64,000 nucleotides of DNA from Halegenticoccus soli (GTDB taxonomy: Archaea > Halobacteriota > Halobacteria > Halobacteriales > Haloferacaceae). Of the stretch, positions 1 through 64,000 are shown piece after piece (positions within the stretch are counted from its first letter, which is position 1; every line of letters starts with the position of its first letter). The stretch lies in assembly GCF_002844195.1 (NCBI RefSeq), contig NZ_PEND01000001.1, forward strand, positions 124,001 through 188,000. Direction: 5' to 3'. The notes below the pieces were generated by a model that saw nothing but the letters and a program-made list of their open reading frames with translations, was not told the DNA's origin and made no database searches. Both the position numbers and the translations under genes were made by a program.

Positions 1-722
1 GCAAGCTCCTCTTCGTCGGCCCGCCGGGGACCGGGAAGACGACGGTTTCGCGGGCGCTGGCGCACGAACTCGGCCTCCCGTTCGTCGAGGTGAAGCTGTC
101 GATGATCACGAGCCAGTACCTCGGCGAGACGGCGAAGAACGTCGAGAAGACCTTCGAGGTGGCGAAGCGGCTGTCGCCGTGCATCCTCTTCATCGACGAG
201 TTCGACTCCGTCGCGAAGACGCGCCGGAGCGACGAGCACGCCGCGCTGAAGCGGGCCGTCAACACCCTGCTGAAGAGCATCGACGACATCAGCCTCATCC
301 GCGACGACGTGCTCCTCATCGGCGCGACCAACCACCCGGACCAGCTCGACGCGGCGGCCTGGCGGCGCTTCGACGAGATCGTCAACTTCCCGAAGCCCGA
401 CCGGGGGATGCGCGCGGACATCCTGCGCGTCATCACGCGGGAGATGGACATCGCGGACTTCGATCCCGAGTCGGTGGCGGACCTGACCGAGGGGCTCACC
501 GGCAGCGACCTCCGCCTCGTGCTGCGGGAGGCGGTCCTCGAAGCGCTCACCGAGGGTCGGATGACCCTGACGCAGGAGGACATCCTCGACGCGGTCGCCG
601 ACTTCGAGGAGCGGGACAACCTGAAGAACATGGACATGATCGACGGCGAGGGCGCGGCCGTCGCGGGCGACGGCGGTTCGCACTCGCACGACGACGGACA
701 CGATCACGACCACGACCACTGA
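1..722 (+). CDS. AAA family ATPase, 3' part
   Basis: The reading frame is open from base 3, so the gene starts left of the window and only the AAA module and C-terminus are visible. Walker A (GPPGTGKT) is at bases 18-41, Walker B (CILFIDEFD) near 180-206, then the sensor-1 stretch LIGATNHPD and an AWRRFDE arginine region. The order is that of proteasomal/Cdc48-like AAA proteins, followed by a helical lid. The protein ends in an unusual histidine/aspartate-rich tail (HSHDDGHDHDHDH), which could bind metal. The PhnP-like gene starts 4 bases later, suggesting co-transcription. Substrate unknown. Confidence 0.9.
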   Translation, partial: KLLFVGPPGTGKTTVSRALAHELGLPFVEVKLSMITSQYLGETAKNVEKTFEVAKRLSPCILFIDEFDSVAKTRRSDEHAALKRAVNTLLKSIDDISLIRDDVLLIGATNHPDQLDAAAWRRFDEIVNFPKPDRGMRADILRVITREMDIADFDPESVADLTEGLTGSDLRLVLREAVLEALTEGRMTLTQEDILDAVADFEERDNLKNMDMIDGEGAAVAGDGGSHSHDDGHDHDHDH

Positions 723-726
723 GCCG

Positions 727-1551
727 ATGCGCGTCACGCTCCTCGGGACGGGGGACACGACCGGGACGCCGACCGTCGGCTGCGACTGCGACACCTGCGC
801 GGCGGCCCGCGAGCGCGGCGTCGAGCGCACGCGCTTTTCGGTCCACGTCGAGAACGAGCGGACGGGCGAGTCGCTCCTGATCGACGCGAGCCCCGACTTC
901 CGGTACCAGTTTCTGACCCGCGACGTCCCCCTGCCGGACGCCGCCCTCGTCACCCACGTCCACTTCGACCACCTCGACGGGCTGGGCAACGCCTACCGCG
1001 TGTTCGACGAGCTGCCCGTCTACGCGGCGGACGAGGTCGATCCGGCGACCGGCGAGAGCGTCGCCGACACGATCCGCCGGAAGTACGACTACCTCGACCG
1101 AATCACCGTCCGGGACCGAACGCCGCTAGAGCCGTTCCGCGCCTGCGGGTTCGACCTCACGCTCGTCCCCGTGGACCACCCGCCGCTCCTGTGCTACGGG
1201 CTCGCCGTCGAGGACCCCGAGACGGGCGCGAAGCTGTCGCTGTCGGGCGACACGAGCTACGGGATCCCCCGCGAGTCCCGCGACGCCCTGCGCGATCCCG
1301 ACCTCCTGCTCGCGGACGCGATCGTCCCGGCGTCGCTCTGCGAGTACCACCCAGCGGGCGGGAAGCACCGCGACGAGGACGGCGTGCCGCGGACGTTCGG
1401 CTCGAAGCACATGACCCGCGAGGGCGCGCTCTCGCTCGCGGACGAGCTCCGCGCGGCCGAGGTTCGGCTGGTCCACACCGCCCACTTCTACCCGGTCGAG
1501 GAGGCGTTCGCGGAGCCGCTGGCGGTGGACGGGGAGACGTTCGCGCTCTAG
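727..1551 (+). CDS. MBL-fold metallo-hydrolase, PhnP-like
   Basis: The 274-residue protein begins MRVTLLGTGDTTGTP and has the metallo-beta-lactamase signature HVHFDHLDG (about residues 78-86), with further His/Asp ligands in PVDHPP, SLSGDTSYG and HTAHFYP. An early CDCDTC cluster is typical of the PhnP branch, in which a structural zinc sits near the N-terminus. PhnP enzymes open cyclic phosphodiesters. No phosphonate genes are nearby, so the substrate is inferred only at the level of phosphodiesterase. It follows the AAA gene by 4 bases. Confidence 0.85.
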   Translation: MRVTLLGTGDTTGTPTVGCDCDTCAAARERGVERTRFSVHVENERTGESLLIDASPDFRYQFLTRDVPLPDAALVTHVHFDHLDGLGNAYRVFDELPVYAADEVDPATGESVADTIRRKYDYLDRITVRDRTPLEPFRACGFDLTLVPVDHPPLLCYGLAVEDPETGAKLSLSGDTSYGIPRESRDALRDPDLLLADAIVPASLCEYHPAGGKHRDEDGVPRTFGSKHMTREGALSLADELRAAEVRLVHTAHFYPVEEAFAEPLAVDGETFAL

Positions 1552-1606
1552 CGCGAGGGGGCACCGGGAGCGCCGGCGGGTCGCCGTTCCGCCGCCGCGT
1601 CGAGCG

Positions 1607-2563
1607 CTACGTGAACCGATCCAGCCCCGCCTGCCGTCGCGCCACGCCCGCGGGGTCGGCGACCCACGGCGAGCGCTCCTCGCGGATCGCGTCGAGGTCG
1701 ACGTCGGGCGGGTCGGCCGGCTCGAACGCCGGACACGAGGGGCCGCACTCGGTCCCGGGGTCGACGACCCGGCCGAAGTGGTCGCAGCGCGGCCGGCCGT
1801 CCGCCGTCGCCCGCGCCCTGGCGCACGCCGGAAGCTCGTCGGTGCGCCAGCCCTTCCCGTACGCGCGCTCGGCGATCCGGCGGCGCTTTCGCGCCTTCTC
1901 CCCGGCGCTCACGGCGGCGATCTCCGTCTCCAGCGGGCGCGCCTCGATCGGCTCGATGCCGGTTTCCCCGACCGGCAGCGCCGTCGCCTCGCGGATCACC
2001 TCGCGCTCGCCCGACGCGGGGTCGAACCGCCAGACGCCAACCTCCTCGGGGAGGCGGTTGAGGTGGGCGCGGGTGACGTAGCTCTCGGTGGCCAGGTACA
2101 CCTCGTCGAAGAGGGCGAGGCTCACGTCCGTCCGCAGTTGCCGTTCGAGGTCGCCCGGCGAACCGAGGTCGGGCTTGTTCTCGATCCCGACGAGCCGCGA
2201 GAACCAGTCGGGGTAGCGGACCGCCCGCCGGACGTACTCGCGGCCGCTCCGGCGCTCCGCCTCGAAGAAGCCAAGTTCGAGCGCCCGATCGGTGACCCGG
2301 CGGGCCGTGTCGGGGTGGCAGTCGAAGGCGTCCTTCCAGTAGACGGCGGAGCCGACGCCGACGTCGCTCTCGACGGCGAGCGGGGGGATCGTCTCCGCCG
2401 CGATGGCGGTCCGCTCGTCGAACTCGGGGCCGGGTTCGACGAGGCACACGTCGACGATTCGGCCGCCGGGCGCGGCCACGGCGGCGCCGAGCTGACGGGC
2501 GACGACGCCGTCGGTCGCCTCCTCCAGGTGCGCACAGAGCGCCAGCTCGAACGCGAACTCCAT
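1607..2563 (-). CDS. DUF5787-type haloarchaeal protein
   Basis: This 318-residue protein (start MEFAFELALCAHLEE) looks like the haloarchaeal DUF5787 family. Visible features are an early Cys10 followed by acidic residues, a middle region (RLVGIENKPDLG) that could be a nuclease-like E-x-K core, and a C-terminal cluster of four cysteines (residues about 250-282). One early and three or four late cysteines recall the iron-sulphur pinned PD-(D/E)xK nucleases such as Cas4, but this is only a pattern match. It converges with the upstream hydrolase gene, leaving 55 bases between. Confidence 0.75.
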   Translation of the reverse strand: MEFAFELALCAHLEEATDGVVARQLGAAVAAPGGRIVDVCLVEPGPEFDERTAIAAETIPPLAVESDVGVGSAVYWKDAFDCHPDTARRVTDRALELGFFEAERRSGREYVRRAVRYPDWFSRLVGIENKPDLGSPGDLERQLRTDVSLALFDEVYLATESYVTRAHLNRLPEEVGVWRFDPASGEREVIREATALPVGETGIEPIEARPLETEIAAVSAGEKARKRRRIAERAYGKGWRTDELPACARARATADGRPRCDHFGRVVDPGTECGPSCPAFEPADPPDVDLDAIREERSPWVADPAGVARRQAGLDRFT

Positions 2564-2735
2564 GGGCGACGGATGCGAGGGATCGCACGGGCAAAAGCGG
2601 CGCGGTCGACGCGGTTGCCGCCGATGCCGCTGACGCCGCCGCCGCTGGGGTCGACGGGAAGGTTCGGGAGGACGGTCGTGTAGTGTCGGAATATACAGGC
2701 AGCCCGGTTATCGACGACTGGCAGTTAGTGCAGTT

Positions 2736-2972
2736 GTGATACTCACGATCGTCGATGAAAACGGGGAGGACGGTCGCGTCGGCGCCGATCTGACGATCGA
2801 GGGCTACGAGGGGGAGTGGGAGGACGAGATCGCGGACCGCCTCGACGAGGTAGAAACGGCGCTCGGCGACCGCAGGGGGCGCGACTGCGCTCTCGACGGC
2901 CGGGGGGCCGTCAATCGGACCGCCATCTCGCTCTTCGGATCTCCGATCGTCCGGGTAGACGTGGAGTGGTGA
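2736..2972 (+). CDS. Small hypothetical protein (78 aa)
   Basis: GTG-started frame of 78 residues (MILTIVDENGEDGRVG). The composition is strongly acidic, as expected of a haloarchaeal protein, and the predicted pattern is a beta hairpin, a helix (EDEIADRLDEVETAL) and a final strand. I do not recognise the family. No neighbour shares its transcript: the DUF5787 gene is divergent and aIF2 gamma has its own promoter 280 bases on. The third-position GC of the frame supports coding. Confidence 0.5.
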   Translation: MILTIVDENGEDGRVGADLTIEGYEGEWEDEIADRLDEVETALGDRRGRDCALDGRGAVNRTAISLFGSPIVRVDVEW

Positions 2973-3224
2973 CGCCGGTCTTCTCCGACGCCTCCCGTCG
3001 ATTCGGTTCCCGCCGTCGCCTGGGCTCCACACGTCTCGCCGGGACGTGCGGCAGTTCCGCCGAGGCGACGCTGGCGCGTCCACCGGGTGGTACGGTATGA
3101 CCCCTCAGGGCGCGTCGCGTTGGGTGTGGTTTATCACCGGGGACCGTTTAATAGGGTACACTGATTCATCCATGAACGCTTCAGGGGACTTCTCTCTCCG
3201 TCTGCTCGCCAAAGCAGCAACTTT

Positions 3225-3270
3225 ATCACGCGCTCGGGGCGAACCCACCACAAGATTACTCTCAGGAGGT
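3225..3270 (+). promoter_or_regulatory. Promoter and strong Shine-Dalgarno of aIF2 gamma operon
   Basis: The TATA-like stretch AACTTTATC lies at about 3218-3226 and would start transcription near 3250. CAGGAGGTCA at 3263-3272 is a near-perfect Shine-Dalgarno site immediately before ATG 3273. The bulk of 2973-3224 holds no gene that I can see, apart from a second TATA-like TTTAATAGG near 3146. Confidence 0.6.
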
Positions 3271-3272
3271 CA

Positions 3273-4505
3273 ATGGTGACGGAAAACCCACAACAACCGG
3301 AGGTGAACATCGGACTCGTCGGCCACGTCGACCACGGGAAGACGACGCTGGTCCAGGCCCTGAGCGGGTCGTGGACCGACCAGCACTCGGAGGAGATGAA
3401 GCGCGGCATCTCCATCCGCCTGGGATACGCCGACGCGACGTTCCGGAAGTGTCCGGGGCTCGACGAGCCCAAGTGTTACACCGTGGAGGAGACCTGTCCG
3501 GACGGATCGGAGAGCGAACCGCTGCGAACGGTGTCGTTCGTCGACGCGCCGGGACACGAGACGCTGATGGCGACGATGCTGTCGGGCGCGGCGCTGATGG
3601 ACGGCGCGGTGCTCGTCGTGAGCGCCACCGAGGACGTGCCGCAGGCGCAGACGGAAGAGCACCTGATGGCGCTCGACATCATCGGGATCGAGAACATCGT
3701 CGTCGCGCAGAACAAGATCGACCTGGTCGACCGCGATCGAGCGGTCGAGAACTACCGGCAGATCCAGGAGTTCGTCGAGGGAACGGTCGCCGAGGGCGCG
3801 CCGATCGTCCCGGTCAGCGCGGGCCAGAACGTCAACATGGATCTCCTCATCCAGGCGATCGAAGCGGAGATCCCGACGCCCGACCGCGCCGAGGCTGACG
3901 TCCCCCGCATGTTCGTCGCCCGGAGCTTCGACATCAACCGCCCGGGGACGACCTGGGAGGATCTCACCGGCGGCGTCATCGGCGGCAGCCTGGTCGAGGG
4001 GAAGCTGACCGTCGGCGACGAACTCGAACTCCGCCCCGGACGCGAGGTGGAGGAGGGCGGCCAGTCGGAGTGGCAGCCGATCCGGACCTCGGTGCGGTCG
4101 CTGCAGGCGGGCGGCCGGCAGGTCGACGAGGTCAGCCCCGGCGGGCTGCTCGGCGTCGGCACCGGACTCGACCCGAGCCTGACGAAGGGCGACGCCCTCG
4201 CCGGGCAGGTCGCGGGCGAGCCGGGGACGCTCCCGCCGACGTGGAACGCGTTCGAGATGGAGGTCGACCTCCTCGACCGCGTCGTCGGGGGCGACAGCGA
4301 AATCGAGGACATTTCGACCGGCGAGCCGCTGATGCTGACCGTCGGCACGGCGACGACCGTCGGCGCGGTGACGAGCGCTCGAAGCGGCGAGTGCGAGGTC
4401 CGACTGAAGCGCCCCGTCTGCGCCGAGCCGGGCGCGAAGATCGCGATCAACCGCCGGGTCGGCGCGCGCTGGCGGCTCATCGGCATCGGGACGCTCAAGG
4501 ACTGA
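3273..4505 (+). CDS. eif2g: Translation initiation factor aIF2 subunit gamma
   Basis: This 410-residue GTPase delivers initiator tRNA to the small ribosomal subunit as part of aIF2. G1 is GHVDHGKTT near residue 16, G3 is DAPGHE, G4 is NKID. The knuckle with cysteines ([12 protein letters not shown], then ETC) is typical of eIF2 gamma. Domains 2 and 3 follow as beta barrels and the protein ends GIGTLKD as in archaeal homologues. The start is fixed by the Shine-Dalgarno site. It heads the cluster PIN protein, Rpo7, Spt4, dephospho-CoA kinase. Confidence 0.98.
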
Positions 4506-4509
4506 GCGG

Positions 4510-4908
4510 ATGGTCGTCGTCGTCATGGACACCAACGCGCTGATGATGCCGGTCGAACTCGGCGTGCGCGTGTTCGAGGAGCTCGACAGGGTCCTCGGCC
4601 TCCCGGCGGACGGGTACGAGCTCGTCGCGCCGCGCGCGGTCGTCGAGGAACTGGAGGCGCTCGCGGCGGGGAGCCGCGGGGAGGAGGGCGTCGCCGCGCG
4701 CGTCGGGGCGGACCTGGGGGCGGAGCGCTGTCGAACCGTCGAGACGGAGGCATCGTACGCGGACGACGCCGTCGTCGAACTCGCGGAACGGGGCGAGTGC
4801 GACTACGTCGTCACGAACGACCGGCCCCTTCGGGACCGCGTGCTCGAACGCGGCGTTCGAGTAATCGGTATAAGGGGCCGGAACAGATTGCACATCACAG
4901 AACCATAG
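4510..4908 (+). CDS. PIN domain protein
   Basis: The 132-residue PIN-fold protein has the first acidic residue in MDTNALM (D7), then VVEELEAL, the ADDAVVELA stretch and TNDRPLRDRV, which give the four acidic positions of the fold. PIN proteins are magnesium-dependent RNases. The conserved position between aIF2 gamma (4 bases upstream) and Rpo7 (1 base downstream) suggests a housekeeping role in rRNA or tRNA processing rather than a toxin, but the substrate is not known. Confidence 0.85.
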   Translation: MVVVVMDTNALMMPVELGVRVFEELDRVLGLPADGYELVAPRAVVEELEALAAGSRGEEGVAARVGADLGAERCRTVETEASYADDAVVELAERGECDYVVTNDRPLRDRVLERGVRVIGIRGRNRLHITEP

Positions 4909-4909
4909 C

Positions 4910-5482
4910 ATGTACAAGAGGGTACGACTCAAGGACACGGTCGAAGTTCCGCCGCGGCACCTGGCGGACGTGACCAACGAGCGGGTCAAGCACCTGCTCC
5001 AGGACAAGCTGGAGGGTCGCATGGACGAGGAAGTCGGCAGCGTCGTGAGCGTGATCGAGGTTCACGACATCGGGGAGGGGTCCGTGCTCCCGAACCGCCC
5101 CGGCGTCTACTACGAGGCGGAGTTCGACGCCATCACGTTCGACCCGCAGATGCAGGAGGTCGTCGACGGCACCGTCGTCGAGGTGGTCGAGTTCGGCGCG
5201 TTCGTCGGCATCGGGCCCGTGGACGGCCTGCTCCACGTCTCGCAGATCTCCGACGAGTACCTCGCGTACGACGGGGAGAACCAGCAGCTCGCGTCGACGG
5301 AGTCGAACCAGACGCTCGGCGTCGACGACCCCGTCCGGGTGCGGATCGTCACGAAGAGCATCGACGAGCGCAACCCGCGCGACAGCAAGATCGGGCTCAC
5401 GGCGAAACAGCCCGGACTCGGCAAGCACGGCTGGCTCCGCGCCGAGCGCGAGGAGCGCCAGGCGACCACGGAGGGCGACTGA
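4910..5482 (+). CDS. rpo7: RNA polymerase subunit Rpo7 (E')
   Basis: 190-residue archaeal Rpb7 homologue. The N-terminal tip domain (MYKRVRLKDTVEVPP to about residue 80) contacts the polymerase core, and the C-terminal S1/OB domain begins at DGTVVEVVEFGAFVGIGPVDG and continues with LLHVSQIS. With Rpo4 it forms the stalk that binds nascent RNA and aids promoter opening. It is translationally linked to the next gene: TGATG, with the stop and the Spt4 start sharing a base. Confidence 0.97.
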   Translation: MYKRVRLKDTVEVPPRHLADVTNERVKHLLQDKLEGRMDEEVGSVVSVIEVHDIGEGSVLPNRPGVYYEAEFDAITFDPQMQEVVDGTVVEVVEFGAFVGIGPVDGLLHVSQISDEYLAYDGENQQLASTESNQTLGVDDPVRVRIVTKSIDERNPRDSKIGLTAKQPGLGKHGWLRAEREERQATTEGD

Positions 5483-5679
5483 TGGCGAAGAAACGGCTCG
5501 CCTGCCGTGAGTGCCACTACGTCAACGAACTCGACGCCACGACCTGTACGAACTGCGGCTCCTCCAGCCTGACCGAGGACTGGGCCGGCTACGTGATCAT
5601 CACGCACCCGGAGACGAGCGAGATCGCGGTCGAGATGAAGGTCGACGAACCCGGCGGCTACGCGCTCAAGGTCAGGTAA
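5482..5679 (+). CDS. spt4: Transcription elongation factor Spt4 (RpoE2)
   Basis: 65-residue protein with one zinc ribbon: C8, C11, C22 and C25 in ACRECHY and TCTNCGSS. Spt4 pairs with Spt5 (NusG) and bridges the polymerase clamp for processive elongation. The length and the WAGYVIITHPETSEIA core match archaeal Spt4. It overlaps Rpo7 by one base and is followed 3 bases later by the kinase gene. Confidence 0.96.
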   Translation: MAKKRLACRECHYVNELDATTCTNCGSSSLTEDWAGYVIITHPETSEIAVEMKVDEPGGYALKVR

Positions 5680-5682
5680 CCG

Positions 5683-6240
5683 ATGCTTCGCCTGCCCGAG
5701 GACCTCCGGGCCGCCTTCAGGGAGCCGCTCGGGCGCGTCTACGAGGACCCGGCGACGCTGCTCCGCGCCGTCGAGTCGGCGAGCGACGAGCACGGCGACG
5801 GCGCGGGCGGCCCGCTCGTCGCCGTCGGCGACGTGGTCACGTACCACCTCAGGCGGGCCGACCGCGACCCGGACGTGGCCGTCATCGACGGGAAGACGAA
5901 GCGTCGCGAGGTGACGGACGAGGTGCGCGCGACGCTCGAAGGCGACAACCCCCGGATCGAGGTCGAAAACCCGCCCGCGACGCTCTCCGCCGAACTGCTG
6001 CGCGCGCTCCGGGAGGCGCTCGATTCGGGCGAACCCACCGTGATCCTCGTCGAGGGGGAGGAGGACCTCGCAACGCTGCCCGCGATCGTCGCCGCCCCGC
6101 GCGGCGCGAGCGTCGTCTACGGCCAGCCCGACGAGGGGATGGTGCACGTGCCCGTCACCGACGAGACGGTCGCGGAGGCGCGCGAGCTCCTCTCGCGGAT
6201 GGACGGTGACGCCGACGCCGCGCTCGACCTCCTGGCCTGA
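5683..6240 (+). CDS. GTP-dependent dephospho-CoA kinase (DUF359)
   Basis: 185-residue member of the DUF359 family, the archaeal enzyme for the last step of coenzyme A synthesis, using GTP. Seen in the sequence are the start LRLPEDLRAAFREPLG, the VVTYHLRRADRDPDVAVIDG region, the KTKR basic patch and IEVENPPATLS, then VILVEGEEDL and a C-terminal YGQPDEGMV, all characteristic of the family. Its place between Spt4 and S24e is a known archaeal arrangement. Confidence 0.95.
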   Translation: MLRLPEDLRAAFREPLGRVYEDPATLLRAVESASDEHGDGAGGPLVAVGDVVTYHLRRADRDPDVAVIDGKTKRREVTDEVRATLEGDNPRIEVENPPATLSAELLRALREALDSGEPTVILVEGEEDLATLPAIVAAPRGASVVYGQPDEGMVHVPVTDETVAEARELLSRMDGDADAALDLLA

Positions 6241-6411
6241 CGCGACCCAGCTGCGCGAACGGCTCCGTCGACCGAGTCGACGGTCGGTCGACCGGGCCGC
6301 GGACGGCCGCCCGTCGCCTCGGACGGGACGGCGCTCCGCCGGCCTTCGCCCGCGTCTCGCCCCTTCGAAATCCTTTTACTTGCTTCGGCGGGAGTTAGGT
6401 GTAACTGAACC

Positions 6412-6729
6412 ATGGACATCGAGATCATCGAGGAAGAGGAGAACCCCATGTTGCACAGGTCGGACGTCCGCTTCGAGATCGTCCACGACGACGCGACGCC
6501 GTCGCGCCTGCAGGTCCGCGACAGCCTCGCGGCGAAGCTGAACAAGGCGTCCGACGAGGTCGTCGTCCACGAACTCGACACCAAGTTCGGCATGCGAAAG
6601 ACGGTCGGCTACGCGAAGGTGTACGAGAGCTCCGAGTTCGCCCGCGACGTCGAACAGGAGTACATGCTCGAGCGCAACAAGATCAACGCGGACGACGCGG
6701 ACGCCGACGCCGAAGCCGAAGAGGCGTAA
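6412..6729 (+). CDS. rps24e: 30S ribosomal protein S24e
   Basis: 105 residues, opening MDIEIIEEEENPMLHRSDV with the RFEIVHDDATPSR and VVVHELDTKFGMRKTVGYAKVY motifs of S24e, and ending in a long acidic Ala/Asp/Glu tail typical of halophiles. A TATA-like CCTTTTACTT at about 6370-6379 would start transcription near 6400, a few bases before the ATG. In the haloarchaea I know, S27ae usually comes next. Here the Kae1-Bud32 gene starts 9 bases later instead. Confidence 0.96.
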   Translation: MDIEIIEEEENPMLHRSDVRFEIVHDDATPSRLQVRDSLAAKLNKASDEVVVHELDTKFGMRKTVGYAKVYESSEFARDVEQEYMLERNKINADDADADAEAEEA

Positions 6730-6737
6730 CCCGCCGA

Positions 6738-8396
6738 ATGCGCGTTCTCGGTATCGAGGGCACAGCGTGGGCTGCGAGCGCGGCCGTGTTCGAACGCGAG
6801 CGCGACGAGCGCTCGAACGCGGGCCGGCTCGCGTCGCGCCCGGACGCCGCCTCCGAGACCGAGTCCGACGATCTCTTCATCGTCTCAGACCCGTACCAGC
6901 CGGACAGCGGCGGCATTCACCCCCGCGAGGCCGCAGAGCACATGGCCGAGGCCGTCCCCCGCGTCGTCTCGGAGGCGATGGAACACGCCGCGGCAGCCCG
7001 CGACGGCGACGGGCCGCCCGTGGACGCAGTCGCCTTCTCCCGCGGCCCCGGGCTCGGCCCCTGCCTGCGCATCGTCGCCACGGCCGCGCGGGCGCTCGCC
7101 CTGTCGCTCGACGTGCCGCTCGTCGGCGTCAACCACATGGTCGCCCACCTGGAGATCGGCCGGTACCGATCGGGGTTCGAATCGCCCGTCTGCCTCAACG
7201 CCTCGGGGGCGAACGCCCACCTGCTCGGCTACCACAACGGTCGGTACCGCGTCCTCGGCGAGACGATGGACACGGGCGTCGGCAACGCCATCGACAAGTT
7301 CACGCGCCACGTCGGCTGGACCCACCCCGGCGGCCCGAAGGTCGAGGAGGCGGCGACGGGCGGCGGGTACATCGACCTCCCGTACGTCGTGAAGGGGATG
7401 GACTTCTCGTTCTCGGGGATCATGAGCGCCGCGAAGGAGGCCTACGACGAGGGCGAAGCGATCGAGGACGTCTGCTTCTCCCTCCAGGAGCACGTCTTCG
7501 GGATGCTGACCGAGGTGTCGGAGCGGGCGCTGTCGCTCACCGGCACCGACGAACTCGTCCTCGGCGGCGGCGTCGGGCAGAACGCGCGCCTCCGGGAGAT
7601 GCTCGCCGAGATGTGCGAGGAGCGGGGGGCGGCGTTTTACGCTCCCGAACCGCGCCTGCTCCGCGACAACGCCGGGATGATCGCCGTCCTCGGCGCGCGG
7701 ATGTTCGAGGCCGGCGACGCGATCGCCGTCGAGGACTCCGCGGTGGACCCGAACTTCCGGCCGGACCAGGTTCCCGTCACGTGGCGCGGCGACGCGGAGT
7801 CGGTCGCCCGGACGGGCCCGAACGACGGCGCGCTCAGGGGCGCGGAGGCGACCGTCGAGTTCGCGGGCGACCGCGTGCTCAAGCGCCGCCTCCCGAAGTC
7901 GTACCGCCACCCCGAACTCGACGCGCGCCTGCGCCGCGAGCGGACGGTCGCCGAGGCGCGCCTGACGAGCGAGGCGCGCCGGGCCGGCGTGCCGACGCCG
8001 CTCGTCCGGGACGTCGATCTGCGGGAGGCGACGATCGCGTTCCAGCGCGTCGGCGACGCGGACCTCGCGGAGGCGCTCACCGACGATCGGGCCGCGGCCG
8101 TCGGGCGGCACCTGGCGGCGCTGCACCGCGCGGGGATCGTCCACGGCGACCCGACGACCCGGAACGCGCGCGTGGGGGAGGCGCGGACGTTCCTCATCGA
8201 CTTCGGCCTCGGGTACCACACGGGTCACGTCGAGGATCACGCGATGGACCTGCACGTCTTCGAGCAGAGCGTCGAGGGGACGGCGGACGACCCCGATCCC
8301 CTCGTCGAGGCGTTCGAGGACGCCTACGCGGACGCCGACCCGGCGGCGGTGCTCGACCGCCTGCGCGAGATCGAAGGGCGGGGCCGGTACCAGTGA
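6738..8396 (+). CDS. KEOPS subunit Kae1-Bud32 fusion
   Basis: 552 residues. Residues 1 to about 345 are Kae1/TsaD, the threonylcarbamoyl transferase that makes t6A37 of tRNA: ASHK fold, metal motif NHMVAHLEIG, and VLGGGVGQNARL near the end. Residues about 370-552 are the Bud32 atypical kinase: LKRRLPKSYRHPELD, then HGDPTTRNAR (catalytic loop) and FLIDFGLGYH (DFG-like). Kae1 carries a charged insertion near residues 22-45. The fusion is usual in haloarchaea. It follows S24e by 9 bases. Confidence 0.97.
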   Translation: MRVLGIEGTAWAASAAVFERERDERSNAGRLASRPDAASETESDDLFIVSDPYQPDSGGIHPREAAEHMAEAVPRVVSEAMEHAAAARDGDGPPVDAVAFSRGPGLGPCLRIVATAARALALSLDVPLVGVNHMVAHLEIGRYRSGFESPVCLNASGANAHLLGYHNGRYRVLGETMDTGVGNAIDKFTRHVGWTHPGGPKVEEAATGGGYIDLPYVVKGMDFSFSGIMSAAKEAYDEGEAIEDVCFSLQEHVFGMLTEVSERALSLTGTDELVLGGGVGQNARLREMLAEMCEERGAAFYAPEPRLLRDNAGMIAVLGARMFEAGDAIAVEDSAVDPNFRPDQVPVTWRGDAESVARTGPNDGALRGAEATVEFAGDRVLKRRLPKSYRHPELDARLRRERTVAEARLTSEARRAGVPTPLVRDVDLREATIAFQRVGDADLAEALTDDRAAAVGRHLAALHRAGIVHGDPTTRNARVGEARTFLIDFGLGYHTGHVEDHAMDLHVFEQSVEGTADDPDPLVEAFEDAYADADPAAVLDRLREIEGRGRYQ

Positions 8397-8402
8397 CATC
8401 CT

Positions 8403-8422
8403 CCCCGGCGTAAACGCCGGTC
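8403..8422 (+). repeat. GC hairpin after Kae1-Bud32
   Basis: CCGGCG-TAAA-CGCCGG at 8405-8420 is a perfect 6-base stem directly after the stop codon, preceded by ACATCCTCC. The sequence resembles the subterminal hairpins of haloarchaeal IS200/IS605 elements, but no transposase is nearby. It could equally be a simple transcript-end hairpin. Confidence 0.45.
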
Positions 8423-8496
8423 GCGGAACGCCGAAACCGCGGGTGCCGGCCGCGGACCCGTCTCCGGATTCGGGACGGACAGTCAGCAGCCAAAAC

Positions 8497-8527
8497 AATT
8501 TATCCCATGCGGGTGTACCAGTCGGAC
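8497..8527 (+). promoter_or_regulatory. Promoter for the 91-aa DUF5808-like gene
   Basis: CAATTTATC at 8496-8504 is a TATA box. Transcription about 25 bases on would begin at the ATG at 8528, giving a leaderless message. The ATG at 8507 is too close to the box to be used. Confidence 0.6.
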
Positions 8528-8803
8528 ATGGTAGACAAACCACAGTCAGGCGAACTCTTCGGCGTCCCGTACAACTTCGAGCGACCGAGCGTCGGCCGCA
8601 TGCTGTCGGCGTACTGGCAGCCCGGCAAGGGCATGCTCGTCGAGAAGCCGTTCGGCATCGGGTACACGCTGAACCTGGCGAACTGGCGCGCGTGGATCGT
8701 CCTCCTCGTCGCTGGCGGACTGCTCTGGCACGAGCGCAAGAGCCGGGAGGCGACGACCGTCGAGGACGAAGGCCCGGTCGAGGTCGTCGTCGACGACGAC
8801 TGA
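8528..8803 (+). CDS. DUF5808-like small membrane protein
   Basis: 91 residues from MVDKPQSGELFGVPYNFERP. The front half has the pattern of DUF5808 (GVPYNFERPS, then EKPFGIGYTLNLANW), followed by one hydrophobic segment (WIVLLVAGGLLWH, about residues 58-70) and an acidic tail ending VVVDDD. The topology suggests a single-pass inner membrane protein. Function unknown. The start was chosen from the position of the TATA box. Confidence 0.7.
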   Translation: MVDKPQSGELFGVPYNFERPSVGRMLSAYWQPGKGMLVEKPFGIGYTLNLANWRAWIVLLVAGGLLWHERKSREATTVEDEGPVEVVVDDD

Positions 8804-8874
8804 GCCGTCGCGTCGCCGTTTCTCTCCGCTTTCGCCGTCGCGCCGGCCGCACCGCCGCCAGCGCACGCACCGAT

Positions 8875-8949
<75 letters not shown>

Positions 8950-9200
8950 CCCGCGCATGGCTCACGTCTTTTATCTCCGAGCCGCTATCTCCGCCCGCGC
9001 AGGCGGAACCGCTTTCCGCTTTGACACACCGCGCTCCGTCTGTCGCCCCTCCCATTCCCCTCTCCGTCGCCCCCGCGAGCGGCGGCGACGGACGGCGTAG
9101 AATCGTCGCTCCGCTGCGCGGCCGGCGCGGGCTCGACGCGTCTTCCCGCCGACGGCGCGGGACCGACGCCTCTTTCCGCCGACGACGCGGACGGCCGGGT

Positions 9201-9833
9201 ATGCTCCGCTACGTCACGACGAACCCGGGGAAGGTCCGCGAGGCGACCGAGTACCTCGGGAGCGAGGTCGCACAGCTCGATTTCGACTACACGGAGATCC
9301 AGAGCGACGACCTCGGCGCGATCGCCGCCCACGGCGCGCGGGAGGCGTACCGCCACGCGCGGGAGCCGGTGCTCGTCGACGACGCGGGGCTGTTCGTCGA
9401 GGCGCTCGGGGGATTCCCCGGGCCGTACTCCTCGTACGTCGAGGACACCGTCGGCGTCGAGCGCGTCTGGCGGCTCGCCGAGGCCGAGGAGAACCGCCGG
9501 GCGTCGTTCCGCTGCGTCCTCGCGTACTGCGACGGCGAGGGGTTCCGCGCGAGCCCCGATCCGATCGATCGGGACGACCGCGTCGCCGCCGCCGCGGCCG
9601 GCGCGGACGAGAGCGCGGAGGAGGGGGACCCGCTGCCGGTGAAGCTGTTCGAGGGCGCGGTCAAGGGGACGCTCGTGGCCCCCCGCGGCGAGGGCGGCTT
9701 CGGCTACGATCCGATCTTCGAGCACGACGGGACGACGATGGCCGAGATGAGCACGGAGCGGAAGAACGCCATCTCACACCGGGGGCGGGCGCTCGCGAAG
9801 TTCGGCGAGTGGTATCACGAGCGGAGCGGGTGA
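9201..9833 (+). CDS. Non-canonical purine NTP pyrophosphatase (RdgB/HAM1)
   Basis: 210 residues from MLRYVTTNPGKVREATEYL. The TTNPGK motif binds the triphosphate, and VLVDDAGLFVEALGGFPGPYSSYV is the family signature. GGFGYDPIF and ISHRGRAL close the active site. The family hydrolyses dITP, ITP and XTP to keep them out of DNA and RNA. A loop insertion at about residues 116-145, rich in Ala and Asp, separates the two halves. The frame is open further upstream but that part is Arg-rich and not homologous, so ATG 9201 was chosen. Confidence 0.93.
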   Translation: MLRYVTTNPGKVREATEYLGSEVAQLDFDYTEIQSDDLGAIAAHGAREAYRHAREPVLVDDAGLFVEALGGFPGPYSSYVEDTVGVERVWRLAEAEENRRASFRCVLAYCDGEGFRASPDPIDRDDRVAAAAAGADESAEEGDPLPVKLFEGAVKGTLVAPRGEGGFGYDPIFEHDGTTMAEMSTERKNAISHRGRALAKFGEWYHERSG

Positions 9834-9853
9834 TCGCTCGACAACCCACTCGC

Positions 9854-10330
9854 TTACTTCCGCGGGTCGCGGTCCGGGCCGGGGTACTCCCCGCCGACCG
9901 CGGCCGCGTACAGGCTCGCCGCGTCGAACAGCGTCGCGAACGCCTTCGGGTGGCGGACGCTCAGGTCGAGCCGCCTGCCGAGCGTCGCGCCCGCCTGCGC
10001 CGTCTGGAGCCGCGGGTCGAGCGTCAGGAGGTGCATCGCGCCGCCGCGGTACGCCGACGCGAGCGCCGGGTGATCGCCCGGCGGGTGGTCGACGGGCGTC
10101 CGGAGCGTCTCGATCTTCTCGCGCCAGTCGCCCGCGAGGTCGGCGTCCGCGAGGTCGGCGATCACGGCCTCCGCGTCGTCGAGCAGCGGGTCGCTCGCGA
10201 CGAGCGTCGTCCAGGAGTGCTCCCTGACGGCGTCGAGGGCGCGCCGGGCGTCCCCGCCGACGAGGAGGTCCGCCGCGAGCACGTCCGCGTCGGCGACGAC
10301 CCGCTCGGGGCCGGGCTCAGGCGCGCTCAT
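9854..10330 (-). CDS. PIN-like protein
   Basis: 158 residues (MSAPEPGPERVVADADVLAAD). The pattern of ADADVLAADLL near the start, DDAEAVIADL in the middle and LLTLDPRLQTAQ near the end is that of a PIN-like fold with its acidic residues, so an RNase role is plausible. Its start overlaps a 34-residue gene upstream by 14 bases, as in toxin-antitoxin pairs, but neither half is close to a family I can name. Confidence 0.65.
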   Translation of the reverse strand: MSAPEPGPERVVADADVLAADLLVGGDARRALDAVREHSWTTLVASDPLLDDAEAVIADLADADLAGDWREKIETLRTPVDHPPGDHPALASAYRGGAMHLLTLDPRLQTAQAGATLGRRLDLSVRHPKAFATLFDAASLYAAAVGGEYPGPDRDPRK

Positions 10331-10421
10331 CGCGGCGGGCTTCGAGGACGGCTTTCACGTCCGATTCGGTCGCGTCGAACTCGGCGGCGCGGGCGAAGAG
10401 CTCGGCCCAGGTCGCGGTCAT
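10317..10421 (-). CDS. 34-residue micro-protein upstream of PIN-like gene
   Basis: A short frame reads MTATWAELFARAAEFD and ends EARRDERA. The acidic amphipathic helix and the overlap with the next gene (stop within the first codons of the PIN-like gene) suggest a small antitoxin-like partner or a translational coupler. Similar short frames precede PIN-like genes in other haloarchaea as far as I recall. Confidence 0.55.
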   Translation of the reverse strand: MTATWAELFARAAEFDATESDVKAVLEARRDERA

Positions 10422-10442
10422 ACGGCTATCTCGGGTCGCGGG

Positions 10443-11537
10443 CTACAAATCGCTGTCCCGTCGCCGCCGGAGCAGCCACGAGGCGGCGACGCCGAGCGCG
10501 AACGCCGCCCCGACGTTCGAGAGGAACCCGACGACGCCGATCCCGACGGTCAGCGCGGGCGATTTCGTCCGCGCGGCGCTCCGGCCGAGCTGGAGCGCCA
10601 CGATCCCGAGGAGGACGCCGAGCACCGCCGCCGGGAAGGCCAGCACGAGGCCGGCGACGAGCGCGGCGAGGACGTACAGCGCGCCGAGCACGAGGTTCGC
10701 GCCGCCGGTCCGCGCGCCGAAGGCGTACTTGCCGGCGAGGCCGCCGCTCCCGTGGCACATCGGCAAGCCGCCGAGGGGGACGGCCGCGAGGCACATCGCG
10801 CCCATGCTCGCGGCGAGGTCGTCCGCCCGGACGTCGGCGTCGAACAGGTCCGAACACAGCAGCGCGGTCGCGACCGCGGCGTTGCCGACCGTCATCGCGA
10901 GCTGCGCGACGGCCCCCTCGGCGGCACCGACGGTGAGTTCGGGCGCGCCCGAGGGAAAGAGCGTCGCCGCCGGGACCGTCGGCGTCGGAACGCCCGTCGC
11001 GGACGCCGCGAGAACGCCGCCCAGTCCGAGGATGGCGAGCGCGCTCGCCCTGGCGAACCCGACGGCGACGGCCGCGACCGCGAGGGCGAGCGCCCCGCCG
11101 GCCAGCGCGGGAGCCGAGAGCGCGAGCTCGACCCCGGACGCCGCGAGCAGCAGCGCGACGGCGAGCTGGACGCCCCGGACGACCGGTTCGCCGACGAACC
11201 GCTCGACGCGACCGATCGCCCCCGTTCTCCCCGCGACGAGCAGCGCCGCGCCGGCGAGAAGGCCCGCGGCGACGAGCTCGCTGTAGCCGAGACTCCCCGC
11301 GATGGCGAGCCCGGCGAGCGCCTTCATCGGCTCGACCGACAGGGGGAGTCCGTAGACGACGCCCCAGATGACCTGAAAGACGCCGAACAGCAGGAGCACG
11401 TGCGGGAGCGACGCTGGCGTCAGCGCGCCGAGCGCGACGACGATCGGCAGCACCGTAACCGAATCTCCGAGCGCGCCGGTCACCTCTCCGGCGTCGATTC
11501 GGAGCTCCCTCCCGCGCCGCGTGTCGGCGAATGCCAT
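10443..11537 (-). CDS. Putative molybdate/sulfate permease (MOT1-like)
   Basis: 364 residues with about ten hydrophobic segments. GALGDSVTVLPIVVALG at about residues 21-37, VVYGLPLSVEPMKALAG at about 60-76 and the late PLGGLPMCHGSGGLAGKYAFG motif are hallmarks of the MOT1/SulP-related molybdate transporters. It is transcribed away from tupA, sharing a divergent gap that contains a palindrome. This context, with tungstate transport and a ModE-like regulator, supports oxyanion uptake at the membrane, though sulfate cannot be excluded. Confidence 0.82.
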   Translation of the reverse strand: MAFADTRRGRELRIDAGEVTGALGDSVTVLPIVVALGALTPASLPHVLLLFGVFQVIWGVVYGLPLSVEPMKALAGLAIAGSLGYSELVAAGLLAGAALLVAGRTGAIGRVERFVGEPVVRGVQLAVALLLAASGVELALSAPALAGGALALAVAAVAVGFARASALAILGLGGVLAASATGVPTPTVPAATLFPSGAPELTVGAAEGAVAQLAMTVGNAAVATALLCSDLFDADVRADDLAASMGAMCLAAVPLGGLPMCHGSGGLAGKYAFGARTGGANLVLGALYVLAALVAGLVLAFPAAVLGVLLGIVALQLGRSAARTKSPALTVGIGVVGFLSNVGAAFALGVAASWLLRRRRDSDL

Positions 11538-11607
11538 CGTCGTACGGTGATTCTCGTGGACGACCTTGACGCTTTTCGGTAATCAGACGCGGTAACCGTT
11601 CGGCTGC

Positions 11608-11631
11608 GACGTAACCAACACTGGTTACGTC
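11608..11631. promoter_or_regulatory. Palindromic operator in divergent permease/tupA gap
   Basis: GACGTAACC-AACACT-GGTTACGTC is a perfect 9-base inverted repeat with a 6-base spacer. It sits between the MOT1-like gene (minus, start 11537) and tupA (plus, start 11674), about 10 bases before the TATA-like CGTTTAACA at 11641-11649. A related GGTAACC palindrome is at 11591-11597. Position and symmetry suggest the site of the ModE-like regulator encoded at the end of the operon. Confidence 0.6.
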
Positions 11632-11673
11632 AATAGGGGAACGTTTAACACCCACCTCTCCATCGTTGTATCC

Positions 11674-12708
11674 ATGCCGATACAACGCCGACGGTTCCTT
11701 CAGGCGGCGGGCGTTGGGGCCGCCGTCGCGGTGAGCGGGTGCGCGAGCGACGGAATTCCCGCTCAGGGCGGCGGGAACGAAACCGGTCAGGACGGCAGCG
11801 GCGGCGGGTCGCCTCCGGGCGACCGAGAGCTCACGCTCGCGACGACGACGAGCACCTACGACACGGGGCTGCTCGACGAGCTGAACCCGGCGTTCGAGGC
11901 CCGGTTCGACGCGACGGTCAAGACGGTCGCCCAGGGGACCGGCGCGGCGATCCGAACCGCTCGAAACGGCGACGCGGACGTGATCCTCGTCCACGCCCGC
12001 GGCGCCGAGGACGAGTTCCTCCGCGACGGCTTCGGCGTCAACCGCCGGGACGTGATGTTCAACGACTTCGTGATCGTCGGGCCGAAGGACGACCCCGCCG
12101 GCGTCGAAGGGATGGACAGCGCGACCGAGGCGTTTTCGACCATCGCGCGGGCCGAAGCGACGTTCGTCTCCCGCGGCGACGATTCGGGGACGCACAAGAA
12201 AGAGCGCCTGATCTGGGAGGAGGCGGGTGTCCGGCCCAGCGGCCAGTGGTACCAGGAAGTCGGCAAGGGGATGGGTGACACGCTCGTGCAGGCCGACCAG
12301 TCGGGCGCGTACACCCTCGCGGACCGCGGGACGTACCTCGCGACGAAGGATAAACTCGATCTCGTGACTCTCGTCCAGGGGCCGCTGAAGGGCGGCCCGA
12401 AGCTCCTGAAGAACCCTTACGGCGTCATTCCGGTCAACCCGGCGAAACACGGGGACGCGAACTACGACCTGGCGATGGCGTACGTCGGCTTCCTCACCGG
12501 CCCCCAGGGACAGGGGATCATCGACGGCTACCGGGCGAACGGGTCGCAGCTGTTCTTCCCGAACGCGCTGTCGCCGGAGCCGAACTTCGAACAGTACGTT
12601 CCCGAGGGGTACGACGGGGCCGGAAACGGGGGGGACGCACGGACCGAAAACAAAGAGGACGTGCGCTTTCAGTACTGGGTCGACCAGCGCGTCCCGGCGG
12701 ACTTTTAG
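11674..12708 (+). CDS. tupA: Tungstate ABC transporter substrate-binding lipoprotein
   Basis: 344 residues. A twin-arginine signal ([18 protein letters not shown]) leads to a lipobox ending in Cys (SGCAS), so the protein is exported folded and anchored outside. The mature part has the TupA oxyanion motif [13 protein letters not shown] and VAQGTGAAI, then [14 protein letters not shown]. TupA binds tungstate, sometimes molybdate, with high affinity. The permease gene starts 23 bases after the stop. A low-complexity Gly/Ser linker follows the lipobox. Confidence 0.92.
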
Positions 12709-12731
12709 TCCGCTCTCGCCCACTGCGAACC

Positions 12732-13436
12732 GTGCTCGACGGTATCTTCGCGGACCTGGACGCCGCGTACATCGTGAGCATCGTGCTCGTCTCGCTGTAC
12801 GTGAGCACCGCCGCCGTCGCGATCAGCACGGCGATCTCGTTGCCGACCGCGGTCGTCCTCGGGTTCACGGACTTCCCCGGCAAGGGGCTCGTGACTTCCG
12901 TCATCTCGACGGGAATGGGCTTTCCGAGCGTCGTCGTCGGGCTGGTCGTGCTGCTCCTGCTGTCGAACTCGGGGCCGCTCGGGTCGTTCGACCTGCTCTT
13001 TACGCCCGAGGCGATGATCGCCTCCCAGACGGTGCTCGCGACCCCGGTGATCCTGAGCGTCTCGCTGTCGGCGGTCGAGGGCGTCGGGCAGGAGCTCCGC
13101 GACGCCGCCTTCGCGGCCGGCGGCACCGCGACCGACGTGAGCCTCCTCGTCCTCCGGGAGGCGCGGTACGGCATCGTGACCGCGATCCTCGCCGGCTACG
13201 GGCGCGCCATAAGCGAGGTCGGATCGGTGCTCATCGTCGGGGGAAACATCGCGCTCACCGCGCCGGACGGCGGGAGGGTCTCCTTCACGCAGACGCTCAC
13301 GACGGCGATCACGATCGAGGCGCGCAAGGGGAACTTCGAGACGGGAATCGCGCTCGGCGTCGTCCTCGTGGCGCTCGCGCTCGCCGTGAACGTCCTGGGG
13401 GCGCGGTTCCGCGACGGCGGGAGGGGGGCGGCGTGA
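12732..13436 (+). CDS. tupB: Tungstate ABC transporter permease
   Basis: 234 residues, GTG start, with five or six membrane segments. The cytoplasmic EAA loop reads [19 protein letters not shown] and [22 protein letters not shown], the ATPase contact of binding-protein-dependent permeases. [21 protein letters not shown] near the end is typical of TupB. It forms the membrane channel for TupA cargo and overlaps the ATPase gene by four bases. Confidence 0.92.
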
Positions 13437-14200
13437 GGCTCGTCGCCGACGGTCTCTCCCACGGGTTCGACGGCGTCGCCGTCCTCGACGGCGTCTCGCT
13501 CGCCGTCGAACCCGGCGAGGTGCTCGCGGTCGTCGGCCCGTCGGGGACGGGGAAGACGACGCTCCTGCGCCTCCTCGCGCTGTTTTCGCCGCCCGACGCC
13601 GGAACGGTGGCGACCGACGCCGGGGACGCGTGGGCGCTGTCCGCGGACGAGCGGCTCGCCGTCCGGCGGCGGATCGGCCTCGTCTCCCAGCACCGCGACC
13701 TCTTCTCCGCGTCCGTCGCCCGCAACGTCAGTTACGGCCTGCACGTCCGCCGGTCGTGGGGGGAGCGCGTCCGCGCGTCGGCCTCGCGCGCCCTCGGCCG
13801 CGACCGCGTCCCCGACCGCGTCAGCGACGCCCTCGCGAGCGTCGGCCTGGCCGACAAAGCCGACCGGAACGCGTCGTCGCTCTCGGCCGGCGAGGCACAG
13901 CGCGTCGGCGTCGCGCGGGCGCTCGCGTTCGACCCGGACGCGCTCCTGTTCGACGAGCCGACCTCGAACCTCGACCCGCGGAACACGGCGGTCATCGAAG
14001 GCGCGGTGCGCGAGGCCCGCGACCGCGGGATCGCCGTCGCGCTCGCGACCCACGACATGCACCAGGCCGAGCGGGTCTCGGACCGGACGGCGGTGCTGCT
14101 CGACGGCGAGTGCATCGAGTACGGGCCGACGGAGCGGGTGTTCGACTCGCCCGGCGACGAGCGGGCGCGGAAGTTCATCGACGGCGAACTCGTGTACTGA
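13433..14200 (+). CDS. tupC: Tungstate ABC transporter ATP-binding protein
   Basis: 255 residues, GTG start overlapping the permease stop. Walker [11 protein letters not shown] (about residues 36-45), Q-loop SQHRDL, signature [15 protein letters not shown], Walker [14 protein letters not shown] and switch His in [10 protein letters not shown] are all intact. It energises the TupAB importer. A short Arg-rich insertion around [14 protein letters not shown] lies before the signature. Confidence 0.93.
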
Positions 14201-14238
14201 TCGCTCACGCTTTTTATCCGCCGCCCCCTCTCGGGGGC

Positions 14239-14952
14239 ATGGACGGCGAGTTCGAGGCGTACCTCTCGGCCGACGGGGTCGACTTCGGCGCGGCGGACGC
14301 GTCGCTGCTCCGCGCGATCGCGGAGCGCGGGTCGGTCAACGCCGCGGCGGCCGCGCTCGGACGCTCGCGGGCCCGGGCGCTCGCCCGCCTCGACGCCCTC
14401 GAAGCGGCGTTCGGCCCGCTCGTCGAGCGCCGCCGCGGCGGCAGCGGCGGCGGCGGTAGCAGCCTCACGGGCGACGCGGAGGCCCTGCTCGCGCGCTTCG
14501 AGCGCCTGCGGGCGGCCCTCTCGGGGACCGCCGGCGCCGAGGAGACGGTGCTGTACGGGACGGTCGCGACCGCGACGGGCGAACTCGGGTACGTCGACAC
14601 CGCGGCCGGGACGGTTCGCGCGCTCCTCGTCGCGCCCGAGCCGGAATCGCCCCCCGTCGCCCGCGGGTCTCGGGTACAGGTGAGCGTCCGCGCCGACGCC
14701 GTCACCCTTCACGCGCCCGACGACGCGCCGCCGGCCGGCGGGACGAGCGCGCGGAACCGCTTCCCGGGGACCGTCGCGGGCGTCGACCGCGGGGAGGCGA
14801 TCGTCCGCGTGGCCGTCGACGTCGGCGGAGACGGGCCCCTCGTCGCGCTCGTGACCGCGGACAGCGCCGACGGGTTGGCGATCGAACCGGGGCGGAGCGT
14901 CGTCGCGTCGTTCAAGGCGACGGCGACGCGGGCGACGGCCGTCGAGGAGTAG
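14239..14952 (+). CDS. ModE-like regulator (HTH plus two TOBE domains)
   Basis: 237 residues. The N-terminal winged helix (residues about 15-90) has the ModE/LysR-type pattern LLRAIAERGSVNAAAAALGRS. Two Mop/TOBE-like oxyanion-binding domains follow at about 108-165 and 173-235 (SARNRFPGTVAGVDRGEA). A Gly/Ser-rich loop breaks the wing. It would sense molybdate or tungstate and control the locus. CTTTTTATCC at 14210-14219 is a TATA box placed for a leaderless ATG at 14239, so the regulator has its own promoter. Confidence 0.85.
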   Translation: MDGEFEAYLSADGVDFGAADASLLRAIAERGSVNAAAAALGRSRARALARLDALEAAFGPLVERRRGGSGGGGSSLTGDAEALLARFERLRAALSGTAGAEETVLYGTVATATGELGYVDTAAGTVRALLVAPEPESPPVARGSRVQVSVRADAVTLHAPDDAPPAGGTSARNRFPGTVAGVDRGEAIVRVAVDVGGDGPLVALVTADSADGLAIEPGRSVVASFKATATRATAVEE

Positions 14953-15222
14953 TCGGGCGCCCGCCGACGTCGAACCTCCGACGGACGCCCGCCGCCCGGT
15001 CTTAGTCTGTCGCGCGTCTGACGCGGATTTAAGTCGACCGACGGCTATCCCCCACCCGGGCGCGCACTGACGGCCTCAGTTCCCATCCTCCCACCCGCGC
15101 GCGCCCGGCACACCCCACACCCTTTTGCACCCCGGACGCGCTCCGCGCCGCCGTTCCCCCGCGGCGACCGGCGGAGCACGACCGTCCCTTCGCCCCTTCA
15201 CTCCTTCGTTCGGCGTCGAGGC

Positions 15223-15879
15223 TCACGCCCCGAGCAGGGCCGCCTTGACCTCGTCGAGCGCGTCGCGCTCCGCGATGAGCGCGAGGTGGTCGCCGGCGGA
15301 GACCGTGGTTCCCGGGAGCGGGATCGTCATCGGTTCGCGGCCCTTCCCGTGCGCGTAGATGCGGGCGGTCGAGGGGAGCTCGATCTCGCTCACGCGCGCG
15401 CCGACGACCGGCGACTCCTCCGGCACCGTCACCGTCGACAGCTGGAGGCGCTCGGTGAGGTCACCGATAGCGTTGAAGTTACCGCCGAGCAGCGCGGTCT
15501 TCGCGCCCGCCGCGCCGAGGCGTTCGGGGTAGATGATCTCGTCCACGTCCTCGGCGTACCGCTCGTAGATCTCCTTTCTGTAGTCCTCGTCGATGCGGAG
15601 GACGGTCCGGCAGCCGTACTCCTTCCCGATCATGCAGGCGGCGAAGTTGACGTTCAGATCGCCCGTCAGCCCGCCGATCGCGTCGGCGGCTTCGACGTCC
15701 GCCTTCGTCAGCACGGCCTCGTTGCTTCCGTCGCCCTCGACGACCTCGAACCCGAGATCGCGCGCCCGCTCGACCTTGTCGTGGTTACGCTCGACGATGA
15801 CGACCTCGTGTCCCTCCTCGCTCAGGATGCGCGCGGTCCGCGCGCCGACGCGTCCGTAGCCAACGATAACGAATCGCAT
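15223..15879 (-). CDS. TrkA family potassium uptake protein (RCK)
   Basis: 218 residues. The NAD-binding RCK_N domain starts MRFVIVGYGRVGARTARIL (GxGxxG), with acidic VIVERN binding the ribose and VVEGDGSNEAVL. The RCK_C domain covers about residues 135-218. TrkA proteins gate Trk/Ktr potassium channels in response to nucleotides. No TrkH channel gene is in view. A TATA box (CTTTTTTATCC on the minus strand, near 15901-15911) suits a leaderless start. Bases 14953-15222 before it hold no gene that I can see. Confidence 0.93.
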   Translation of the reverse strand: MRFVIVGYGRVGARTARILSEEGHEVVIVERNHDKVERARDLGFEVVEGDGSNEAVLTKADVEAADAIGGLTGDLNVNFAACMIGKEYGCRTVLRIDEDYRKEIYERYAEDVDEIIYPERLGAAGAKTALLGGNFNAIGDLTERLQLSTVTVPEESPVVGARVSEIELPSTARIYAHGKGREPMTIPLPGTTVSAGDHLALIAERDALDEVKAALLGA

Positions 15880-16011
15880 ACCAGCTATACGGCGGGCGGG
15901 ATAAAAAAGTACGTCCCGGCGGGAGGTTCGACCGCCCGCGAAGGCGACGGCGCACCGTCCCGTCGCTCGGATCCGGCTCCCGCGAGCGCCCGGTCGACGG
16001 CTCTGCAGCGC

Positions 16012-16674
16012 TCACTCGGGACGTTCGCCGCTCCGCGACCCGTCGAGCTGCGCGCGGAGGGCGTCGACGACCGACGAGAGCGTCCGCGTGCCGAACAGGG
16101 CGACGAGAACCGCGCCGACCAGGTCGAACAGCAGGTCGACGATCGTGTCACGGGGACCGTACTGGATCAGCACGGCTTCCATGCCCAGCGCGTCGGTCAC
16201 GTGGCGGACGCCGAACTCCAGCACCTCCCAGAGCACGCCGAACGCGAGCGTGAAGAGCAGGACGTAGACGAACATGAACCGCGGGGGGAAGGAGACCGCG
16301 TCGCTGTGCTCGTCGAACGCCCGGGCGGTCGCGTAGCCGACGGCGGCGACGACCGTCGCCGACAGGGTGTGCGTGAGGTGGTCCCACCAGGGGACGGCGA
16401 CGTACAGGCCGATCATCCCGAGCGCGTGGAGGAACACCGCCGTCGTGATCCACAGCGTCAGACCGGCGCGGAGCCGCAGGTTCCAGTCCCTCGCGAGGAG
16501 TGCGGGCAGAAACGTGACCCCGAGTCCCAGCGCCGCGTTGATGACGACGCTCAGGTTCCGCGCGAGAACCCCCGCGACGAGGATCCCTCCGATCGCGGCC
16601 TGCAGGAGGACGATCGCCGAGCGCTGGTACCGCCTCGGCGTCGACGCGTCCGCCTCCGATTCGGCGTCCCCCAT
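16012..16674 (-). CDS. Polytopic membrane protein (DUF2238/YjdF-like)
   Basis: 220 residues, start MGDAESEADASTPRRYQRS after a short cytoplasmic lead. About six hydrophobic segments are visible, with PWWDHLTHTLSA, VLWEVLEFGVRHVTD and YGPRDTIVDLLFDLVGA between them. The WWD..H and D-T-x-x-D-L patterns recall the YjdF/DUF2238 membrane family. Role unknown. Its frame is open upstream for hundreds of bases into the polypyrimidine tract, but that part is low-complexity and not coding. Confidence 0.7.
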   Translation of the reverse strand: MGDAESEADASTPRRYQRSAIVLLQAAIGGILVAGVLARNLSVVINAALGLGVTFLPALLARDWNLRLRAGLTLWITTAVFLHALGMIGLYVAVPWWDHLTHTLSATVVAAVGYATARAFDEHSDAVSFPPRFMFVYVLLFTLAFGVLWEVLEFGVRHVTDALGMEAVLIQYGPRDTIVDLLFDLVGAVLVALFGTRTLSSVVDALRAQLDGSRSGERPE

Positions 16675-16800
16675 ACCTCGGCGTACGACGGCGACGGCAA
16701 AAACGAGTGGCCGTCCTTCCCCCGTCGCCGAGCGTCGGCTCTCCCTGTGGTACCAATCCGCACGACAGTCCTTTGTCCTCCGACGCCGTAACCGCGGCAG

Positions 16801-17412
16801 ATGATGGCCACGACGCACGCCCTCGCCGGGGTCGTGCTCGCCGTTTTCGCGCTGTTCTTCGCTCCCGACGCCGGCCCCCTGCCGGTCGTGGCGGCCGCGC
16901 TCGGCGGGCTGTTTCCCGACTTCGACCTCTACGCGGGCCACCGGAAGACGCTGCACTTTCCCGTCTACTACGCCGCGGCGGCGGCGCCGGCGATAGCGCT
17001 GGCCGCGGTCGTTCCGACGACGGCGACGCTCTCGTTCGCGCTGTTTCTCGCCGCCGCGGCGCTCCACTCCGCGATGGACGCCCTCGGCGGCGGGCTCGAG
17101 CTGAAACCGTGGGAGGGGACCTCGGACCGCGCCGTGTACGACCACTTCCGAGGCCGGTGGGTGGCACCCCGCCGCTGGGTCCGCTACGACGGCGCGCCGG
17201 AGGATCTGGCGCTCGCGGGACTGTTCGCGCTCCCGGCGCTCGTCGTCTTCGACGGCCCGGTCGAGGCCGGCGTCTACGCCGCGCTCGCCGTTTCGGCCGT
17301 CTACGCGCTGCTCCGAAAACCGCTCGTCGCGGCCGCCGAGTGGCTCGTCGAAGCGCTCCCGGCCCCGGTACTCGGCTACATCCCGGAGCGGTTCCTCGAC
17401 GACTTCCGCTGA
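16801..17412 (+). CDS. Membrane-bound metal-dependent hydrolase (YdjM-like)
   Basis: 203 residues starting MMATTHALAGVVLA. The early T-H-x-x-x-G, then GGLFPDFDLYAGHRKTLHFP with conserved Asp/His, and ALHSAMDALGGG match the YdjM/DUF457 family of membrane proteins with a buried metal site. Four or five membrane helices are apparent. Substrate unknown, possibly a lipid. It is divergent from the preceding membrane protein gene (126 bases between starts). Confidence 0.8.
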   Translation: MMATTHALAGVVLAVFALFFAPDAGPLPVVAAALGGLFPDFDLYAGHRKTLHFPVYYAAAAAPAIALAAVVPTTATLSFALFLAAAALHSAMDALGGGLELKPWEGTSDRAVYDHFRGRWVAPRRWVRYDGAPEDLALAGLFALPALVVFDGPVEAGVYAALAVSAVYALLRKPLVAAAEWLVEALPAPVLGYIPERFLDDFR

Positions 17413-17459
17413 GACGCGCCGTCCCCCGTCCACCGTCCCCGCGTCCGCGTCCCCTCTGG

Positions 17460-17615
17460 CCCCTCTTTCTCCTCTCCTTCCCTCCCTTCTTCTCCTCCTT
17501 CTTTTCTCCTTTCTCCCCTTTCTTCTCGTCTCCTTCTCCCTTCTTTTCTCGTCTCCTTCCCCTTTCTTTTCTCCTCTCCTTCTCCCCTCTTCTCGTCTCT
17601 TCCTCGCTCCCTCCC
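17460..17615 (+). repeat. Polypyrimidine tract
   Basis: Bases 17460-17527 are an unbroken run of 68 C/T. With only a few single G interruptions the strand asymmetry continues to about 17615. It carries repeated TCTCCTTC-type words. The tract begins about 48 bases after the YdjM-like stop and ends about 60 bases before the arsR promoter. Such a homopurine-homopyrimidine stretch can form triplex (H-DNA) under supercoiling. No gene is visible here. Confidence 0.95.
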
Positions 17616-17674
17616 GTCCACGGATCACGCGATTTTCCCTCGAAAACAGCGGCTTCGAGCATCCAAACAGTTAT

Positions 17675-17690
17675 TTGAGCTCCTGCTCAA
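17675..17690. promoter_or_regulatory. Palindromic operator of arsR-type operon
   Basis: TTGAGC-TCCT-GCTCAA is a perfect inverted repeat. It overlaps the end of the TATA-like AGTTATTTG at 17669-17677 and lies 10 bases before ATG 17701. A dimeric ArsR bound here would block transcription factors. Confidence 0.65.
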
Positions 17691-17700
17691 TCGTCTCGCG

Positions 17701-18093
17701 ATGCCCGAGACCACGGCCCGGCTTCGCCGCCTCATCGCCGACGAGATCGGCGAGTGTTGCGAATCGGACGTCGAACGCCGGATAGAGACGCTGAGCCGCC
17801 TCGCGGCCGAGAACGCCGACGCCGACGGCGACGTTCGGTTCCTCTCGGCCGTCGCGAACGGGACGCGCTATCGCATCCTGCGGCTCCTCGCGGCCTCCGA
17901 CGACCCCCTCTGCGTCTGCGAGCTGACGCCCCTTCTCGACGTGAGCGAGAGCGCGATCAGCCACGCGCTCGCCGAACTCCGGGACGCGGGCGCGGTCGAG
18001 CGTCGGAAGGAGGGCCGGTGGCGCTACTACCGGTCGACCGAGCGCGGTCGCGCGCTCGTCGAGGCGCTCGACGCCTCGCGGGGGGCGAACTGA
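17701..18093 (+). CDS. ArsR family transcriptional regulator
   Basis: 130 residues. The winged helix spans about residues 48-115: ANGTRYRILRLLAASDDPLC, then CVCELTPLLDVSESAISHAL (recognition helix and the ELCVCE-type metal site with two cysteines) and RRKEGRWRYYRST (wing). An N-terminal Cys pair (ECCESD) may add to the metal site. It would repress its own operon until arsenite or another thiophilic ligand binds. arsC-type phosphatase follows after one base. Confidence 0.9.
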   Translation: MPETTARLRRLIADEIGECCESDVERRIETLSRLAAENADADGDVRFLSAVANGTRYRILRLLAASDDPLCVCELTPLLDVSESAISHALAELRDAGAVERRKEGRWRYYRSTERGRALVEALDASRGAN

Positions 18094-18094
18094 G

Positions 18095-18571
18095 ATGGCC
18101 GACGACGCCGACTCGCTGCGCGTGGCGTTCGTCTGCGTGCAGAACGCCGGCCGGAGCCAGATGGCGAACGCGTTCGCGCGGCGGGAGGTCGAGCGGCGGG
18201 GTCTGGCCGATCGCGTCGAGGTGCTGACTGGCGGGACTCAGCCGGCCGACCACGTCCACGACGAGGTCGTCAAGGTCATGCGCGAGAAGGGGTTCGACCT
18301 CGCCGACCGAACGCCCAGGGAGATCACGTTCGAGGAGATCCAGGCGACGGACTACGTGATCACGATGGGCTGTTCGGCGCAGGACGTCTGTCCGGCGACC
18401 TGGAGCGGGGAGAACCGCGACTGGGGGCTCGACGATCCCGACGGCAAGGGCCTCGACGCCGTCCGCGACATCCGCGACGAGATCGAGCGCCGCGTCGACG
18501 ACCTCTTCGACGAGCTCGACGAATCGACCGCCGAAGGGGCGCACGCGAGCGGAACCGAGGATGCAGACTGA
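18095..18571 (+). CDS. Arsenate reductase / low-MW tyrosine phosphatase family
   Basis: 158 residues. The P-loop is CVQNAGRSQMA (C-x5-R, about residues 13-19), followed by TGGTQPADHVHDEVVKVM and GFDLADRTPREIT. ITMGCSAQDVCPA supplies the second and third cysteines of thioredoxin-coupled ArsC, and DWGLDDPDGKG the general acid. The context with ArsR supports arsenate reduction. No arsenite pump is in view. The C-terminus extends past the fold with a polar tail and overlaps the next start by 11 bases. Confidence 0.9.
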   Translation: MADDADSLRVAFVCVQNAGRSQMANAFARREVERRGLADRVEVLTGGTQPADHVHDEVVKVMREKGFDLADRTPREITFEEIQATDYVITMGCSAQDVCPATWSGENRDWGLDDPDGKGLDAVRDIRDEIERRVDDLFDELDESTAEGAHASGTEDAD

Positions 18572-18803
18572 CCGCGACCCGGACGGAACGCGCGCCTGCG
18601 TCGCGGGCGGCTCGACGAGCGCGAAACTCGTCTACAAGTTGCTGGAGTACGAGGGCGAGCAGCCGCTCTCGGCGCTGATCGAGTCGTCGGGCCTGTCGCG
18701 CAGCGGCGTCGAAGCCGGCGTGAAATCTCTCAAGCGCTGTGACGCCGTCGAGGAGCGGTATCACCCGACCGACGCGCGGCGGAAGGTGTACCGACTCCGG
18801 TGA
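18561..18803 (+). CDS. Small winged-helix protein
   Basis: 80 residues (MQTDRDPDGTRACVAGGSTS). LVYKLLEYEGEQPLSALIESSGLS, then RSGVEAGVKSLKRCDAVEERYHPTDARRKVYRLR, is a MarR/GntR-like helix-turn-helix with a basic wing. It overlaps arsC by 11 bases, so it belongs to the arsenic operon and may be a second regulator. A single Cys at residue 13 and another in the recognition region could be redox or metal sensors. Confidence 0.75.
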   Translation: MQTDRDPDGTRACVAGGSTSAKLVYKLLEYEGEQPLSALIESSGLSRSGVEAGVKSLKRCDAVEERYHPTDARRKVYRLR

Positions 18804-18836
18804 CCGCCGGAGGGGCGACGGCCCGTCACCCCTCCG

Positions 18837-19133
18837 TCACAGGTACCGCACGTAGCCGCACGCGTCGCAGCGCAGCGTGTCCGAGTTTCGCGTGACGACG
18901 CCTTCCCCGCACCGCGCGCACGCGCCGACGAGTTCCGCGCCGCCCGGGTTCGCCGCCTTGAGCGCGCCGTACAGCCACGCCACCTCCGCCTCCAGCGCCT
19001 CGATCTGCCGCTCCGTGCGCCGGCGGTGCGTCGCCGACCAGCTCATCCGCTCGGCCAGCGACGCGGTTCGTTTCGGTCCGGGGTCCCGCTTCGCCGCCTT
19101 CCGCTTCTTGTCCGCTTTCATCCCCCCATCCAT
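18837..19133 (-). CDS. Small protein with basic coil and C-terminal zinc ribbon
   Basis: 98 residues from MDGGMKADKKRKAAKRDPG. A Lys/Arg-rich N-terminus is followed by a helical stretch (RRTERQIEALEAEVAWLYGAL) that could form a coiled coil and by a zinc ribbon CARCGEGVV, then LRCDACGYVRYL. This resembles a nucleic-acid binding adaptor, though I cannot name a family. The start was placed at 19133 because a TATA box (GGGATATATA, minus, about 19159-19168) lies 27 bases before it. Confidence 0.65.
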   Translation of the reverse strand: MDGGMKADKKRKAAKRDPGPKRTASLAERMSWSATHRRRTERQIEALEAEVAWLYGALKAANPGGAELVGACARCGEGVVTRNSDTLRCDACGYVRYL

Positions 19134-19292
19134 GCTAGTCGCTAACGTCGTTCGTTCGTATATATCCCTATTCACGACGAATCGCCATGTCCGGTTCGGC
19201 GACGTGACTCGGTCGCGGATCCTCGTCACTCGGCTTCTCGGACGAAAAATGAGCGTACGGACGCGCTCGGTTAGCGGCGGTCGCTCACCGGC

Positions 19293-19643
19293 TTACGCGT
19301 CGGCTTCCTGGGTCTGTTCGGCGAAGTTACCGGCGGCCGCAGCGCCTTCCTGGTCGTTGTAGTTCACCTGTTCGCTGCTCTGCTCGACCGACTGGTCACC
19401 GTCGTTGATGATGCCCACGGAAGCGCCGGCCTGCAGGTTATCGTTGGACTGGTCTACGTCCTGGTCCTGCTCGACGGTCGCTTCGGCGTTCTGATCGCTC
19501 TCCTGGTTCTGGTCGATCTCGGTCGTGTCGCCTTCCTCGTAGTCGAAGTCGAAGTCGAGCGCGGCGGCCGAGCCCGCGAAGCCGGCCGTGAAGACGGTGC
19601 CGACGACCACGAGGGCCATCAGGATGCGTAGTGCTTTCTTCAT
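19293..19643 (-). CDS. Secreted Q/N/D-rich repeat protein
   Basis: 116 residues. A Sec-type signal peptide (MKKALRILMALVVVGTVFTA, cleavage probably after SAAA near residue 28) leads a mature chain rich in Asp, Gln, Asn and Ser and without cysteines or a lipobox. Spaced QN/DQ pairs such as DQNQESDQNAEATVEQDQD recur every few residues with Val/Ala between, then LQAGASVGIINDGDQSVEQ. This alternation recalls curlin-type amyloid repeats, an inference only. The message has a long leader that can fold over the ribosome binding site. Confidence 0.75.
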   Translation of the reverse strand: MKKALRILMALVVVGTVFTAGFAGSAAALDFDFDYEEGDTTEIDQNQESDQNAEATVEQDQDVDQSNDNLQAGASVGIINDGDQSVEQSSEQVNYNDQEGAAAAGNFAEQTQEADA

Positions 19644-19652
19644 GGTTGATCT

Positions 19653-19727
19653 CCGAGCAGAAACGCGCGGTCGGAGGCCGTAGTGCCCTGCGCTTCGGCT
19701 GACCCCGACCGCGCGCTCGCTGCTCGG
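19653..19727 (-). promoter_or_regulatory. Leader hairpin covering the Shine-Dalgarno site
   Basis: Two nested arms pair: CCGAGCAG (19653-19660) with CTGCTCGG (19720-19727), and CGCGCGGTCGG (19664-19674) with CCGACCGCGCG (19705-19715). They lie directly before ATG 19643 on the minus strand, and the outer arm overlaps the GGAG of the likely ribosome binding site. The AT-rich block 19770-19850 upstream may hold the promoter. Confidence 0.7.
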
Positions 19728-19850
19728 TCGATGCTGTCGTCGATGTTCGTATTCAAGCCCTGTTACTGTTACCCGCTATTTCACTAAAACTAGCTATTAA
19801 AACTCTATATTAAGGGGAATAGCTAGTATTTTATTATTGTTCACTAAGGA

Positions 19851-20543
19851 ATGTTTGGGGGACTGAGATCACGACCGGCGCCGAACGAGTCGGCTCGCTC
19901 GGGCGCTACGCAGTCGCCGTCTTTCGACTTCCCCCGCGACGACCGATTTCGGCGACCGAGAGCGCTGAGAGTCCGAGGGTGCCGACCGCGCGGGGGGCCG
20001 CAGGAGCGGGCCGCTATCGAATGTCGTTCGACGGGGAGACGAACTCCGAAAAAACGTCCGATTGACGGTCTCAACGGAGCGATAGAAGCTGTCGGAGGTC
20101 GAACGTTAGAGCGAGCGACGCTTTCGATCGCGGTGGAACGATGACGAGATTTGAATAGCGCTCCGTCGATCTCTGTAAACGAGCAGAGGCGCACGTCCTC
20201 GACGGCCGAAACGTTCGGTGCGACGGCCGCGGGCGTGCGCCTCTGCTCGCTAACGAGCGTCGGTCCGTAACGAGCGAGGCTACCAGGATCCGAACGCTAG
20301 TGCCGAGACGCCTCACATGGGTAATCTGCGAGCAGCTCTCTCCGCTTTCTTTTTTATCGCGATCGCGTCAAAACGCGACCACCGGGAGAAACGCCGGGGA
20401 GCTCGACGTTCGGACGGTGAAGGCCGGAAACGCGCGTGACGTCCTCACGAGAGCGCGGCGCGCTCGGGCCGACTCCGCGGGAGCTCCCTTCCCGCGACTG
20501 TCGCTGCTCGTCCCCGCGCTGGCGGATTCGTGCGCGGGGGCGG
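19851..20543. other. Long intergenic region without recognisable gene
   Basis: Between the secreted-protein promoter and the dps genes I see no convincing coding frame: the open frames are Arg/Ser/Pro-rich shadows. The region contains a strong inverted repeat (20180-20249) and a TATA-like TTTTTTATCG at 20350-20359, so a non-coding RNA is possible. Confidence 0.5.
20180..20249. repeat. 16-base perfect inverted repeat with structured loop
   Basis: CGAGCAGAGGCGCACG (20180-20195) pairs perfectly with CGTGCGCCTCTGCTCG (20234-20249). The 38-base loop contains a second small stem CCGAA-ACG-TTCGG near 20206-20218. The fold would be the same on both strands. It is not next to a stop codon, so a plain terminator is unlikely. 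Confidence 0.8.
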
Positions 20544-21113
20544 TCAGTCCGATGCGCCGTTTCGTACCAGCGTATCGTCGGCGAGATTCCTGTCGAGCGT
20601 CTGTGCGTCTCCTTCGAGCGTCTTGAGGTGCTCGCGCAGGAGTTCGCCGGTCGCCTCGTCGCCCAGTTCGCTCGCCAGTTCGACGTGCTCGCGCATCAGC
20701 ACCGCGAGCGTCGCGTACCCGTCGAGGTCGCGCTCCAGCGACGACCGCGCGTCGTAGAGGTTCGCGGCCTCGATGTGCATCGGCGCGTGTTGGCGGATGC
20801 CCATCGGACCGCAGACCGGAACGCCGCCGAGGGCGTGCACTCGGACGGCGAAGTCGTCGGTCATCTCCGCGAGTCGATCGGCCGCGTCCTCGAGGAACCC
20901 GGCGACCCGGTTCGACTCCGCGCCCTCGGCGATCCAGTAGTGCTTGCGCACCTGATTGAACAGGATGTACAGCCCCGACAGTTCCGCGTTCAGGGCCGCG
21001 ACCATCCGTTCTGTGACCTCCCGTTCGAGCCGAAGGTCGTTCTCGTCGACCGTCCCCCACTTCCGACGAACGCGGGCCGAGTCGGGTTTCCGAAGGTGTG
21101 GCGTACTCGTCAT
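20544..21113 (-). CDS. Dps-like ferritin, copy 1
   Basis: 189 residues, similar along its length to haloarchaeal DpsA: REVTERMVAALNAELSGLYI, then FNQVRKHYWIAEGAESNRVA (first ferroxidase His region), DDFAVRVHALGGVPVCGP and a long helical C-terminus. Dps shells store iron and protect DNA. The second ligand helix usually has a His where this protein reads NRVAGF, so ferroxidase activity may be altered. It starts 2 bases after the stop of copy 2 and is co-transcribed with it. Confidence 0.85.
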   Translation of the reverse strand: MTSTPHLRKPDSARVRRKWGTVDENDLRLEREVTERMVAALNAELSGLYILFNQVRKHYWIAEGAESNRVAGFLEDAADRLAEMTDDFAVRVHALGGVPVCGPMGIRQHAPMHIEAANLYDARSSLERDLDGYATLAVLMREHVELASELGDEATGELLREHLKTLEGDAQTLDRNLADDTLVRNGASD

Positions 21114-21115
21114 CG

Positions 21116-21691
21116 TCAGTCGGTCGCGCCCTCCCGGACGAGCGCGTCGCCTTCGAGGAGCTGTTCGACGGCGCGGGCGTCGTCTTCGAGGTCGCGGAGG
21201 TGGTCGTGCAGGCGTTTCGCGGTGGCCCAGTCGCCCAGCTCCTCGGCGAGGCCGACGTGGTCGCGCATCTCCGCGACGAGCGTCGCGTACCCCTCCAGGT
21301 CGCCCTCCAGCGACGCGCGCAGGTCGTAGACGTCTTCGGCTTCGAGGTGGACGCGGGCGTTCTCCTGGATCGTCGGCGGCGTGTTCGGCGGAACGCCGCC
21401 GAGTTCGACGATGCGGACCGCGAGGTCGTCGTTGATCGCGCGGGCGCGCTTGTAGGCGTCCCCGAGGAACTCGGCGACCTGGTGGAACTCGGCCCCCTCT
21501 GCCGTCCAGTAGTGCTTGCGAAGGAGGTAGAACAGGTTGAACGTCCCCGCGTGGTCGACGCGGAGAGCACCGACGACCACCTCCGCCACGTCGCGGTCGA
21601 TCCCGAGCTCGTTCTCGACGACGGTGCCCCACTCCTGCCGCAACTCTCCGGTGTCGGGCTCGCGGACCAGACCGATCTGTCTCTTCGCCAT
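21116..21691 (-). CDS. Dps-like ferritin, copy 2
   Basis: 191 residues from MAKRQIGLVREPDTGELRQ. The ferritin-like helices include LFYLLRKHYWTAEGAEFHQV and NDDLAVRIVELGGVPPNTPP, close to DpsA and to copy 1 downstream. Here a His remains in EFHQV. The two subunits may form mixed shells. On the minus strand a TATA-like GATAAAAATTTA at about 21729-21740 lies upstream, with a DtxR-like box 15 bases further up, linking it to iron control. Confidence 0.85.
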   Translation of the reverse strand: MAKRQIGLVREPDTGELRQEWGTVVENELGIDRDVAEVVVGALRVDHAGTFNLFYLLRKHYWTAEGAEFHQVAEFLGDAYKRARAINDDLAVRIVELGGVPPNTPPTIQENARVHLEAEDVYDLRASLEGDLEGYATLVAEMRDHVGLAEELGDWATAKRLHDHLRDLEDDARAVEQLLEGDALVREGATD

Positions 21692-21754
21692 GGATCTCAC
21701 TTCTCGTGCGGTTGGACGACCAGCGCCATAAATTTTTATCAAATTCTCTATAAT

Positions 21755-21768
21755 TTAGGCGTGCCAAA
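21755..21768. promoter_or_regulatory. DtxR-like iron box upstream of dps pair
   Basis: TTAGGC-GT-GCCAAA matches the TTAGGC-N2-GCCTAA layout of the two boxes at 21873 and 21908 with one mismatch. It lies upstream of the dps TATA box, where a bound regulator could activate rather than block. Confidence 0.55.
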
Positions 21769-21872
21769 ATCCAATGCGGTTCCCGACGGTGAAAATGAGT
21801 GTCCGCACCGGGTGGCCGTCCCCGGAGCACGGGCTGTCGTCGTGTCCTGCGATGCGCCGACCCGACACGCGT

Positions 21873-21923
21873 TTAGGCTCGCCTAATTTCCGAAAACGCT
21901 TTATCGCTTTAGGCTAGCCTAAA
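21873..21923. promoter_or_regulatory. Two DtxR-like iron boxes flanking a TATA box
   Basis: TTAGGC-TC-GCCTAA is at 21873-21886 and the perfect palindrome TTTAGGCTAGCCTAAA at 21908-21923, five bases before ATG 21928. Between them is the TATA box GCTTTATCGC (about 21898-21907). The arrangement predicts iron-dependent repression of the siderophore-binding lipoprotein by an Idr/SirR type DtxR protein. Confidence 0.75.
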
Positions 21924-21927
21924 TCGC

Positions 21928-23106
21928 ATGGCTGACGATGCCACGCGGCGCGAACGCCCGACGCGGCGCGAGTACGTGAAGTACGGCGGCGCGCTCGTCG
22001 GCGGCGGGTTGCTCGCGGGCTGTACCGGTGACGGCGGACCGGAGCCGTCGTCGACCGGGACGGAAGCGGCGACGGACGCCTCCGCCGAGAGCGAGACGGC
22101 TACCGATACCCCGTACTCGGTGACGATGGAGCCGGTCGGAACCGTCGAGTTCGACCGCCCCCCCGAGACCTGGGTCCCCTACACGGGCGACTACGCCGAC
22201 ATGGGCGTCGCGCTCGGGCAGGCCGACGGGCTACTGGCAATCGGCGTCCGCGCCCGGTTCGGAACGCACCTGTACGAGGAACTGCCGGGCGTCTCCGTTA
22301 CCAAGGACGACCTGACGCAGTTGTGGCAGGATGGCACCGGGAAAGAGGTCTTCTACGAACTGGACGCCGACGTCCACGTCGTCGACCCGAACTTCGCGGT
22401 GAACCGCCTCGGATGGAGCCGGGACGACGTCCGGGAGATCGACGAGAACGTCGCGCCGTTCTTCGGGAACACGGGCTTCACGAGGGTCTACGACTGGCAC
22501 GACTACCGGTACTACTCGATGTACGAGGCCTTCGAGAAGCTCGCACGGGTGTTCCGGCAGCGGGCGCGCTACGAGGCGTTCGCGCGATACCACGACGAAG
22601 TACTCGCGGACGTGCGGGCGCGTCTCCCGGACGAGACGCCCGACGTCGCGGTGCTGTATCCCGCGGGGGTCCCTCCGGAGTCGTTCTACCCGTACCTCAT
22701 CGGGGGCGGCACCCAATCCAAACACTGGAACGACCTGAACGTCGGGGACGCGCTCGCCGAACACGGCGTCACGGACGCGCAGGCGAGCGGCGGCACGATC
22801 GACTACGAAACCCTGCTGGAGATCGATCCGGACGCCCTCGCCATCCGGCTCCAGGGTGAGATCACCCCGGAGTACTTCGAAGAAGCGATCGTCTCGCACC
22901 TCCGGAACCACGAGGTCGCGGGCGAACTCCGGGCGGTGCGGAACGATCGCGTCGTTTACGGCGGCCTGACCTACCAGGGCCCGATCATCCACCTCTTCCA
23001 GCTCGAACGCGCGGCTCGGGGCCTCTATCCCGACGAGTTCGGCGACGAACGGTTGTTCGACCGTCAGCGCGTCGCCGACATCGTCAACGGGGAGTTCCGA
23101 GCATGA
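21928..23106 (+). CDS. Iron-siderophore type ABC substrate-binding lipoprotein
   Basis: 392 residues. A twin-arginine region (TRREYVKYGGALVGGGL) and lipobox LLAGC precede an Asp/Ser/Thr-rich linker. The rest is a FepB/BtuF-like binding protein: VEFDRPPETWVPYTGDYADM, DVHVVDPNF, a long backbone helix around YSMYEAFEKLARVFRQRARY, and IDPDALAIRLQGE. Iron boxes at its promoter support siderophore or haem binding outside the cell. No permease or ATPase gene follows, so it must share an importer encoded elsewhere. Confidence 0.88.
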   Translation: MADDATRRERPTRREYVKYGGALVGGGLLAGCTGDGGPEPSSTGTEAATDASAESETATDTPYSVTMEPVGTVEFDRPPETWVPYTGDYADMGVALGQADGLLAIGVRARFGTHLYEELPGVSVTKDDLTQLWQDGTGKEVFYELDADVHVVDPNFAVNRLGWSRDDVREIDENVAPFFGNTGFTRVYDWHDYRYYSMYEAFEKLARVFRQRARYEAFARYHDEVLADVRARLPDETPDVAVLYPAGVPPESFYPYLIGGGTQSKHWNDLNVGDALAEHGVTDAQASGGTIDYETLLEIDPDALAIRLQGEITPEYFEEAIVSHLRNHEVAGELRAVRNDRVVYGGLTYQGPIIHLFQLERAARGLYPDEFGDERLFDRQRVADIVNGEFRA

Positions 23107-23178
23107 ACGACGGGATCGAACCGCTGACCCGAGCCGATCGACCGACACCGGTACCGCGGCAGCGACGGTGAGCCCCGA

Positions 23179-23982
23179 ATGACCGAGAGAAACACGACAG
23201 CAACTGGTGATCTGACGAGAGAGCGGCTCAAATCGACCGCGAGCGCCCGTTGGAACGACGAACGAAGCGCCGAGATGTGGGGCCAGTACGCCGACGAAAT
23301 CACCCGGCACGGCGACCGCCGCGCGTGGGAGAACGCCATCCGCGACGCGGTCGGCGAGGAGCCACAGCGGGTTCTCGACGTGGGGACCGGCGCGGGCTTT
23401 CTCGCCGGTCTGTACGCGGAAGTAGGCCACGACGTCGTCGGCTGCGACGTCTCCGAGCCGATGCTCGAACGGGCGCGCGAGCGAGCCGCCCGCGACGGCT
23501 TCGAGGCGCGATTCACGACCGGTGACGCGGAGGCGCTCCCCTTCGACGACGCGAGTTTCGACGTCGTGACGAACCGCGCGGTGATCTGGTCGCTGCCGAA
23601 CCCCGGACTCGCCGTTTGGGAGTGGTACCGGGTGCTCCGACCCGGCGGGCGGGTGGTCCTGTTCGGCAATCACCCGGAGGACCCCGCGCGCGGCGTTTCC
23701 GAGCGGGTCGTCCGCAGGCTGTACGGCCTCGCCCTCCGCGTCCGGCGGGGCGGATCCGCGACGGGACTCGACGGTCGAACCCGGCGAGAGTGGAACGAGG
23801 CAAAGACCGACCTGCCGTTCCACCACGCGCCGCCGTCGAAGATCCGGGCGCTGTTCGCCGCCGCCGGCTTCGAGGACACCCGCGTGCTCGACGCGGCCGA
23901 GGCGTTCGACCAGTGGCGGACGCTCGGCCCCTGGCGGGAACGCGTCCCGTGGCACGTCGTCACCGAGCGGAAATCCGGGTGA
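23179..23982 (+). CDS. Class I SAM-dependent methyltransferase
   Basis: 267 residues. Motif I VLDVGTGAGFLAGL (about residues 57-70) binds SAM, GCDVSEPMLERARERA is the acidic loop, and TGDAEALPFDDASFDVV plus LRPGGRVVLFGNHP complete the Methyltransf_11 core. The substrate is unknown. It starts 72 bases after the binding protein and 12 bases before the next gene, so it may be part of an iron-responsive operon, possibly acting on a siderophore. Confidence 0.88.
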   Translation: MTERNTTATGDLTRERLKSTASARWNDERSAEMWGQYADEITRHGDRRAWENAIRDAVGEEPQRVLDVGTGAGFLAGLYAEVGHDVVGCDVSEPMLERARERAARDGFEARFTTGDAEALPFDDASFDVVTNRAVIWSLPNPGLAVWEWYRVLRPGGRVVLFGNHPEDPARGVSERVVRRLYGLALRVRRGGSATGLDGRTRREWNEAKTDLPFHHAPPSKIRALFAAAGFEDTRVLDAAEAFDQWRTLGPWRERVPWHVVTERKSG

Positions 23983-23994
23983 GCGGAGGAGGCC

Positions 23995-24978
23995 ATGGTC
24001 GGAACGACGCTCGTCGAAATCCGCGAACACGTCGAAGCGCTCGCCGCCGAGACCGGCGAGTACTACCTCGTCTGCGCCCGGTACGGCGATCGGCCGGCTC
24101 CGGCCGCGGGCCTGCGGTTCGAGAGTCGGTCGACGGCGCGCGCGGCCGCCCGAGCGACCGAGCAGTACCGCGCCGCGCTCCGGCGGTACGATCCCCGGCT
24201 GCCGCACTACGACGTGATCGTCTGCCAGGACGCGGGATCGGGCGACGACGCGAACGAGGGCGCGAAGGAAGGGACCGGGTCCGGGCGACGTTCGGACGCC
24301 GAGGCCGACTCTTCGGACGCCGAGATCGATCGGAACGACCGTCTGCCCTCCGAACCCGCCGTCGGAGAAACGCCCTCGGGGCGACGGGACCTCGTCGAGT
24401 TCTGCCACCGCGTCGCGGCCGCCGTCTTCGAGACGCTCTCCGAGAACGACGACGACGCCGTCGAGTCGGCCGTCATGGACGCGTACTTCAAGCTCGCGGA
24501 GACCCTGTCCGACCCGGACGACCTCTGTCTGTGCCTGCTCGAAAGCATGGCCGGGGAGCTCGCGACGCGGCTCTCCCCCGCCGAACAGGCGAGGGTCCTG
24601 TCTCGCGCCGCGTCCCGGCTGGAGACGAACGCGCGAGCGCCCGCCGAGACGTCCGTCGACGCGACGCTCGCCCGCCTCCGGGAGCTCGGCATCCTCGGGG
24701 GTTACGCCCGTTCGCCGTGGTCGGTCGACCTCGAAGACGGGACGCGGTCGGTCGCGATCCGCCTCTCCGGGTACGCGCTGTCGCCCCGGGACGGGCGGCT
24801 CCCGACGCTCCCGATCGTCGTCGACCTCCTCCGTCGAAATCCGGCGTGGCCGCCCGCGGCGGTTCGAGTTGCCGCCGTCGAGGACGGCTGGCGGCTTCGG
24901 CTCGTGCTCTCTCGTTCCGGGGTCGAAGCCGACTCCCACGGGTTGGCGAGTGTGCCGATCGAGTTCGAAGCGATCTGA
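23995..24978 (+). CDS. Uncharacterised haloarchaeal protein (327 aa)
   Basis: I do not recognise the family with certainty. The N-terminal 85 residues (VEIREHVEALAAETGEYYLV, then TARAAARATEQYRAALRRYD and HYDVIVCQD) form a small alpha/beta unit. A Gly/Asp/Ser-rich linker (about 82-120) leads to a helical domain (DLVEFCHRVAAAVFETLSEN, SAVMDAYFKLAETLSDPDDL) and a C-terminal strand-rich part. No membrane segment is present. It follows the methyltransferase by 12 bases and is probably co-transcribed. Confidence 0.7.
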   Translation: MVGTTLVEIREHVEALAAETGEYYLVCARYGDRPAPAAGLRFESRSTARAAARATEQYRAALRRYDPRLPHYDVIVCQDAGSGDDANEGAKEGTGSGRRSDAEADSSDAEIDRNDRLPSEPAVGETPSGRRDLVEFCHRVAAAVFETLSENDDDAVESAVMDAYFKLAETLSDPDDLCLCLLESMAGELATRLSPAEQARVLSRAASRLETNARAPAETSVDATLARLRELGILGGYARSPWSVDLEDGTRSVAIRLSGYALSPRDGRLPTLPIVVDLLRRNPAWPPAAVRVAAVEDGWRLRLVLSRSGVEADSHGLASVPIEFEAI

Positions 24979-25093
24979 GTGACGGGCGGCGAGACGCGGC
25001 TATCGAAAACGTCCGGGTGTGACCCTCTTCTGGTCCGTATCCACGGCCGTGAAAGTGGCAATTCGGGATTCGAGTTTAAGACAGCGTTTTGCA

Positions 25094-25119
25094 ATACGAA
25101 TTCCTAATAGGAATCGTAT
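25094..25119. promoter_or_regulatory. Inverted repeat at start of MNT gene
   Basis: ATACGA-A-TTCCT (25094-25105) faces AGGAATCGTAT (25109-25119) across AAT, an almost perfect inverted repeat that ends within the ATG at 25118. The TATA-like GAGTTTAAGA is at about 25071-25080. The HTH domain of the encoded protein could bind here. Confidence 0.55.
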
Positions 25120-25786
25120 GCCTAACGGGAGTGAGAGGGTGACGATCGCCATAGAGTACCCGTTTCCCGACGAACGCGTCTTTCGGTACCAAGCGATGCA
25201 AGACGTTCTCTCCTTTCTCATCGATCAGCCGTACGACGAGTTCACAGTCAGCGACCTTGCGACGCGAATCGACGGGAATCAGGCGACCGTTTCGAAGGCC
25301 GTCAAACTGCTTTCGAGCGTCGGTGCCGTCGAGACGCGACGAGACGGACGCAATCGGTACGTGAGCGTCAACCGTGATCGGCTCACCAAGCCCGATCCGG
25401 TACTGTCTATCCCGCAATCCGAGTTCCAAAAACCGGTCCGTGCATTCGTCGACCGAGCGCGCGAAGCGATCGACGATCTGGTCGGTGTCGTTCTCTTCGG
25501 AAGCGTCGCACGGGGCGATGCGGACCGGGCCAGTGACGTCGATCTGCTCGTCATCGTCGAGGAGGACAAGACATCTGCCCGACGATCCGTCCAGTCGATC
25601 GTTCGCGAACTCCAAGAGACGAAGTTCGACGGGAACCGGTACACGTTCCAACCGCTGGTCGAATCTGTCGAGAGCGCCCGCAGAATCGGTGAACGACTCC
25701 GGGAACAGTTCGACGGCGGGATCACCCTCGTTGACTCGGTGCAACTCGCCGAGGTCAGAACGGAGGTGTACGCCGATGGTGAATGA
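25118..25786 (+). CDS. HTH plus MNT nucleotidyltransferase (antitoxin-type)
   Basis: 222 residues from MPNGSERVTIAIEYPFPDE. Residues about 22-90 are a winged helix (DVLSFLIDQPYDEFTVSDLA, then NQATVSKAVKLLSSVGAVETR). Residues about 110-190 are a minimal nucleotidyltransferase with VVLFGSVARGDADRASDVDL (GSxxRG...DxD). In type VII toxin-antitoxin pairs MNT proteins AMPylate and silence HEPN RNases. The gene overlaps the HEPN gene by 11 bases, as expected of such a pair. Confidence 0.85.
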   Translation: MPNGSERVTIAIEYPFPDERVFRYQAMQDVLSFLIDQPYDEFTVSDLATRIDGNQATVSKAVKLLSSVGAVETRRDGRNRYVSVNRDRLTKPDPVLSIPQSEFQKPVRAFVDRAREAIDDLVGVVLFGSVARGDADRASDVDLLVIVEEDKTSARRSVQSIVRELQETKFDGNRYTFQPLVESVESARRIGERLREQFDGGITLVDSVQLAEVRTEVYADGE

Positions 25787-26156
25787 CGGCATCCGAGACG
25801 ACCTAGCGGCCGCCGAACGGACGTTCGAGGAGTCGCCCGTGACGATCGAGTCGTCCTTCGTCGCAATCGAGCGGTCGATCCAATTTCGGCTCATCCACGA
25901 CGGGGCGATGGCAGCCGAAGAGATCATCAGTAGCCATCGGCGGCTCTACCAGCGAGGTTCCCGGGCCGGGCTCTACGACGATCGGTTCGGTGAGGAACTC
26001 GCCGACTTGTGGAACCAGAACCGGACGAAGACGTACTACCGACTCGGGATCGCGACCGAAGAGCAAGCCGAGGCGATGCACCAATTCGCCACCAACTTCC
26101 ACCGACATCTCGTCTCGACGAGCCGGGTGAAGCACGAATGCGTCTGTGAGGTCTGA
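25776..26156 (+). CDS. HEPN-type partner (toxin candidate)
   Basis: 126 residues from MVNDGIRDDLAAAERTF. The all-helical pattern (FVAIERSIQFRLIHDGAMAAEE, then NQNRTKTYYRLGIATEEQAE) fits a HEPN domain. The catalytic R-x4-6-H is not obvious: the best candidate is the R-x3-Y-Y stretch of NRTKTYY, which resembles the RX4 Y-type AMPylated loop. Overlap with the MNT gene and position at the edge of the integrated elements support a toxin-antitoxin role. Confidence 0.7.
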   Translation: MVNDGIRDDLAAAERTFEESPVTIESSFVAIERSIQFRLIHDGAMAAEEIISSHRRLYQRGSRAGLYDDRFGEELADLWNQNRTKTYYRLGIATEEQAEAMHQFATNFHRHLVSTSRVKHECVCEV

Positions 26157-26269
26157 TTGCGGTAGTTCGCTCGGTAATCCGAGAGCGTCGCGTTAGTAGA
26201 CTCGGACCGGGCTCTTTCACTCGTACAGGGTGCGGAGCAACAACTCCACGCCGAAACGCTCGTGAAAAG

Positions 26270-26282
26270 AGCCTAGGCCGGG
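26270..26282. repeat. Outer attachment-site remnant (tRNA-Thr 3' end)
   Basis: AGCCTAGGCCGGG equals the last bases of tRNA-Thr(GGT) read from the plus strand (60984-60996). The match stops after 13 bases. It lies 49 bases before the integrase ATG at 26332, the same layout as the copy before the second integrase. Confidence 0.7.
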
Positions 26283-26331
26283 CTATTGGGCTAAACATTA
26301 AATCCCAACGGATAAAATATATGAATGACAC

Positions 26332-27630
26332 ATGGGAACCCGCGACCGAATTGAGAACCTCCAAGAAAGGGTAAAAAAGCGGTCAGGACTCTCCGAAGAG
26401 CCCCCTGACGATGACGAAGCGCCGAGCATCTCCCAGAACGATGCCGAAGCGCTCCTCGAATTCAGCAAACAACTCGATCTACTGAGTTCCGTCTACAGCG
26501 ACTACCGGCACGAGAAACTGCTTCGACACTGTGTCATTATGGCAGAGCAGGTCGGCGGGCTCGCAGACGCGCTCGAAAGCCGGGACGCCGCGGAGGACAT
26601 CGTACGGTGGATCAACACGGAGCGGGGTACTCCCGACTACGCCGAAGAGACGAACCACGACTACCGCGTCGCACTGCGAATCTTCGGGAAGCGGACACTC
26701 AAACTTCCCGATTCGGAAGTCCCGAAATCACTAGCATGGATCCCTACGGGAACGAGTAATAGTTACAACCCGTCTCCGAGCCGATCCGACATGCTTGATT
26801 GGAAGGAGGCGAAACGAATGGCCGAAGACGGTGCGCTGAACCCGCGAGACAAGGCCCTGTTTCCCGTTTCACACGAACTCGGACCGAGAGGGGAAGAAAA
26901 CCACAACATTCGCATGGGACAAGTAGGCGATGCTGACCACGGAATCCAAATCAAACTCGACGGAAAGCAGGGCGAACACTCGGTCACGCTGATTAATAGC
27001 ACGCCCTTCCTGCAGAAATGGCTTGCAGAACACCCTGCTCCGGATGACGACGAGGCATTCCTGTGGTGTAAACTCGACGACCCGTACAACAATGGCACGT
27101 ACCATAGTTTCCTCGGACGGTTCAAAGACGCAGGGGAGAGAGCGGGAATAGACAAGCCAGTCACGCCAACCAACTTTCGCAAATCGAACACGTACTGGCT
27201 ATCGAAACAGGGAGCGAACGAGGCGTTCATTAACGACCGACAGGGTCGGACGCCGACTTCAGACCACGCTCGTCGATACATCGCCGCATTCGGACCAGAA
27301 AACGAGAACAACCAGTACGCTCAACTGCAGGGACTAGAAGTCGAAACAGAAAAAACGGAGAACAGAACCCCGCTCACGTGCCCTCGTTGTGACAAAGAGA
27401 CACCGCGCGATGAACCGTTCTGCGTCTGGTGTCACCAGGCGATGGAACCTGACGCCGTCGACGAACTCGAAAAGGAGGAATCCAAGCAACGCCGAGAGCT
27501 ACTCCGGTTGGCGAAGGATAACCCAGAACTGCTGGACGCCGTCGAGGAGATCGAACCCCTGATCGAAACCCTGGGCGGTGACGCGAAAGTCATCGACACC
27601 GCTCGGAAATCCGTCGAAGCGACCGAGTGA
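26332..27630 (+). CDS. Tyrosine integrase of element A
   Basis: 432 residues, paralogous along its length to the integrase of element B. The N-terminal SAM-like domain covers about residues 40-130, and the catalytic domain follows. Box I is degenerate (HELGPRGEEN against DSGARSGEL in the other copy) but keeps an Arg. Box II reads PTNFRKSN, with Thr where the usual His stands. The Tyr is likely in RRYIAAFG. A C-terminal zinc ribbon (CPRCDKE, then CVWCHQAM) and an acidic helix follow. Box I decay makes activity doubtful. Confidence 0.88.
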   Translation: MGTRDRIENLQERVKKRSGLSEEPPDDDEAPSISQNDAEALLEFSKQLDLLSSVYSDYRHEKLLRHCVIMAEQVGGLADALESRDAAEDIVRWINTERGTPDYAEETNHDYRVALRIFGKRTLKLPDSEVPKSLAWIPTGTSNSYNPSPSRSDMLDWKEAKRMAEDGALNPRDKALFPVSHELGPRGEENHNIRMGQVGDADHGIQIKLDGKQGEHSVTLINSTPFLQKWLAEHPAPDDDEAFLWCKLDDPYNNGTYHSFLGRFKDAGERAGIDKPVTPTNFRKSNTYWLSKQGANEAFINDRQGRTPTSDHARRYIAAFGPENENNQYAQLQGLEVETEKTENRTPLTCPRCDKETPRDEPFCVWCHQAMEPDAVDELEKEESKQRRELLRLAKDNPELLDAVEEIEPLIETLGGDAKVIDTARKSVEATE

Positions 27631-27763
27631 TTGGAAGCGTTCGGTTGGTCCTCTAGAACGCCTTGTCGATGGTTACCCTGTCGTTCCAACAGAGAGAGAG
27701 AGCAGTTAGAACCCGGTTGGATAGGTTCACTACAGAGAGCGAATTATCAGTGATTGCCTCGTC

Positions 27764-27814
27764 GAAACTCTCAGTCGGTGATAGATTCCAGAAGCTGTGC
27801 TGAATAGAGAGCGC
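27764..27814. repeat. Degenerate repeat X, copy 1
   Basis: About 80% identical over 51 bases to 53107-53157 in element B (core GGTGATAG and GTGCTGAATA). It may be an insertion-sequence end without its transposase. The rest of 27631-27892 shows no gene. Confidence 0.55.
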
Positions 27815-27892
27815 GAATGTGACATGAGATCGTGACCGATTTACGAAAGTGGCGATCGCCCAGTGCAGAGGAACAAGATACTGCGTCGGATC

Positions 27893-28909
27893 TTAGCGTT
27901 GCGATTCGCGGAGGATCAGCGGCTCGATGGCAAGTGTCCGTTTTGCTATGGTGACGATGCGAAGGACGTACGAGACGAACAGCATGAAGGGAACGAGCGT
28001 CACCGCAAACGCACCGCCCACGACGAGGATGATGTGATCGAGACCGAGTGTGCTTCCCGGGAACGTCCCCGCATCGACGATTCCAACCATGATACCCGCA
28101 ACGGCCAATGCCGGGACCGCAGCATAGAGAATCATCTGAGACAAGTCGATGAGTGCCCACTGGAAGTACAGTGTCTTGATGTGTTCGCGCGCCGGACCAA
28201 ACAGAGACAGGGCTGATTTGAGATCGTCAAGCAAGCCGCGTTCTTCCTCAGTGAGGCTCTCTTCGTATTCGTTCGTAATACGTTCAACTTGGAATATTTT
28301 CCAACTATAGTTGAAGTTTAGTGCAGCGAATAGCACATCGAACGAGCCGAACTGCGCACCCTCAAGTTGGTCACGGACCATGTCAGCGTTCCCAGTGACG
28401 CTTTCAGTGAATTCATCGACCTCTTCTCGGAGGTTCTCGTCATCATTCTTGTCAATAGACTCTCGAAGAGCTATCGTCCGTTGTGCCGTGATTCCGATGA
28501 TCTGCCGGAGGAATTCGGATGGATCGGCAGGACTCGGAGATCCGATTAATTCTTCAGTATAATCCCGGAAATCCATCGAACTGGACATACGCTCGCGTTG
28601 ATCGCCGAGCGGGCCGTTCTCTTGGGAGAGGACGAGCTGACCGATCGTGACGACGAGTGTCGTCCCAGTCACGATGACCGTGATCATCGTCGAGAACATC
28701 GTGTCGATCATGTCGCCGGACTCGATTTGCCGTGAAAACGGTGGATCGAGGACAGCGACGGCGATGACGAATGCGACGAACACGGTACTGGTCAGGACGC
28801 TGGAGACGAGAAGGCGGTTCGCGCGCAGCAGCAACCAGATTTTAATCCGACTCTCGCCCGAGCGCTCACGCATCGTGTTGGCCGTGCTGATGTCGGTCTC
28901 GTCAGTCAT
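27893..28909 (-). CDS. Uncharacterised membrane protein (338 aa)
   Basis: Four membrane segments: two near the N-terminus (LLVSSVLTSTVFVAFVIAVA at about 33-52 and MFSTMITVIVTGTTLVVTIG at about 70-90) and two near the C-terminus (MILYAAVPALAVAGIMVGIV, IILVVGGAFAVTLVPFMLF). Between them is a charged, helical 150-residue domain facing the cytoplasm. I know no function. Its start overlaps the stop of the DUF4177-like gene (ATGA), so the two are translated together. Confidence 0.75.
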   Translation of the reverse strand: MTDETDISTANTMRERSGESRIKIWLLLRANRLLVSSVLTSTVFVAFVIAVAVLDPPFSRQIESGDMIDTMFSTMITVIVTGTTLVVTIGQLVLSQENGPLGDQRERMSSSMDFRDYTEELIGSPSPADPSEFLRQIIGITAQRTIALRESIDKNDDENLREEVDEFTESVTGNADMVRDQLEGAQFGSFDVLFAALNFNYSWKIFQVERITNEYEESLTEEERGLLDDLKSALSLFGPAREHIKTLYFQWALIDLSQMILYAAVPALAVAGIMVGIVDAGTFPGSTLGLDHIILVVGGAFAVTLVPFMLFVSYVLRIVTIAKRTLAIEPLILRESQR

Positions 28910-29112
28910 ACTGGCTCATCCGATTGGGTAGGTCGCTTGAAAACGAGGTACTTGGTGCCGCCTCCTTCGTAGTCAATCGTCTCCACAAACTCCCAACCCT
29001 CTGCACCGAGTTGATTCAACTCTGCTTTCGGATCCTCTGCTTCTTTTTGGGTCTCATCGCGCGGTGGGCGAAGCGTCTCGTACTCCCAGCGGGTCACTTC
29101 TGATTCAGACAT
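28906..29112 (-). CDS. DUF4177-like small protein
   Basis: 68 residues, start MSESEVTRWEYETLRPPRD. The end of the chain, ELNQLGAEGWEFVETIDYEG and KYLVFKRP, is the DUF4177 pattern (LN..G.EGWE ... fKR). Function of the family unknown. The frame is open far upstream, but homology begins at this Met. It overlaps the membrane protein gene by four bases. Confidence 0.8.
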   Translation of the reverse strand: MSESEVTRWEYETLRPPRDETQKEAEDPKAELNQLGAEGWEFVETIDYEGGGTKYLVFKRPTQSDEPV

Positions 29113-29185
29113 CACTCCTAGTAGGTACTGCAGCCCTCTATATCCCGTTCCACTACCGAGATGGTACATTATACGGAGAACGGAT

Positions 29186-29905
29186 TTATCGGTCCGTCTC
29201 TTTCCAGTCGTCCGGATCACCCTCACGGAATTCACCCTTGGCATGGCGCTCGCGGGGCCAAAAAGTGACGCCCAGCAGTACGACGTAGAACACACCCACA
29301 ACGGCAACCACAACAATCCCGGGGAGACGGGCGATTCCAGCGGTTGTCAGCCAGTCTTGGCGCGGCGCGAACGCTGTAATCCTAAAGACCCACGCGACCA
29401 AGAGGACACTGAGCAGCGCGAGGTAGACACGCCGGAGCCGGTTTGCGAGTGCTTCGTAGAACGAGACTTTCAGCGTCGGCCTGCGATAGTCCCCGCTCAG
29501 TTCAGCTCGCCAGTCGTGACTTTCAGTACCTTGCGATGGATCGAGGGCGTTTGCGAATAAGTTCTCTTGGATGACTCGAACACGAGAGCGAAAGACGTCG
29601 TAGTCCCGGTACCGCCGTGCTTCGATGCCCAGAAAGATGGTGACGACAACGATCCCGATCAGCAAAATATAGTGTGGGTTATCAGCACTCGAAAACGCCC
29701 ACGTCAGAATTGCTGCCATCAGCGTCACCGCCCACGTCGTCGTCTCGTCGAGGCGCTGCCGCCACGTTCCCACTCGGTCTACCTCTCCGCGATAGGCGTG
29801 GGCCATCACCGAACCGAGTCCCGTACTGTCGTCAACCATTTCGCGGCCGATCTCCCGTTGATCTGGTGCTGTTGGGTCGAACTCGTCGCTACCCGAATCG
29901 GTCAT
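29186..29905 (-). CDS. DUF2270 membrane protein
   Basis: 239 residues. MAHAYRGEVDRVGTWRQRLDETTTWA is the signature of DUF2270, followed by segments ILTWAFSSADNPHYILLIGI, VYLALLSVLLVAWVFRITAF and GIVVVAVVGVFYVVLLGVTF. IEARRYRDYDVFRSRVRVIQENLFA lies in the cytoplasmic loop. The family is common in haloarchaea but uncharacterised. Its promoter should lie in 29906-30137, where I see no gene. Confidence 0.85.
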   Translation of the reverse strand: MTDSGSDEFDPTAPDQREIGREMVDDSTGLGSVMAHAYRGEVDRVGTWRQRLDETTTWAVTLMAAILTWAFSSADNPHYILLIGIVVVTIFLGIEARRYRDYDVFRSRVRVIQENLFANALDPSQGTESHDWRAELSGDYRRPTLKVSFYEALANRLRRVYLALLSVLLVAWVFRITAFAPRQDWLTTAGIARLPGIVVVAVVGVFYVVLLGVTFWPRERHAKGEFREGDPDDWKETDR

Positions 29906-30137
29906 AAAGGAGAGACACCTCCTCGCTCCATAAGCAGTGTTGGTGACGGCGTAATCTGAGTGTTAGTACTGGAGAACATCGAACAGTACGCAGGTGTAGT
30001 GAGCGAGTAGTTCACTAGTTTCGGCGTGAAACAAACGGAGTCGTTGTGCTGAACTTATCCTCTAAGTCCTGCACGCCGATTTCAACAGATTTGTGATCTG
30101 CTACACTGGAAAGTATGAGGATCCACGCAAATCCCTG

Positions 30138-31469
30138 TCAGTCCACTGCTGGATCGTCGATATCTCTTTCGTGGACCCATACCGTCGAAATTCGGGTCCC
30201 CTCGACGCTCGTTACCTCAACGACGTGACCGTCGATCTCGACGCGGTCACCAGGTTCTGGCACGCGATTGAGTCGTCCCAGCACCAGCCCACCGATCGTT
30301 TCGACCGCTTCGCTATCGAAGTCGCCACCGAGGGCGTCGGAAACTTTCGACAATGGGACTCCGCCGTCGATGTCGTACCCTTCATCGTCACGCGGGCGTA
30401 TCGAATGTTCGCGCTCATCGAGGTCGAACCCGTCTCGAAGGTCTCCGACGAGGGCCTCAACGATGTCTTCGACCGTCGCAATCCCCTCGAACGCCCCCCA
30501 CTCGTCGATGACTGCGGCCATCTGCTGGCGATCCTCCCTGAATTGTATCAGGAGATCGCTAATTGACATGGTCTCCGGGACGATGAGAATTCCGCGGGCG
30601 ATGTCACCGACTACCTCGGCATCCCCATCGTCCACCTCTGCTCGCAATACGTCCTTGACGTCGACGAATCCAACCACTTGGTCACCGTCGTTGGCGTCAA
30701 GAGCCGGATAGCGCGTGTGACCGGACTCGAAGACGATCGAATGTAGTTCGGAGAGCGTGGCATCCGCCGGAACGCTCACCACGTCCGGTCGTGGGACCAT
30801 GACCTCCCGCACCACGGTGTCGTCAAGATCGAAGACGCGCTCGATCATCGTCACTTCTGCCATGTCGATGTCCCCGCCCTCGCCCGATCGTGTTAGTACC
30901 CGAAGGAGCTCCCGCTCGCCGAGTGTCTCATCCGTTTCGGACGCGGGCGGCACACCAAGCGACCGCGTGAACGCATTGGCTGCTCCGTTGAAGACGACAA
31001 TTCCCGGATAAAGTACGTAATAGAAGAACTTCATTGGCGGGGCGAGGAACAGCGAGAGTCGCTCGGTCTGGGCGATTGCGAGCGTCTTCGGCGCGAGTTC
31101 ACCGAAGACGACGTGGAGAAACGTGATGATACTAAAGCCGATTGCGAACGCGACGAGATGGATGAGATTCGCGGGGAGAACCGGTTCCAGTACGGGTTCG
31201 ATGAGCGCTGCCACGGCTGGTTCGCCGACCCATCCCAACCCGAGGGATGCGATGGTGATACCGAGTTGCGTTGTGGCGAGGTAGTTGTCGAGGTTCGTCA
31301 TCACTTCTTGGAGCGTTCCGGAGCCGGGCCGCCCCTCCTCGACGAGTTGATCAACCGACGTTCCCCGAATCCGAACGAAGGCGAACTCTGCTGCGACAAA
31401 AAAGCCGTTGAGCACCACGAGAAACAGCGCTAAGACGATTTGTGCAGCTGAGAGCGCGACGTTTACCAT
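30138..31469 (-). CDS. CNNM/CorC family transporter-like protein (hemolysin family)
   Basis: 443 residues from MVNVALSAAQIVLALFLVVL. The CNNM domain (about 1-200) has three or four membrane helices with NGFFVAAEFAFVRIR and VVFGELAPKTLAI. Two CBS repeats (about 215-335: VMVPRPDVVSVPADATLSEL, DIARGILIVPETMS) and a CorC_HlyC domain (about 350-440) follow. Such proteins are linked to magnesium or cobalt efflux. The frame is open for 64 more codons to 31661, and a TATA-like TATATAGAG near 31703-31712 would allow that longer form. Family homology starts at 31469. Confidence 0.88.
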   Translation of the reverse strand: MVNVALSAAQIVLALFLVVLNGFFVAAEFAFVRIRGTSVDQLVEEGRPGSGTLQEVMTNLDNYLATTQLGITIASLGLGWVGEPAVAALIEPVLEPVLPANLIHLVAFAIGFSIITFLHVVFGELAPKTLAIAQTERLSLFLAPPMKFFYYVLYPGIVVFNGAANAFTRSLGVPPASETDETLGERELLRVLTRSGEGGDIDMAEVTMIERVFDLDDTVVREVMVPRPDVVSVPADATLSELHSIVFESGHTRYPALDANDGDQVVGFVDVKDVLRAEVDDGDAEVVGDIARGILIVPETMSISDLLIQFREDRQQMAAVIDEWGAFEGIATVEDIVEALVGDLRDGFDLDEREHSIRPRDDEGYDIDGGVPLSKVSDALGGDFDSEAVETIGGLVLGRLNRVPEPGDRVEIDGHVVEVTSVEGTRISTVWVHERDIDDPAVD

Positions 31470-31882
31470 CGGTACCCCCGGAACGTACTGCCGTTCGATT
31501 GTAGCGTGTCCATATTCATGCATCTCGTTCCATCGACTAAAACCATCTAATGAATTCGCGGGTGACTGACTGCTGTCAGTAGTGAACTGGTTCTGTGGAT
31601 CTAGAGGCCATCGACTGTCCTCCTCGTTCTGCCGACTGCCTGCGAACATGGGCTCCGACATTTAGTAGGCGCATCAGCATCGGGTTCTGCTGAAGAGAAG
31701 CTCTATATACAGCACGTGATTCCTGTCATCATCTTAGGGTTTCAACAAAGCCCAGCTTTCTGAAATACCGGCCGACGAGTCCTGACTTTCTGCTTTGTTG
31801 GCTTCGCCTGACTGAGGACGACGAGCAGGGAATCGTAGTGCTGTCGCTCACAAAAGGGGCGAACAGGCCGGAGAGCAGCCGC
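31470..31882. other. Promoter region of CNNM gene and repeat Y
   Basis: Holds the CNNM promoter (TATA-like at 31703-31712, minus) and GGGTTTCAACAAAGCCC at 31738-31754, which recurs as GGATTTCAACAGAGCCC at 55105-55121 (15 of 17 bases). The rest shows no gene. Confidence 0.5.
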
Positions 31883-34800
31883 CTACTTCGGCGGTGGGCC
31901 GTCTTGGAACGCTGCTAATGACACGGCCCGGGTCGTGGTTGGAGTGTCGCTCGGTCTAGTGGGCTCTTCTCGTGGTGCCTCAACGGCTTCGATCACGAAC
32001 GACCACGTATTGGAGCCCCATACGGCACTGTTAGCGATCTCCTCCGCACCCAGGTCAACTACACCACTCGTCGGAGCGTCTTCAGCGCGGAACACGTCCG
32101 CGCCGTGTACTCCTTCGCCCTCACGGCAGCTGACAAGGTCGTCATCGAGGAGCCGAGAGAGCGTCTTAGCGACGTGCCGCTTCGACACGTCCGTCGCCTC
32201 GGCAAGCTTGCGGGCAGTGGCAGACTGCCGCGACCGGAGAGCTTCTATGATGGTCTGCTGCACGTCGGTCGCAACCCATTCGACGCCAGGCACTCGGCAG
32301 TCCGCGAACCCAGCCGGCACGGCACTGGTATGGACGAAGACGGTGGCTGTGTTGTCGGGGTCGTCGGCGTCTCGTGCGTATCGACCAGCGGATTGTGCGA
32401 CGTGATTCTCGCGAACGGAAGCGAGGATCTCGCTGGCCGTGTCGGCATCGGGACCGACGAAGCCACGTCCATGTGCGCGCGTTGCTGTTCCCCATCTGCT
32501 GATTCCACGGTTTCTGGCTCAGCGTGGAGGTCGCACTCGGCGAGGAGGTTCAGCACGTAGTCGTCGCCCGGGTCGATCGATCCGTGGACGAGTCCCACGT
32601 CATGATCGCCGAACTCGTCGCGGGATCGCTCCTCCCCGAAGTGCATCGTTTCGGGGTCGTCGACACCGACCTCTCGCATCAGCTGTTCGACCTCGCGCTC
32701 GACGCTCGCAGCGGTGATGCAGGTGTCGAACGCATCGTCAAAGTGGTGGTTGAGATGATCCAAGAGCACGCGCGTCGCATCGGGGTTGAAGTACTCACCA
32801 CTAGCGAGCGGTCGGACGGCGTCGCCAACTTGGACGACCTTGAGGCCGCGCTCGTATCGCCGCCAGAGTCGGCGCTCGTCGACGTCCAGCACGCGATCGG
32901 GGACGATGTCGGTGGTGGTGTTGCGTTGCCACAGCGGGACGCTGGGGTGTGCGTCAAGGCCGACTACGCACCGCGCCGTCGAGAGGTCAGGAACGTTCCG
33001 AACGGTACGCACGCGGTTGTTGTCGTCGACGACGACAGAGACCCACGTCCGCGACCAGCCGTCGTCGTCGCGAGCGTTAGCATCGAGTCGGGGCGGGTCG
33101 TGTGTGACGGTACCCACGCTGCGCCCGTTCTCATCGAAGCCCTGCGCCAACGCGGACCAGATAGCATCCGCCAACGCGGGTGCAAGCGTGTGGGCGTCGG
33201 GATGTTCGAGATACCACTCCCGGTCCGGTTCGTAATTGAACACGGCCGCCGTCGCGTTCGCTTCTCGAAGGACGTCCCCGTGGACGCCCTGTCCGTACGC
33301 AGTCCGTGCTAATTGGACGAACGACTCCCACGTAGTCACCGGTGCACCCGCCGCTTCGAGGAACGCCGTAACGGCGCGCTGGATGCGGTCGTTCGTGAGG
33401 TGTTCGCCGTCGACGGCGAAGTCCGGCCGCTCGTCGAAGATGACGTTACACGACTGCGTGAGCCCGGGGACGTACGCGAACTGGTGCGTGGCGTGGATGA
33501 CGTCGACGGCGGGATCACCCTCCTCCGTTCGCGGTAGGCCGTCCCACTGTCCGATCGCGGGACACGGATCGTCTCCACGCGAGCACGGCAGTTCGATGCC
33601 TTGGTCGTTGTGCTCGGCGAGATAGGCGTGGGCCGTCGAGAAGGGGACACCGCGACCGTCACAGACGGCGTCGAACCACTGGGAGGCGGGCGTCCGATTC
33701 ATCGTGATCTCGACGGTCTCATCCTCCTCGTCCTCATCCGACGGATCGTGGATCCCGTGGGCCACGGGGCACGCTTCCTTTCGTCCGCGAAGGACTGCGT
33801 GCGTCACACCGCTGGCTTCTCGACTGTGTTCGATGGCAGCATCACGAGCATCTCGCGTCGGACTGAAGTGAACGACCGGCTGTTCGCCGGTACAGTCCGC
33901 ATGGCGAAGCCAGGGTTCGGTCGCGACGGTGTAGCTCTTGCCGAGTCCCGTCGGGGCGTCGATGACGACCTCCTCCTGCTGGCGAACAGCATCGAGCAGA
34001 CGGTTCCAGAGGCGCTCGCGGGCCTCGTCGGTCGACGGCCACTCGATATCTTGAGCCGCAGCAGCACGCTGCCGTTCGTCATCATCGAGGGCGTCCAGTT
34101 TCGCGAGTGGGAGCGCACTCACTGGGTCGGCACCGTCGGGTTCGTACTCCGGGATGTGAGCACCGCGATCGCGGAGTGCGTCGACGGCGGCCCAGAAGTC
34201 CTCGTCGCTCGGATACTCGGTTTCCGAGGAGATGATCCTCTCCTCGAGCGCGACGACCTGGAGCGCATCGAGGCCGTGCATTCCCTTGCGGTAGACCCAA
34301 CCACTGTCAACCTGCGCGAGGCGCGTACCGCTCTTCGACTGCGCCCAACTCGGGTCGAGATCGAGGCTCCCGTCGCTCCGCTCGCGGGTGACGGTCGACC
34401 GGAGGTGGATGTCGGCCGGTCCGGTGTGCTGGATAGCGTCGAACACGTCCTGGATATCGGACGTAGTCTCGATGTCGGCGAGTTCGGCCTTCGACAGGTC
34501 GGGCGTGCGGTCGAGTTCGTCCGGCCGACCACTGGGGGTGGTGGCACGCGCTGCGTCGAGGGCACCTGGATGGGTGGCGACGATGTCGTCGACGATCCCT
34601 TGGACGTCTCTCGTGGACATTTCGGTACCGGGGATGTGGTCACCAGTGACTGTGGTGTACCGATGACCGGGGTACATCTCGAGCTCGGCATCCGGCCATT
34701 CCGGGGACGAAAGGTCGATCGTGAGCGTCGTCACGCCCTCCGGGAGGCGGAAGCCACCGAGTGCGTGCGCGCCTGTTCCCGACGGAGACCACTCGCAGAA

Positions 34801-35469
34801 CGTCCCGGCCAGCTGCTCTAGGAGATTGACAGCGCCCGGGGCGACGTCGCCGGTCTTTGGATCGCGGATGTCGTCGAAGTCGAGGAGGCCAACGTGCGGT
34901 TCACTGGGCACGTCTTCCCCGGGATCAACCCAGGCGTACTTCTCGTCGTCGTCCCAGTCGTCACGGTCGGGACCGGTGAGGTAGTACGCGAATCCGAGGT
35001 CGTCGTCGTGATCGACCCAATTGCTGGCAGTCTCGAAATCGAACCAGGCGTTGGGGTCCTTCGCGCCGACGAACGCGTAGCCGACGTCTTGGTTGGAGTA
35101 GCCCCAGCTGGGGTTTCGGGGCACCTTTCGGTCGTCGCTGTACTGCCAGAGCAACCAGCGGGCGCCATGTTCGGCGAGATCGGTGGGGAAGGTGTTGGGC
35201 TCGACGCCATGGAGGTCGACCTTCGCATCGTCTTGCCGGCCGTCGGTGGTCCGGTCTGGGCGCGTGAGTTCCTTCGCTTGCGACGTCGAAGACGCCGCGG
35301 ACGACGGGTCCTCAGCGGTTTCCGTCTCGTCGGAGTCCGAGCCTCCGGTGTCCACGCCCAGTCGCTTGACGTGGTGGTCGCAGAGCGAACCAGCGCCGAC
35401 GGTGGTCGTGGCTTCCTGCTCGCACGACGGCATCGAGCACTGCTGGTCCGCGGGGACGGTGCGCCTCAC
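31883..35469 (-). pseudogene. Replication protein of element A (PrimPol/helicase), frameshifted
   Basis: The front 1000 residues (35469 to about 32475) read a Cys/His cluster (CSMPSCEQ, LCDHHVK), a PrimPol-like domain (HVGLLDFDDIRDPKTG, CEWSPSGTGAHALGG), and a helicase part with P-loop IDAPTGLGKSYTVATE and VIFDERP. The C-terminal helix-turn-helix region (FVHTSAVPAG, then RKLAEATDVSKRHVAKTL) lies in another frame down to 31883. One extra CA (TGTG at 32472-32475, plus strand) would account for the break: removing it joins RAH to GRGF. It is a paralogue of the intact gene of element B. Confidence 0.8.
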
Positions 35470-35540
35470 GCGACCACCCCCAAACCGACGGTATCGCCAC
35501 TGTAGGGCTTTTTACAAGCAGGATTTAACCAAAGTACAGT

Positions 35541-35563
35541 AAGCCTAGGCCGGGATTTGAACC
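35541..35563. repeat. Central attachment site (tRNA-Thr 3' copy)
   Basis: Identical over 23 bases to 60983-61005, then diverges (GAGAC against CGGGC). It serves as right border of element A and left border of element B. The integrase ATG is 50 bases downstream and a TATA box (CGTATAATAG, 35581-35590) lies between. Confidence 0.9.
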
Positions 35564-35612
35564 GAGACTTCATAATCCCACGTATAATAGAGTATGATAT
35601 AGTGATTGTGGA

Positions 35613-36854
35613 ATGACCGGCCAGCGAACCCAAATCAGGAACCTGCGCGACCGAATTCAGGAGTCGGACGAAATCGACGATGAGGATGCTGAGCTCCTTC
35701 TCCAATTCAGCGATGAGATGGACCTTCTGAAGTCCAAGTACACCGATCACCGCCACATCAAACTGCTTCGTCACGTCACTCGCATCGCGGAGAACGTCGG
35801 TCGGCTGGCCGACGCCCTCGAGGACAGAGAGGCGTCGAAGGAGATCGTCCGCTGGATTAATCGCAAGTACGACAACGAATACACGAACCACGACTACCGG
35901 ACGGCGCTCCGGGTGTTCGCCAAACGTGTGACCGACGAAGAGGGTGTCCCCGCGAGCGTCGAATGGGTCCCTTCCGGGACGAGCAACAGTCACGATCCAG
36001 TCCCGAACCCCGCGGATATGCTTGAGTGGGAGGCCGACGTCAAGTCTATGATCGACGCCGCCCGGAATCCCCGTGACAAGGCTCTCATCGCGGTCGCGTT
36101 TGACTCTGGAGCCCGGAGCGGTGAACTCCAAGAGCTCACGGTCAACGACGTCAATGACCACGAATACGGCCTTCAGATTATGGTTGATGGGAAGAAGGGC
36201 CAGCGCTCGGTCACGCTCATTCCCTCTGTCCCGTATCTGAACCGCTGGCTCTCTGAACATCCGGCCCCAGATGACCCAGACGCCCCTCTGTGGTCGAAAC
36301 TCTCGAAGCCCGAAGAAATCTCGTACCGTATGTTCAACAACGCCTTCAAAGATGCCGGCAAGCGAGCGGGCGTCACGAAGCCCGTCACCCCGACGAACTT
36401 CAGAAAATCGAATGCCACCTGGCTGGCCCGCCAGGGGATGCCGCAGGCTTTCATCGAGGACCGTCAGGGGCGGGCTCGCGGGAGCAAAGCGACAGCTCAC
36501 TACGTAGCCCGGTTTGGGGGCGAATCGGACTCGCAGTATGCCAAGCTCCACGGCCTTGAGGTCGAAGAAGAGGACGATGGGCCGACCGGTCCAGTCGAAT
36601 GCCCCCGCTGCGGACGCGACACTCCCCGTGAGGAGCCAGTCTGTATGTGGTGCAATCAGGCTCTTGACCACCGTGCCGTCGAGGACCTCCGGAAAGACCA
36701 GGATGAGCAGCGACGCGCCCTCCTCCGGATTGCGAAGCGAAACCCGGATCTTCTCGACAAACTCGAGGACATCGAACCGGTGATCGAGGCCTTCGGGGGA
36801 GACGCCGACCTCATCCAGGCTGCGCAGCAATTCACCGAAGCGGTGGGGGAATGA
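35613..36854 (+). CDS. Tyrosine integrase of element B
   Basis: 413 residues. The N-terminal helical domain (about 20-110) and catalytic domain (about 130-320) are intact: box I DSGARSGELQELTV with Arg, box II PTNFRKSNATWLARQG with Thr in place of the canonical His, and Tyr in AHYVARFGG. A zinc ribbon follows (CPRCGRDT, then CMWCNQAL) with an acidic helical tail. TATA at 35581-35590 suits a leaderless ATG at 35613. It should recombine the tRNA-Thr 3' end. Confidence 0.93.
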   Translation: MTGQRTQIRNLRDRIQESDEIDDEDAELLLQFSDEMDLLKSKYTDHRHIKLLRHVTRIAENVGRLADALEDREASKEIVRWINRKYDNEYTNHDYRTALRVFAKRVTDEEGVPASVEWVPSGTSNSHDPVPNPADMLEWEADVKSMIDAARNPRDKALIAVAFDSGARSGELQELTVNDVNDHEYGLQIMVDGKKGQRSVTLIPSVPYLNRWLSEHPAPDDPDAPLWSKLSKPEEISYRMFNNAFKDAGKRAGVTKPVTPTNFRKSNATWLARQGMPQAFIEDRQGRARGSKATAHYVARFGGESDSQYAKLHGLEVEEEDDGPTGPVECPRCGRDTPREEPVCMWCNQALDHRAVEDLRKDQDEQRRALLRIAKRNPDLLDKLEDIEPVIEAFGGDADLIQAAQQFTEAVGE

Positions 36855-36889
36855 GACGGGTTCGCTGATCGAGAAGGAACTAATCGCGG

Positions 36890-37096
36890 TCATCTTACCT
36901 TTTCCTGCAACTCGTCCAGGCGGGCGATCTCCTCTTGGAGCTGCTCGACGTCCGGGTCTGCCCCGTACTTCACGAGGGCTGCGAGACAGAGCGCCCGGAC
37001 GAAGTCATCGTCACTATGTTTTATTATCTCGATTAGCGTCTCACGATGCTCCCTGACGTAGGTCTCTGGAGCATCAGTGAGTTCGGCCTTAGACAT
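36890..37096 (-). CDS. Small helical protein (68 aa)
   Basis: MSKAELTDAPETYVREHRET, then DDDFVRALCLAALVKYGADP and a heptad-like end (VEQLQEEIARLDELQEKV) that may form a coiled coil. It converges with the integrase gene (35 bases between stops). Function unknown, but its place next to int suggests a recombination or maintenance helper. The short frame upstream overlaps its start by eight bases. Confidence 0.6.
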   Translation of the reverse strand: MSKAELTDAPETYVREHRETLIEIIKHSDDDFVRALCLAALVKYGADPDVEQLQEEIARLDELQEKVR

Positions 37097-37226
37097 TGTC
37101 GACCCCCATTATCGAATAGAGTTCGCGGTATCCCGTACTGGGACTCGTCTCAAAGGCATCTGTGTCAATTTCATCTCTCGTTCGCCGTACTGTACTCGTG
37201 TTGTCTTCCGATCCTGTCGATTGCAT
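37089..37226 (-). CDS. Possible 45-residue protein upstream of the small helical protein
   Basis: Reads MQSTGSEDNTSTVRRTRDEI and ends YRELYSIMGVDNV, its TAA overlapping the next ATG. The polar chain has little structure. The overlap is the main support, as no clear TATA box is seen upstream. A longer start at 37292 is open too. Confidence 0.35.
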   Translation of the reverse strand: MQSTGSEDNTSTVRRTRDEIDTDAFETSPSTGYRELYSIMGVDNV

Positions 37227-37361
37227 TTCACTGGGGTGCTGGGTTCGGGTCCAGCCGTCCCCGGAGCCATCCACGAGGCCCACAAGTCTCACAAAGCCTA
37301 ACTACCCACGTGACGAACTGACACGTGGAGTTAGACCGGCCCCGGCCGGATGCTCCGCTCC

Positions 37362-37502
37362 TCACTTGTCCGTCGACGCAGCGGGGTCGTACTGAGAGAC
37401 CATCTTCTTCAGAAGACGGTCGTATGACTCTCCGCCTCGTTTCTGTGCCTTTACGAGATCCCGAACATCTCTCGAGCACGGGATTGCGGTTTCAGCGGGC
37501 AT
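37362..37502 (-). CDS. 46-residue haloarchaeal RHH-like protein
   Basis: Reads MPAETAIPCSRDVRDLVKAQ, then KRGGESYDRLLKKMVSQYDP. The strand AIPCSRDVRD followed by two helices with KRGGESYD is a pattern of many short haloarchaeal antitoxin-like regulators related to ribbon-helix-helix proteins. No toxin gene adjoins it. It is 55 bases from the inverted repeat at 37558-37605, which could be its operator. Confidence 0.7.
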   Translation of the reverse strand: MPAETAIPCSRDVRDLVKAQKRGGESYDRLLKKMVSQYDPAASTDK

Positions 37503-37557
37503 ATCTTCTGTCCGGTATTTACTATGCAATCCTATCTAATAAGCGAGGGTTCTGTTA

Positions 37558-37605
37558 CGTGTTTAACCGAAATTTGGTTTTAAGCACCTGTATCGGTTAA
37601 ACACG
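37558..37605. repeat. 13-base inverted repeat with AACCGA units
   Basis: CGTGTTTAACCGA (37558-37570) and TCGGTTAAACACG (37593-37605) are perfect inverted copies. The spacer holds AATTTGGTTTTAAGC, and another GTAACCGA follows at 37610-37617. It lies upstream of the 46-residue regulator. An operator or a plasmid origin with iterons are both possible. Bases 37618-37794 show nothing else. Confidence 0.75.
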
Positions 37606-37794
37606 AGAGGTAACCGATGCAAGCAATATAATAGAAAATGGATAAGAGTGAGGGTGGTTTGTCAGCCTCTTCTCAGTCAGTTGACTGCTGCAGTCCTACT
37701 GTTACGCGGCTACAGTCTCCTAAAGGTAGTCGTGATTAACCGTCCTGAGACCCACGCAGCAGCACCGTCAATGGACTGGACCCGACAGTCGCCG

Positions 37795-38118
37795 TCATTC
37801 ATACAGGTAATGGAGAAAAATCACCGGGATCACCATAAGCAATGCGAGCCCGAGGACATCGGGGTACCAGTCGATGTCGAAGTACTCCCAGAACATCCCT
37901 GGCTTGAGCATCCACGGGTGATACCAGGAACCGAGGACGAGCCAGGCCCAGAACAGGAACGTGAAAATGGCCATCGCTCCGAGGGAAATCTGTGCGGCAA
38001 AAATGAGGTTTATGATGGGTTCTTCGAAACGCCCCGTAGGGAACTTCAGCTTCGGGTCCTTCGGTGAGTCAGGATCCTCGGGATCATCTCCCGGGAGACG
38101 TCGATCACACTGACTCAT
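37795..38118 (-). CDS. Small membrane protein (107 aa)
   Basis: Starts MSQCDRRLPGDDPEDPDSPK, a polar Pro/Asp-rich head, then two membrane segments (INLIFAAQISLGAMAIFTFLF and VLGLALLMVIPVIFLHYLY) joined by a Trp-rich loop (WAWLVLGSWYHPWM). Unrecognised. Its start overlaps the end of the HalOD1-like gene by 14 bases, so they are co-expressed. Confidence 0.65.
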   Translation of the reverse strand: MSQCDRRLPGDDPEDPDSPKDPKLKFPTGRFEEPIINLIFAAQISLGAMAIFTFLFWAWLVLGSWYHPWMLKPGMFWEYFDIDWYPDVLGLALLMVIPVIFLHYLYE

Positions 38119-38350
38119 CTGGCGACTCCTCGATTTGTATCTCTCTGTTGCCGTGAACGACAATTCGGCATCCCGCATGCTCAAACTCTATCGTCCCGTC
38201 GACGCCTCGGCGACTGAATAAGGAGTCTAACGCGTCCGGGTCGATGGACTCGTATAGCGGCGGAAGTGCTTCCGGAGGCGAATTCCCCTCAGCCAGCATC
38301 CTGATGATCGTCTCACTCAAATTCCGATGATTTGGCACGTGGCACGTCAT
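38105..38350 (-). CDS. HalOD1-like output domain protein
   Basis: 81 residues. LSETIIRMLAEGNSPPEALP, then PLYESIDPDALDSLFSRRGV and TIEFEHAGCRIVVHGNREIQ, follow the HalOD1 pattern (LPPLyevIDpDALdaLf ... FeyaGy.V.V), a haloarchaeal output domain of signalling proteins, often alone. It probably mediates regulation by an unknown contact. It precedes the small membrane protein on the same transcript. Confidence 0.8.
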   Translation of the reverse strand: MTCHVPNHRNLSETIIRMLAEGNSPPEALPPLYESIDPDALDSLFSRRGVDGTIEFEHAGCRIVVHGNREIQIEESPDESV

Positions 38351-38487
38351 TATCCTCCTCGTGGATCTGAATCCCTAAATAGCCTTCACAAGCCTCGTAT
38401 ATGTCCTATTCAAAGGACTCTTTCGGCGCACACAATCGAATTACTGCCTCGCCAACGCGGATTTTGGTTTGTCGCCGCACACAATGT

Positions 38488-38751
38488 ATGGCTGGACCGC
38501 ATCCGAAGGTTACTATCGACGCCGTCCGGGAGATTTTCGAGCAAAACGACGACGCTTGTGAGCCTTTCAATGCCCCCGAGATCGCCGAACGGGTGAAGTA
38601 TCAGTGCCATCGGAACACGGCACGAAACTACCTGCAGGACCTGGTTGCGATGGGGGAGCTCAGAACCAAAAGAGTCGGCGGCGGCGCACGAGTTTACTGG
38701 CGGCCATGTTCACGGACCGTCCAATCTGACGCAACACAACCGTCTGATTAA
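38488..38751 (+). CDS. Winged-helix regulator (87 aa)
   Basis: MAGPHPKVTIDAVREIFEQN opens a wHTH: FNAPEIAERVKYQCHRNTAR (recognition helix), NYLQDLVAMGELRTKRVG and GGARVYWRP (wing). Similar short wHTH proteins are common on haloarchaeal elements. A TATA-like CGTATATGTC (38395-38404) lies upstream, so this Met rather than the one at 38401 was chosen. It precedes a 43-residue gene and the Panacea-like gene. Confidence 0.75.
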   Translation: MAGPHPKVTIDAVREIFEQNDDACEPFNAPEIAERVKYQCHRNTARNYLQDLVAMGELRTKRVGGGARVYWRPCSRTVQSDATQPSD

Positions 38752-38808
38752 GTAGCCGACGCAGGCTTATGTGGGCCCACAACAGCCATTACGTTGAAAG
38801 AATATTCG

Positions 38809-38940
38809 ATGAGTATGACCAAGGACCAAGCGAAACCCGATGTCTCGGGAAAATCCGACGCTCGCGAATTCGCCGAACGGTTCATCGAAAAGCACCGTAG
38901 ACTGTTTGATAAGCTCGCCCAGGATGGCGCTGGCCGCTGA
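38809..38940 (+). CDS. Micro-protein (43 aa)
   Basis: Reads MSMTKDQAKPDVSGKSDARE, then FAERFIEKHRRLFDKLAQDG. A disordered lead is followed by one amphipathic helix. TATA-like GCTTATGTG at 38765-38773 is suitably placed. No family is known. Codon use is ordinary, and the frame ends just before the Panacea-like promoter. Confidence 0.5.
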   Translation: MSMTKDQAKPDVSGKSDAREFAERFIEKHRRLFDKLAQDGAGR

Positions 38941-39039
38941 CCAATTAATGAGTGACGAGCTTCTCCGTCTCGTTTCTTAGTATCAGATGATGTAACAACG
39001 TGGTCAACTTTAAGAACGGTGGTCGAAGATAATACACCT

Positions 39040-39918
39040 ATGACTCCCGATCTCGGGGTTGACGAAATAACTACGCTCCTCCTTGATGAGCGGAAATACG
39101 ACAGCCCTCTCCGGGAGAAAGAGCTTCACAAGCTTCTGTACTTCATCAAGCAGGAGCTGGACGAGCAAGGTATCAACGCCAATATCCCGTACTACTGGTA
39201 CCGGTACGGGACGGTAACACCGCTATCCGGCTCCTTGGTGTCCATCGGAAAAGCCGACGATGGCGGTTCAGAAGTTGTCTGCCCTGTCGAGCCAGATTCG
39301 ATTGACGCCCCAGTAGACCAAGTCGAGGAGACCAGGAGCGTCGTGAAGGAGGTGCTTCTCCGGTACTATCAGATCGGCGGGCTGCAACCGCTTACCGACC
39401 GCATGTACGAGGATGCGCCGTACGAAGTCCAGCGCGAGTTTCGGCAGCTGGACAAACAACTCCGGACAGCCGCCGACAACCACCCAGACCTGCTCGATGA
39501 CGGCTACGAAAAGGATGACATCCGCCGTTCTCTCTCGCGCGTCGTCAAGAGCTTCCCCACTGACGAGTTCCCACACCTGGAGTCCGACCTCTATCTCTGG
39601 TACACGGTGATGAGCACCGAACTCGACCAGATCGACCAGTTCTACAGCGTCAATGAGATGCTTAGCCTCTGCAATGCCTTCTGGACGGTGTTTATGATCG
39701 AGGTCGCCCAGCAGGAACACAGTGACCTCTCCGTCGAAGAGGTCCGGGACGCGATCTCGGACGACGTGGACAGCTACCAGAAACAGATGCGAGCCCGTCT
39801 TGAGAACAAGGAGCGTGAGCAAACCAAGTTCGGGGCGCAGCTCGAACGGGATGATGTCGTACGTGATGCACAGGACGCTGTTGCCGAGGCACTTGTCGGA
39901 TTTGCGCCCAGCCAATAG
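39040..39918 (+). CDS. Panacea/SocA-like protein upstream of PIN-like nuclease
   Basis: 292 residues from MTPDLGVDEITTLLLDERKY. The segment REKELHKLLYFIKQELDEQG followed by IPYYWYRYGTVTP resembles the Panacea (DUF4065/SocA) antitoxin core, in which a KLlY helix and a YxxGPV-type turn stand out. The rest is helical and ends in a charged coil. The start was set at 39040 from a TATA box (CAACTTTAAG, 39005-39014). The next gene begins on the base after its stop, so the two are a unit. Confidence 0.65.
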   Translation: MTPDLGVDEITTLLLDERKYDSPLREKELHKLLYFIKQELDEQGINANIPYYWYRYGTVTPLSGSLVSIGKADDGGSEVVCPVEPDSIDAPVDQVEETRSVVKEVLLRYYQIGGLQPLTDRMYEDAPYEVQREFRQLDKQLRTAADNHPDLLDDGYEKDDIRRSLSRVVKSFPTDEFPHLESDLYLWYTVMSTELDQIDQFYSVNEMLSLCNAFWTVFMIEVAQQEHSDLSVEEVRDAISDDVDSYQKQMRARLENKEREQTKFGAQLERDDVVRDAQDAVAEALVGFAPSQ

Positions 39919-40713
39919 ATGCGGTACTATCTGGACACGAATTGCCTGACCGGCTACACCTTCTTCCAAGACTGGTGGCATAGCGACGCCAAGCGTCTGT
40001 TCGAATCGGACAACGAGCTCTACATCGGGGACACCGTTCTCTTCGAGTACTGCAATCGGCCGGTCACCGACGACTACGTCGAATACAAGTGGGACCGATC
40101 CGAGCTATCCTGGAACGAGGACAAGGGTAACTTCAAATCGAAGATGGCGGAACTCCGAGACAGCCGGTTCCTGTTCGAGGACGCGATCTTCGACCGGGAC
40201 GACCTTGATCTCAACACTGCCGTGGAGCTGTTCGTTGACGCGTACCACATCAAGCCCTCATCGGAACCGGCGATTCGCCGGTACTTTGAGGAGAAATTGG
40301 ATCAGCTGGACCTCGACGTGACCGTTGAGAACGTTCGGAAGATCCAGAAGCTGCTGGTCGAAGACTTGCAGGACTATGCATGGGAGCGGAAGGATGAACT
40401 GCGGAGGCGGGTGAACCTCGGACCGGAACGCGGGGAAATCCCGGACGCGCGAGTGTCAACCCTTGAGCGCACTCTGTCCGATGATATGGACATCGAGGTC
40501 GTGTGCGACGCCTCGTATATGTGCGACACCGGTCTCCTGGAGCGGATGGTCACCGGTGACAAGGGGAACGCCCTCCGCGACGGTGATGGGAAAGTCGTCC
40601 GGTACGAGAACGGAAGACCCGTGTCTGGGAAGGTCGGGATCTACAACAGCCGTGAGGTCATAAACAACGTCACCGGGCTCCGCGTCCTGTACCTGAAAGA
40701 CGAGTTCGCGTAG
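39919..40713 (+). CDS. PIN-like nuclease candidate
   Basis: 264 residues starting MRYYLDTNCLTGYTFFQDWW. The opening strand with D6-T-N, the helix DAKRLFESDNELYIGDTVLF followed by EYCNR, and the later DDLDLNTAVELFVDAYH and VVCDASYMCDTGLL give acidic residues spaced as in PIN-like RNases. The chain is about twice the usual PIN length, with a helical insertion (EEKLDQLDLDVTVENVRKIQ). Zero spacing to the Panacea-like gene suggests a toxin with its partner. The Argonaute operon begins 78 bases on. Confidence 0.6.
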   Translation: MRYYLDTNCLTGYTFFQDWWHSDAKRLFESDNELYIGDTVLFEYCNRPVTDDYVEYKWDRSELSWNEDKGNFKSKMAELRDSRFLFEDAIFDRDDLDLNTAVELFVDAYHIKPSSEPAIRRYFEEKLDQLDLDVTVENVRKIQKLLVEDLQDYAWERKDELRRRVNLGPERGEIPDARVSTLERTLSDDMDIEVVCDASYMCDTGLLERMVTGDKGNALRDGDGKVVRYENGRPVSGKVGIYNSREVINNVTGLRVLYLKDEFA

Positions 40714-40748
40714 GGACCAACGCCTGCAGTATCATCGGTAAGCCGAGC

Positions 40749-40788
40749 GTTCGGCAAATTATAAGCACCTCGTATCGGAACGTTCGGA
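40749..40788 (+). promoter_or_regulatory. Promoter of the Argonaute operon with flanking direct repeats
   Basis: AAATTATAAG (40757-40766) is a TATA box that would start RNA near 40787, 5 bases before ATG 40792. CGTTCGG occurs at 40749-40755 and again at 40782-40788, on either side of the box, a likely operator. Confidence 0.6.
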
Positions 40789-40791
40789 CGA

Positions 40792-41790
40792 ATGGCACAT
40801 CTGAACGTGTACGAATGCCAGCTCCCGAACGAGGACCTCCGGATCTGGCGACATCCCTCCAAAAACAAGGACATCCCCCAATCCATCGACGAACGGTACG
40901 ACTCCATCACGACCGACACCAAGGCCTCTCCCGCGGTCGCCGTTCCGACCAACGAGGAGGGCCGACGAGTGCTTGAGGAGGAGACCGGATACGAGCCAAA
41001 CACCGTCCCTTGGAAGGACTACCTCTGGATCTACTCGAACCTGGTTCAATACAGCGTCATCCGTCACCTCATCAAGAACCACGAGTTCACCCCGCTACAA
41101 GTCGACCAAGCCGAGGCCAAGATCCACCGGGTGAACCAGGTCTACCGGACGGACCCCGTGGCCGAACCGGTGGACGGTCTCGAGATCCGTCAGGGACTTA
41201 AGGTCCGCTCCCGGTTCTGGAACCTTCCGGATCAAGGGCCGTTCGTCGGCATCAACTTCGCGTACACGACCACGAACATCTTCACCGAACCACTCGACGA
41301 CGTGCTTGACGGCGTCCACAACCAGGACTACTGGCTGAAGATGAACTGCCCAGCCGACTGCCCACACGAAGACTGCACGTTCCACGGACACGCCGGCCTG
41401 ATCGGTGAGTTCGACGGCTTCACCGAAACCGGCGAGTTATGCCAGTATGCTGCGGACGGATCCGGCCAGTACGCGTCGGTTTCGCCGGCCGTCGATGGCA
41501 TCGACAGCAACCCGCCCGTCGAACGTGTCGCGATCGAAGCCAGCTACGCGAACATCCGGCAGTGGGCCACGGACAAGTATGGGAGCCGTCAATCCGGCAT
41601 CATCGAGGACATCGGCCGAAACCGCCTCGGCATCCCCGATCGGTTGAGCGAGAAAAAGGCCTCGGAGCGGGAGGCGAAGTACGAACTCGGCCAGCTGAAC
41701 GACCTGATGGACCAGATCGACCGGAACGTCGAACTGCTGACCGGGCAGACACTTACCATCGCCGACCAGCCCGTGGAGGTGCTCGCCTAA
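40792..41790 (+). CDS. Argonaute-associated protein, APAZ/N-terminal-like (Aga1-like)
   Basis: 332 residues. The middle segment GLKVRSRFWNLPDQGPFVGI, then NFAYTTTNIFTEPLDDVL (about 135-172), resembles the N/L1 to PAZ or APAZ part of Argonautes, which the 436-residue PIWI protein lacks. A cluster C186, C190, C195, H198 and H200 (NCPADCPHEDCTFHGH) could bind zinc. The C-terminus (KKASEREAKYELGQLNDLMD) is helical. It ends 3 bases before the Ago start, so it is most likely its obligate partner. The assignment rests on pattern and context. Confidence 0.7.
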   Translation: MAHLNVYECQLPNEDLRIWRHPSKNKDIPQSIDERYDSITTDTKASPAVAVPTNEEGRRVLEEETGYEPNTVPWKDYLWIYSNLVQYSVIRHLIKNHEFTPLQVDQAEAKIHRVNQVYRTDPVAEPVDGLEIRQGLKVRSRFWNLPDQGPFVGINFAYTTTNIFTEPLDDVLDGVHNQDYWLKMNCPADCPHEDCTFHGHAGLIGEFDGFTETGELCQYAADGSGQYASVSPAVDGIDSNPPVERVAIEASYANIRQWATDKYGSRQSGIIEDIGRNRLGIPDRLSEKKASEREAKYELGQLNDLMDQIDRNVELLTGQTLTIADQPVEVLA

Positions 41791-41793
41791 CCT

Positions 41794-43104
41794 ATGCCCA
41801 TCCAGTTCCACGCCGAGCAGCTTGACTCACCGACCCACCGGTTTGACTACACCAACCCCAGCATCACGAACAGTAACGTCGGCAAGGGGTTAGGCAGGAA
41901 CGGCCCATTCGACTCCTCCACGTCCCGCGATTTCACCGACGCCACGTTCACCCTGGTGTACCCGGCAAGCTGGCGGTCGGACGCCGAAGGGTTCCAAGAT
42001 GCGCTGATAAACGGCCACTCGAGCTACTACCCGAACGGCTTCCGATCGTTCTTCCGGATGGACAGCGTCTCCGTAGCGAACACCATCGAACTGGACGACA
42101 CGGACCTCGATACCTACGTGGACGCCGTCGATGATATCCAGGCAGCCGATGACGACCTGGCGATCGTGTTCGTGTCGGACGAAATGCGCAGCCGGGGCTA
42201 CCGATCTCCGTACTGGGCGGTGAAGGCGCTGCTCACGCAAGCCGGGATTCCCAGTCAGATGGTGCTCGTCGACAAACTCCGACAGCACTCATCGCATCAC
42301 GTCCCGTTGAAGTACCTGATCGTCAACGTCGTCAGCCAGATCTACGCGAAGCTCGGTGGGACGCCGTGGGTCATTCACCGTCCTCGGTCACCGGTCGACT
42401 TGGTGATCGGTGTCGGGAAGAGCGAGTACCGCGCTGGCCGGGTCGGTGGGACGACACGGACGCTTGGGTTCGCCGCTGCTTACCAGAGCAACGGCGCCTT
42501 CCTCTGGTTCGACTCGACGCAAGCGACCACGTCCTACGATTCGTTCAATGACCAGTTGACGAAGAGCATCGTCGAGGCCGCCGAGAAGTATGCGCAGCAG
42601 GAGAACGCGCCGGAGCACATCGTGGTCCACAGCTACAAACGGATCGGACCGGCGGAACGGGATGCCAAGGAACGGCTGGAGGACGAGTTCGATGGTCTCG
42701 ACGTGACCCTGGCGCACCTCAATGACAGCCACGACTTCCGAATCTACGACGACCGGCACAGGACCGGCCTGTCGCAACGCGGGCTGTGGATCCGGACCGG
42801 CGGGAACAAGGGGTTCGTTATGACGGGTGGCCGGCGCAACTTCCGCCCGGGCTCGCCTGTCCCGATCGAGCTGGAGGTCGAGGGTAGCCTGGAGATCAAG
42901 GAGATCGCGCAGGGCATTTACGACCTGTGCTCGGTGTACTGGAAGGATCAGTTCGGGTCGAATATGCCGATCACCATCAAGTACGCGGAGGATATCGCCG
43001 ATATCATTGAGAATGCCCAGAAGGTTGATGATGACGGCGTGGCAAGAATTGACATGGGCCGGATGGTGAGCCCACGCCTCAGGGATATCCCATGGTTCCT
43101 CTAA
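41794..43104 (+). CDS. Short prokaryotic Argonaute (MID-PIWI), catalytically inactive
   Basis: 436 residues. MID: SPYWAVKALLTQAGIPSQMV (Y140, K144, Q155) and YAKLGGTPW with K186 form the pocket for the guide 5' end. PIWI: VDLVIGVGKSEY (about 201-212), HIVVHSYKRIGPAERD (about 275-290), RGLWIRTGG, SPVPIELEVEG, IAQGIYDLCSVYWKD and MPITIKYAEDIADI. The tetrad is lost: G208 stands for the first Asp and Y281 for the third. It therefore should bind guide and target without cutting, as in short Agos that trigger an effector. The downstream gene overlaps it by 13 bases. Confidence 0.92.
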   Translation: MPIQFHAEQLDSPTHRFDYTNPSITNSNVGKGLGRNGPFDSSTSRDFTDATFTLVYPASWRSDAEGFQDALINGHSSYYPNGFRSFFRMDSVSVANTIELDDTDLDTYVDAVDDIQAADDDLAIVFVSDEMRSRGYRSPYWAVKALLTQAGIPSQMVLVDKLRQHSSHHVPLKYLIVNVVSQIYAKLGGTPWVIHRPRSPVDLVIGVGKSEYRAGRVGGTTRTLGFAAAYQSNGAFLWFDSTQATTSYDSFNDQLTKSIVEAAEKYAQQENAPEHIVVHSYKRIGPAERDAKERLEDEFDGLDVTLAHLNDSHDFRIYDDRHRTGLSQRGLWIRTGGNKGFVMTGGRRNFRPGSPVPIELEVEGSLEIKEIAQGIYDLCSVYWKDQFGSNMPITIKYAEDIADIIENAQKVDDDGVARIDMGRMVSPRLRDIPWFL

Positions 43105-44408
43105 CTACGGCCGGCGAGCGGTCACAGGGAGAGCAGTCACAGCCCAACCTGAAGCTCATCATCCATCGGACGATCCACCAGCTTCTCGACCGGGAAGAGG
43201 AACGCCCCGGTTGGTATGGGGACCCGCTCAGCACGGCCTGGGTCGGCCTCGCGCTCCAGGCACACGACGGGCATACGGATGAGATAGCCGACATCGCTGA
43301 CGAGCTCGAGGATTGGTTCGCTGACGTCCAGGTATCGCACGAGTATCAGGTCGCCGCTCTCGGATTGATGGCCGAGTTCTTCCAACAGTTCGACCGCGGC
43401 CGTCCGATCTACGACGAGATCCGGGACCAGTTCTTCGCCCAGATCGATGAGGAGATCGCTCGCCGTGAGGAGAGCGACGGGCCGGATGCCGCGCGGTTCC
43501 AGTTCTTCAACTCCTACATCTACCTGTACTGCGCCCTCGTCGGCATCAAGGCGTACGATGCGTTGGACGAGTACCGTGAGTTCCTATCCAGTGAAGTGGA
43601 GGGCCAGCGCGAGGCGACTTGGACCGAGTACGACCGGATGGCGTTCGTCGAGACCGTTGCCTTGGAGGTCGCCGAGTACGACGCCAAGGAGTGTCGAGAC
43701 GTGCTACAAAAGATGCGGCGCGTGGACGAAGAAGACCTGAATGAGTATGAGTTGATCCCGCTCGTCTGGTTCTTCCAGGAGCAGCAGGACGCGATTCGGG
43801 ACGCCTTGAGCCAGGAGAAGTTCGCACAGGAGGTCGTGGCCGAGATACGTCAGAATCTTTGGCAGCGGTTGTACGACGAGCTGCCATTCGAGCTGTATCT
43901 TGCGGACGAGATCGGTTACGAGTTCACTCCGGACGTCCAGCAGCTCGCGTTACTTGACCAGCTGCTCGGCCGGCTGGACAACAGCATCCGGGTGTTCTCA
44001 GCGGAGCAGCTGGAGGAGCACGAGGCCGAGGTGGCCGAGGAGAAGGACCAGGCGATTCGGGAGAATCGGCGTCGGAAGAACATCATCGAAGTTGGTGCCG
44101 CGATGTTGATCGGGTTCATCCTGGTCGATGTCGTGATTGCCTACCCGCCGTCAGCGTCGTTTATGGACGCGTCGCACTTCGTGCAGGGCATCACAGTATT
44201 CCTGCTGATGCATATGGAATGGCGGCTGGAGGATATAAGCAAGGATTTCGGCCTGACTGAGTCCGTGCCGATGGTCCGTGACGTCGTCAATATGGTCGAG
44301 GATCGGAACTGGCCAGCTTGGATTCTCCGGCTGGCGTTCGGTCTAATCGGTGCTGGCGTGGTCGGATACTTCTGGGTGGATATCCAGGCCTTTTTCCTGG
44401 CGTTCTAA
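43092..44408 (+). CDS. Membrane effector candidate of Argonaute system (Aga2-like)
   Basis: 438 residues. A helical soluble domain of about 325 residues (HEYQVAALGLMAEFFQQFDR, NSYIYLYCALVGIKAY) ends in a charged coil (EEHEAEVAEEKDQAIRENRR) and three hydrophobic segments: about 331-351, 362-377 and 409-436. It starts inside the Ago gene, so production is coupled. In the Sulfolobus short-Ago system, Aga2 is a membrane effector that depolarises cells on target recognition. I propose the same role here. Sequence similarity to Aga2 could not be tested. Confidence 0.75.
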   Translation: MVPLTTAGERSQGEQSQPNLKLIIHRTIHQLLDREEERPGWYGDPLSTAWVGLALQAHDGHTDEIADIADELEDWFADVQVSHEYQVAALGLMAEFFQQFDRGRPIYDEIRDQFFAQIDEEIARREESDGPDAARFQFFNSYIYLYCALVGIKAYDALDEYREFLSSEVEGQREATWTEYDRMAFVETVALEVAEYDAKECRDVLQKMRRVDEEDLNEYELIPLVWFFQEQQDAIRDALSQEKFAQEVVAEIRQNLWQRLYDELPFELYLADEIGYEFTPDVQQLALLDQLLGRLDNSIRVFSAEQLEEHEAEVAEEKDQAIRENRRRKNIIEVGAAMLIGFILVDVVIAYPPSASFMDASHFVQGITVFLLMHMEWRLEDISKDFGLTESVPMVRDVVNMVEDRNWPAWILRLAFGLIGAGVVGYFWVDIQAFFLAF

Positions 44409-44470
44409 GAGGACCTCTTTTCTGCGAGCGGCACTCCAAATCCTCCAGTGGTCTGCCTTGTGATCGAGTA

Positions 44471-45022
44471 TCAATCGCCCCCTGCTTCATGGACCAGATT
44501 ATCGTCCTCATCCCATACATTCCCATCCTCGTCCTCCATCATCAGCGTCCCATCCTCGTACCAGTACGGGTCGTGGTCTAAGCCGCAGAATTCGTCGAGC
44601 AGCGCCTCCTCTACCCTGCTGATGTTCGACTGAACCTCCTTCTCCCAGGCGTTCTCATCCGCCTCACCCTCGGGCGCAAGTCCCATCCGCGAGGCGATTT
44701 GCTCCTCGGCCATGATTGCCTTCCGAATCTCCCTACGGGCCCCCACCGCCGCGTTGTAGTTCTCGTCTCGTTCGGCCTTCATCGCGAGCAACTCAAGTTC
44801 CTGCTGTTGGTCGCGGAGCCTGGTCAGCCGGACGATGCCAGCACCAAAATCAACCGAGAGGTCCGGTAGCCATTCGGTCATTTGCTTGATGTCTTGCCGG
44901 ATGGCATTCTTGGTAACGCCATACTCGTCACTCAACCGGGCAATGACCTCTGCTTGGGGCCGGCCGTGAGCGACGAGCATCCGATACGTCTCCTCGCGGC
45001 GGGCCCGGAGTTTGTCGTTCAT
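44471..45022 (-). CDS. HTH protein of unknown function (183 aa)
   Basis: The N-terminus is a helix-turn-helix (HGRPQAEVIARLSDEYGVTK, then NAIRQDIKQMTEWL), followed by a long charged helix (RLRDQQQELELLAMKAERDE) and an acidic, Trp/Tyr-rich end (DHDPYWYEDGTLMMEDEDGN). The layout recalls phage small terminase or plasmid partition proteins, without a clear family. It converges on the Ago operon (62 bases between stops). Confidence 0.65.
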   Translation of the reverse strand: MNDKLRARREETYRMLVAHGRPQAEVIARLSDEYGVTKNAIRQDIKQMTEWLPDLSVDFGAGIVRLTRLRDQQQELELLAMKAERDENYNAAVGARREIRKAIMAEEQIASRMGLAPEGEADENAWEKEVQSNISRVEEALLDEFCGLDHDPYWYEDGTLMMEDEDGNVWDEDDNLVHEAGGD

Positions 45023-45112
45023 CGGCCTTGGTCACCCCCTTCCCCCAAAACTGAAATCCAAGACCGGTGCAGTCTGTTGGTTTGGCGTTTCAGTATAATA
45101 GATTCCAGACGA

Positions 45113-45445
45113 TCACCAGGCATCGGCCTCACCCCTTGACCACTCGGTGACTGGGTCATCCGCGATCAGCTCGAGGAGGTCGCTCCAGACGGCAAGGAGG
45201 TCTGGGTCATCGAGTGTCGACTGCGCTGGCTCTGTGAGCTCGATGACGTAGGGCTCTTCGACCATTACCTTGACGCCGCCGGTCGTACCAAGATCCCTCT
45301 CCAGGAAGTCCTCCGCCGTCGAAACGAGGCCTTTCGCCGGCCCGGAATCGCCGGCCGTGATCGCCTCGGACGTCCGCTTGTAAGTCTCCCGACGATCGTC
45401 ACGTAGCCTATGGACGACCTCCAACGCCAACTTCCGATTGTTCAT
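45113..45445 (-). CDS. Hypothetical protein (110 aa)
   Basis: MNNRKLALEVVHRLRDDRRE, then AKGLVSTAEDFLERDLGTTG and EPYVIELTEPAQSTLDDPDL. A helical, acidic small protein of no known family. It lies between the HTH gene (90 bases downstream) and hsdR (81 bases upstream), on the same strand as both, and could be expressed with either. Confidence 0.6.
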   Translation of the reverse strand: MNNRKLALEVVHRLRDDRRETYKRTSEAITAGDSGPAKGLVSTAEDFLERDLGTTGGVKVMVEEPYVIELTEPAQSTLDDPDLLAVWSDLLELIADDPVTEWSRGEADAW

Positions 45446-45526
45446 ACCCAGGCTACGGAATAATATTCAATATACACTTCCCTGGGGGGACAGGCATCAT
45501 CAAGGGCGAGAAACATGCAGATTCGA

Positions 45527-48493
45527 TCAGCTCTCGGCGGTTTGACTCTTCTCGTACACTTCACGACGTAGATGCTTCGTAATCGCCTCTTGGATCTCAT
45601 CGTTGTCCATAAACTTAGCAAACAGTTCCCGATTTTGGTCCATTCGATCAATGAACATATCGGTGAGAGCGTTGTCGAATTCGAGCGCGAAGTTTTCCTC
45701 GTTGTTTACCTGCGCCGACCTTCGCAGGTGATCGTCTTCGAGAGCGTCTTCTTTGAGCTGATCCAAGAATAGCTGGTCAGCTTCTGTGAAATCAGTTCCC
45801 AGCGCCTCGTTGACCTTCTCAACGATGGTGGAAAGTTCGACTTCTTCGTCCTCTTGACTACCTGTGCCAGTCTCGGTCGGAACAGAGACTCCGCTATTGG
45901 ACTTATCGAGCTCGATGGCACCCTCGTCGGATTTCTCGAGTCGGTAGTACTGGAGAGCCAGTTCGTCGTTGAATTCCACGCGAGATTCCCGCGAATCCCG
46001 CGGGAGTTCCTTGTAGAGGAACCGACCGAACGTGTACAGCTTCTCTAACGTCGTATCGGAATAACTGACTACCTGCGACTGGAATTTGTACAGCCGAAGG
46101 AACGAACGAAGTTTAGAACGGAACTCGTCCTGCGTCTCTTCATCCGCAACCATAAAGCGGTCGCGGGCTGGCTGGATGTGGCTGTTCAGCTTCGCGTGGG
46201 CCTGCTCTGTGGCGCGATTCTCGGGGCTGAAGAACGCCTCCGCGAACTGGTCGACTTCCTGTTGCGTGTAGATCTGGAACGAGTTGAGTTCTGACTCCAG
46301 CTGATAGATGTGCTGAGGGTCGGTCGTCTCTTCGACGGTCGTCTTCTCATAGTAGGGTTGGAACGACTCGTAAATGTCCTCGCGATCGTTTTCGAAGTCG
46401 AGGACGAACGTATCCTCCTTGCCTGGGTGTGTCCGGTTCAGCCGCGATAACGTTTGCACGGCCTGGACACCCGAGAGCCGCTTGTCGACGTACATCGTGT
46501 GGAGAAGCGGCTGATCGAACCCGGTTTGGTACTTATCAGCCACGACGAGGACCTGATACTCGGAGGTTCCGAACTTATTCGGCAACTCGGACTCTTTGAT
46601 ACCGTCGTTCATTCCCCGTTCCGTGTACTCGATGCCGTCGTCCTCGACGGTCCCACTGAACGCGACGAGCGCACTGAGATTGTACCCATTCTTTTCGACG
46701 TACTCGTCAATCGCGTTCTTGTAGCGGACCGCGTGTACCCTCGACGACGTCACGACCATCGCCTTCGCCTTCCCACCGATCTTGTGCTGGGTGTGATTAC
46801 GGAAGTGCTCGACGATGATTTTCACCTTCTGCGAGATATTGTGCGGGTGGAGCTTCAGGAACTTCGAGACGGCTTTGACGGCCTTCTTCTGAGGGACCTG
46901 TGGGTCCTCCTCGATGACCTTCGCGATGTTGTAGAAGGTCTCGTAGGTCGTGTAGTTCTGAAGTACGTCGAGAATGAACCCCTCCTCGATGGCTTGCCGC
47001 ATCGAGTAGACATGGAACGGTTCGGGCTTATCGCTGTTCTCGGGCACGTGACCGAACGCTTCCAGCGTCTTCCCCTTCGGGGTCGCCGTGAACGCGAAGA
47101 AGCTGAGGTTCTCCTGGTCCCCCCGGGCTTCGGCGCTCTTCGCGAGTAGGTCCTCCCAGTCGTCATCCTCCTCGATCTCCTGGCCGGAGAGGATCCCCTT
47201 CATCTCCTTCGCCATCTCACCCGTCTGGCTGCTGTGGGCTTCGTCGACAACGACCGCGTAGTCCCGTTCGGGTATTCCTTGCGTGTGCTCGATTACGTAC
47301 GGGAACGTCTGCAAGGTGGTAATGACGACCGGCTTGCCCGCTTCCAGGGCCTCAGCCAGTTCTGCGGACTTAGAGCCTTTCTCCCCCTTGACGCCGTAAA
47401 CCACGCCGGTCTTGTGGTCAAGCTCGTAGATGGTGTTCCGTAGCTGCTCGTCGAGAACCGTCCGGTCCGTCACGACCACGACACCATCGTAGACCGCCTC
47501 GTCGGCTTCGTCGTGCAGGGAGACGAGCCGGTGGACCAGCCACGCGATGGACTTGCTCTTTCCGCTTCCGGTGGAGTGCTGGATCAGGTAGTCCTTCCCG
47601 GCACCGTTCTCGCGGGAACTCGCGATGAGCTTCCGGACGCACTCGAGCTGGTGGTAGCGGGGGAAGATCATCGTCTCTTCCTCGCCGACCTTCATGCCGT
47701 CTTTCCGGATCTCTTCGGTGTCGATGTGGATGAACCGCTGGAGGATATCCATCCAGCTGTCCTTCTCCCAGACCTCCTCCCACAGGTACGCGGTCCGGTG
47801 GCTATCCTCTCGTGGAGGATTCCCTGCCCCGCCGTCGTGGCCCTTGTTGAACGGGAGGAAGTACGTGTCGTCACCCTTCAGTTCGGTCGTGTACTCGACC
47901 TCGTCCTGATCGACGGCGAAGTGTACCAGCGCACCTCGGTTGAACTTCAATGCGGGTTCGCCGGGATCGCGGTCGGACTTGTACTGAGCCTTCGCGTCGA
48001 CGATGCTCTGGTCGGTGAACTTGTTCTTCAGTTCCGCCGTGGCTACCGGAATCCCGTTGACGCTCAACGCGAGGTCGATGCTCTTCTTCGGGTCAGTCGT
48101 CGAATAGTAGAACTGGCGAGTGACTCCCAAACGGTTCGCCTCGTAGCGTTTCTGGACTTCCGGGTTCAGCCCGGTGTTCGGTTTGAATGCCGCGAGTTCG
48201 ATGGTCGTCCCCGTCGTACGAAGCCCGTGCCGGAGTAACTGTAGAGTTCCTCGGCTTTCCATCGCGCTGGCGAGGTCCTGCAGGAATCGCTTCCGTGCAT
48301 TCCCCTTGTAGGCAGTCTCCAGCCGCTCCCATCGCTCTGGTTGAGTTTTCTTGACGAACGACACGACGACGTCTGGGAAGATACCTCGTTCCCGATCGAA
48401 TTCCTCGGACGGCAAGTGCTCGTAGCCGCCGTAGTTGACGAGGTGAGCCGCAATCTCGTCCTCAAACTTCCCTTCGTCGTGTATCTTACTCAT
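45527..48493 (-). CDS. hsdR: Type I restriction enzyme, R subunit
   Basis: 988 residues. The N-terminal nuclease has GIFPDVVVSF and the ATAELKNKFT (E-x-K) core near residue 180. The SF2 motor follows: Walker A STGSGKSKSIAW, Walker B VVDEAHSSQTG, motif III FTATPKGKTLEAFG, motif VI QTLSRLNRTHPGKEDTF. HsdR translocates DNA and cuts it when it meets another complex. Its ATG overlaps the stop of the methylase gene by four bases. All key motifs are intact. Confidence 0.96.
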   Translation of the reverse strand: MSKIHDEGKFEDEIAAHLVNYGGYEHLPSEEFDRERGIFPDVVVSFVKKTQPERWERLETAYKGNARKRFLQDLASAMESRGTLQLLRHGLRTTGTTIELAAFKPNTGLNPEVQKRYEANRLGVTRQFYYSTTDPKKSIDLALSVNGIPVATAELKNKFTDQSIVDAKAQYKSDRDPGEPALKFNRGALVHFAVDQDEVEYTTELKGDDTYFLPFNKGHDGGAGNPPREDSHRTAYLWEEVWEKDSWMDILQRFIHIDTEEIRKDGMKVGEEETMIFPRYHQLECVRKLIASSRENGAGKDYLIQHSTGSGKSKSIAWLVHRLVSLHDEADEAVYDGVVVVTDRTVLDEQLRNTIYELDHKTGVVYGVKGEKGSKSAELAEALEAGKPVVITTLQTFPYVIEHTQGIPERDYAVVVDEAHSSQTGEMAKEMKGILSGQEIEEDDDWEDLLAKSAEARGDQENLSFFAFTATPKGKTLEAFGHVPENSDKPEPFHVYSMRQAIEEGFILDVLQNYTTYETFYNIAKVIEEDPQVPQKKAVKAVSKFLKLHPHNISQKVKIIVEHFRNHTQHKIGGKAKAMVVTSSRVHAVRYKNAIDEYVEKNGYNLSALVAFSGTVEDDGIEYTERGMNDGIKESELPNKFGTSEYQVLVVADKYQTGFDQPLLHTMYVDKRLSGVQAVQTLSRLNRTHPGKEDTFVLDFENDREDIYESFQPYYEKTTVEETTDPQHIYQLESELNSFQIYTQQEVDQFAEAFFSPENRATEQAHAKLNSHIQPARDRFMVADEETQDEFRSKLRSFLRLYKFQSQVVSYSDTTLEKLYTFGRFLYKELPRDSRESRVEFNDELALQYYRLEKSDEGAIELDKSNSGVSVPTETGTGSQEDEEVELSTIVEKVNEALGTDFTEADQLFLDQLKEDALEDDHLRRSAQVNNEENFALEFDNALTDMFIDRMDQNRELFAKFMDNDEIQEAITKHLRREVYEKSQTAES

Positions 48494-51216
48494 ATGGTTG
48501 TCTCTAACTCATCGTCTTGGTCTTCTGTGACATTAGTTTGACCCGTCACTGCGGCATTGATGAGTGCCTTCCGCCTCTGCTCCAGAAGATTCATTGTCTC
48601 CTCGGTTTTTTCGATGAGGTCCCAGAGTTGATCGGTTTGCGACTGGATGTATTCGACGATTTCTCGTTGCTCTTCAATGGGAGGTAACGGTGTTTTGAAT
48701 GACCGAATATCCGGCATATAGATCGTCTGGTGGGTGGATCCCTGCGTAAGACGATCAAACTCAGAGTCCATCGAACGGAAGACATAGAGGAGATATTCTG
48801 GGATAATCTCATCTCCACATACCCAATTAGCGAAGTCTTGTGAGGTCGCCATGTCTTGGCCCATAATCCCAGAGAAGCCAACAGATGCAGTCCGGGAGAG
48901 GAATACCGTTCCTTCTGGAAGGAGGCGTGCGCCTGAGTTCTCCAAACCCAGCTGGCTAATCTTGTGCTTTGTGTCGTTGAGGTAGATCTTCTTCCCTTTA
49001 CGGAAGGGCTTGATGTCGGAAGTCGTTACCCACGGGATATTCGTGTTCTCCCAGTACTCGTCGTTTGACCTATCGGGGGTGTGGCCGGACTCCAGCCGAG
49101 CAACAAACCGAGTTCTAACGACATCCCAGTGCTCGGGAACCTCGCCAATCCAACCAACGCCTGAATCTTTCATCGGTACGTCCTCCTCTACTCCCTTTGT
49201 GACGGCATCCTGTATCTGACTCTCTCCTGAAATCAGACCTTCAATGCCGCTTACAACATCCGCACCAACCGAATTCAATTGAGTATTGATCCTGGGGAGC
49301 CCTCCTGAGTCCGTATATTCGAAAAAGAACCGATCAAAATTGATTTCATAACCAACTATTCCCAGGTCGCCATCTTTGTCGTCGTGATATTTGCTCTCCT
49401 CGTTAATCCAAGCATTTTCCAGATACGGTGCTACTTCCTCCTCAAAGTAGTCGTGTGGGTCTATACCAAGGGGAACTCGTTCTTTCTCCCGTAAGTCGCT
49501 ATCGTACTCCGGATTACCGTTCCCATCACGGCAGATCTCCGCTTCAGGGTCCCGCTCTCCCATAACCCGTTCGATGGCGTTGTAGACGCTCTTCCGGACG
49601 TCGAGGCCAGCCATATTCAACTTGAGCTCAACGTCATTCAAGAACGATTCCCGGTCCATCCAGACCTTCTCCTCCTCAATCTCGGACAGCGCCTCTTTGA
49701 TGCGCTCCTGAACGTCCTCGTCCCGGTTCGTAAACGCCCGCTCGTCATCGAGTGCTTCGATACGTTCCTCGGTGACTTTGAACCGGAGCCGAAGTGGCTG
49801 ATCGATGACGATGCGCCGATAGCCGAATTCCTCGCCGTCGACGACCCTCGACCGACCATTGGCTTCGAGGTCGCCGAAGATCCGAGTGATTTCGTTGATG
49901 TGCTCCTCGCTGAGCTTGTGGCGTTTCTCCCCGAGACTCTCGTCCATCTCCTCGTACAGGTCCCGTGTGTCGATGAGCTGGACTTTGCCCTCGCGGTGTT
50001 CCGGTTTGTCGTTCGAGAGGACCCAGATGTACGTCCGGATGCCCGTGTTGTAGAAGAGGTTCTCGGGGAGCCCGACGATGCCTTCCAGCCAGTCGTTCTC
50101 GATGATCCACCGCCGGATGGCTGACTCGCCGCTATTTGGACCACCGTTAAAGAGCGGTGAGCCGTTGAACACGATCGCGATGCGAGAGCCCCCATCTTCT
50201 GGCGGCTTCATCTTGCTAATCATATGCTGGAGGAAGAGGAACGCCCCGTCATTCACCCGGGGAGTCCCCGCACCAAACCGCCCGGCAAATCCCTGCTCTT
50301 CGTGTTCCCGTTCGATGTGGTCCTTGACCTTCTTCCAGGAGACACCGAACGGCGGATTCGAGAGCATGTAGTCGAACTTCCGGTCGGGGAACCCGTCTTG
50401 TGTAAAGGAATTACCGTAGATGATGTTCTCGGGCTCTTGGCCCTTGATGAGCATGTCCGAATTACAGACGGCATAACTCTCCGGGTTCAACTCCTGTCCG
50501 AAAACGTGGAGATTCGCCTCTTCGTTGAAGCCTCGGACGTGGTCCTCCGCGACGCTGAGCATTCCGCCGGTTCCACAGGCGGGGTCGTACACCGTCCGAA
50601 CGGCCCCTTCCTCGGTCAGCACCTCGTCGTCCTCGTCGAAGATAAGGTTCACCATCAACTCGATGACCTCGCGGGGCGTGAAGTGCTCCCCAGCGGTCTC
50701 GTTACTGAGCTCGCTGAACTTCCGGATGAGTTCCTCGTAGATGTACCCCATCTCCTGGTTCGGCACGACGTCGGGATGGAGGTCGATCTCCGCGAACTCA
50801 TGGACGATCTGGTAGAGAAGATCCGCCTCGTCGAGGCGCTGAATCTGGTGCCCGAAGTCGAACTTATCGAAGATCTCCCTCGTCTCCTCGTCGTAAGAGT
50901 TGATGTAGTACTGGAGGTTACTCGCGATGTCGTCCGGGTCGTTGCACAGCGTCTCGAAGGTGTACTCGCTCGTGTTGTAGACCTTTTCGCCGGCCGCTTT
51001 CTTCAGTGCCGGGGCGACGTTCTCGATACCCTGGCTCTGTAGTTTCTCGTACCGGTCCAACACATCCGCTTTGTTCCGCTCCGTAACGCAGTCGAGACGG
51101 CGGAGGACCGTCATCGGCAGGATGACTTTCTGATATTCCGACTGCTTGTAATCCCCTCGGAGAAGGTCGGCTATAGACCAGATGAAATCGGCCTTCTCGT
51201 TGAAATTCTCGACCAT
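48490..51216 (-). CDS. Type I modification subunit fused to half specificity subunit (HsdM-HsdS)
   Basis: 908 residues. The N-terminal HsdM part (1 to about 500) has DPACGTGGMLSVAEDHVRGF and the adenine-methylase motif MLSNPPFGVSW. A linker region (about 500-670) leads to a specificity module (about 690-895): VPEHWDVVRTRFVARLESGH, PWVTTSDIKPFRKGK, and PLPPIEEQREIVEYIQSQTD with a coiled coil. Only one target-recognition domain is present where type I S subunits normally have two. A homodimer would read a palindromic site. A TATA-like box lies near 51240-51250. Confidence 0.93.
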   Translation of the reverse strand: MVENFNEKADFIWSIADLLRGDYKQSEYQKVILPMTVLRRLDCVTERNKADVLDRYEKLQSQGIENVAPALKKAAGEKVYNTSEYTFETLCNDPDDIASNLQYYINSYDEETREIFDKFDFGHQIQRLDEADLLYQIVHEFAEIDLHPDVVPNQEMGYIYEELIRKFSELSNETAGEHFTPREVIELMVNLIFDEDDEVLTEEGAVRTVYDPACGTGGMLSVAEDHVRGFNEEANLHVFGQELNPESYAVCNSDMLIKGQEPENIIYGNSFTQDGFPDRKFDYMLSNPPFGVSWKKVKDHIEREHEEQGFAGRFGAGTPRVNDGAFLFLQHMISKMKPPEDGGSRIAIVFNGSPLFNGGPNSGESAIRRWIIENDWLEGIVGLPENLFYNTGIRTYIWVLSNDKPEHREGKVQLIDTRDLYEEMDESLGEKRHKLSEEHINEITRIFGDLEANGRSRVVDGEEFGYRRIVIDQPLRLRFKVTEERIEALDDERAFTNRDEDVQERIKEALSEIEEEKVWMDRESFLNDVELKLNMAGLDVRKSVYNAIERVMGERDPEAEICRDGNGNPEYDSDLREKERVPLGIDPHDYFEEEVAPYLENAWINEESKYHDDKDGDLGIVGYEINFDRFFFEYTDSGGLPRINTQLNSVGADVVSGIEGLISGESQIQDAVTKGVEEDVPMKDSGVGWIGEVPEHWDVVRTRFVARLESGHTPDRSNDEYWENTNIPWVTTSDIKPFRKGKKIYLNDTKHKISQLGLENSGARLLPEGTVFLSRTASVGFSGIMGQDMATSQDFANWVCGDEIIPEYLLYVFRSMDSEFDRLTQGSTHQTIYMPDIRSFKTPLPPIEEQREIVEYIQSQTDQLWDLIEKTEETMNLLEQRRKALINAAVTGQTNVTEDQDDELETTI

Positions 51217-51372
51217 CTACAGTAGGGGTTACAGTTTAGAATAATAAGTGGTGCGACCCAGGGGTTCTGATTCTACCCCCGTGATTACCCGGAATATCGT
51301 GTCTGGTCCAGCAGAGGTATGCTCCTTTATACCGTAGAATAAATTACCAGTGAAATAACACTGTAGCAGAGG

Positions 51373-53073
51373 ATGCTATTCCGGTTCCCCACAGAAAACG
51401 AAATCGCCTATCATTATCCCACGGCATCAACGGTGGAGGAGTATCTGGAGCGGGCACAGGCGGATCCGGATGACCACTATCACTTCGCGTCGAGTCTCCG
51501 ATCAATTTATCAGTGGATCGTACTCGCGGACCAGTTCGACGAGGATCCCCACGAGAAAATAGACGATCTCCTTGACAACCTATCGGTGACGCATCCTTCT
51601 ATTTCTGCAGCGGTGGCACTCACTGAGTGGGAAACCGAGAGAAACTATTACGAGGCTATTTCAGCACTCCACTTGCTCTATGATACGTTGGAAGAAGCTG
51701 ATGCAATGGAGTGGCACCACGTCGCCAAGCACGTTCTTACGTGGTTGCTGAAGACAGAGAAAGAACTGAATAGAGATTCATCTACCATTCTGAACGACAT
51801 CGTCCGGTACTGCGACGATCATTTCTACGGTGCATCCGATCTACCATTAAACACCTATCACGAGCTTGTTTCCCTCATCTACGAGAATCATTACGATGCC
51901 GATGAACAGGCTCTTCTCCGTATATTCGTCATCACCCTTCAACAAGCCAACCGATATGCATCTAATGGAGAGTCACAGCAAGAACGGATGCTCCTCGAGG
52001 ATGCTCTGGAATTAGCCAAAGTGGTTGGGATTGACCAACGCGGTGTCGCAAGACGATACGTCGAAACCTATCACAGTGAGGCAGCACTGCAATCGGATCC
52101 AGTCGTCAGAGGCGGCACATTGTTGCGGGGATTAGAAGATAGTACGGTTAGTAGCACCTTGTCTGATGCTGAGAAGCAAGAGTGGAAACGCGAGATGAAT
52201 GAGGCATTCCGGTCGGGCGCAAAACAACTTCGGCGGAAAGGTACACCGCTTCACACCAATGATATGGACGATGCGTTCCGTAGTGATGTCCAGAGAAACA
52301 CCCAGCTATTCAAGCTGTTAGCTGCACGTCATTCTCGGAAAGGAGCCATCTACTGGTTTGCGACCCAGAACAAGTTTCTCCCGGCAGAAGATACGGATCG
52401 TCAGCCTCTTCTTGACCGGATATCGACGGTCGCACCATCGGATACGGGGCACGTTGTTCGTCAAACCCCCGATGGAGATGAAATCGAGGTCACCCAGTCC
52501 TATCTCACGAATTTATCGGTTTATGCACCGTTGGCACCCCAGACCCTCTTTGAACTCGTGAATGAGGGCGTCGTCACACGTGGGTTGCTCTATCAAATTT
52601 TCTTTAACTGTGAATCCATCTCAGCCGATGACCGATGGTACGCAATCAGTTTCATCACCGCGTTATGGGAGAAGCGGTATGGTGAGGCCATCCACCTCGG
52701 CATTCCCCGGCTTGAGTCAATGATGTTCAACGTTCTGCAGTCGAAGGGTGAGGACGTCGACGCCCTTTTTGATTCGGGAACGGGCACCCGCACACTCGGA
52801 TCATTACTCGATGTCTTGGAAAACTACGTTGACCAGCGTTTCCACAAGTACCTGAAGTATATGTACAACGATCGGCTCGGAGAGCTTGCAGGTGGAAACC
52901 TTCGGAACCGAACTGCGCATGGTCACCTCCGAATGGGTGAGGACAACGCCTTCATCGCCTATCTTATCCTCACGGATTTACTCCGACTGATCATCCGCAC
53001 CGACCTTATAGCGCACCGTGCGGAGTTTGGCTTACTCTCCGAATACGAGTTACTCGATCAGTTCTTGGATTGA
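51373..53073 (+). CDS. DUF4209/HEPN-like protein linked to restriction genes
   Basis: 566 residues, almost all helical. The C-terminal domain has GGNLRNRTAHGHLRMG, an R-x4-H HEPN motif (R-N-R-T-A-H) with the LRN..HG context of DUF4209. HEPN proteins of this type are RNases in defence. It is divergent from hsdMS over a 156-base gap with TATA-like CCTTTATACC at 51328-51337. It may add an RNA-cutting response to the restriction system, an inference from position. Confidence 0.7.
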   Translation: MLFRFPTENEIAYHYPTASTVEEYLERAQADPDDHYHFASSLRSIYQWIVLADQFDEDPHEKIDDLLDNLSVTHPSISAAVALTEWETERNYYEAISALHLLYDTLEEADAMEWHHVAKHVLTWLLKTEKELNRDSSTILNDIVRYCDDHFYGASDLPLNTYHELVSLIYENHYDADEQALLRIFVITLQQANRYASNGESQQERMLLEDALELAKVVGIDQRGVARRYVETYHSEAALQSDPVVRGGTLLRGLEDSTVSSTLSDAEKQEWKREMNEAFRSGAKQLRRKGTPLHTNDMDDAFRSDVQRNTQLFKLLAARHSRKGAIYWFATQNKFLPAEDTDRQPLLDRISTVAPSDTGHVVRQTPDGDEIEVTQSYLTNLSVYAPLAPQTLFELVNEGVVTRGLLYQIFFNCESISADDRWYAISFITALWEKRYGEAIHLGIPRLESMMFNVLQSKGEDVDALFDSGTGTRTLGSLLDVLENYVDQRFHKYLKYMYNDRLGELAGGNLRNRTAHGHLRMGEDNAFIAYLILTDLLRLIIRTDLIAHRAEFGLLSEYELLDQFLD

Positions 53074-53106
53074 TGAACACAGTAAGGGCCCGATTGTGTC
53101 CTTATT

Positions 53107-53157
53107 GAAACCCTCAACTGGTGATAGGTTTCAGCAGCCGTGCTGAATACACAGCGC
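53107..53157. repeat. Degenerate repeat X, copy 2
   Basis: Matches 27764-27814 of element A at about 80%. It lies 33 bases after the HEPN gene stop. It is likely an insertion-sequence end remnant. Confidence 0.55.
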
Positions 53158-53229
53158 ATATCTCACAACCAGATTCAGGCTGAATTGCCTGCGAAGAGGC
53201 TATGCGAATATTGTACCTACTGTTCTCGC

Positions 53230-53520
53230 TCATCAACTTTCAGACGGAAAGATACCAGCCGAATAGCAATGATGACACCAGAAGCGTCAGCGGGACAGCA
53301 ACCCACACTTGACCCGCAAACACGTCATAATATCCGAAGGTGACGGAGACAGGGGCCCCTCAGTGTAGCCGACCAAGAATTCGAAACCCAACGGTATCGA
53401 CTGGCGATTGGGGGCCTTGTTCGCGCTCCTGATCGGCGGCCTCGCCTAAGGCGTGATCTCGTTTTTGGCTACCGAAGCTCCTAATCCTGCCGGTGCCGGC
53501 CTCTATGGATATATTAAACT
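53230..53520. pseudogene. Decayed membrane-protein fragments
   Basis: On the minus strand 53230-53345 read a membrane-like tail (FGYYDVFAGQVWVAVPLTLL, then SSLLFGWYLSV and stop) with a stop just upstream and no start. On the plus strand 53420-53520 read LGALFALLIGGLA, stop, GVISFLATEAPNPAGAG. Both look like remnants in DNA without an intact gene. Confidence 0.4.
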
Positions 53521-53564
53521 CAAGATCCCAAGATGATCGCTGGGGGGACGTAGAACCGGTCTCA

Positions 53565-54890
53565 TTATTCAGTAGACTGCTCCCTGGAGTCCTCTTCTGC
53601 TTCTTCTGCAAGCGTGTTTTTCCACATTTCCGGCTCCTCGGTTGGGTCCGTGAAGCGCCGGACCCACACCCGCTGAATGTCGTGGTGCCCGTACTCGTTC
53701 ATCTCGAATACCGGGTCTTCCGACCGATGCCAGTACGCTTCGAGGAACGCACCGGCATTGTCCGAACTGATCTCAACCAGATCGACAACTGGCCAGACGT
53801 CCCAATCGCGTTTCGTCAGAAACCGTCCCATTGCGTGTTCAAGATGCTCAACCGAGCCATCGTAGTTCGCGAGGCCAGCCAGCTCCGCCGTGTACTCGTA
53901 CTTGTCCTGGAGCGTCGTCCCCGAGTCCGTCGACTCGATCACCTCTAAATCCGCATCGGACCCATTGCCGACCACCACCTCAAACTCGTTAAGCCACGAT
54001 TCGACCTTGTCCCGCTCTTCCTCTGTGGCATTCGGAGCCAGTATGAGGCGGTTGGTCATCCATTCGGTCGCCGCCGGTAGTTTCCGAAATGGATCCTCCT
54101 CGAGGTCAGGCCGGAACGCGACCGGGGTTCCGTCTGCTGCGGACTCAATGAACCCGTTGTTTGTAAACGGATTGACCAGGATGCGGAACTCGATTTCGTC
54201 GTCGAAGTCTTCGCCTTTGAAGAAGGTAATAGCCGCGTTCCAGCCCGCTGGTTGGTCCTGTGTAGGGTTTTCGTCCTGCTGGTATTTGCAGGCTCCAAAC
54301 CGGATGTCGCACGTCTCCGTGGTGAACGAGAGATTCCATTCAGGGGTCTCCGTGATGTTGTCCGGATCGAACTCGTCATCTTCGTCTTGGATCGCCGGCC
54401 GGGACGGCAGGGCGGCAATCAGCTGGCCGACAGTGGTCTCGACCGCACACCCGGCTTTCATCTCGTCGTCTTGAGTGTAGCATTTCCAGATGGCGTCTTT
54501 CTCTTCGGTGCCGAGTCGCCAGCAGTTGGCAAAGTGCTGGCGGCGGGAGTCGCGATGGTACTGGTCGAGCGCCTCCTGGAATTCTTCGTCGGATGCTATG
54601 TCAATGTCTTCGTCCATGCGCTGTCGTTTTCGCATAGAGTCTGCTGCAAGAGCGCCTTTGAGGGAATTGTATCCGCCGGGATGCTGGAGGATTCCTTCAT
54701 TCTTATCGTCAAAGTTCGTGAGGTGGTTGCAGAACAAACCCTCGGTGAAGTACGTCTCAAGCTGGCGTTTTTCTCTCAGTGAGCGGTAGCGGCGGACAAT
54801 CATCTGTTCGGAGGGGATAGGTGTGTACTCGGAAGCGGGTTTGCGAGAGGGGTTGAGAAAGATCATACGCGAACCTCTGTAGGTTGCCAT
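53565..54890 (-). CDS. DUF2971-like protein
   Basis: 441 residues. VRRYRSLREKRQLETYFTEG, then LFCNHLTNFDDKNEG and FANCWRLGTEEKDAIWKCYT, match the DUF2971 layout (YRY..., F.DP.EG, CWS...MW..Y), followed by GCAVETTVGQL. DUF2971 proteins are frequent in defence islands and have no assigned reaction. The C-terminus is acidic and has a second segment around KRDWDVWPVVDLVEISSDNA. The start could also be the Met at residue 9. Confidence 0.7.
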   Translation of the reverse strand: MATYRGSRMIFLNPSRKPASEYTPIPSEQMIVRRYRSLREKRQLETYFTEGLFCNHLTNFDDKNEGILQHPGGYNSLKGALAADSMRKRQRMDEDIDIASDEEFQEALDQYHRDSRRQHFANCWRLGTEEKDAIWKCYTQDDEMKAGCAVETTVGQLIAALPSRPAIQDEDDEFDPDNITETPEWNLSFTTETCDIRFGACKYQQDENPTQDQPAGWNAAITFFKGEDFDDEIEFRILVNPFTNNGFIESAADGTPVAFRPDLEEDPFRKLPAATEWMTNRLILAPNATEEERDKVESWLNEFEVVVGNGSDADLEVIESTDSGTTLQDKYEYTAELAGLANYDGSVEHLEHAMGRFLTKRDWDVWPVVDLVEISSDNAGAFLEAYWHRSEDPVFEMNEYGHHDIQRVWVRRFTDPTEEPEMWKNTLAEEAEEDSREQSTE

Positions 54891-55201
54891 AATAACAGTT
54901 TGTTTTCAGATGATTGGAAGACAATCGGTCGTCCGCCGACCACGCAGATATTTTAAAAGTGATTTCCCATTGCGGAGTAGTTGCCTGCTTCTGGTGACAA
55001 TTGTCCCAGAGAGCAGGTAGCCTCACATACCAAGAAGTACCTTGATGCATACTCCCTCTGCATACTCCCTTTGTATTCCGAACGCGGCTCTTGTCAGCAG
55101 CGGCGGATTTCAACAGAGCCCCGATTGTCTAATTACAGTACCTCGAGTACACGATCGCTTTACCCCACACCAGCCGAACGCCCCGATTACGCCGGAAGCC
55201 C
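54891..55201. other. Intergenic region with repeat Y copy
   Basis: No gene seen. GGATTTCAACAGAGCCC at 55105-55121 matches 31738-31754 in element A (15 of 17). AT-rich AGATATTTTAAAAG near 54946-54959 could be a promoter of the DUF2971-like gene. Confidence 0.4.
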
Positions 55202-55525
55202 TTACTCGTTATTAGTGACACTGGTCCCGTTAACAGGGTACTCGATCACCTCACTTCTCTTCGTCTCGGACCGAGTCTCCACGACGAAATCAATGCCGAA
55301 GTTATCCTCTCCGTCAGGCATCAGCCGTTCCATCTTCCGGTGACCGTCTGGGGTGAGTCCCAAGAGGTGTTCGGCGTATATCTGCGCGGTCCCATCTGAC
55401 CATCGCCGGATGTTGATCGCGTATTCATCATCCCACTGCTCAACGGCTGCGGCCTCCAGTTCGTGGACGAGCGCCCGGTCACTCTTGAGTAGTACTGGTG
55501 AGGTCTCCTGTTCAGAATCGCACAT
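55202..55525 (-). CDS. Hypothetical protein (107 aa)
   Basis: MCDSEQETSPVLLKSDRALV leads to LEAAAVEQWDDEYAINIRRW and SDGTAQIYAEHLLGLTPDGH. A mixed alpha/beta protein with a final strand pair (FGIDFVVETRSETKRSEVIE). Not a family I know. The frame is open eight codons more upstream. It stands alone, about 100 bases from the next gene on the same strand. Confidence 0.55.
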   Translation of the reverse strand: MCDSEQETSPVLLKSDRALVHELEAAAVEQWDDEYAINIRRWSDGTAQIYAEHLLGLTPDGHRKMERLMPDGEDNFGIDFVVETRSETKRSEVIEYPVNGTSVTNNE

Positions 55526-55622
55526 CGTTCTCCTCCATAAGGGAGTCACTGCCTGATGCAGTAACCTATTCGGAAATCAATTCACTCACTGATCTCGGTC
55601 AGTGCTGGAGGGGTATCAGCAC

Positions 55623-55925
55623 TCACAGATCCATAGCTGGATCCGGAAGTTCAGTGAGGCCGTACTCGGGAAGGTGGAGGACATCACCGTGTCCCCCACC
55701 GCGGGCCCGGACGGCCTCGGCGATCACCCCCCAGTTAGTAACGTCAGCGAAGCCGATCAGCCGACGGGCGATCTCCGCCTCACGCCCGATGTGCTCACGG
55801 TACTCGCGTTCGATCTCGTAGACGAGGAGGCCCGCGCCGGTGTCCGCGACGGCGAGGTCTCTCGCGGGGGGAAGGTCAACGGTCGGTTCGTCGGTTTCTT
55901 GTTGACCGATTTCGTAGGTCGACAT
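55623..55925 (-). CDS. Hypothetical protein (100 aa)
   Basis: MSTYEIGQQETDEPTVDLPP, then LLVYEIEREYREHIGREAEI and ARRLIGFADVTNWGVIAEAV. Acidic, mainly helical, no known domain. The helix-turn segment RRLIGFADVTNWGVIAEAVR could be a degenerate DNA-binding unit. It is transcribed away from the wHTH gene at 56165 across a palindrome-rich gap. Confidence 0.55.
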   Translation of the reverse strand: MSTYEIGQQETDEPTVDLPPARDLAVADTGAGLLVYEIEREYREHIGREAEIARRLIGFADVTNWGVIAEAVRARGGGHGDVLHLPEYGLTELPDPAMDL

Positions 55926-56062
55926 GGTTGTTGGCTAAGACAACCAGGCTCGGGCGCTCCTACGCCCGGGCGTTTCCGTATCTCACGCCTCGGAGGAACC
56001 CGGATGTCTCGACTCGTCCATGCACAGAATGGGTTATAAGTCCTGTCCATGCAGTGTATCCC

Positions 56063-56132
56063 GCACGGCAATCCGTGCACGGTTGTTGCATAACGGATTC
56101 GCCGTACTGTATTCCCCTCACGGGTACCCGTA
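56063..56132. promoter_or_regulatory. Palindromes upstream of wHTH gene
   Basis: GCACGG-CAAT-CCGTGC (56063-56078) and the perfect ACGGGTACCCGT (56121-56132) lie in the divergent gap 55926-56164. Related ACGG half-sites occur at 56093 and 56134. They are candidate operators for the wHTH protein that follows. Confidence 0.5.
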
Positions 56133-56164
56133 ACGGCTATGGAGTACGGATCAGATCGGCCCCT

Positions 56165-56407
56165 ATGGACAAGCGGAATGAATCAGGGAGATTCGTCGAG
56201 CAGGCGTCTCTCGATGACGTCCAAGCGGTGTTTGACGCGGTCGACGGCCCACCAGTCATCACGTCAGCCGATGTCGCCGAGGCGACGGGTCTCTCACCGG
56301 ATACAGCCCGCCGGAAGCTCCAAGAGCTTCGTGATCGGGGAGAGGTTAGCAGTCGACGGACCGCCGGCCGGGTGCTCTACTGGCCCGTTGACCAAGTAGA
56401 GCGTTAA
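56165..56407 (+). CDS. Winged-helix regulator (80 aa)
   Basis: MDKRNESGRFVEQASLDDVQ, then a wHTH: AVFDAVDGPPVITSADVAEA, TGLSPDTARRKLQELRDRGE and SSRRTAGRVLYWPV (wing). Closely the shape of the haloarchaeal element regulators, including the one at 38488. Palindromes before its start suggest autoregulation. Confidence 0.75.
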   Translation: MDKRNESGRFVEQASLDDVQAVFDAVDGPPVITSADVAEATGLSPDTARRKLQELRDRGEVSSRRTAGRVLYWPVDQVER

Positions 56408-56596
56408 AGCAGGACTGCAAGTTTCGGCCGAGCACTGTAGAGCTACCATCTCGGGAAACCGTTTTTCGAGTCGTTCCTGCAGGAGCGTGTCACAGAATAC
56501 TTTACAAGGTGTCGTTTTTACCATAAGTGCCGGTGAACTGGCTGTTCAGCAAGTGCGCACCTGTGGCATTCTCATGCTGGTTCAAACACCGCTCCC

Positions 56597-57133
56597 CTAC
56601 GCCCGGGCGTGAACGTGCTCGTGAACGATGCCGGCGATACATCCTACAGGAAGCGTCAGCCAGAACGTCGCTGCAAATGCGACGAATCCGATGGCACCCA
56701 TAGTGGCAAGCACCTCCAAGACCTGTACAGTCTCCCCGGTGACGAGAATGGTCACGATGGCAAGTGCGAAGACTACGGCCAACGAGCCAATATACGTCCC
56801 GACAGTTGCCGCCACACCGCCAATTGCACCGTAGTACGAGACGTTGGCAGGTAGGAGCCGCCAGACGAGCACTGCAGAGATGAACGCCACGGGGACAATA
56901 AGCGGAAGGGCATATAGCGCCATCGTCCGGAGAAATCGCCAATCGGACCCGATCGGCGATCCCGAGACCTCTAAACTGTACGCGATAAGCGCGTACAAAA
57001 CCGTAACACCGAGTGCGGCCGACGCCATCGCATAGCCCGCCCCGACGTCATACCGTTCTGATCCGGGTAGCCGGCCGGGACCGTACCGCTTGCAGGATGT
57101 TTCGAGACCATCGAATATGGTTGATAAATTCAT
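56597..57133 (-). CDS. Membrane protein with four segments (178 aa)
   Basis: Starts MNLSTIFDGLETSCKRYGPG. Four hydrophobic segments follow (ALGVTVLYALIAYSLEV, TMALYALPLIVPVAFISAVL, IGGVAATVGTYIGSLAVVFA, GAIGFVAFAATFWLTLPVGC) and a His-rich end (IVHEHVHARA). Unrecognised. It may be a small cargo or immunity protein. The frame is open upstream to 57265, but the added residues look non-coding. Confidence 0.6.
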   Translation of the reverse strand: MNLSTIFDGLETSCKRYGPGRLPGSERYDVGAGYAMASAALGVTVLYALIAYSLEVSGSPIGSDWRFLRTMALYALPLIVPVAFISAVLVWRLLPANVSYYGAIGGVAATVGTYIGSLAVVFALAIVTILVTGETVQVLEVLATMGAIGFVAFAATFWLTLPVGCIAGIVHEHVHARA

Positions 57134-57316
57134 AGCAACTGGACTCCTTTGATGGTGAGTCCATTCTGAAACACGAATAACTTTGCTACGACCTGACCGA
57201 CAAGTAGAGCCGCTGTACTCACCATATGTGGTATAGTGACACAGCGGTTCGAAAGCTGTCGTCAAGCCAGTGGGAGTCGAAGAAGAACGTCAGGGAGGGG
57301 GATGTAGGGGACCCAG

Positions 57317-57541
57317 TCAGTCGCGGGTAGTATGACGGTACGCAGGCGCCTCTTCTTGGCCGAACCAGTCAGGGATGCGGCCGTTCACTAAGAGCGTGTC
57401 TCGAGCCTCAAGGAGCGCGTTGGCGAGCTCATAGTGGTCGTAGTTCTCCTCCCTAAGATCGGCGATGGTCGCATCAATGGCGCGGCGAGGTCCAGCGGAA
57501 CTGTCGATGCCGTTCTCTTGACCGGTGGTTGCCGTTTCCAT
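57317..57541 (-). CDS. Small hypothetical protein (74 aa)
   Basis: METATTGQENGIDSSAGPRR, then AIDATIADLREENYDHYELA and NALLEARDTLLVNGRIPDWF. One or two helices with an acidic lead. TATA-like TATATAATTTTAA (57578-57590) would start the message near 57557, after the Met at 57565, so the start at 57541 was chosen. Lies just downstream of the replication gene on the same strand and may be co-regulated with it. Confidence 0.5.
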   Translation of the reverse strand: METATTGQENGIDSSAGPRRAIDATIADLREENYDHYELANALLEARDTLLVNGRIPDWFGQEEAPAYRHTTRD

Positions 57542-57734
57542 ATTGTCACCGTCACTTGGATCCACCCGGGGTAGCAGTATATAATTTTAATTTGTAAGGA
57601 GAAAATGAACGGCGTAAGGTGATTTCCCTAACACTCAACACCGGCCGCCGATCTCGAGCGAAACCCTCGCCCTGTGGCCGGGAAGGAGATACCAGCGGCT
57701 AATGGCCGGAGCGTCATCCGGCGGTTTCGGGGTA

Positions 57735-60700
57735 TTACCCTGGGGGTTGACCACCCTGGACCAGTCGAGTACCTCCTCCGTTGACGGCGCCACCTTCGCT
57801 TATAGAATCATCAACAGCGTATCCGACCAGTGATTGTCCGTTTTTGCGGAACTCCCACGTATAGTAACTACTACGCATCACTTCCGCAACCTCGACCTCG
57901 GTCAGATCATCGATATCGACGGGCTCGAGTTCGACCTCGCCGTGTTCGTTCACCCGGTGGAGGCCGGTGTCGAGCCAGGTGAATCCACGGTCCTCGTGGC
58001 GGACTTCGAGATACCCACGCTCTTGGAGGGTGTGAAGGTGGTCCCGGACCTGGCGCTCGCTGATCGAGACCTGGTCGGCGATCTCCCCAGTGCGCCACTC
58101 GTCAAGCTCGGCGGCCGCGTCGATCACCTCACGCATCCCGTCGGACCAGGTGGTGAGGACGCGCCCCTCGCCGGCGACGGGGACCCAGTCGGGGAGGGTG
58201 TCAGTGTGGACGTACACCGTTGCCCCATTCCCGTCGCGACCGAACCGCATCACAGCCTGGAGTGTCTCGTGTTCCCTCATATGTTGGAGGACTTGATCCC
58301 CGAAGGATCCGTAGGAGAGGCCCGTACCCTTTTCCTCACCACGTTCGACGGCCTTGCCGGCATACGCCCCCCAACGCTTGATGTATCCGTCGCCGTAGTG
58401 ATTCGAGCCGATCACCGCACCGAGACGAGTCTCTCCGAACTTGTTAGAGCCGAGTACGTTTCCGTAGTACCCGGTTGCGCTGGCGGGGCCGTCGAGGACC
58501 TCCCCATCGTTGCCCAGCTCGAGAAGCCCGTTGGCCTCGTACTGATCGAGGGCCGTCGACGTCGTGATGACCGCGGGCGATTCCCTATGTTGATCGGTAA
58601 TCGCATCGAGGAGCGCGGCGTCTTGGTTCACGGAGACGTGATCGGCCGAGTTGTACGGCTTCACAGCATCGGTGGTCCGGATCAGGTTCAGGTTCAGGAC
58701 ATCCCGAAGATACTCTCGGCGTTCGACGTCGGTGAGCACCTGTCGGTGGTTCAACCGAGTGCCAAGTGAGAGCTCCCAGAGCGCCGGCGTTGGCGTCCCG
58801 TCGAGCGCGAGGACCGAACGGGTGTACTGGAGGGCGGGAGGAGTGAGAAGCCACACCACGCCGTTTTCACGGTCGTACAAGCCGATGCTATGCTCACAGA
58901 GCTCGGCGCGCTCCCATCCGTTTCCGAGTTCTTCCCCGGAACCAGCGAGGATAGTGAATACTGCAAGGGGGGCGCGAGCGTCAGCCTGCCGGTCACCAAA
59001 CACGAGTTCCCCGTCGGTCTCGAGGTCCTGGTCGGCGAACCAGGCAAGGGCCTCTGCCCGGCGCTCCTCGTCGCGCCGATTCTCGATTAGGTCGGTGTAG
59101 TCGTCGAACGGGACCGCGTCTGTGACCTGCAGGTAGTAGGTGATTGCACCGGCCAGGCGCTGGCCCGCGAGGGGGGTCTCGTAGGTGCCGGCGGGAAACT
59201 CATCGAACACCACCGCACGGCCCTGAGTCACTTTCCGCTTGTATCCGTGAGCGTAGTGTCCGATCAGGACGTCGTACTCGTCGGGGTCGAACCGCCACTT
59301 CGAGGTGTACGGGCACTCCTGCCCCTCGTGGCGCTGACAGGGGAGTGGTTCGCCGAGCTCGTACTCGGCATTCTTGTGAATCTCCTGCGGGGTCGCCCCC
59401 CGCTGGTACCAGTCCCGGACGGTCTCGGCCCAATCCTCGCCGTGTTCGCCGTTCGCGGTGTCGCAGTCGCGGGCGAACGAGGGGAGGGTGTAATGAGAGA
59501 GACCGACGGCGTCGCACCACTCACGCATCTGTCCATATTGCTCTTTGTGGCCCCGGGTGGTGAGGATAGTCGTCGGTTCACCGGTTTCAGCGACCGCCTG
59601 GACGGTCCCGTGGGACTTCCCGGTGGTCGGAAGTGCCTCGATCAGCACTTGGTCGCCAGCCTTGAGGGCGTCGGCGATGGCCGTCTGTGTACGGTCGCGG
59701 GCCGCGGTGATCGAGAGGTCAGTGTCGTGGGTGTGTGCGCCCGCGGCGTGTTGCCAGTCCCACCCGCTCGCAGCGGCCTTAGCGCGGTCAGAGTCAGGAA
59801 GGACAGCCACCGGTTCGGGGGCCTCCTCGCCGGGTTCAAACTCAGGGATGTGCGCACCCCGGGCGCGGAGGGCGTCGACGGCCTCCCAGAAAGCCTCGCC
59901 GCTCGGGTAGTCGTTCACGTCGCTGATGATTCGCTCCTCGAGGGCGACCACCTGCAGGGCGTCGAGACCGCGCATCCCCTTCCGGTACACCCATCCGTCG
60001 CCGACCTGCGCGAGGCGGGTGCCGCTCTTCGACGAGGCCCAGGAGGGGTCCAGCGACTTCGAGCCATCGGCGCGCTTATGGGTAACCGTCGACCGGAGCC
60101 GAATGTCTCGCGGACCAATGTGTTGGATAGCGTCGAACACGTCCTTCAGGTCGGTGGTGATCTCGACGTCGGCGATCTCCTCGCGGGACCTCTCAGGCTC
60201 GCGAGTGAGTTCGTCTGGGGTACCTTCGGCGACGGTCGCGTACTCTTCGGCGAGGTCCTCGATGAACGCTTGGCAGTCAGTAGTCTCACGGGGGGTGTCG
60301 GTAAGGTGGTCTCCGGTCATCGCGGAGTACCGCCCGGAGTCGTATACCTCGATCTCGGCGTCGGGGAATCCGTCGACCTTGGGGAGTGCGGCGTTGATGG
60401 CCTTCACGCCGTCAGGTAGCCGGCCACGGGCGAAGATGTGGATGCCGGTCCCAGAGGTGCTTACGTCCGCATACGAACTGGCGCGTTCGAGGTGTTCACG
60501 AACCACCGGATGAACTGCACCGGTCTCTGGATCACGGGCGTCGTCGTAGTCGATCAGGACGAACGGGTCCTCCGGGTATTCCTTACGGTCGGGGATGTTG
60601 AACGCGACGCCGTGGTCCGGGAGGTGATCGGCCCATCGCTCGGCAGTCTCGAAATCGGTCCAGAGTTCGGGATCCTGCGCGCTGACGAACAGATCCGGTC

Positions 60701-60863
60701 GTCCGGGGTTCGCGTACGGGGCACGAGGAACCTTCCGTCCGTCGTCGGTCGGTTTCCAGGTAAGCCACCGCTTGACCTCCTTGAGGTCAGCGGGGTACAC
60801 ACCTGGCTCGATCTCAACTCCAATCTTGACGGAGTTGGAGTCCTCCGAACCGGGCGCCGTCAT
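57735..60863 (-). CDS. Replication protein of element B (PrimPol plus helicase plus wHTH)
   Basis: 1042 residues. The N-terminal part (about 1-230) has the PrimPol pattern: FVLIDYDDARDPETGAVHP and STSGTGIHIFARGRLPDG. A spacer with VYRKGMRGLDALQVVALEER follows. The motor (about 390-760) has a modified P-loop (ALPTTGKSHG), VVFDEFPAGTYE and LTPPALQYTRSVLALDGTP, closer to SF2 than to D5-type SF3. The end is a helix-turn-helix (GEIADQVSISERQVRDHLHT). It likely primes and unwinds DNA when the element replicates. A TATA-like box near 60885-60899 suits a leaderless start. Confidence 0.85.
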   Translation of the reverse strand: MTAPGSEDSNSVKIGVEIEPGVYPADLKEVKRWLTWKPTDDGRKVPRAPYANPGRPDLFVSAQDPELWTDFETAERWADHLPDHGVAFNIPDRKEYPEDPFVLIDYDDARDPETGAVHPVVREHLERASSYADVSTSGTGIHIFARGRLPDGVKAINAALPKVDGFPDAEIEVYDSGRYSAMTGDHLTDTPRETTDCQAFIEDLAEEYATVAEGTPDELTREPERSREEIADVEITTDLKDVFDAIQHIGPRDIRLRSTVTHKRADGSKSLDPSWASSKSGTRLAQVGDGWVYRKGMRGLDALQVVALEERIISDVNDYPSGEAFWEAVDALRARGAHIPEFEPGEEAPEPVAVLPDSDRAKAAASGWDWQHAAGAHTHDTDLSITAARDRTQTAIADALKAGDQVLIEALPTTGKSHGTVQAVAETGEPTTILTTRGHKEQYGQMREWCDAVGLSHYTLPSFARDCDTANGEHGEDWAETVRDWYQRGATPQEIHKNAEYELGEPLPCQRHEGQECPYTSKWRFDPDEYDVLIGHYAHGYKRKVTQGRAVVFDEFPAGTYETPLAGQRLAGAITYYLQVTDAVPFDDYTDLIENRRDEERRAEALAWFADQDLETDGELVFGDRQADARAPLAVFTILAGSGEELGNGWERAELCEHSIGLYDRENGVVWLLTPPALQYTRSVLALDGTPTPALWELSLGTRLNHRQVLTDVERREYLRDVLNLNLIRTTDAVKPYNSADHVSVNQDAALLDAITDQHRESPAVITTSTALDQYEANGLLELGNDGEVLDGPASATGYYGNVLGSNKFGETRLGAVIGSNHYGDGYIKRWGAYAGKAVERGEEKGTGLSYGSFGDQVLQHMREHETLQAVMRFGRDGNGATVYVHTDTLPDWVPVAGEGRVLTTWSDGMREVIDAAAELDEWRTGEIADQVSISERQVRDHLHTLQERGYLEVRHEDRGFTWLDTGLHRVNEHGEVELEPVDIDDLTEVEVAEVMRSSYYTWEFRKNGQSLVGYAVDDSISEGGAVNGGGTRLVQGGQPPG

Positions 60864-60982
60864 GCCCAGACCCCCGTTTCCTGAGCGAAATAATCATACA
60901 ACAGATATATGCCAGTGTCCGAAAACCCAGATACGCAGCCGCTTAGAGGGAAGGTGAAGGTAGGATTTGAAGAATTTCTTAC

Positions 60983-61005
60983 AAGCCTAGGCCGGGATTT
61001 GAACC
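60983..61005. repeat. Inner attachment site in tRNA-Thr
   Basis: These 23 bases form the 3' end of tRNA-Thr(GGT) plus one or two bases and are identical to 35541-35563. The element supplied this end and thereby kept the tRNA whole. Confidence 0.88.
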
Positions 61006-61055
61006 CGGGCTCTCGTCCTTACCAAGGACGCGCTTTACCGCTAAGCTACCCAGGC
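60984..61055 (-). tRNA. tRNA-Thr (anticodon GGT)
   Basis: Read on the minus strand: acceptor GCCTGGG pairs with CCTAGGC (one G-U), D arm GCTTAGCGGTAAAGC, anticodon arm CGTCC-TTGGTAA-GGACG with GGT, T arm CCGGG-TTCAAAT-CCCGG, discriminator T73 and no encoded CCA. No intron is visible. It is the target of both integrated elements. Confidence 0.97.
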
Positions 61056-61098
61056 GCGCACTCTTCCGTTTGCCGGATTCGTCTTTAGGCGTTTCGAT

Positions 61099-61773
61099 TT
61101 ACGGGTCCGTTGGAGACGACGGCACACGGTCGTCCGTCCCGTCCGCAGAGAAGGACGCGATGCGCTCCGCGGTCCCGTCGGGCAGCGCGGCCGCCGCGGG
61201 CGGGAGGTCGCCGTCGTACCCCCGGGCGAGCCCCGACGCGTAGTCCAGGAGCGCGGCCGGCGGGGCGCCCCCGTCGACGGCGCTCGTCCCGGCGGCGACG
61301 GCGAGTTCGAACACGTCCGCTTCGAGGTTCCGGTCGAGCGCCTCCCGGTCCGCCTCGGGGACCGACCGCCGCGTCGTCTGGTCCCGCCCGAACGCCCGGA
61401 CGGTCCCGACGGCGCGCTCCGCCGCCTCCGTCCGCGCGAGGAGGTAGAACCCGCGGGAGACGAACACGTCGGCGGCGAGGATCTCCATGTCAGCCCGGAC
61501 GTCCGCCTCCGAGAGCTCCGTCCACGGCTCGTCGTGTGCGAGTCCGCGGGTGAGCCAGAGCCCCTCGTAGATCAGTTGCACTCCGGCGGCCCGCTCCGCG
61601 ATGAGGTCGAGGTCCACGCCCGGGTCGAGCGCCCGCGCGCTCACGAACGTGAGCACTCCGGGGGTCATCGAAGCGTCCGCGAGGTGGTCGTAGAGCACCT
61701 CGCGCAACGCCCCCGGTTCGACGTCGGAAAGCGCCTCGCGCGCGGCTTCACGGGCCCGCACGGCGTCGTCCAT
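61099..61773 (-). CDS. Uncharacterised haloarchaeal protein (224 aa)
   Basis: MDDAVRAREAAREALSDVEP, then LADASMTPGVLTFVSARALD and AERAAGVQLIYEGLWLTRGL. An all-helical protein with Asp-rich turns that recalls polyprenyl synthase-like folds (GVQLIYEG and a following D/E cluster), but the usual DDxxD motifs are lacking. Common in haloarchaea as far as I know, without function. The 60 bases between starts separate it from the divergent enoyl-CoA hydratase gene. Confidence 0.75.
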   Translation of the reverse strand: MDDAVRAREAAREALSDVEPGALREVLYDHLADASMTPGVLTFVSARALDPGVDLDLIAERAAGVQLIYEGLWLTRGLAHDEPWTELSEADVRADMEILAADVFVSRGFYLLARTEAAERAVGTVRAFGRDQTTRRSVPEADREALDRNLEADVFELAVAAGTSAVDGGAPPAALLDYASGLARGYDGDLPPAAAALPDGTAERIASFSADGTDDRVPSSPTDP

Positions 61774-61833
61774 TACGCCGGCCTAGCGGGGGGAAGGGCA
61801 AAGACCTTTGGAAACGCCCCGACTGCTGAGACC

Positions 61834-62658
61834 ATGATTCGCACGACGGACGCGGGCGAGCTCCGGGTCGTCACGTTCGATCGTCCCCGCCGCCGCAACG
61901 CCCTCCGGCCGACCGACCTCGACGCGCTGGAGGCGGCCGTGACCGACGCCGACGCGCCGGTCGTGTACCTCCGGGGGGCCGGCGACGCCTTCTGCGCCGG
62001 CGCGGACCTCGACGCGGTGGTCGACCTGGACGATCCGGCGGCGTTCGCGCGCCGCGGTCAGCGCGTCGCCGACGCGATCGAGTCCGCCGAGTCGGTCGTC
62101 GTCGCCGGGATCAACGGGGCGGCGCGGGGCGGCGGGGTGGAGCTCGCGCTCGCCTGCGATCTCCGCGTCGCGACGCCGGCGGCGACGTTCGCCGAGCCGG
62201 GCGTGCGGTTCGGGCTGTTCGGTGCGTGGGGCGGGACGATCCGGCTCCCGCGTGCGCTCCGCGAGGGGGACGCGCTCGACTTCGCGCTCTCGGGTCGCGT
62301 CGTCGACGCCGAGGAGGCGCTCAGGATCGGCCTCGTCTCGCGGATCGTCCCCGATCCTCGCGCGGTCGCAGAGGAGATCGCGGCGAACAAACCCGACGCC
62401 GTCCGGACCGTCAAAGAGCGTCTGCGGGACCGTCGAAGCCGAGACGAGCGGGCGGTGGCGGAGGCGATCGCGTTCGAACGGCTGGTGGAGCGGTACGCCG
62501 GCGACATCGCCGCGGACAGGGGCGACCGCGCCGTCCAGGGAGGCGATCCCGGGGGGGCTGGGGCCGCAGATCCCGCGGGTCCGGGACCCGCGAACGACGC
62601 GAGCGACGCGGACGACGGTGAAAGAGGGGACGACAGCGGGGACGAACCTCGTTCCTGA
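61834..62658 (+). CDS. Enoyl-CoA hydratase/isomerase family protein
   Basis: 274 residues. The crotonase fold shows AGDAFCAGADLDAVVDLD and the oxyanion loop INGAARGGGVELALACDLRV. The two catalytic Glu of hydratases are missing: FAEPGVRFGLFGAWGG has Gly for the first and DALDFALSGR has Asp for the second. It may act on another acyl-CoA reaction. About 55 residues of Gly/Asp-rich disordered tail follow the fold. ATG 61834 was chosen because homology begins there. Confidence 0.85.
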   Translation: MIRTTDAGELRVVTFDRPRRRNALRPTDLDALEAAVTDADAPVVYLRGAGDAFCAGADLDAVVDLDDPAAFARRGQRVADAIESAESVVVAGINGAARGGGVELALACDLRVATPAATFAEPGVRFGLFGAWGGTIRLPRALREGDALDFALSGRVVDAEEALRIGLVSRIVPDPRAVAEEIAANKPDAVRTVKERLRDRRSRDERAVAEAIAFERLVERYAGDIAADRGDRAVQGGDPGGAGAADPAGPGPANDASDADDGERGDDSGDEPRS

Positions 62659-62684
62659 CGGTCCGGACGGCGTCGGAGGGCCGA

Positions 62685-63518
62685 TCAGAGCCCGAGCGGC
62701 TGCGGCGCCGGCGGCATCGAGCGCTTGTGGGCGCTCGCGTCCACCAGCGAGACCACGCGCTCGATCTGCTCTTCGGTCACGCCGAGGTGCCGGACGGTGG
62801 CGGCCTTCGACAGCGGACCGTCGACGTGTAGCGCGAGGACGGCGTCGAGCGTGTCGTAGTCGAGCCCCATCTCCTCCTCGTCGGTCTGTCCCGTCCACAT
62901 TTCGGCCGAGGGCGTCTTCGTCACGAGGTCGTCGGCGACGCCGACGTGGGCCGCCAGCTGGCGGACCTGCTGCTTGTAGAGGGTGCCGATGGGGTTGCAG
63001 TCGACCGCCTGATCGCCGTACTTGGTGAAGTATCCGGTGAGCGCCTCGCTCCGGTTGCCCGTCCCGAGGACGATTCGGTTCTCGTGGTTGGCGACGAAGT
63101 AGCTCAGGACGGCCCGCGTCCGGACGCGGACGTTCCCCGCCGCCGTCTGATCGCCGGCGGCCTCCGGGAGCGCGTCGAAGAACCGCTCGACGATGGGGTT
63201 GATCTCGATCACGTCGTACTCGATTCCCAGCGTCTGCGCCACGCGTTCGGCGTCGCTCATGTTCTCGTCCGTGTTGACCCGGGAGGGGAGGACGAGAGCG
63301 TGGAGTCCGCCCTCGCCGAGCGCCTCGACCGCGAGGTGCGCGGTCAGGGTGCTGTCGATACCGCCCGAGAGTCCGAGAACTGCGCCGTCGGCGTTCGCCG
63401 CGTCGACGGTGTCGCGGACGAACGAGACGACGTGCTCGCGGGTCGCTTCCAGTTCGTCGTCCGAGAGACGGAGGTCGAGCGGCGCCGAGTCGGACAGAAC
63501 GGTTGCCTCGTTGCTCAT
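62685..63518 (-). CDS. nadE: NAD+ synthase
   Basis: 277 residues. The PP-loop LGLSGGIDSTLTAHLAVEAL (about residues 49-68) activates nicotinate adenine dinucleotide with ATP. NRSEALTGYFTKYGDQAVDC and KTPSAEMWTGQTDEEEMGLD are typical of ammonia-dependent archaeal NadE. It forms NAD in the cytoplasm. A TATA-like GGCTATTAGT (minus, about 63546-63555) would give a leader of only a few bases. Confidence 0.96.
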   Translation of the reverse strand: MSNEATVLSDSAPLDLRLSDDELEATREHVVSFVRDTVDAANADGAVLGLSGGIDSTLTAHLAVEALGEGGLHALVLPSRVNTDENMSDAERVAQTLGIEYDVIEINPIVERFFDALPEAAGDQTAAGNVRVRTRAVLSYFVANHENRIVLGTGNRSEALTGYFTKYGDQAVDCNPIGTLYKQQVRQLAAHVGVADDLVTKTPSAEMWTGQTDEEEMGLDYDTLDAVLALHVDGPLSKAATVRHLGVTEEQIERVVSLVDASAHKRSMPPAPQPLGL

Positions 63519-64000
63519 CGGTCGCCTCGTAGGGGCGCGACCGACTAATAGCCACCCTCTCCGCCGATCTTTTCGAACGTTCGTCCACTCGACGGAGGAC
63601 GTCCGGCGGGATCGGACCGCGACCGTCGCTTCGACTCGGAGCGTCGAGGTGCGTCCCGCGCCGTCGAGCCGGGTGCGAGGCGGGCGCGCGAAGAACGACT
63701 CAGGAGGATCCGCCCGCCTCGCTGTCAGAGGAACCGCGTGACCCGTGGAGGGTCACCTGAACGTTCGTCGTATGCGATAAATGCTTTCTGGCGGCGGGTC
63801 CGCCGCACGGGTCGAGGGGAGGAAACGGGTGTGTCAGAAACCGCTGGTCGCGCGCTTCCTCCCGTTCGGGCCTCGGAGTTCGTAACTGATATGCTTTTTG
63901 TCGGAACGAGACAAATCGACAGCGAGACGACTGCGCCCGACTAGACGAGTTATTATCGAATACACCTAATAGCTGTTCTCCTGTGAGTTCCACCCCCGAT
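63519..64000. other. Right-end intergenic region
   Basis: No gene is recognised. There is a hairpin GTGACCC-GTGGA-GGGTCAC at 63737-63755 and TATA-like stretches CGATAAATGC (63775-63784) and GAGTTATTATCG (63946-63957), so a transcript may start near the right edge. Confidence 0.4.

Follow-up and report, generated by a model that had tools for sequence, protein, structure and literature searches.

A DUF4209-family protein with a predicted HEPN domain beside a type I restriction-modification system on an integrative element of Halegenticoccus soli

Described systems and the locus

According to the passages of the 2013 HEPN survey used here (PMC3710099), DUF4209 is the C6orf70 HEPN family, which is predicted to be catalytically active, is fused to TPR, is listed in restriction-modification (R-M) related operons and has its range given as bacteria and eukaryotes (Table 1 of the survey); human C6orf70 is described there with a membrane segment. 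Among the matches listed for ERMARD and RNase no title dealt with ERMARD enzymology. Also relevant is PDC-S39, a single-gene phage-defence candidate (PDC); in the cited parts of an archaeal survey of 2026, single-gene PDCs are found by 'guilt-by-embedding', mostly without experimental validation (PMC12988326). The other described arrangements with which the locus can be compared are PrrC, a HEPN nuclease that adjoins a type Ic system, candidates embedded among Hma genes, and the HEPN-MNT toxin-antitoxin systems.

The window, i.e. the whole stretch of 64,000 nucleotides analyzed, carries a DUF4209 gene next to a type I system within an integrative element. The features discussed below are as follows.

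35542-61006: integrative element with the DUF4209 gene, hsdMS and hsdR, marked by direct repeats of the tRNA-Thr 3' end
35613-36854, plus strand: tyrosine integrase of the element (PF00589, E 9.9e-19)
45527-48493, minus strand: HsdR, 988 aa, after hsdMS (profile matches)
48490-51216, minus strand: 908-aa fusion of HsdM with a half-size HsdS that has a single target-recognition domain (profile matches)
51217-51372: gap of 156 bp between the divergent hsdMS and DUF4209 genes
51240-51247, minus strand: TTATTATT, putative promoter element just upstream of hsdMS (read from the sequence)
51326-51331, plus strand: TTTATA, putative TATA-like element for the DUF4209 gene (read from the sequence)
51373-53073, plus strand: DUF4209/PDC-S39 family protein, 566 aa (ORF with PF13910 and PDC-S39 matches)
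51433-52230, plus strand: predicted N-terminal alpha/alpha superhelix, TPR-like, residues ~21-286 (full-length model)
52498-53040, plus strand: predicted C-terminal HEPN domain, residues 376-556 (domain model)
52903-52920, plus strand: predicted catalytic motif R511-N-R-T-A-H516 (Rx4H) (sequence and alignment)

The first-pass annotation had drawn the DUF4209 feature from 51217 to 53073. The ORF on the plus strand is real, its length of 566 residues was given exactly, and the helical character ascribed to it agrees with the structure model; the left boundary, on the other hand, took in the 156-bp gap, and the true start is the ATG at 51373 (+), which is supported by the alignment of the N-terminus with that of the closest relative (genome G032). 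The designation hsdMS was apt: HsdM_N, N6_Mtase and a single Methylase_S domain lie in one 908-aa ORF, followed by HsdR. The gap said to be shared by hsdMS and the DUF4209 gene does separate two divergent genes, and TTTATA and TTATTATT may be their promoters. HsdM-HsdS fusions were also found in G067 and G381 (908 aa each, 89 and 86% identity) and in G354 (898 aa, 62%).

Like the C6orf70/DUF4209 family as described, the window protein keeps Rx4-6H with the polar N after R, has surroundings of the R-M type and, in the model, may have a helical-repeat N-terminus; it differs in being of a haloarchaeal branch, whereas the range given in the cited 2013 table covers bacteria and eukaryotes (PMC3710099). 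It is a further member of an already described family. With the Hma-embedded candidates the likeness goes through a relative in G032 and G033 (34-35% identity), which stands between HmaC-like DUF499 and HmaB-like DUF1156 genes, whereas the neighbour in the window is a type I R-M system; of the PADLOC matches listed for the scanned genes of the window, which for HsdMS were the best 25 of 143, none was to an Hma gene.

We consider the DUF4209 protein to be a free-standing, presumably RNA-cutting HEPN defence effector, a cargo of the integrative element and an interchangeable neighbour of DNA-modifying defences, and we put the probability of this reading at roughly 0.62. The gene stands beside the type I R-M genes on a mobile defence island, most likely without being wedded to them. 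Should the protein indeed be an RNase, a family listed in 2013 as bacterial and eukaryotic would extend to haloarchaea, and attack on DNA and on RNA would be carried together on one mobile island.

Family membership, conserved motif and fold models

Profile matches place the window protein in the DUF4209/C6orf70 HEPN family (PADLOC candidate PDC-S39). Scanned alone against PF13910 (DUF4209), it scored 21.5 bits (E 2.5e-4), i.e. 0.8 below the cut-off of 22.3; in the genome search it reached 24.5 bits, above the cut-off, and 17 of the 19 aligned members match PF13910 at E 0.01 or better, which bears out the earlier label 'DUF4209-like'. The PDC-S39 models PDLC05012 and PDLC05011 match it at E 1.7e-10 and 2e-5, by its C-terminal part alone (residues 391-519 against 448-575 of the 615 model positions). 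One of these models matches 18/19 aligned members (best 4e-149) and the other 15/19 (best 1.9e-211). Some DUF4209 proteins have a long C-terminal extension (loci L045, L047, L048), and among the 19 aligned members HHH_5 (helix-hairpin-helix) matches were seen in two and DUF5817_CT matches in three.

A homologue is present in 16 of the 147 genomes searched, and a PF13910 match in 20 of the 392 genomes of the order (17 over the cut-off), the genome of the window being counted in both cases. The plasmid collection yielded five records with relatives, all haloarchaeal and with 22-26% identity, and two haloarchaeal plasmid records already bear the product name 'DUF4209 domain-containing protein'. 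In the single-protein scan of genome contigs two stretches matched a pattern, with no relative by tblastn; among viral contigs ten stretches matched a pattern, again with no relative.

As to the motif, the DUF4209 ORF has 10 Rx4-6H strings against a mean of 4.2 in its shuffles; such strings come cheaply, and their bare count is uninformative as evidence. The alignment of the window protein with relatives 16-35% identical to it tells them apart. R511 and H516 of RNRTAH (residues 511-516) are kept in 18 of the 19 aligned sequences, the window protein included, and G037 is gapped at both positions because its frame breaks before that point; none of the remaining strings has both residues kept in more than 8/19. 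The motif stands above chance since this pair alone among the ten is conserved. The R-x4-H motif to which the first-pass annotation had drawn attention, naming lack of conservation as a finding that would speak against it, is therefore a conserved one. The residue following the R511 position is N in 17 and H in one of the 18 sequences with the motif. According to the cited passages of the survey, the position after R is polar (N, D or H) in HEPN families retaining Rx4-6H (PMC3710099), and this combination, the one used for DUF4209/C6orf70, is found in the window protein. E448 is invariant in 19/19 aligned sequences; its context in the window protein is ESMMF, and at this residue (followed by SMMF) the Ex3[KR] form is absent. 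That form is reported in many, not all, HEPN families (PMC3710099, 2013, passages cited here) and is not a required HEPN feature.

The missing Ex3[KR] form could be taken to mean that the domain is catalytically dead and binds RNA or a partner uncut, for instance in the control of the mobile element, all the more as some HEPN families are regarded as non-catalytic; however, Rx4-6H has disappeared from those families, in whole or in part (both statements from the cited passages of PMC3710099), whereas here R511/H516 is the sole well-kept pair, and we regard a purely binding role as unlikely. RNA cleavage by the window protein may reasonably be predicted from its sequence and modelled fold.

The full-length model (built with nine sequences) is moderate, with a pLDDT of 74 and a pTM of 0.51; the pLDDT blocks reach 76-93 for residues 81-280 and are lower before residue 81. 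In VIA-align its N-terminal superhelix is similar to proteins with TPR, other helical repeats or designed repeats (listed rows with Z 8.3-12.2, mostly covering 23-286), where a Z below 13 can be merely a common arrangement for helical repeats and helical bundles. The profile search of PDB sequences gave three matches, all to TPR2A of Hop (E ~0.075). Comparison of the full-length model with the PDB brought up helical repeats and not the HEPN part, and therefore the domain (residues 376-556) was modelled separately, with a pLDDT of 72.6 and a pTM of 0.72. VIA-align compared the domain model with 187 chains that Foldseek had preselected; its 17 best rows are HEPN-type with Z 6.4-8.5, all below the tool's mark of 13, and the next one is a designed protein with 5.4. 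Two of these chains, 1wty and 7bxo, were placed among the HEPN-type ones on our own assumption. The HEPN-type chains matched include Csm6, HEPN-MNT toxins, AF0298 and RnlA; 15 of the 17 best are named HEPN by their titles or in the cited passages of the 2013 survey (PMC3710099). In Foldseek itself the first four rows of the domain model are HEPN-type as well, at E >2, which is not significant. These model matches together with the conserved Arg/His pair make a HEPN domain likely, and the HEPN assignment proposed earlier now has family match, motif and fold model in agreement.

Type I loci and the neighbourhoods of DUF4209 genes

The first-pass annotation had suggested that the protein acts as a second line of RNA cleavage when restriction fails. 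The idea is not new, since section 10 of the 2013 survey already proposes, for HEPN proteins linked to R-M in general, that they back up restriction (PMC3710099, in the passages cited). Its strictest form would be a guard like PrrC, i.e. a HEPN protein bound and silenced by HsdMS-HsdR and freed when a virus disables restriction. The two genes are indeed adjacent and divergent across a short gap, PrrC provides the precedent of a HEPN nuclease adjoining a type I system, and the family is, in the cited passages, listed in R-M related operons and covered by the general back-up proposal (PMC3710099). On the other hand, PrrC has an N-terminal ABC-type ATPase, whereas the Pfam scan of the window protein found no ATPase family, ABC or other, over the cut-off, and the window genes are divergent rather than joined in one operon.

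Conservation of the linkage was examined from both sides. The HsdM lineage of the window, at E 1e-100 or better, occurs in 22 of the 392 genomes of the order, its own included, and the type I loci were fetched from 17 of the other 21 (all except G306, G111, G164 and G182). Only one of the 17, that of G244, has a DUF4209 gene within the fetched stretch, ~9 kb away; in G120 and G372 such a gene lies on another contig than the type I locus. In the 18 kb fetched around the closest HsdMS fusions, those of G067 and G381, no DUF4209 gene was matched by tblastn with the window protein, a search that could miss a divergent DUF4209 near other type I loci, and neither genome is among the matches listed in either genome search for DUF4209 homologues. 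The 5 kb upstream of hsdM hold 72 ORFs in the 17 loci, 16 of them common to several loci, with a shared ORF in 9/17, so that this region is mostly variable.

From the side of the DUF4209 genes, flanks of up to 20 kb were fetched around 20 relatives, and 21 genomes were searched for HsdM_N and HSDR_N. HsdM_N was found in 8 of the 21, and, the window excepted, near a DUF4209 gene only in G244 (~9 kb) and G049 (~14 kb); HsdM thus lies within 10 kb in 1/20 relatives. The check suggested earlier, a search for type I systems adjacent to homologues, was in this way mostly negative in both directions, and neither the DUF4209 flanks nor the type I loci support a conserved coupling to type I. Since both neighbourhood tests came out against it, coupling to this particular type I system is disfavoured, and a back-up role specific to type I is not supported. 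That two genes adjoin in a single genome is poor evidence that they are functionally coupled, the more so as an 86-89% identical restriction system lacks the DUF4209 neighbour; the lack of a conserved type I partner may still be compatible with coupling in this one genome. Taken together, we hold a PrrC-like guard to be unlikely.

Several other observations were made upstream of hsdM. In G381 we read a divergent gene there as ATPase-like, judging its N-terminus by eye. Related ORFs of 76-81 aa end ~70 bp before hsdM in G067, G381 and G120 (L090, L091, L093), and G388 (L096) has a relative of them farther from hsdM; an ORF of this size cannot fit in the gap of the window, which is just 156 bp. 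G388, G244 and G113 have related 574-aa ORFs upstream of this type I system (L096, L102, L103); G244 and G113 have a three-gene set in common, including 507-aa and 275-299-aa partners, and G388 has one gene of it.

The neighbours of the DUF4209 relatives are various. In G049 and G330 a lone HsdR_N-like protein, the rest of HsdR missing, lies within ~3 kb of the DUF4209 gene:

L044 (G049), 3121-4278: lone HsdR_N-like protein, 385 aa (PF04313, E 3.7e-9)
L055 (G330), 13340-14521: lone HsdR_N-like protein, 393 aa

Near the DUF4209 gene, G330 also has the helicase and the DUF1156 methylase of the G032/G033 cassette described below, and G391 has the helicase (BLAST clusters). For the comparison of differing contexts we took relatives with at least 30% identity (G032, G033, G084, G083, Haloferax denitrificans, Natronomonas gomsonensis and Haloarcula mannanilytica). 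G032 and G033 share the same cassette, delineated by profile scan in the former and by BLAST cluster in the latter: a DUF499 (HmaC-like) gene is on one side of the DUF4209 gene, and a FokI-like nuclease, a DUF1156 (HmaB-like) methylase and an SNF2 helicase, which matches HmaA and scores higher to DrmD and BrxHI, are on the other; G032 has in addition a Schlafen-like AlbA_2 gene nearby. An 853-aa N6-methylase lies near the DUF4209 gene in G084 and Hfx. denitrificans, and a type IIG enzyme, an HKD/SNF2 helicase and an Hhe-like giant protein lie near it in Nmn. gomsonensis. In G083 the DUF4209 copy is broken and stands next to a QatC-like gene; in Har. mannanilytica a BLAST comparison with the other loci and a profile scan of one ORF showed no R-M gene within 8 kb. 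As for the non-haloarchaeal loci L066-L079, an HsdR-like match was found in 1/14, a weak test because their flanks were short and the DUF4209 query itself was recovered in 1/14. One neighbour in L040, of 218 aa, has a weak Pfam match to coronavirus E (E 7e-4, 20.2 bits, cut-off 32), which was dismissed as chance.

Methylase searches covered 25 genomes. N6-type methylase domains (PF02384 and PF07669; for 24 of the 25 genomes the calculation took a rounded size) lie within 10 kb of the DUF4209 gene in 3/24 relatives against 0.31 expected (P 0.003), or in 4/25 with the genome of the window; without the latter, the counts are 2/24 at 5 kb (0.17 expected), 4/24 at 15 kb (0.45) and 4/24 at 20 kb (0.59). 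PF01555 was excluded from this test because lone PF01555 methylases are widespread; no such methylase comes closer than 10 kb to a DUF4209 gene, and G076 has one ~17 kb away. The DUF1156 methylases of G032, G033 and G330 also stand outside it. Being based on three genomes and having no control gene, the enrichment may only reflect that both kinds of genes live in defence islands. The link of DUF4209 to DNA-modifying defence is real but modest, and it is not to type I in particular.

Haloarchaeal DUF4209 proteins might also be guards that plug in beside whatever machine adjoins them (type I, type IIG or Hma-like), sense its state through the helical-repeat part and fire the RNase when it is beaten, without a dedicated binding interface; the cue could be, for instance, the DNA products of the neighbour or its inhibition by a virus. 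We think this unlikely. In the free-standing effector that we prefer, the N-terminal helical-repeat part would probably sense the trigger or keep the protein inactive, and the HEPN domain at the C-terminus, whose catalytic pair would be Arg511 and His516, would probably cut its target RNA in the infected cell and so probably stop growth or virus production. We infer that the protein works beside the type I system and independently of HsdMSR.

The element in tRNA-Thr and its cargo

The 23-bp 3' end of tRNA-Thr(GGT) at 60984-61006 recurs with one mismatch at 35542-35564, directly before the tyrosine integrase gene. GC is 0.53-0.56 in the bins around the DUF4209 gene against 0.66-0.73 in the host flanks; the gene itself has a GC3 of 0.57, and its product has 16.3% acidic residues.

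The presence of the gene on such an element could indicate an addiction toxin with an unrecognised antitoxin, defence being a by-product. HEPN domains are common toxins (PMC3710099, in the passages cited), and small ORFs follow the gene, e.g. one of 67 aa at 53140-53343 (+). However, these ORFs are frames of a size expected by chance, and the one of 151 aa at 53493-53948 (+) is antisense to a likely gene at 53565-54890; no MNT nucleotidyltransferase was found by Pfam in the eight window genes scanned at 43.1-55.5 kb (ORFs of at least 100 aa), and the neighbours differ among the relatives. An addiction toxin therefore seems improbable to us. The gene at 53565-54890, which encodes 441 aa and is convergent with the DUF4209 gene, has a weak PADLOC match to PDC-S31 (E 8.3e-7).

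The same element encodes a Piwi-domain protein of 436 aa (41794-43104, PF02171 E 1.6e-17); the next gene specifies 438 aa with hydrophobic stretches towards the C-terminus, and the region 40792-44408 resembles a short Argonaute system whose partner would be a membrane protein. Farther to the left, a 13-bp repeat at 26270 comes with a further integrase (26332-27630), which suggests, the leftmost repeat being just 13 bp, a second element at 26270-35541 in tandem with that at 35542-61006 in tRNA-Thr(GGT). Each of the two has its tyrosine integrase gene just inside the left repeat (26332-27630 and 35613-36854), and at their right ends are large genes (32245-35469 and 57735-60863) to which no Pfam family gave a name and which, on our own reading, look primase-like.

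In G078 (L043) a different DUF4209 gene (26% identity, 9232-10809) lies ~3.4 kb from a tRNA-Thr(GGT) gene at 14213-14284, and a flanking gene resembles, by eye, the one beside the tRNA-Thr gene of the window; tRNA-Thr(GGT) is possibly an insertion hot spot shared by the two genomes.
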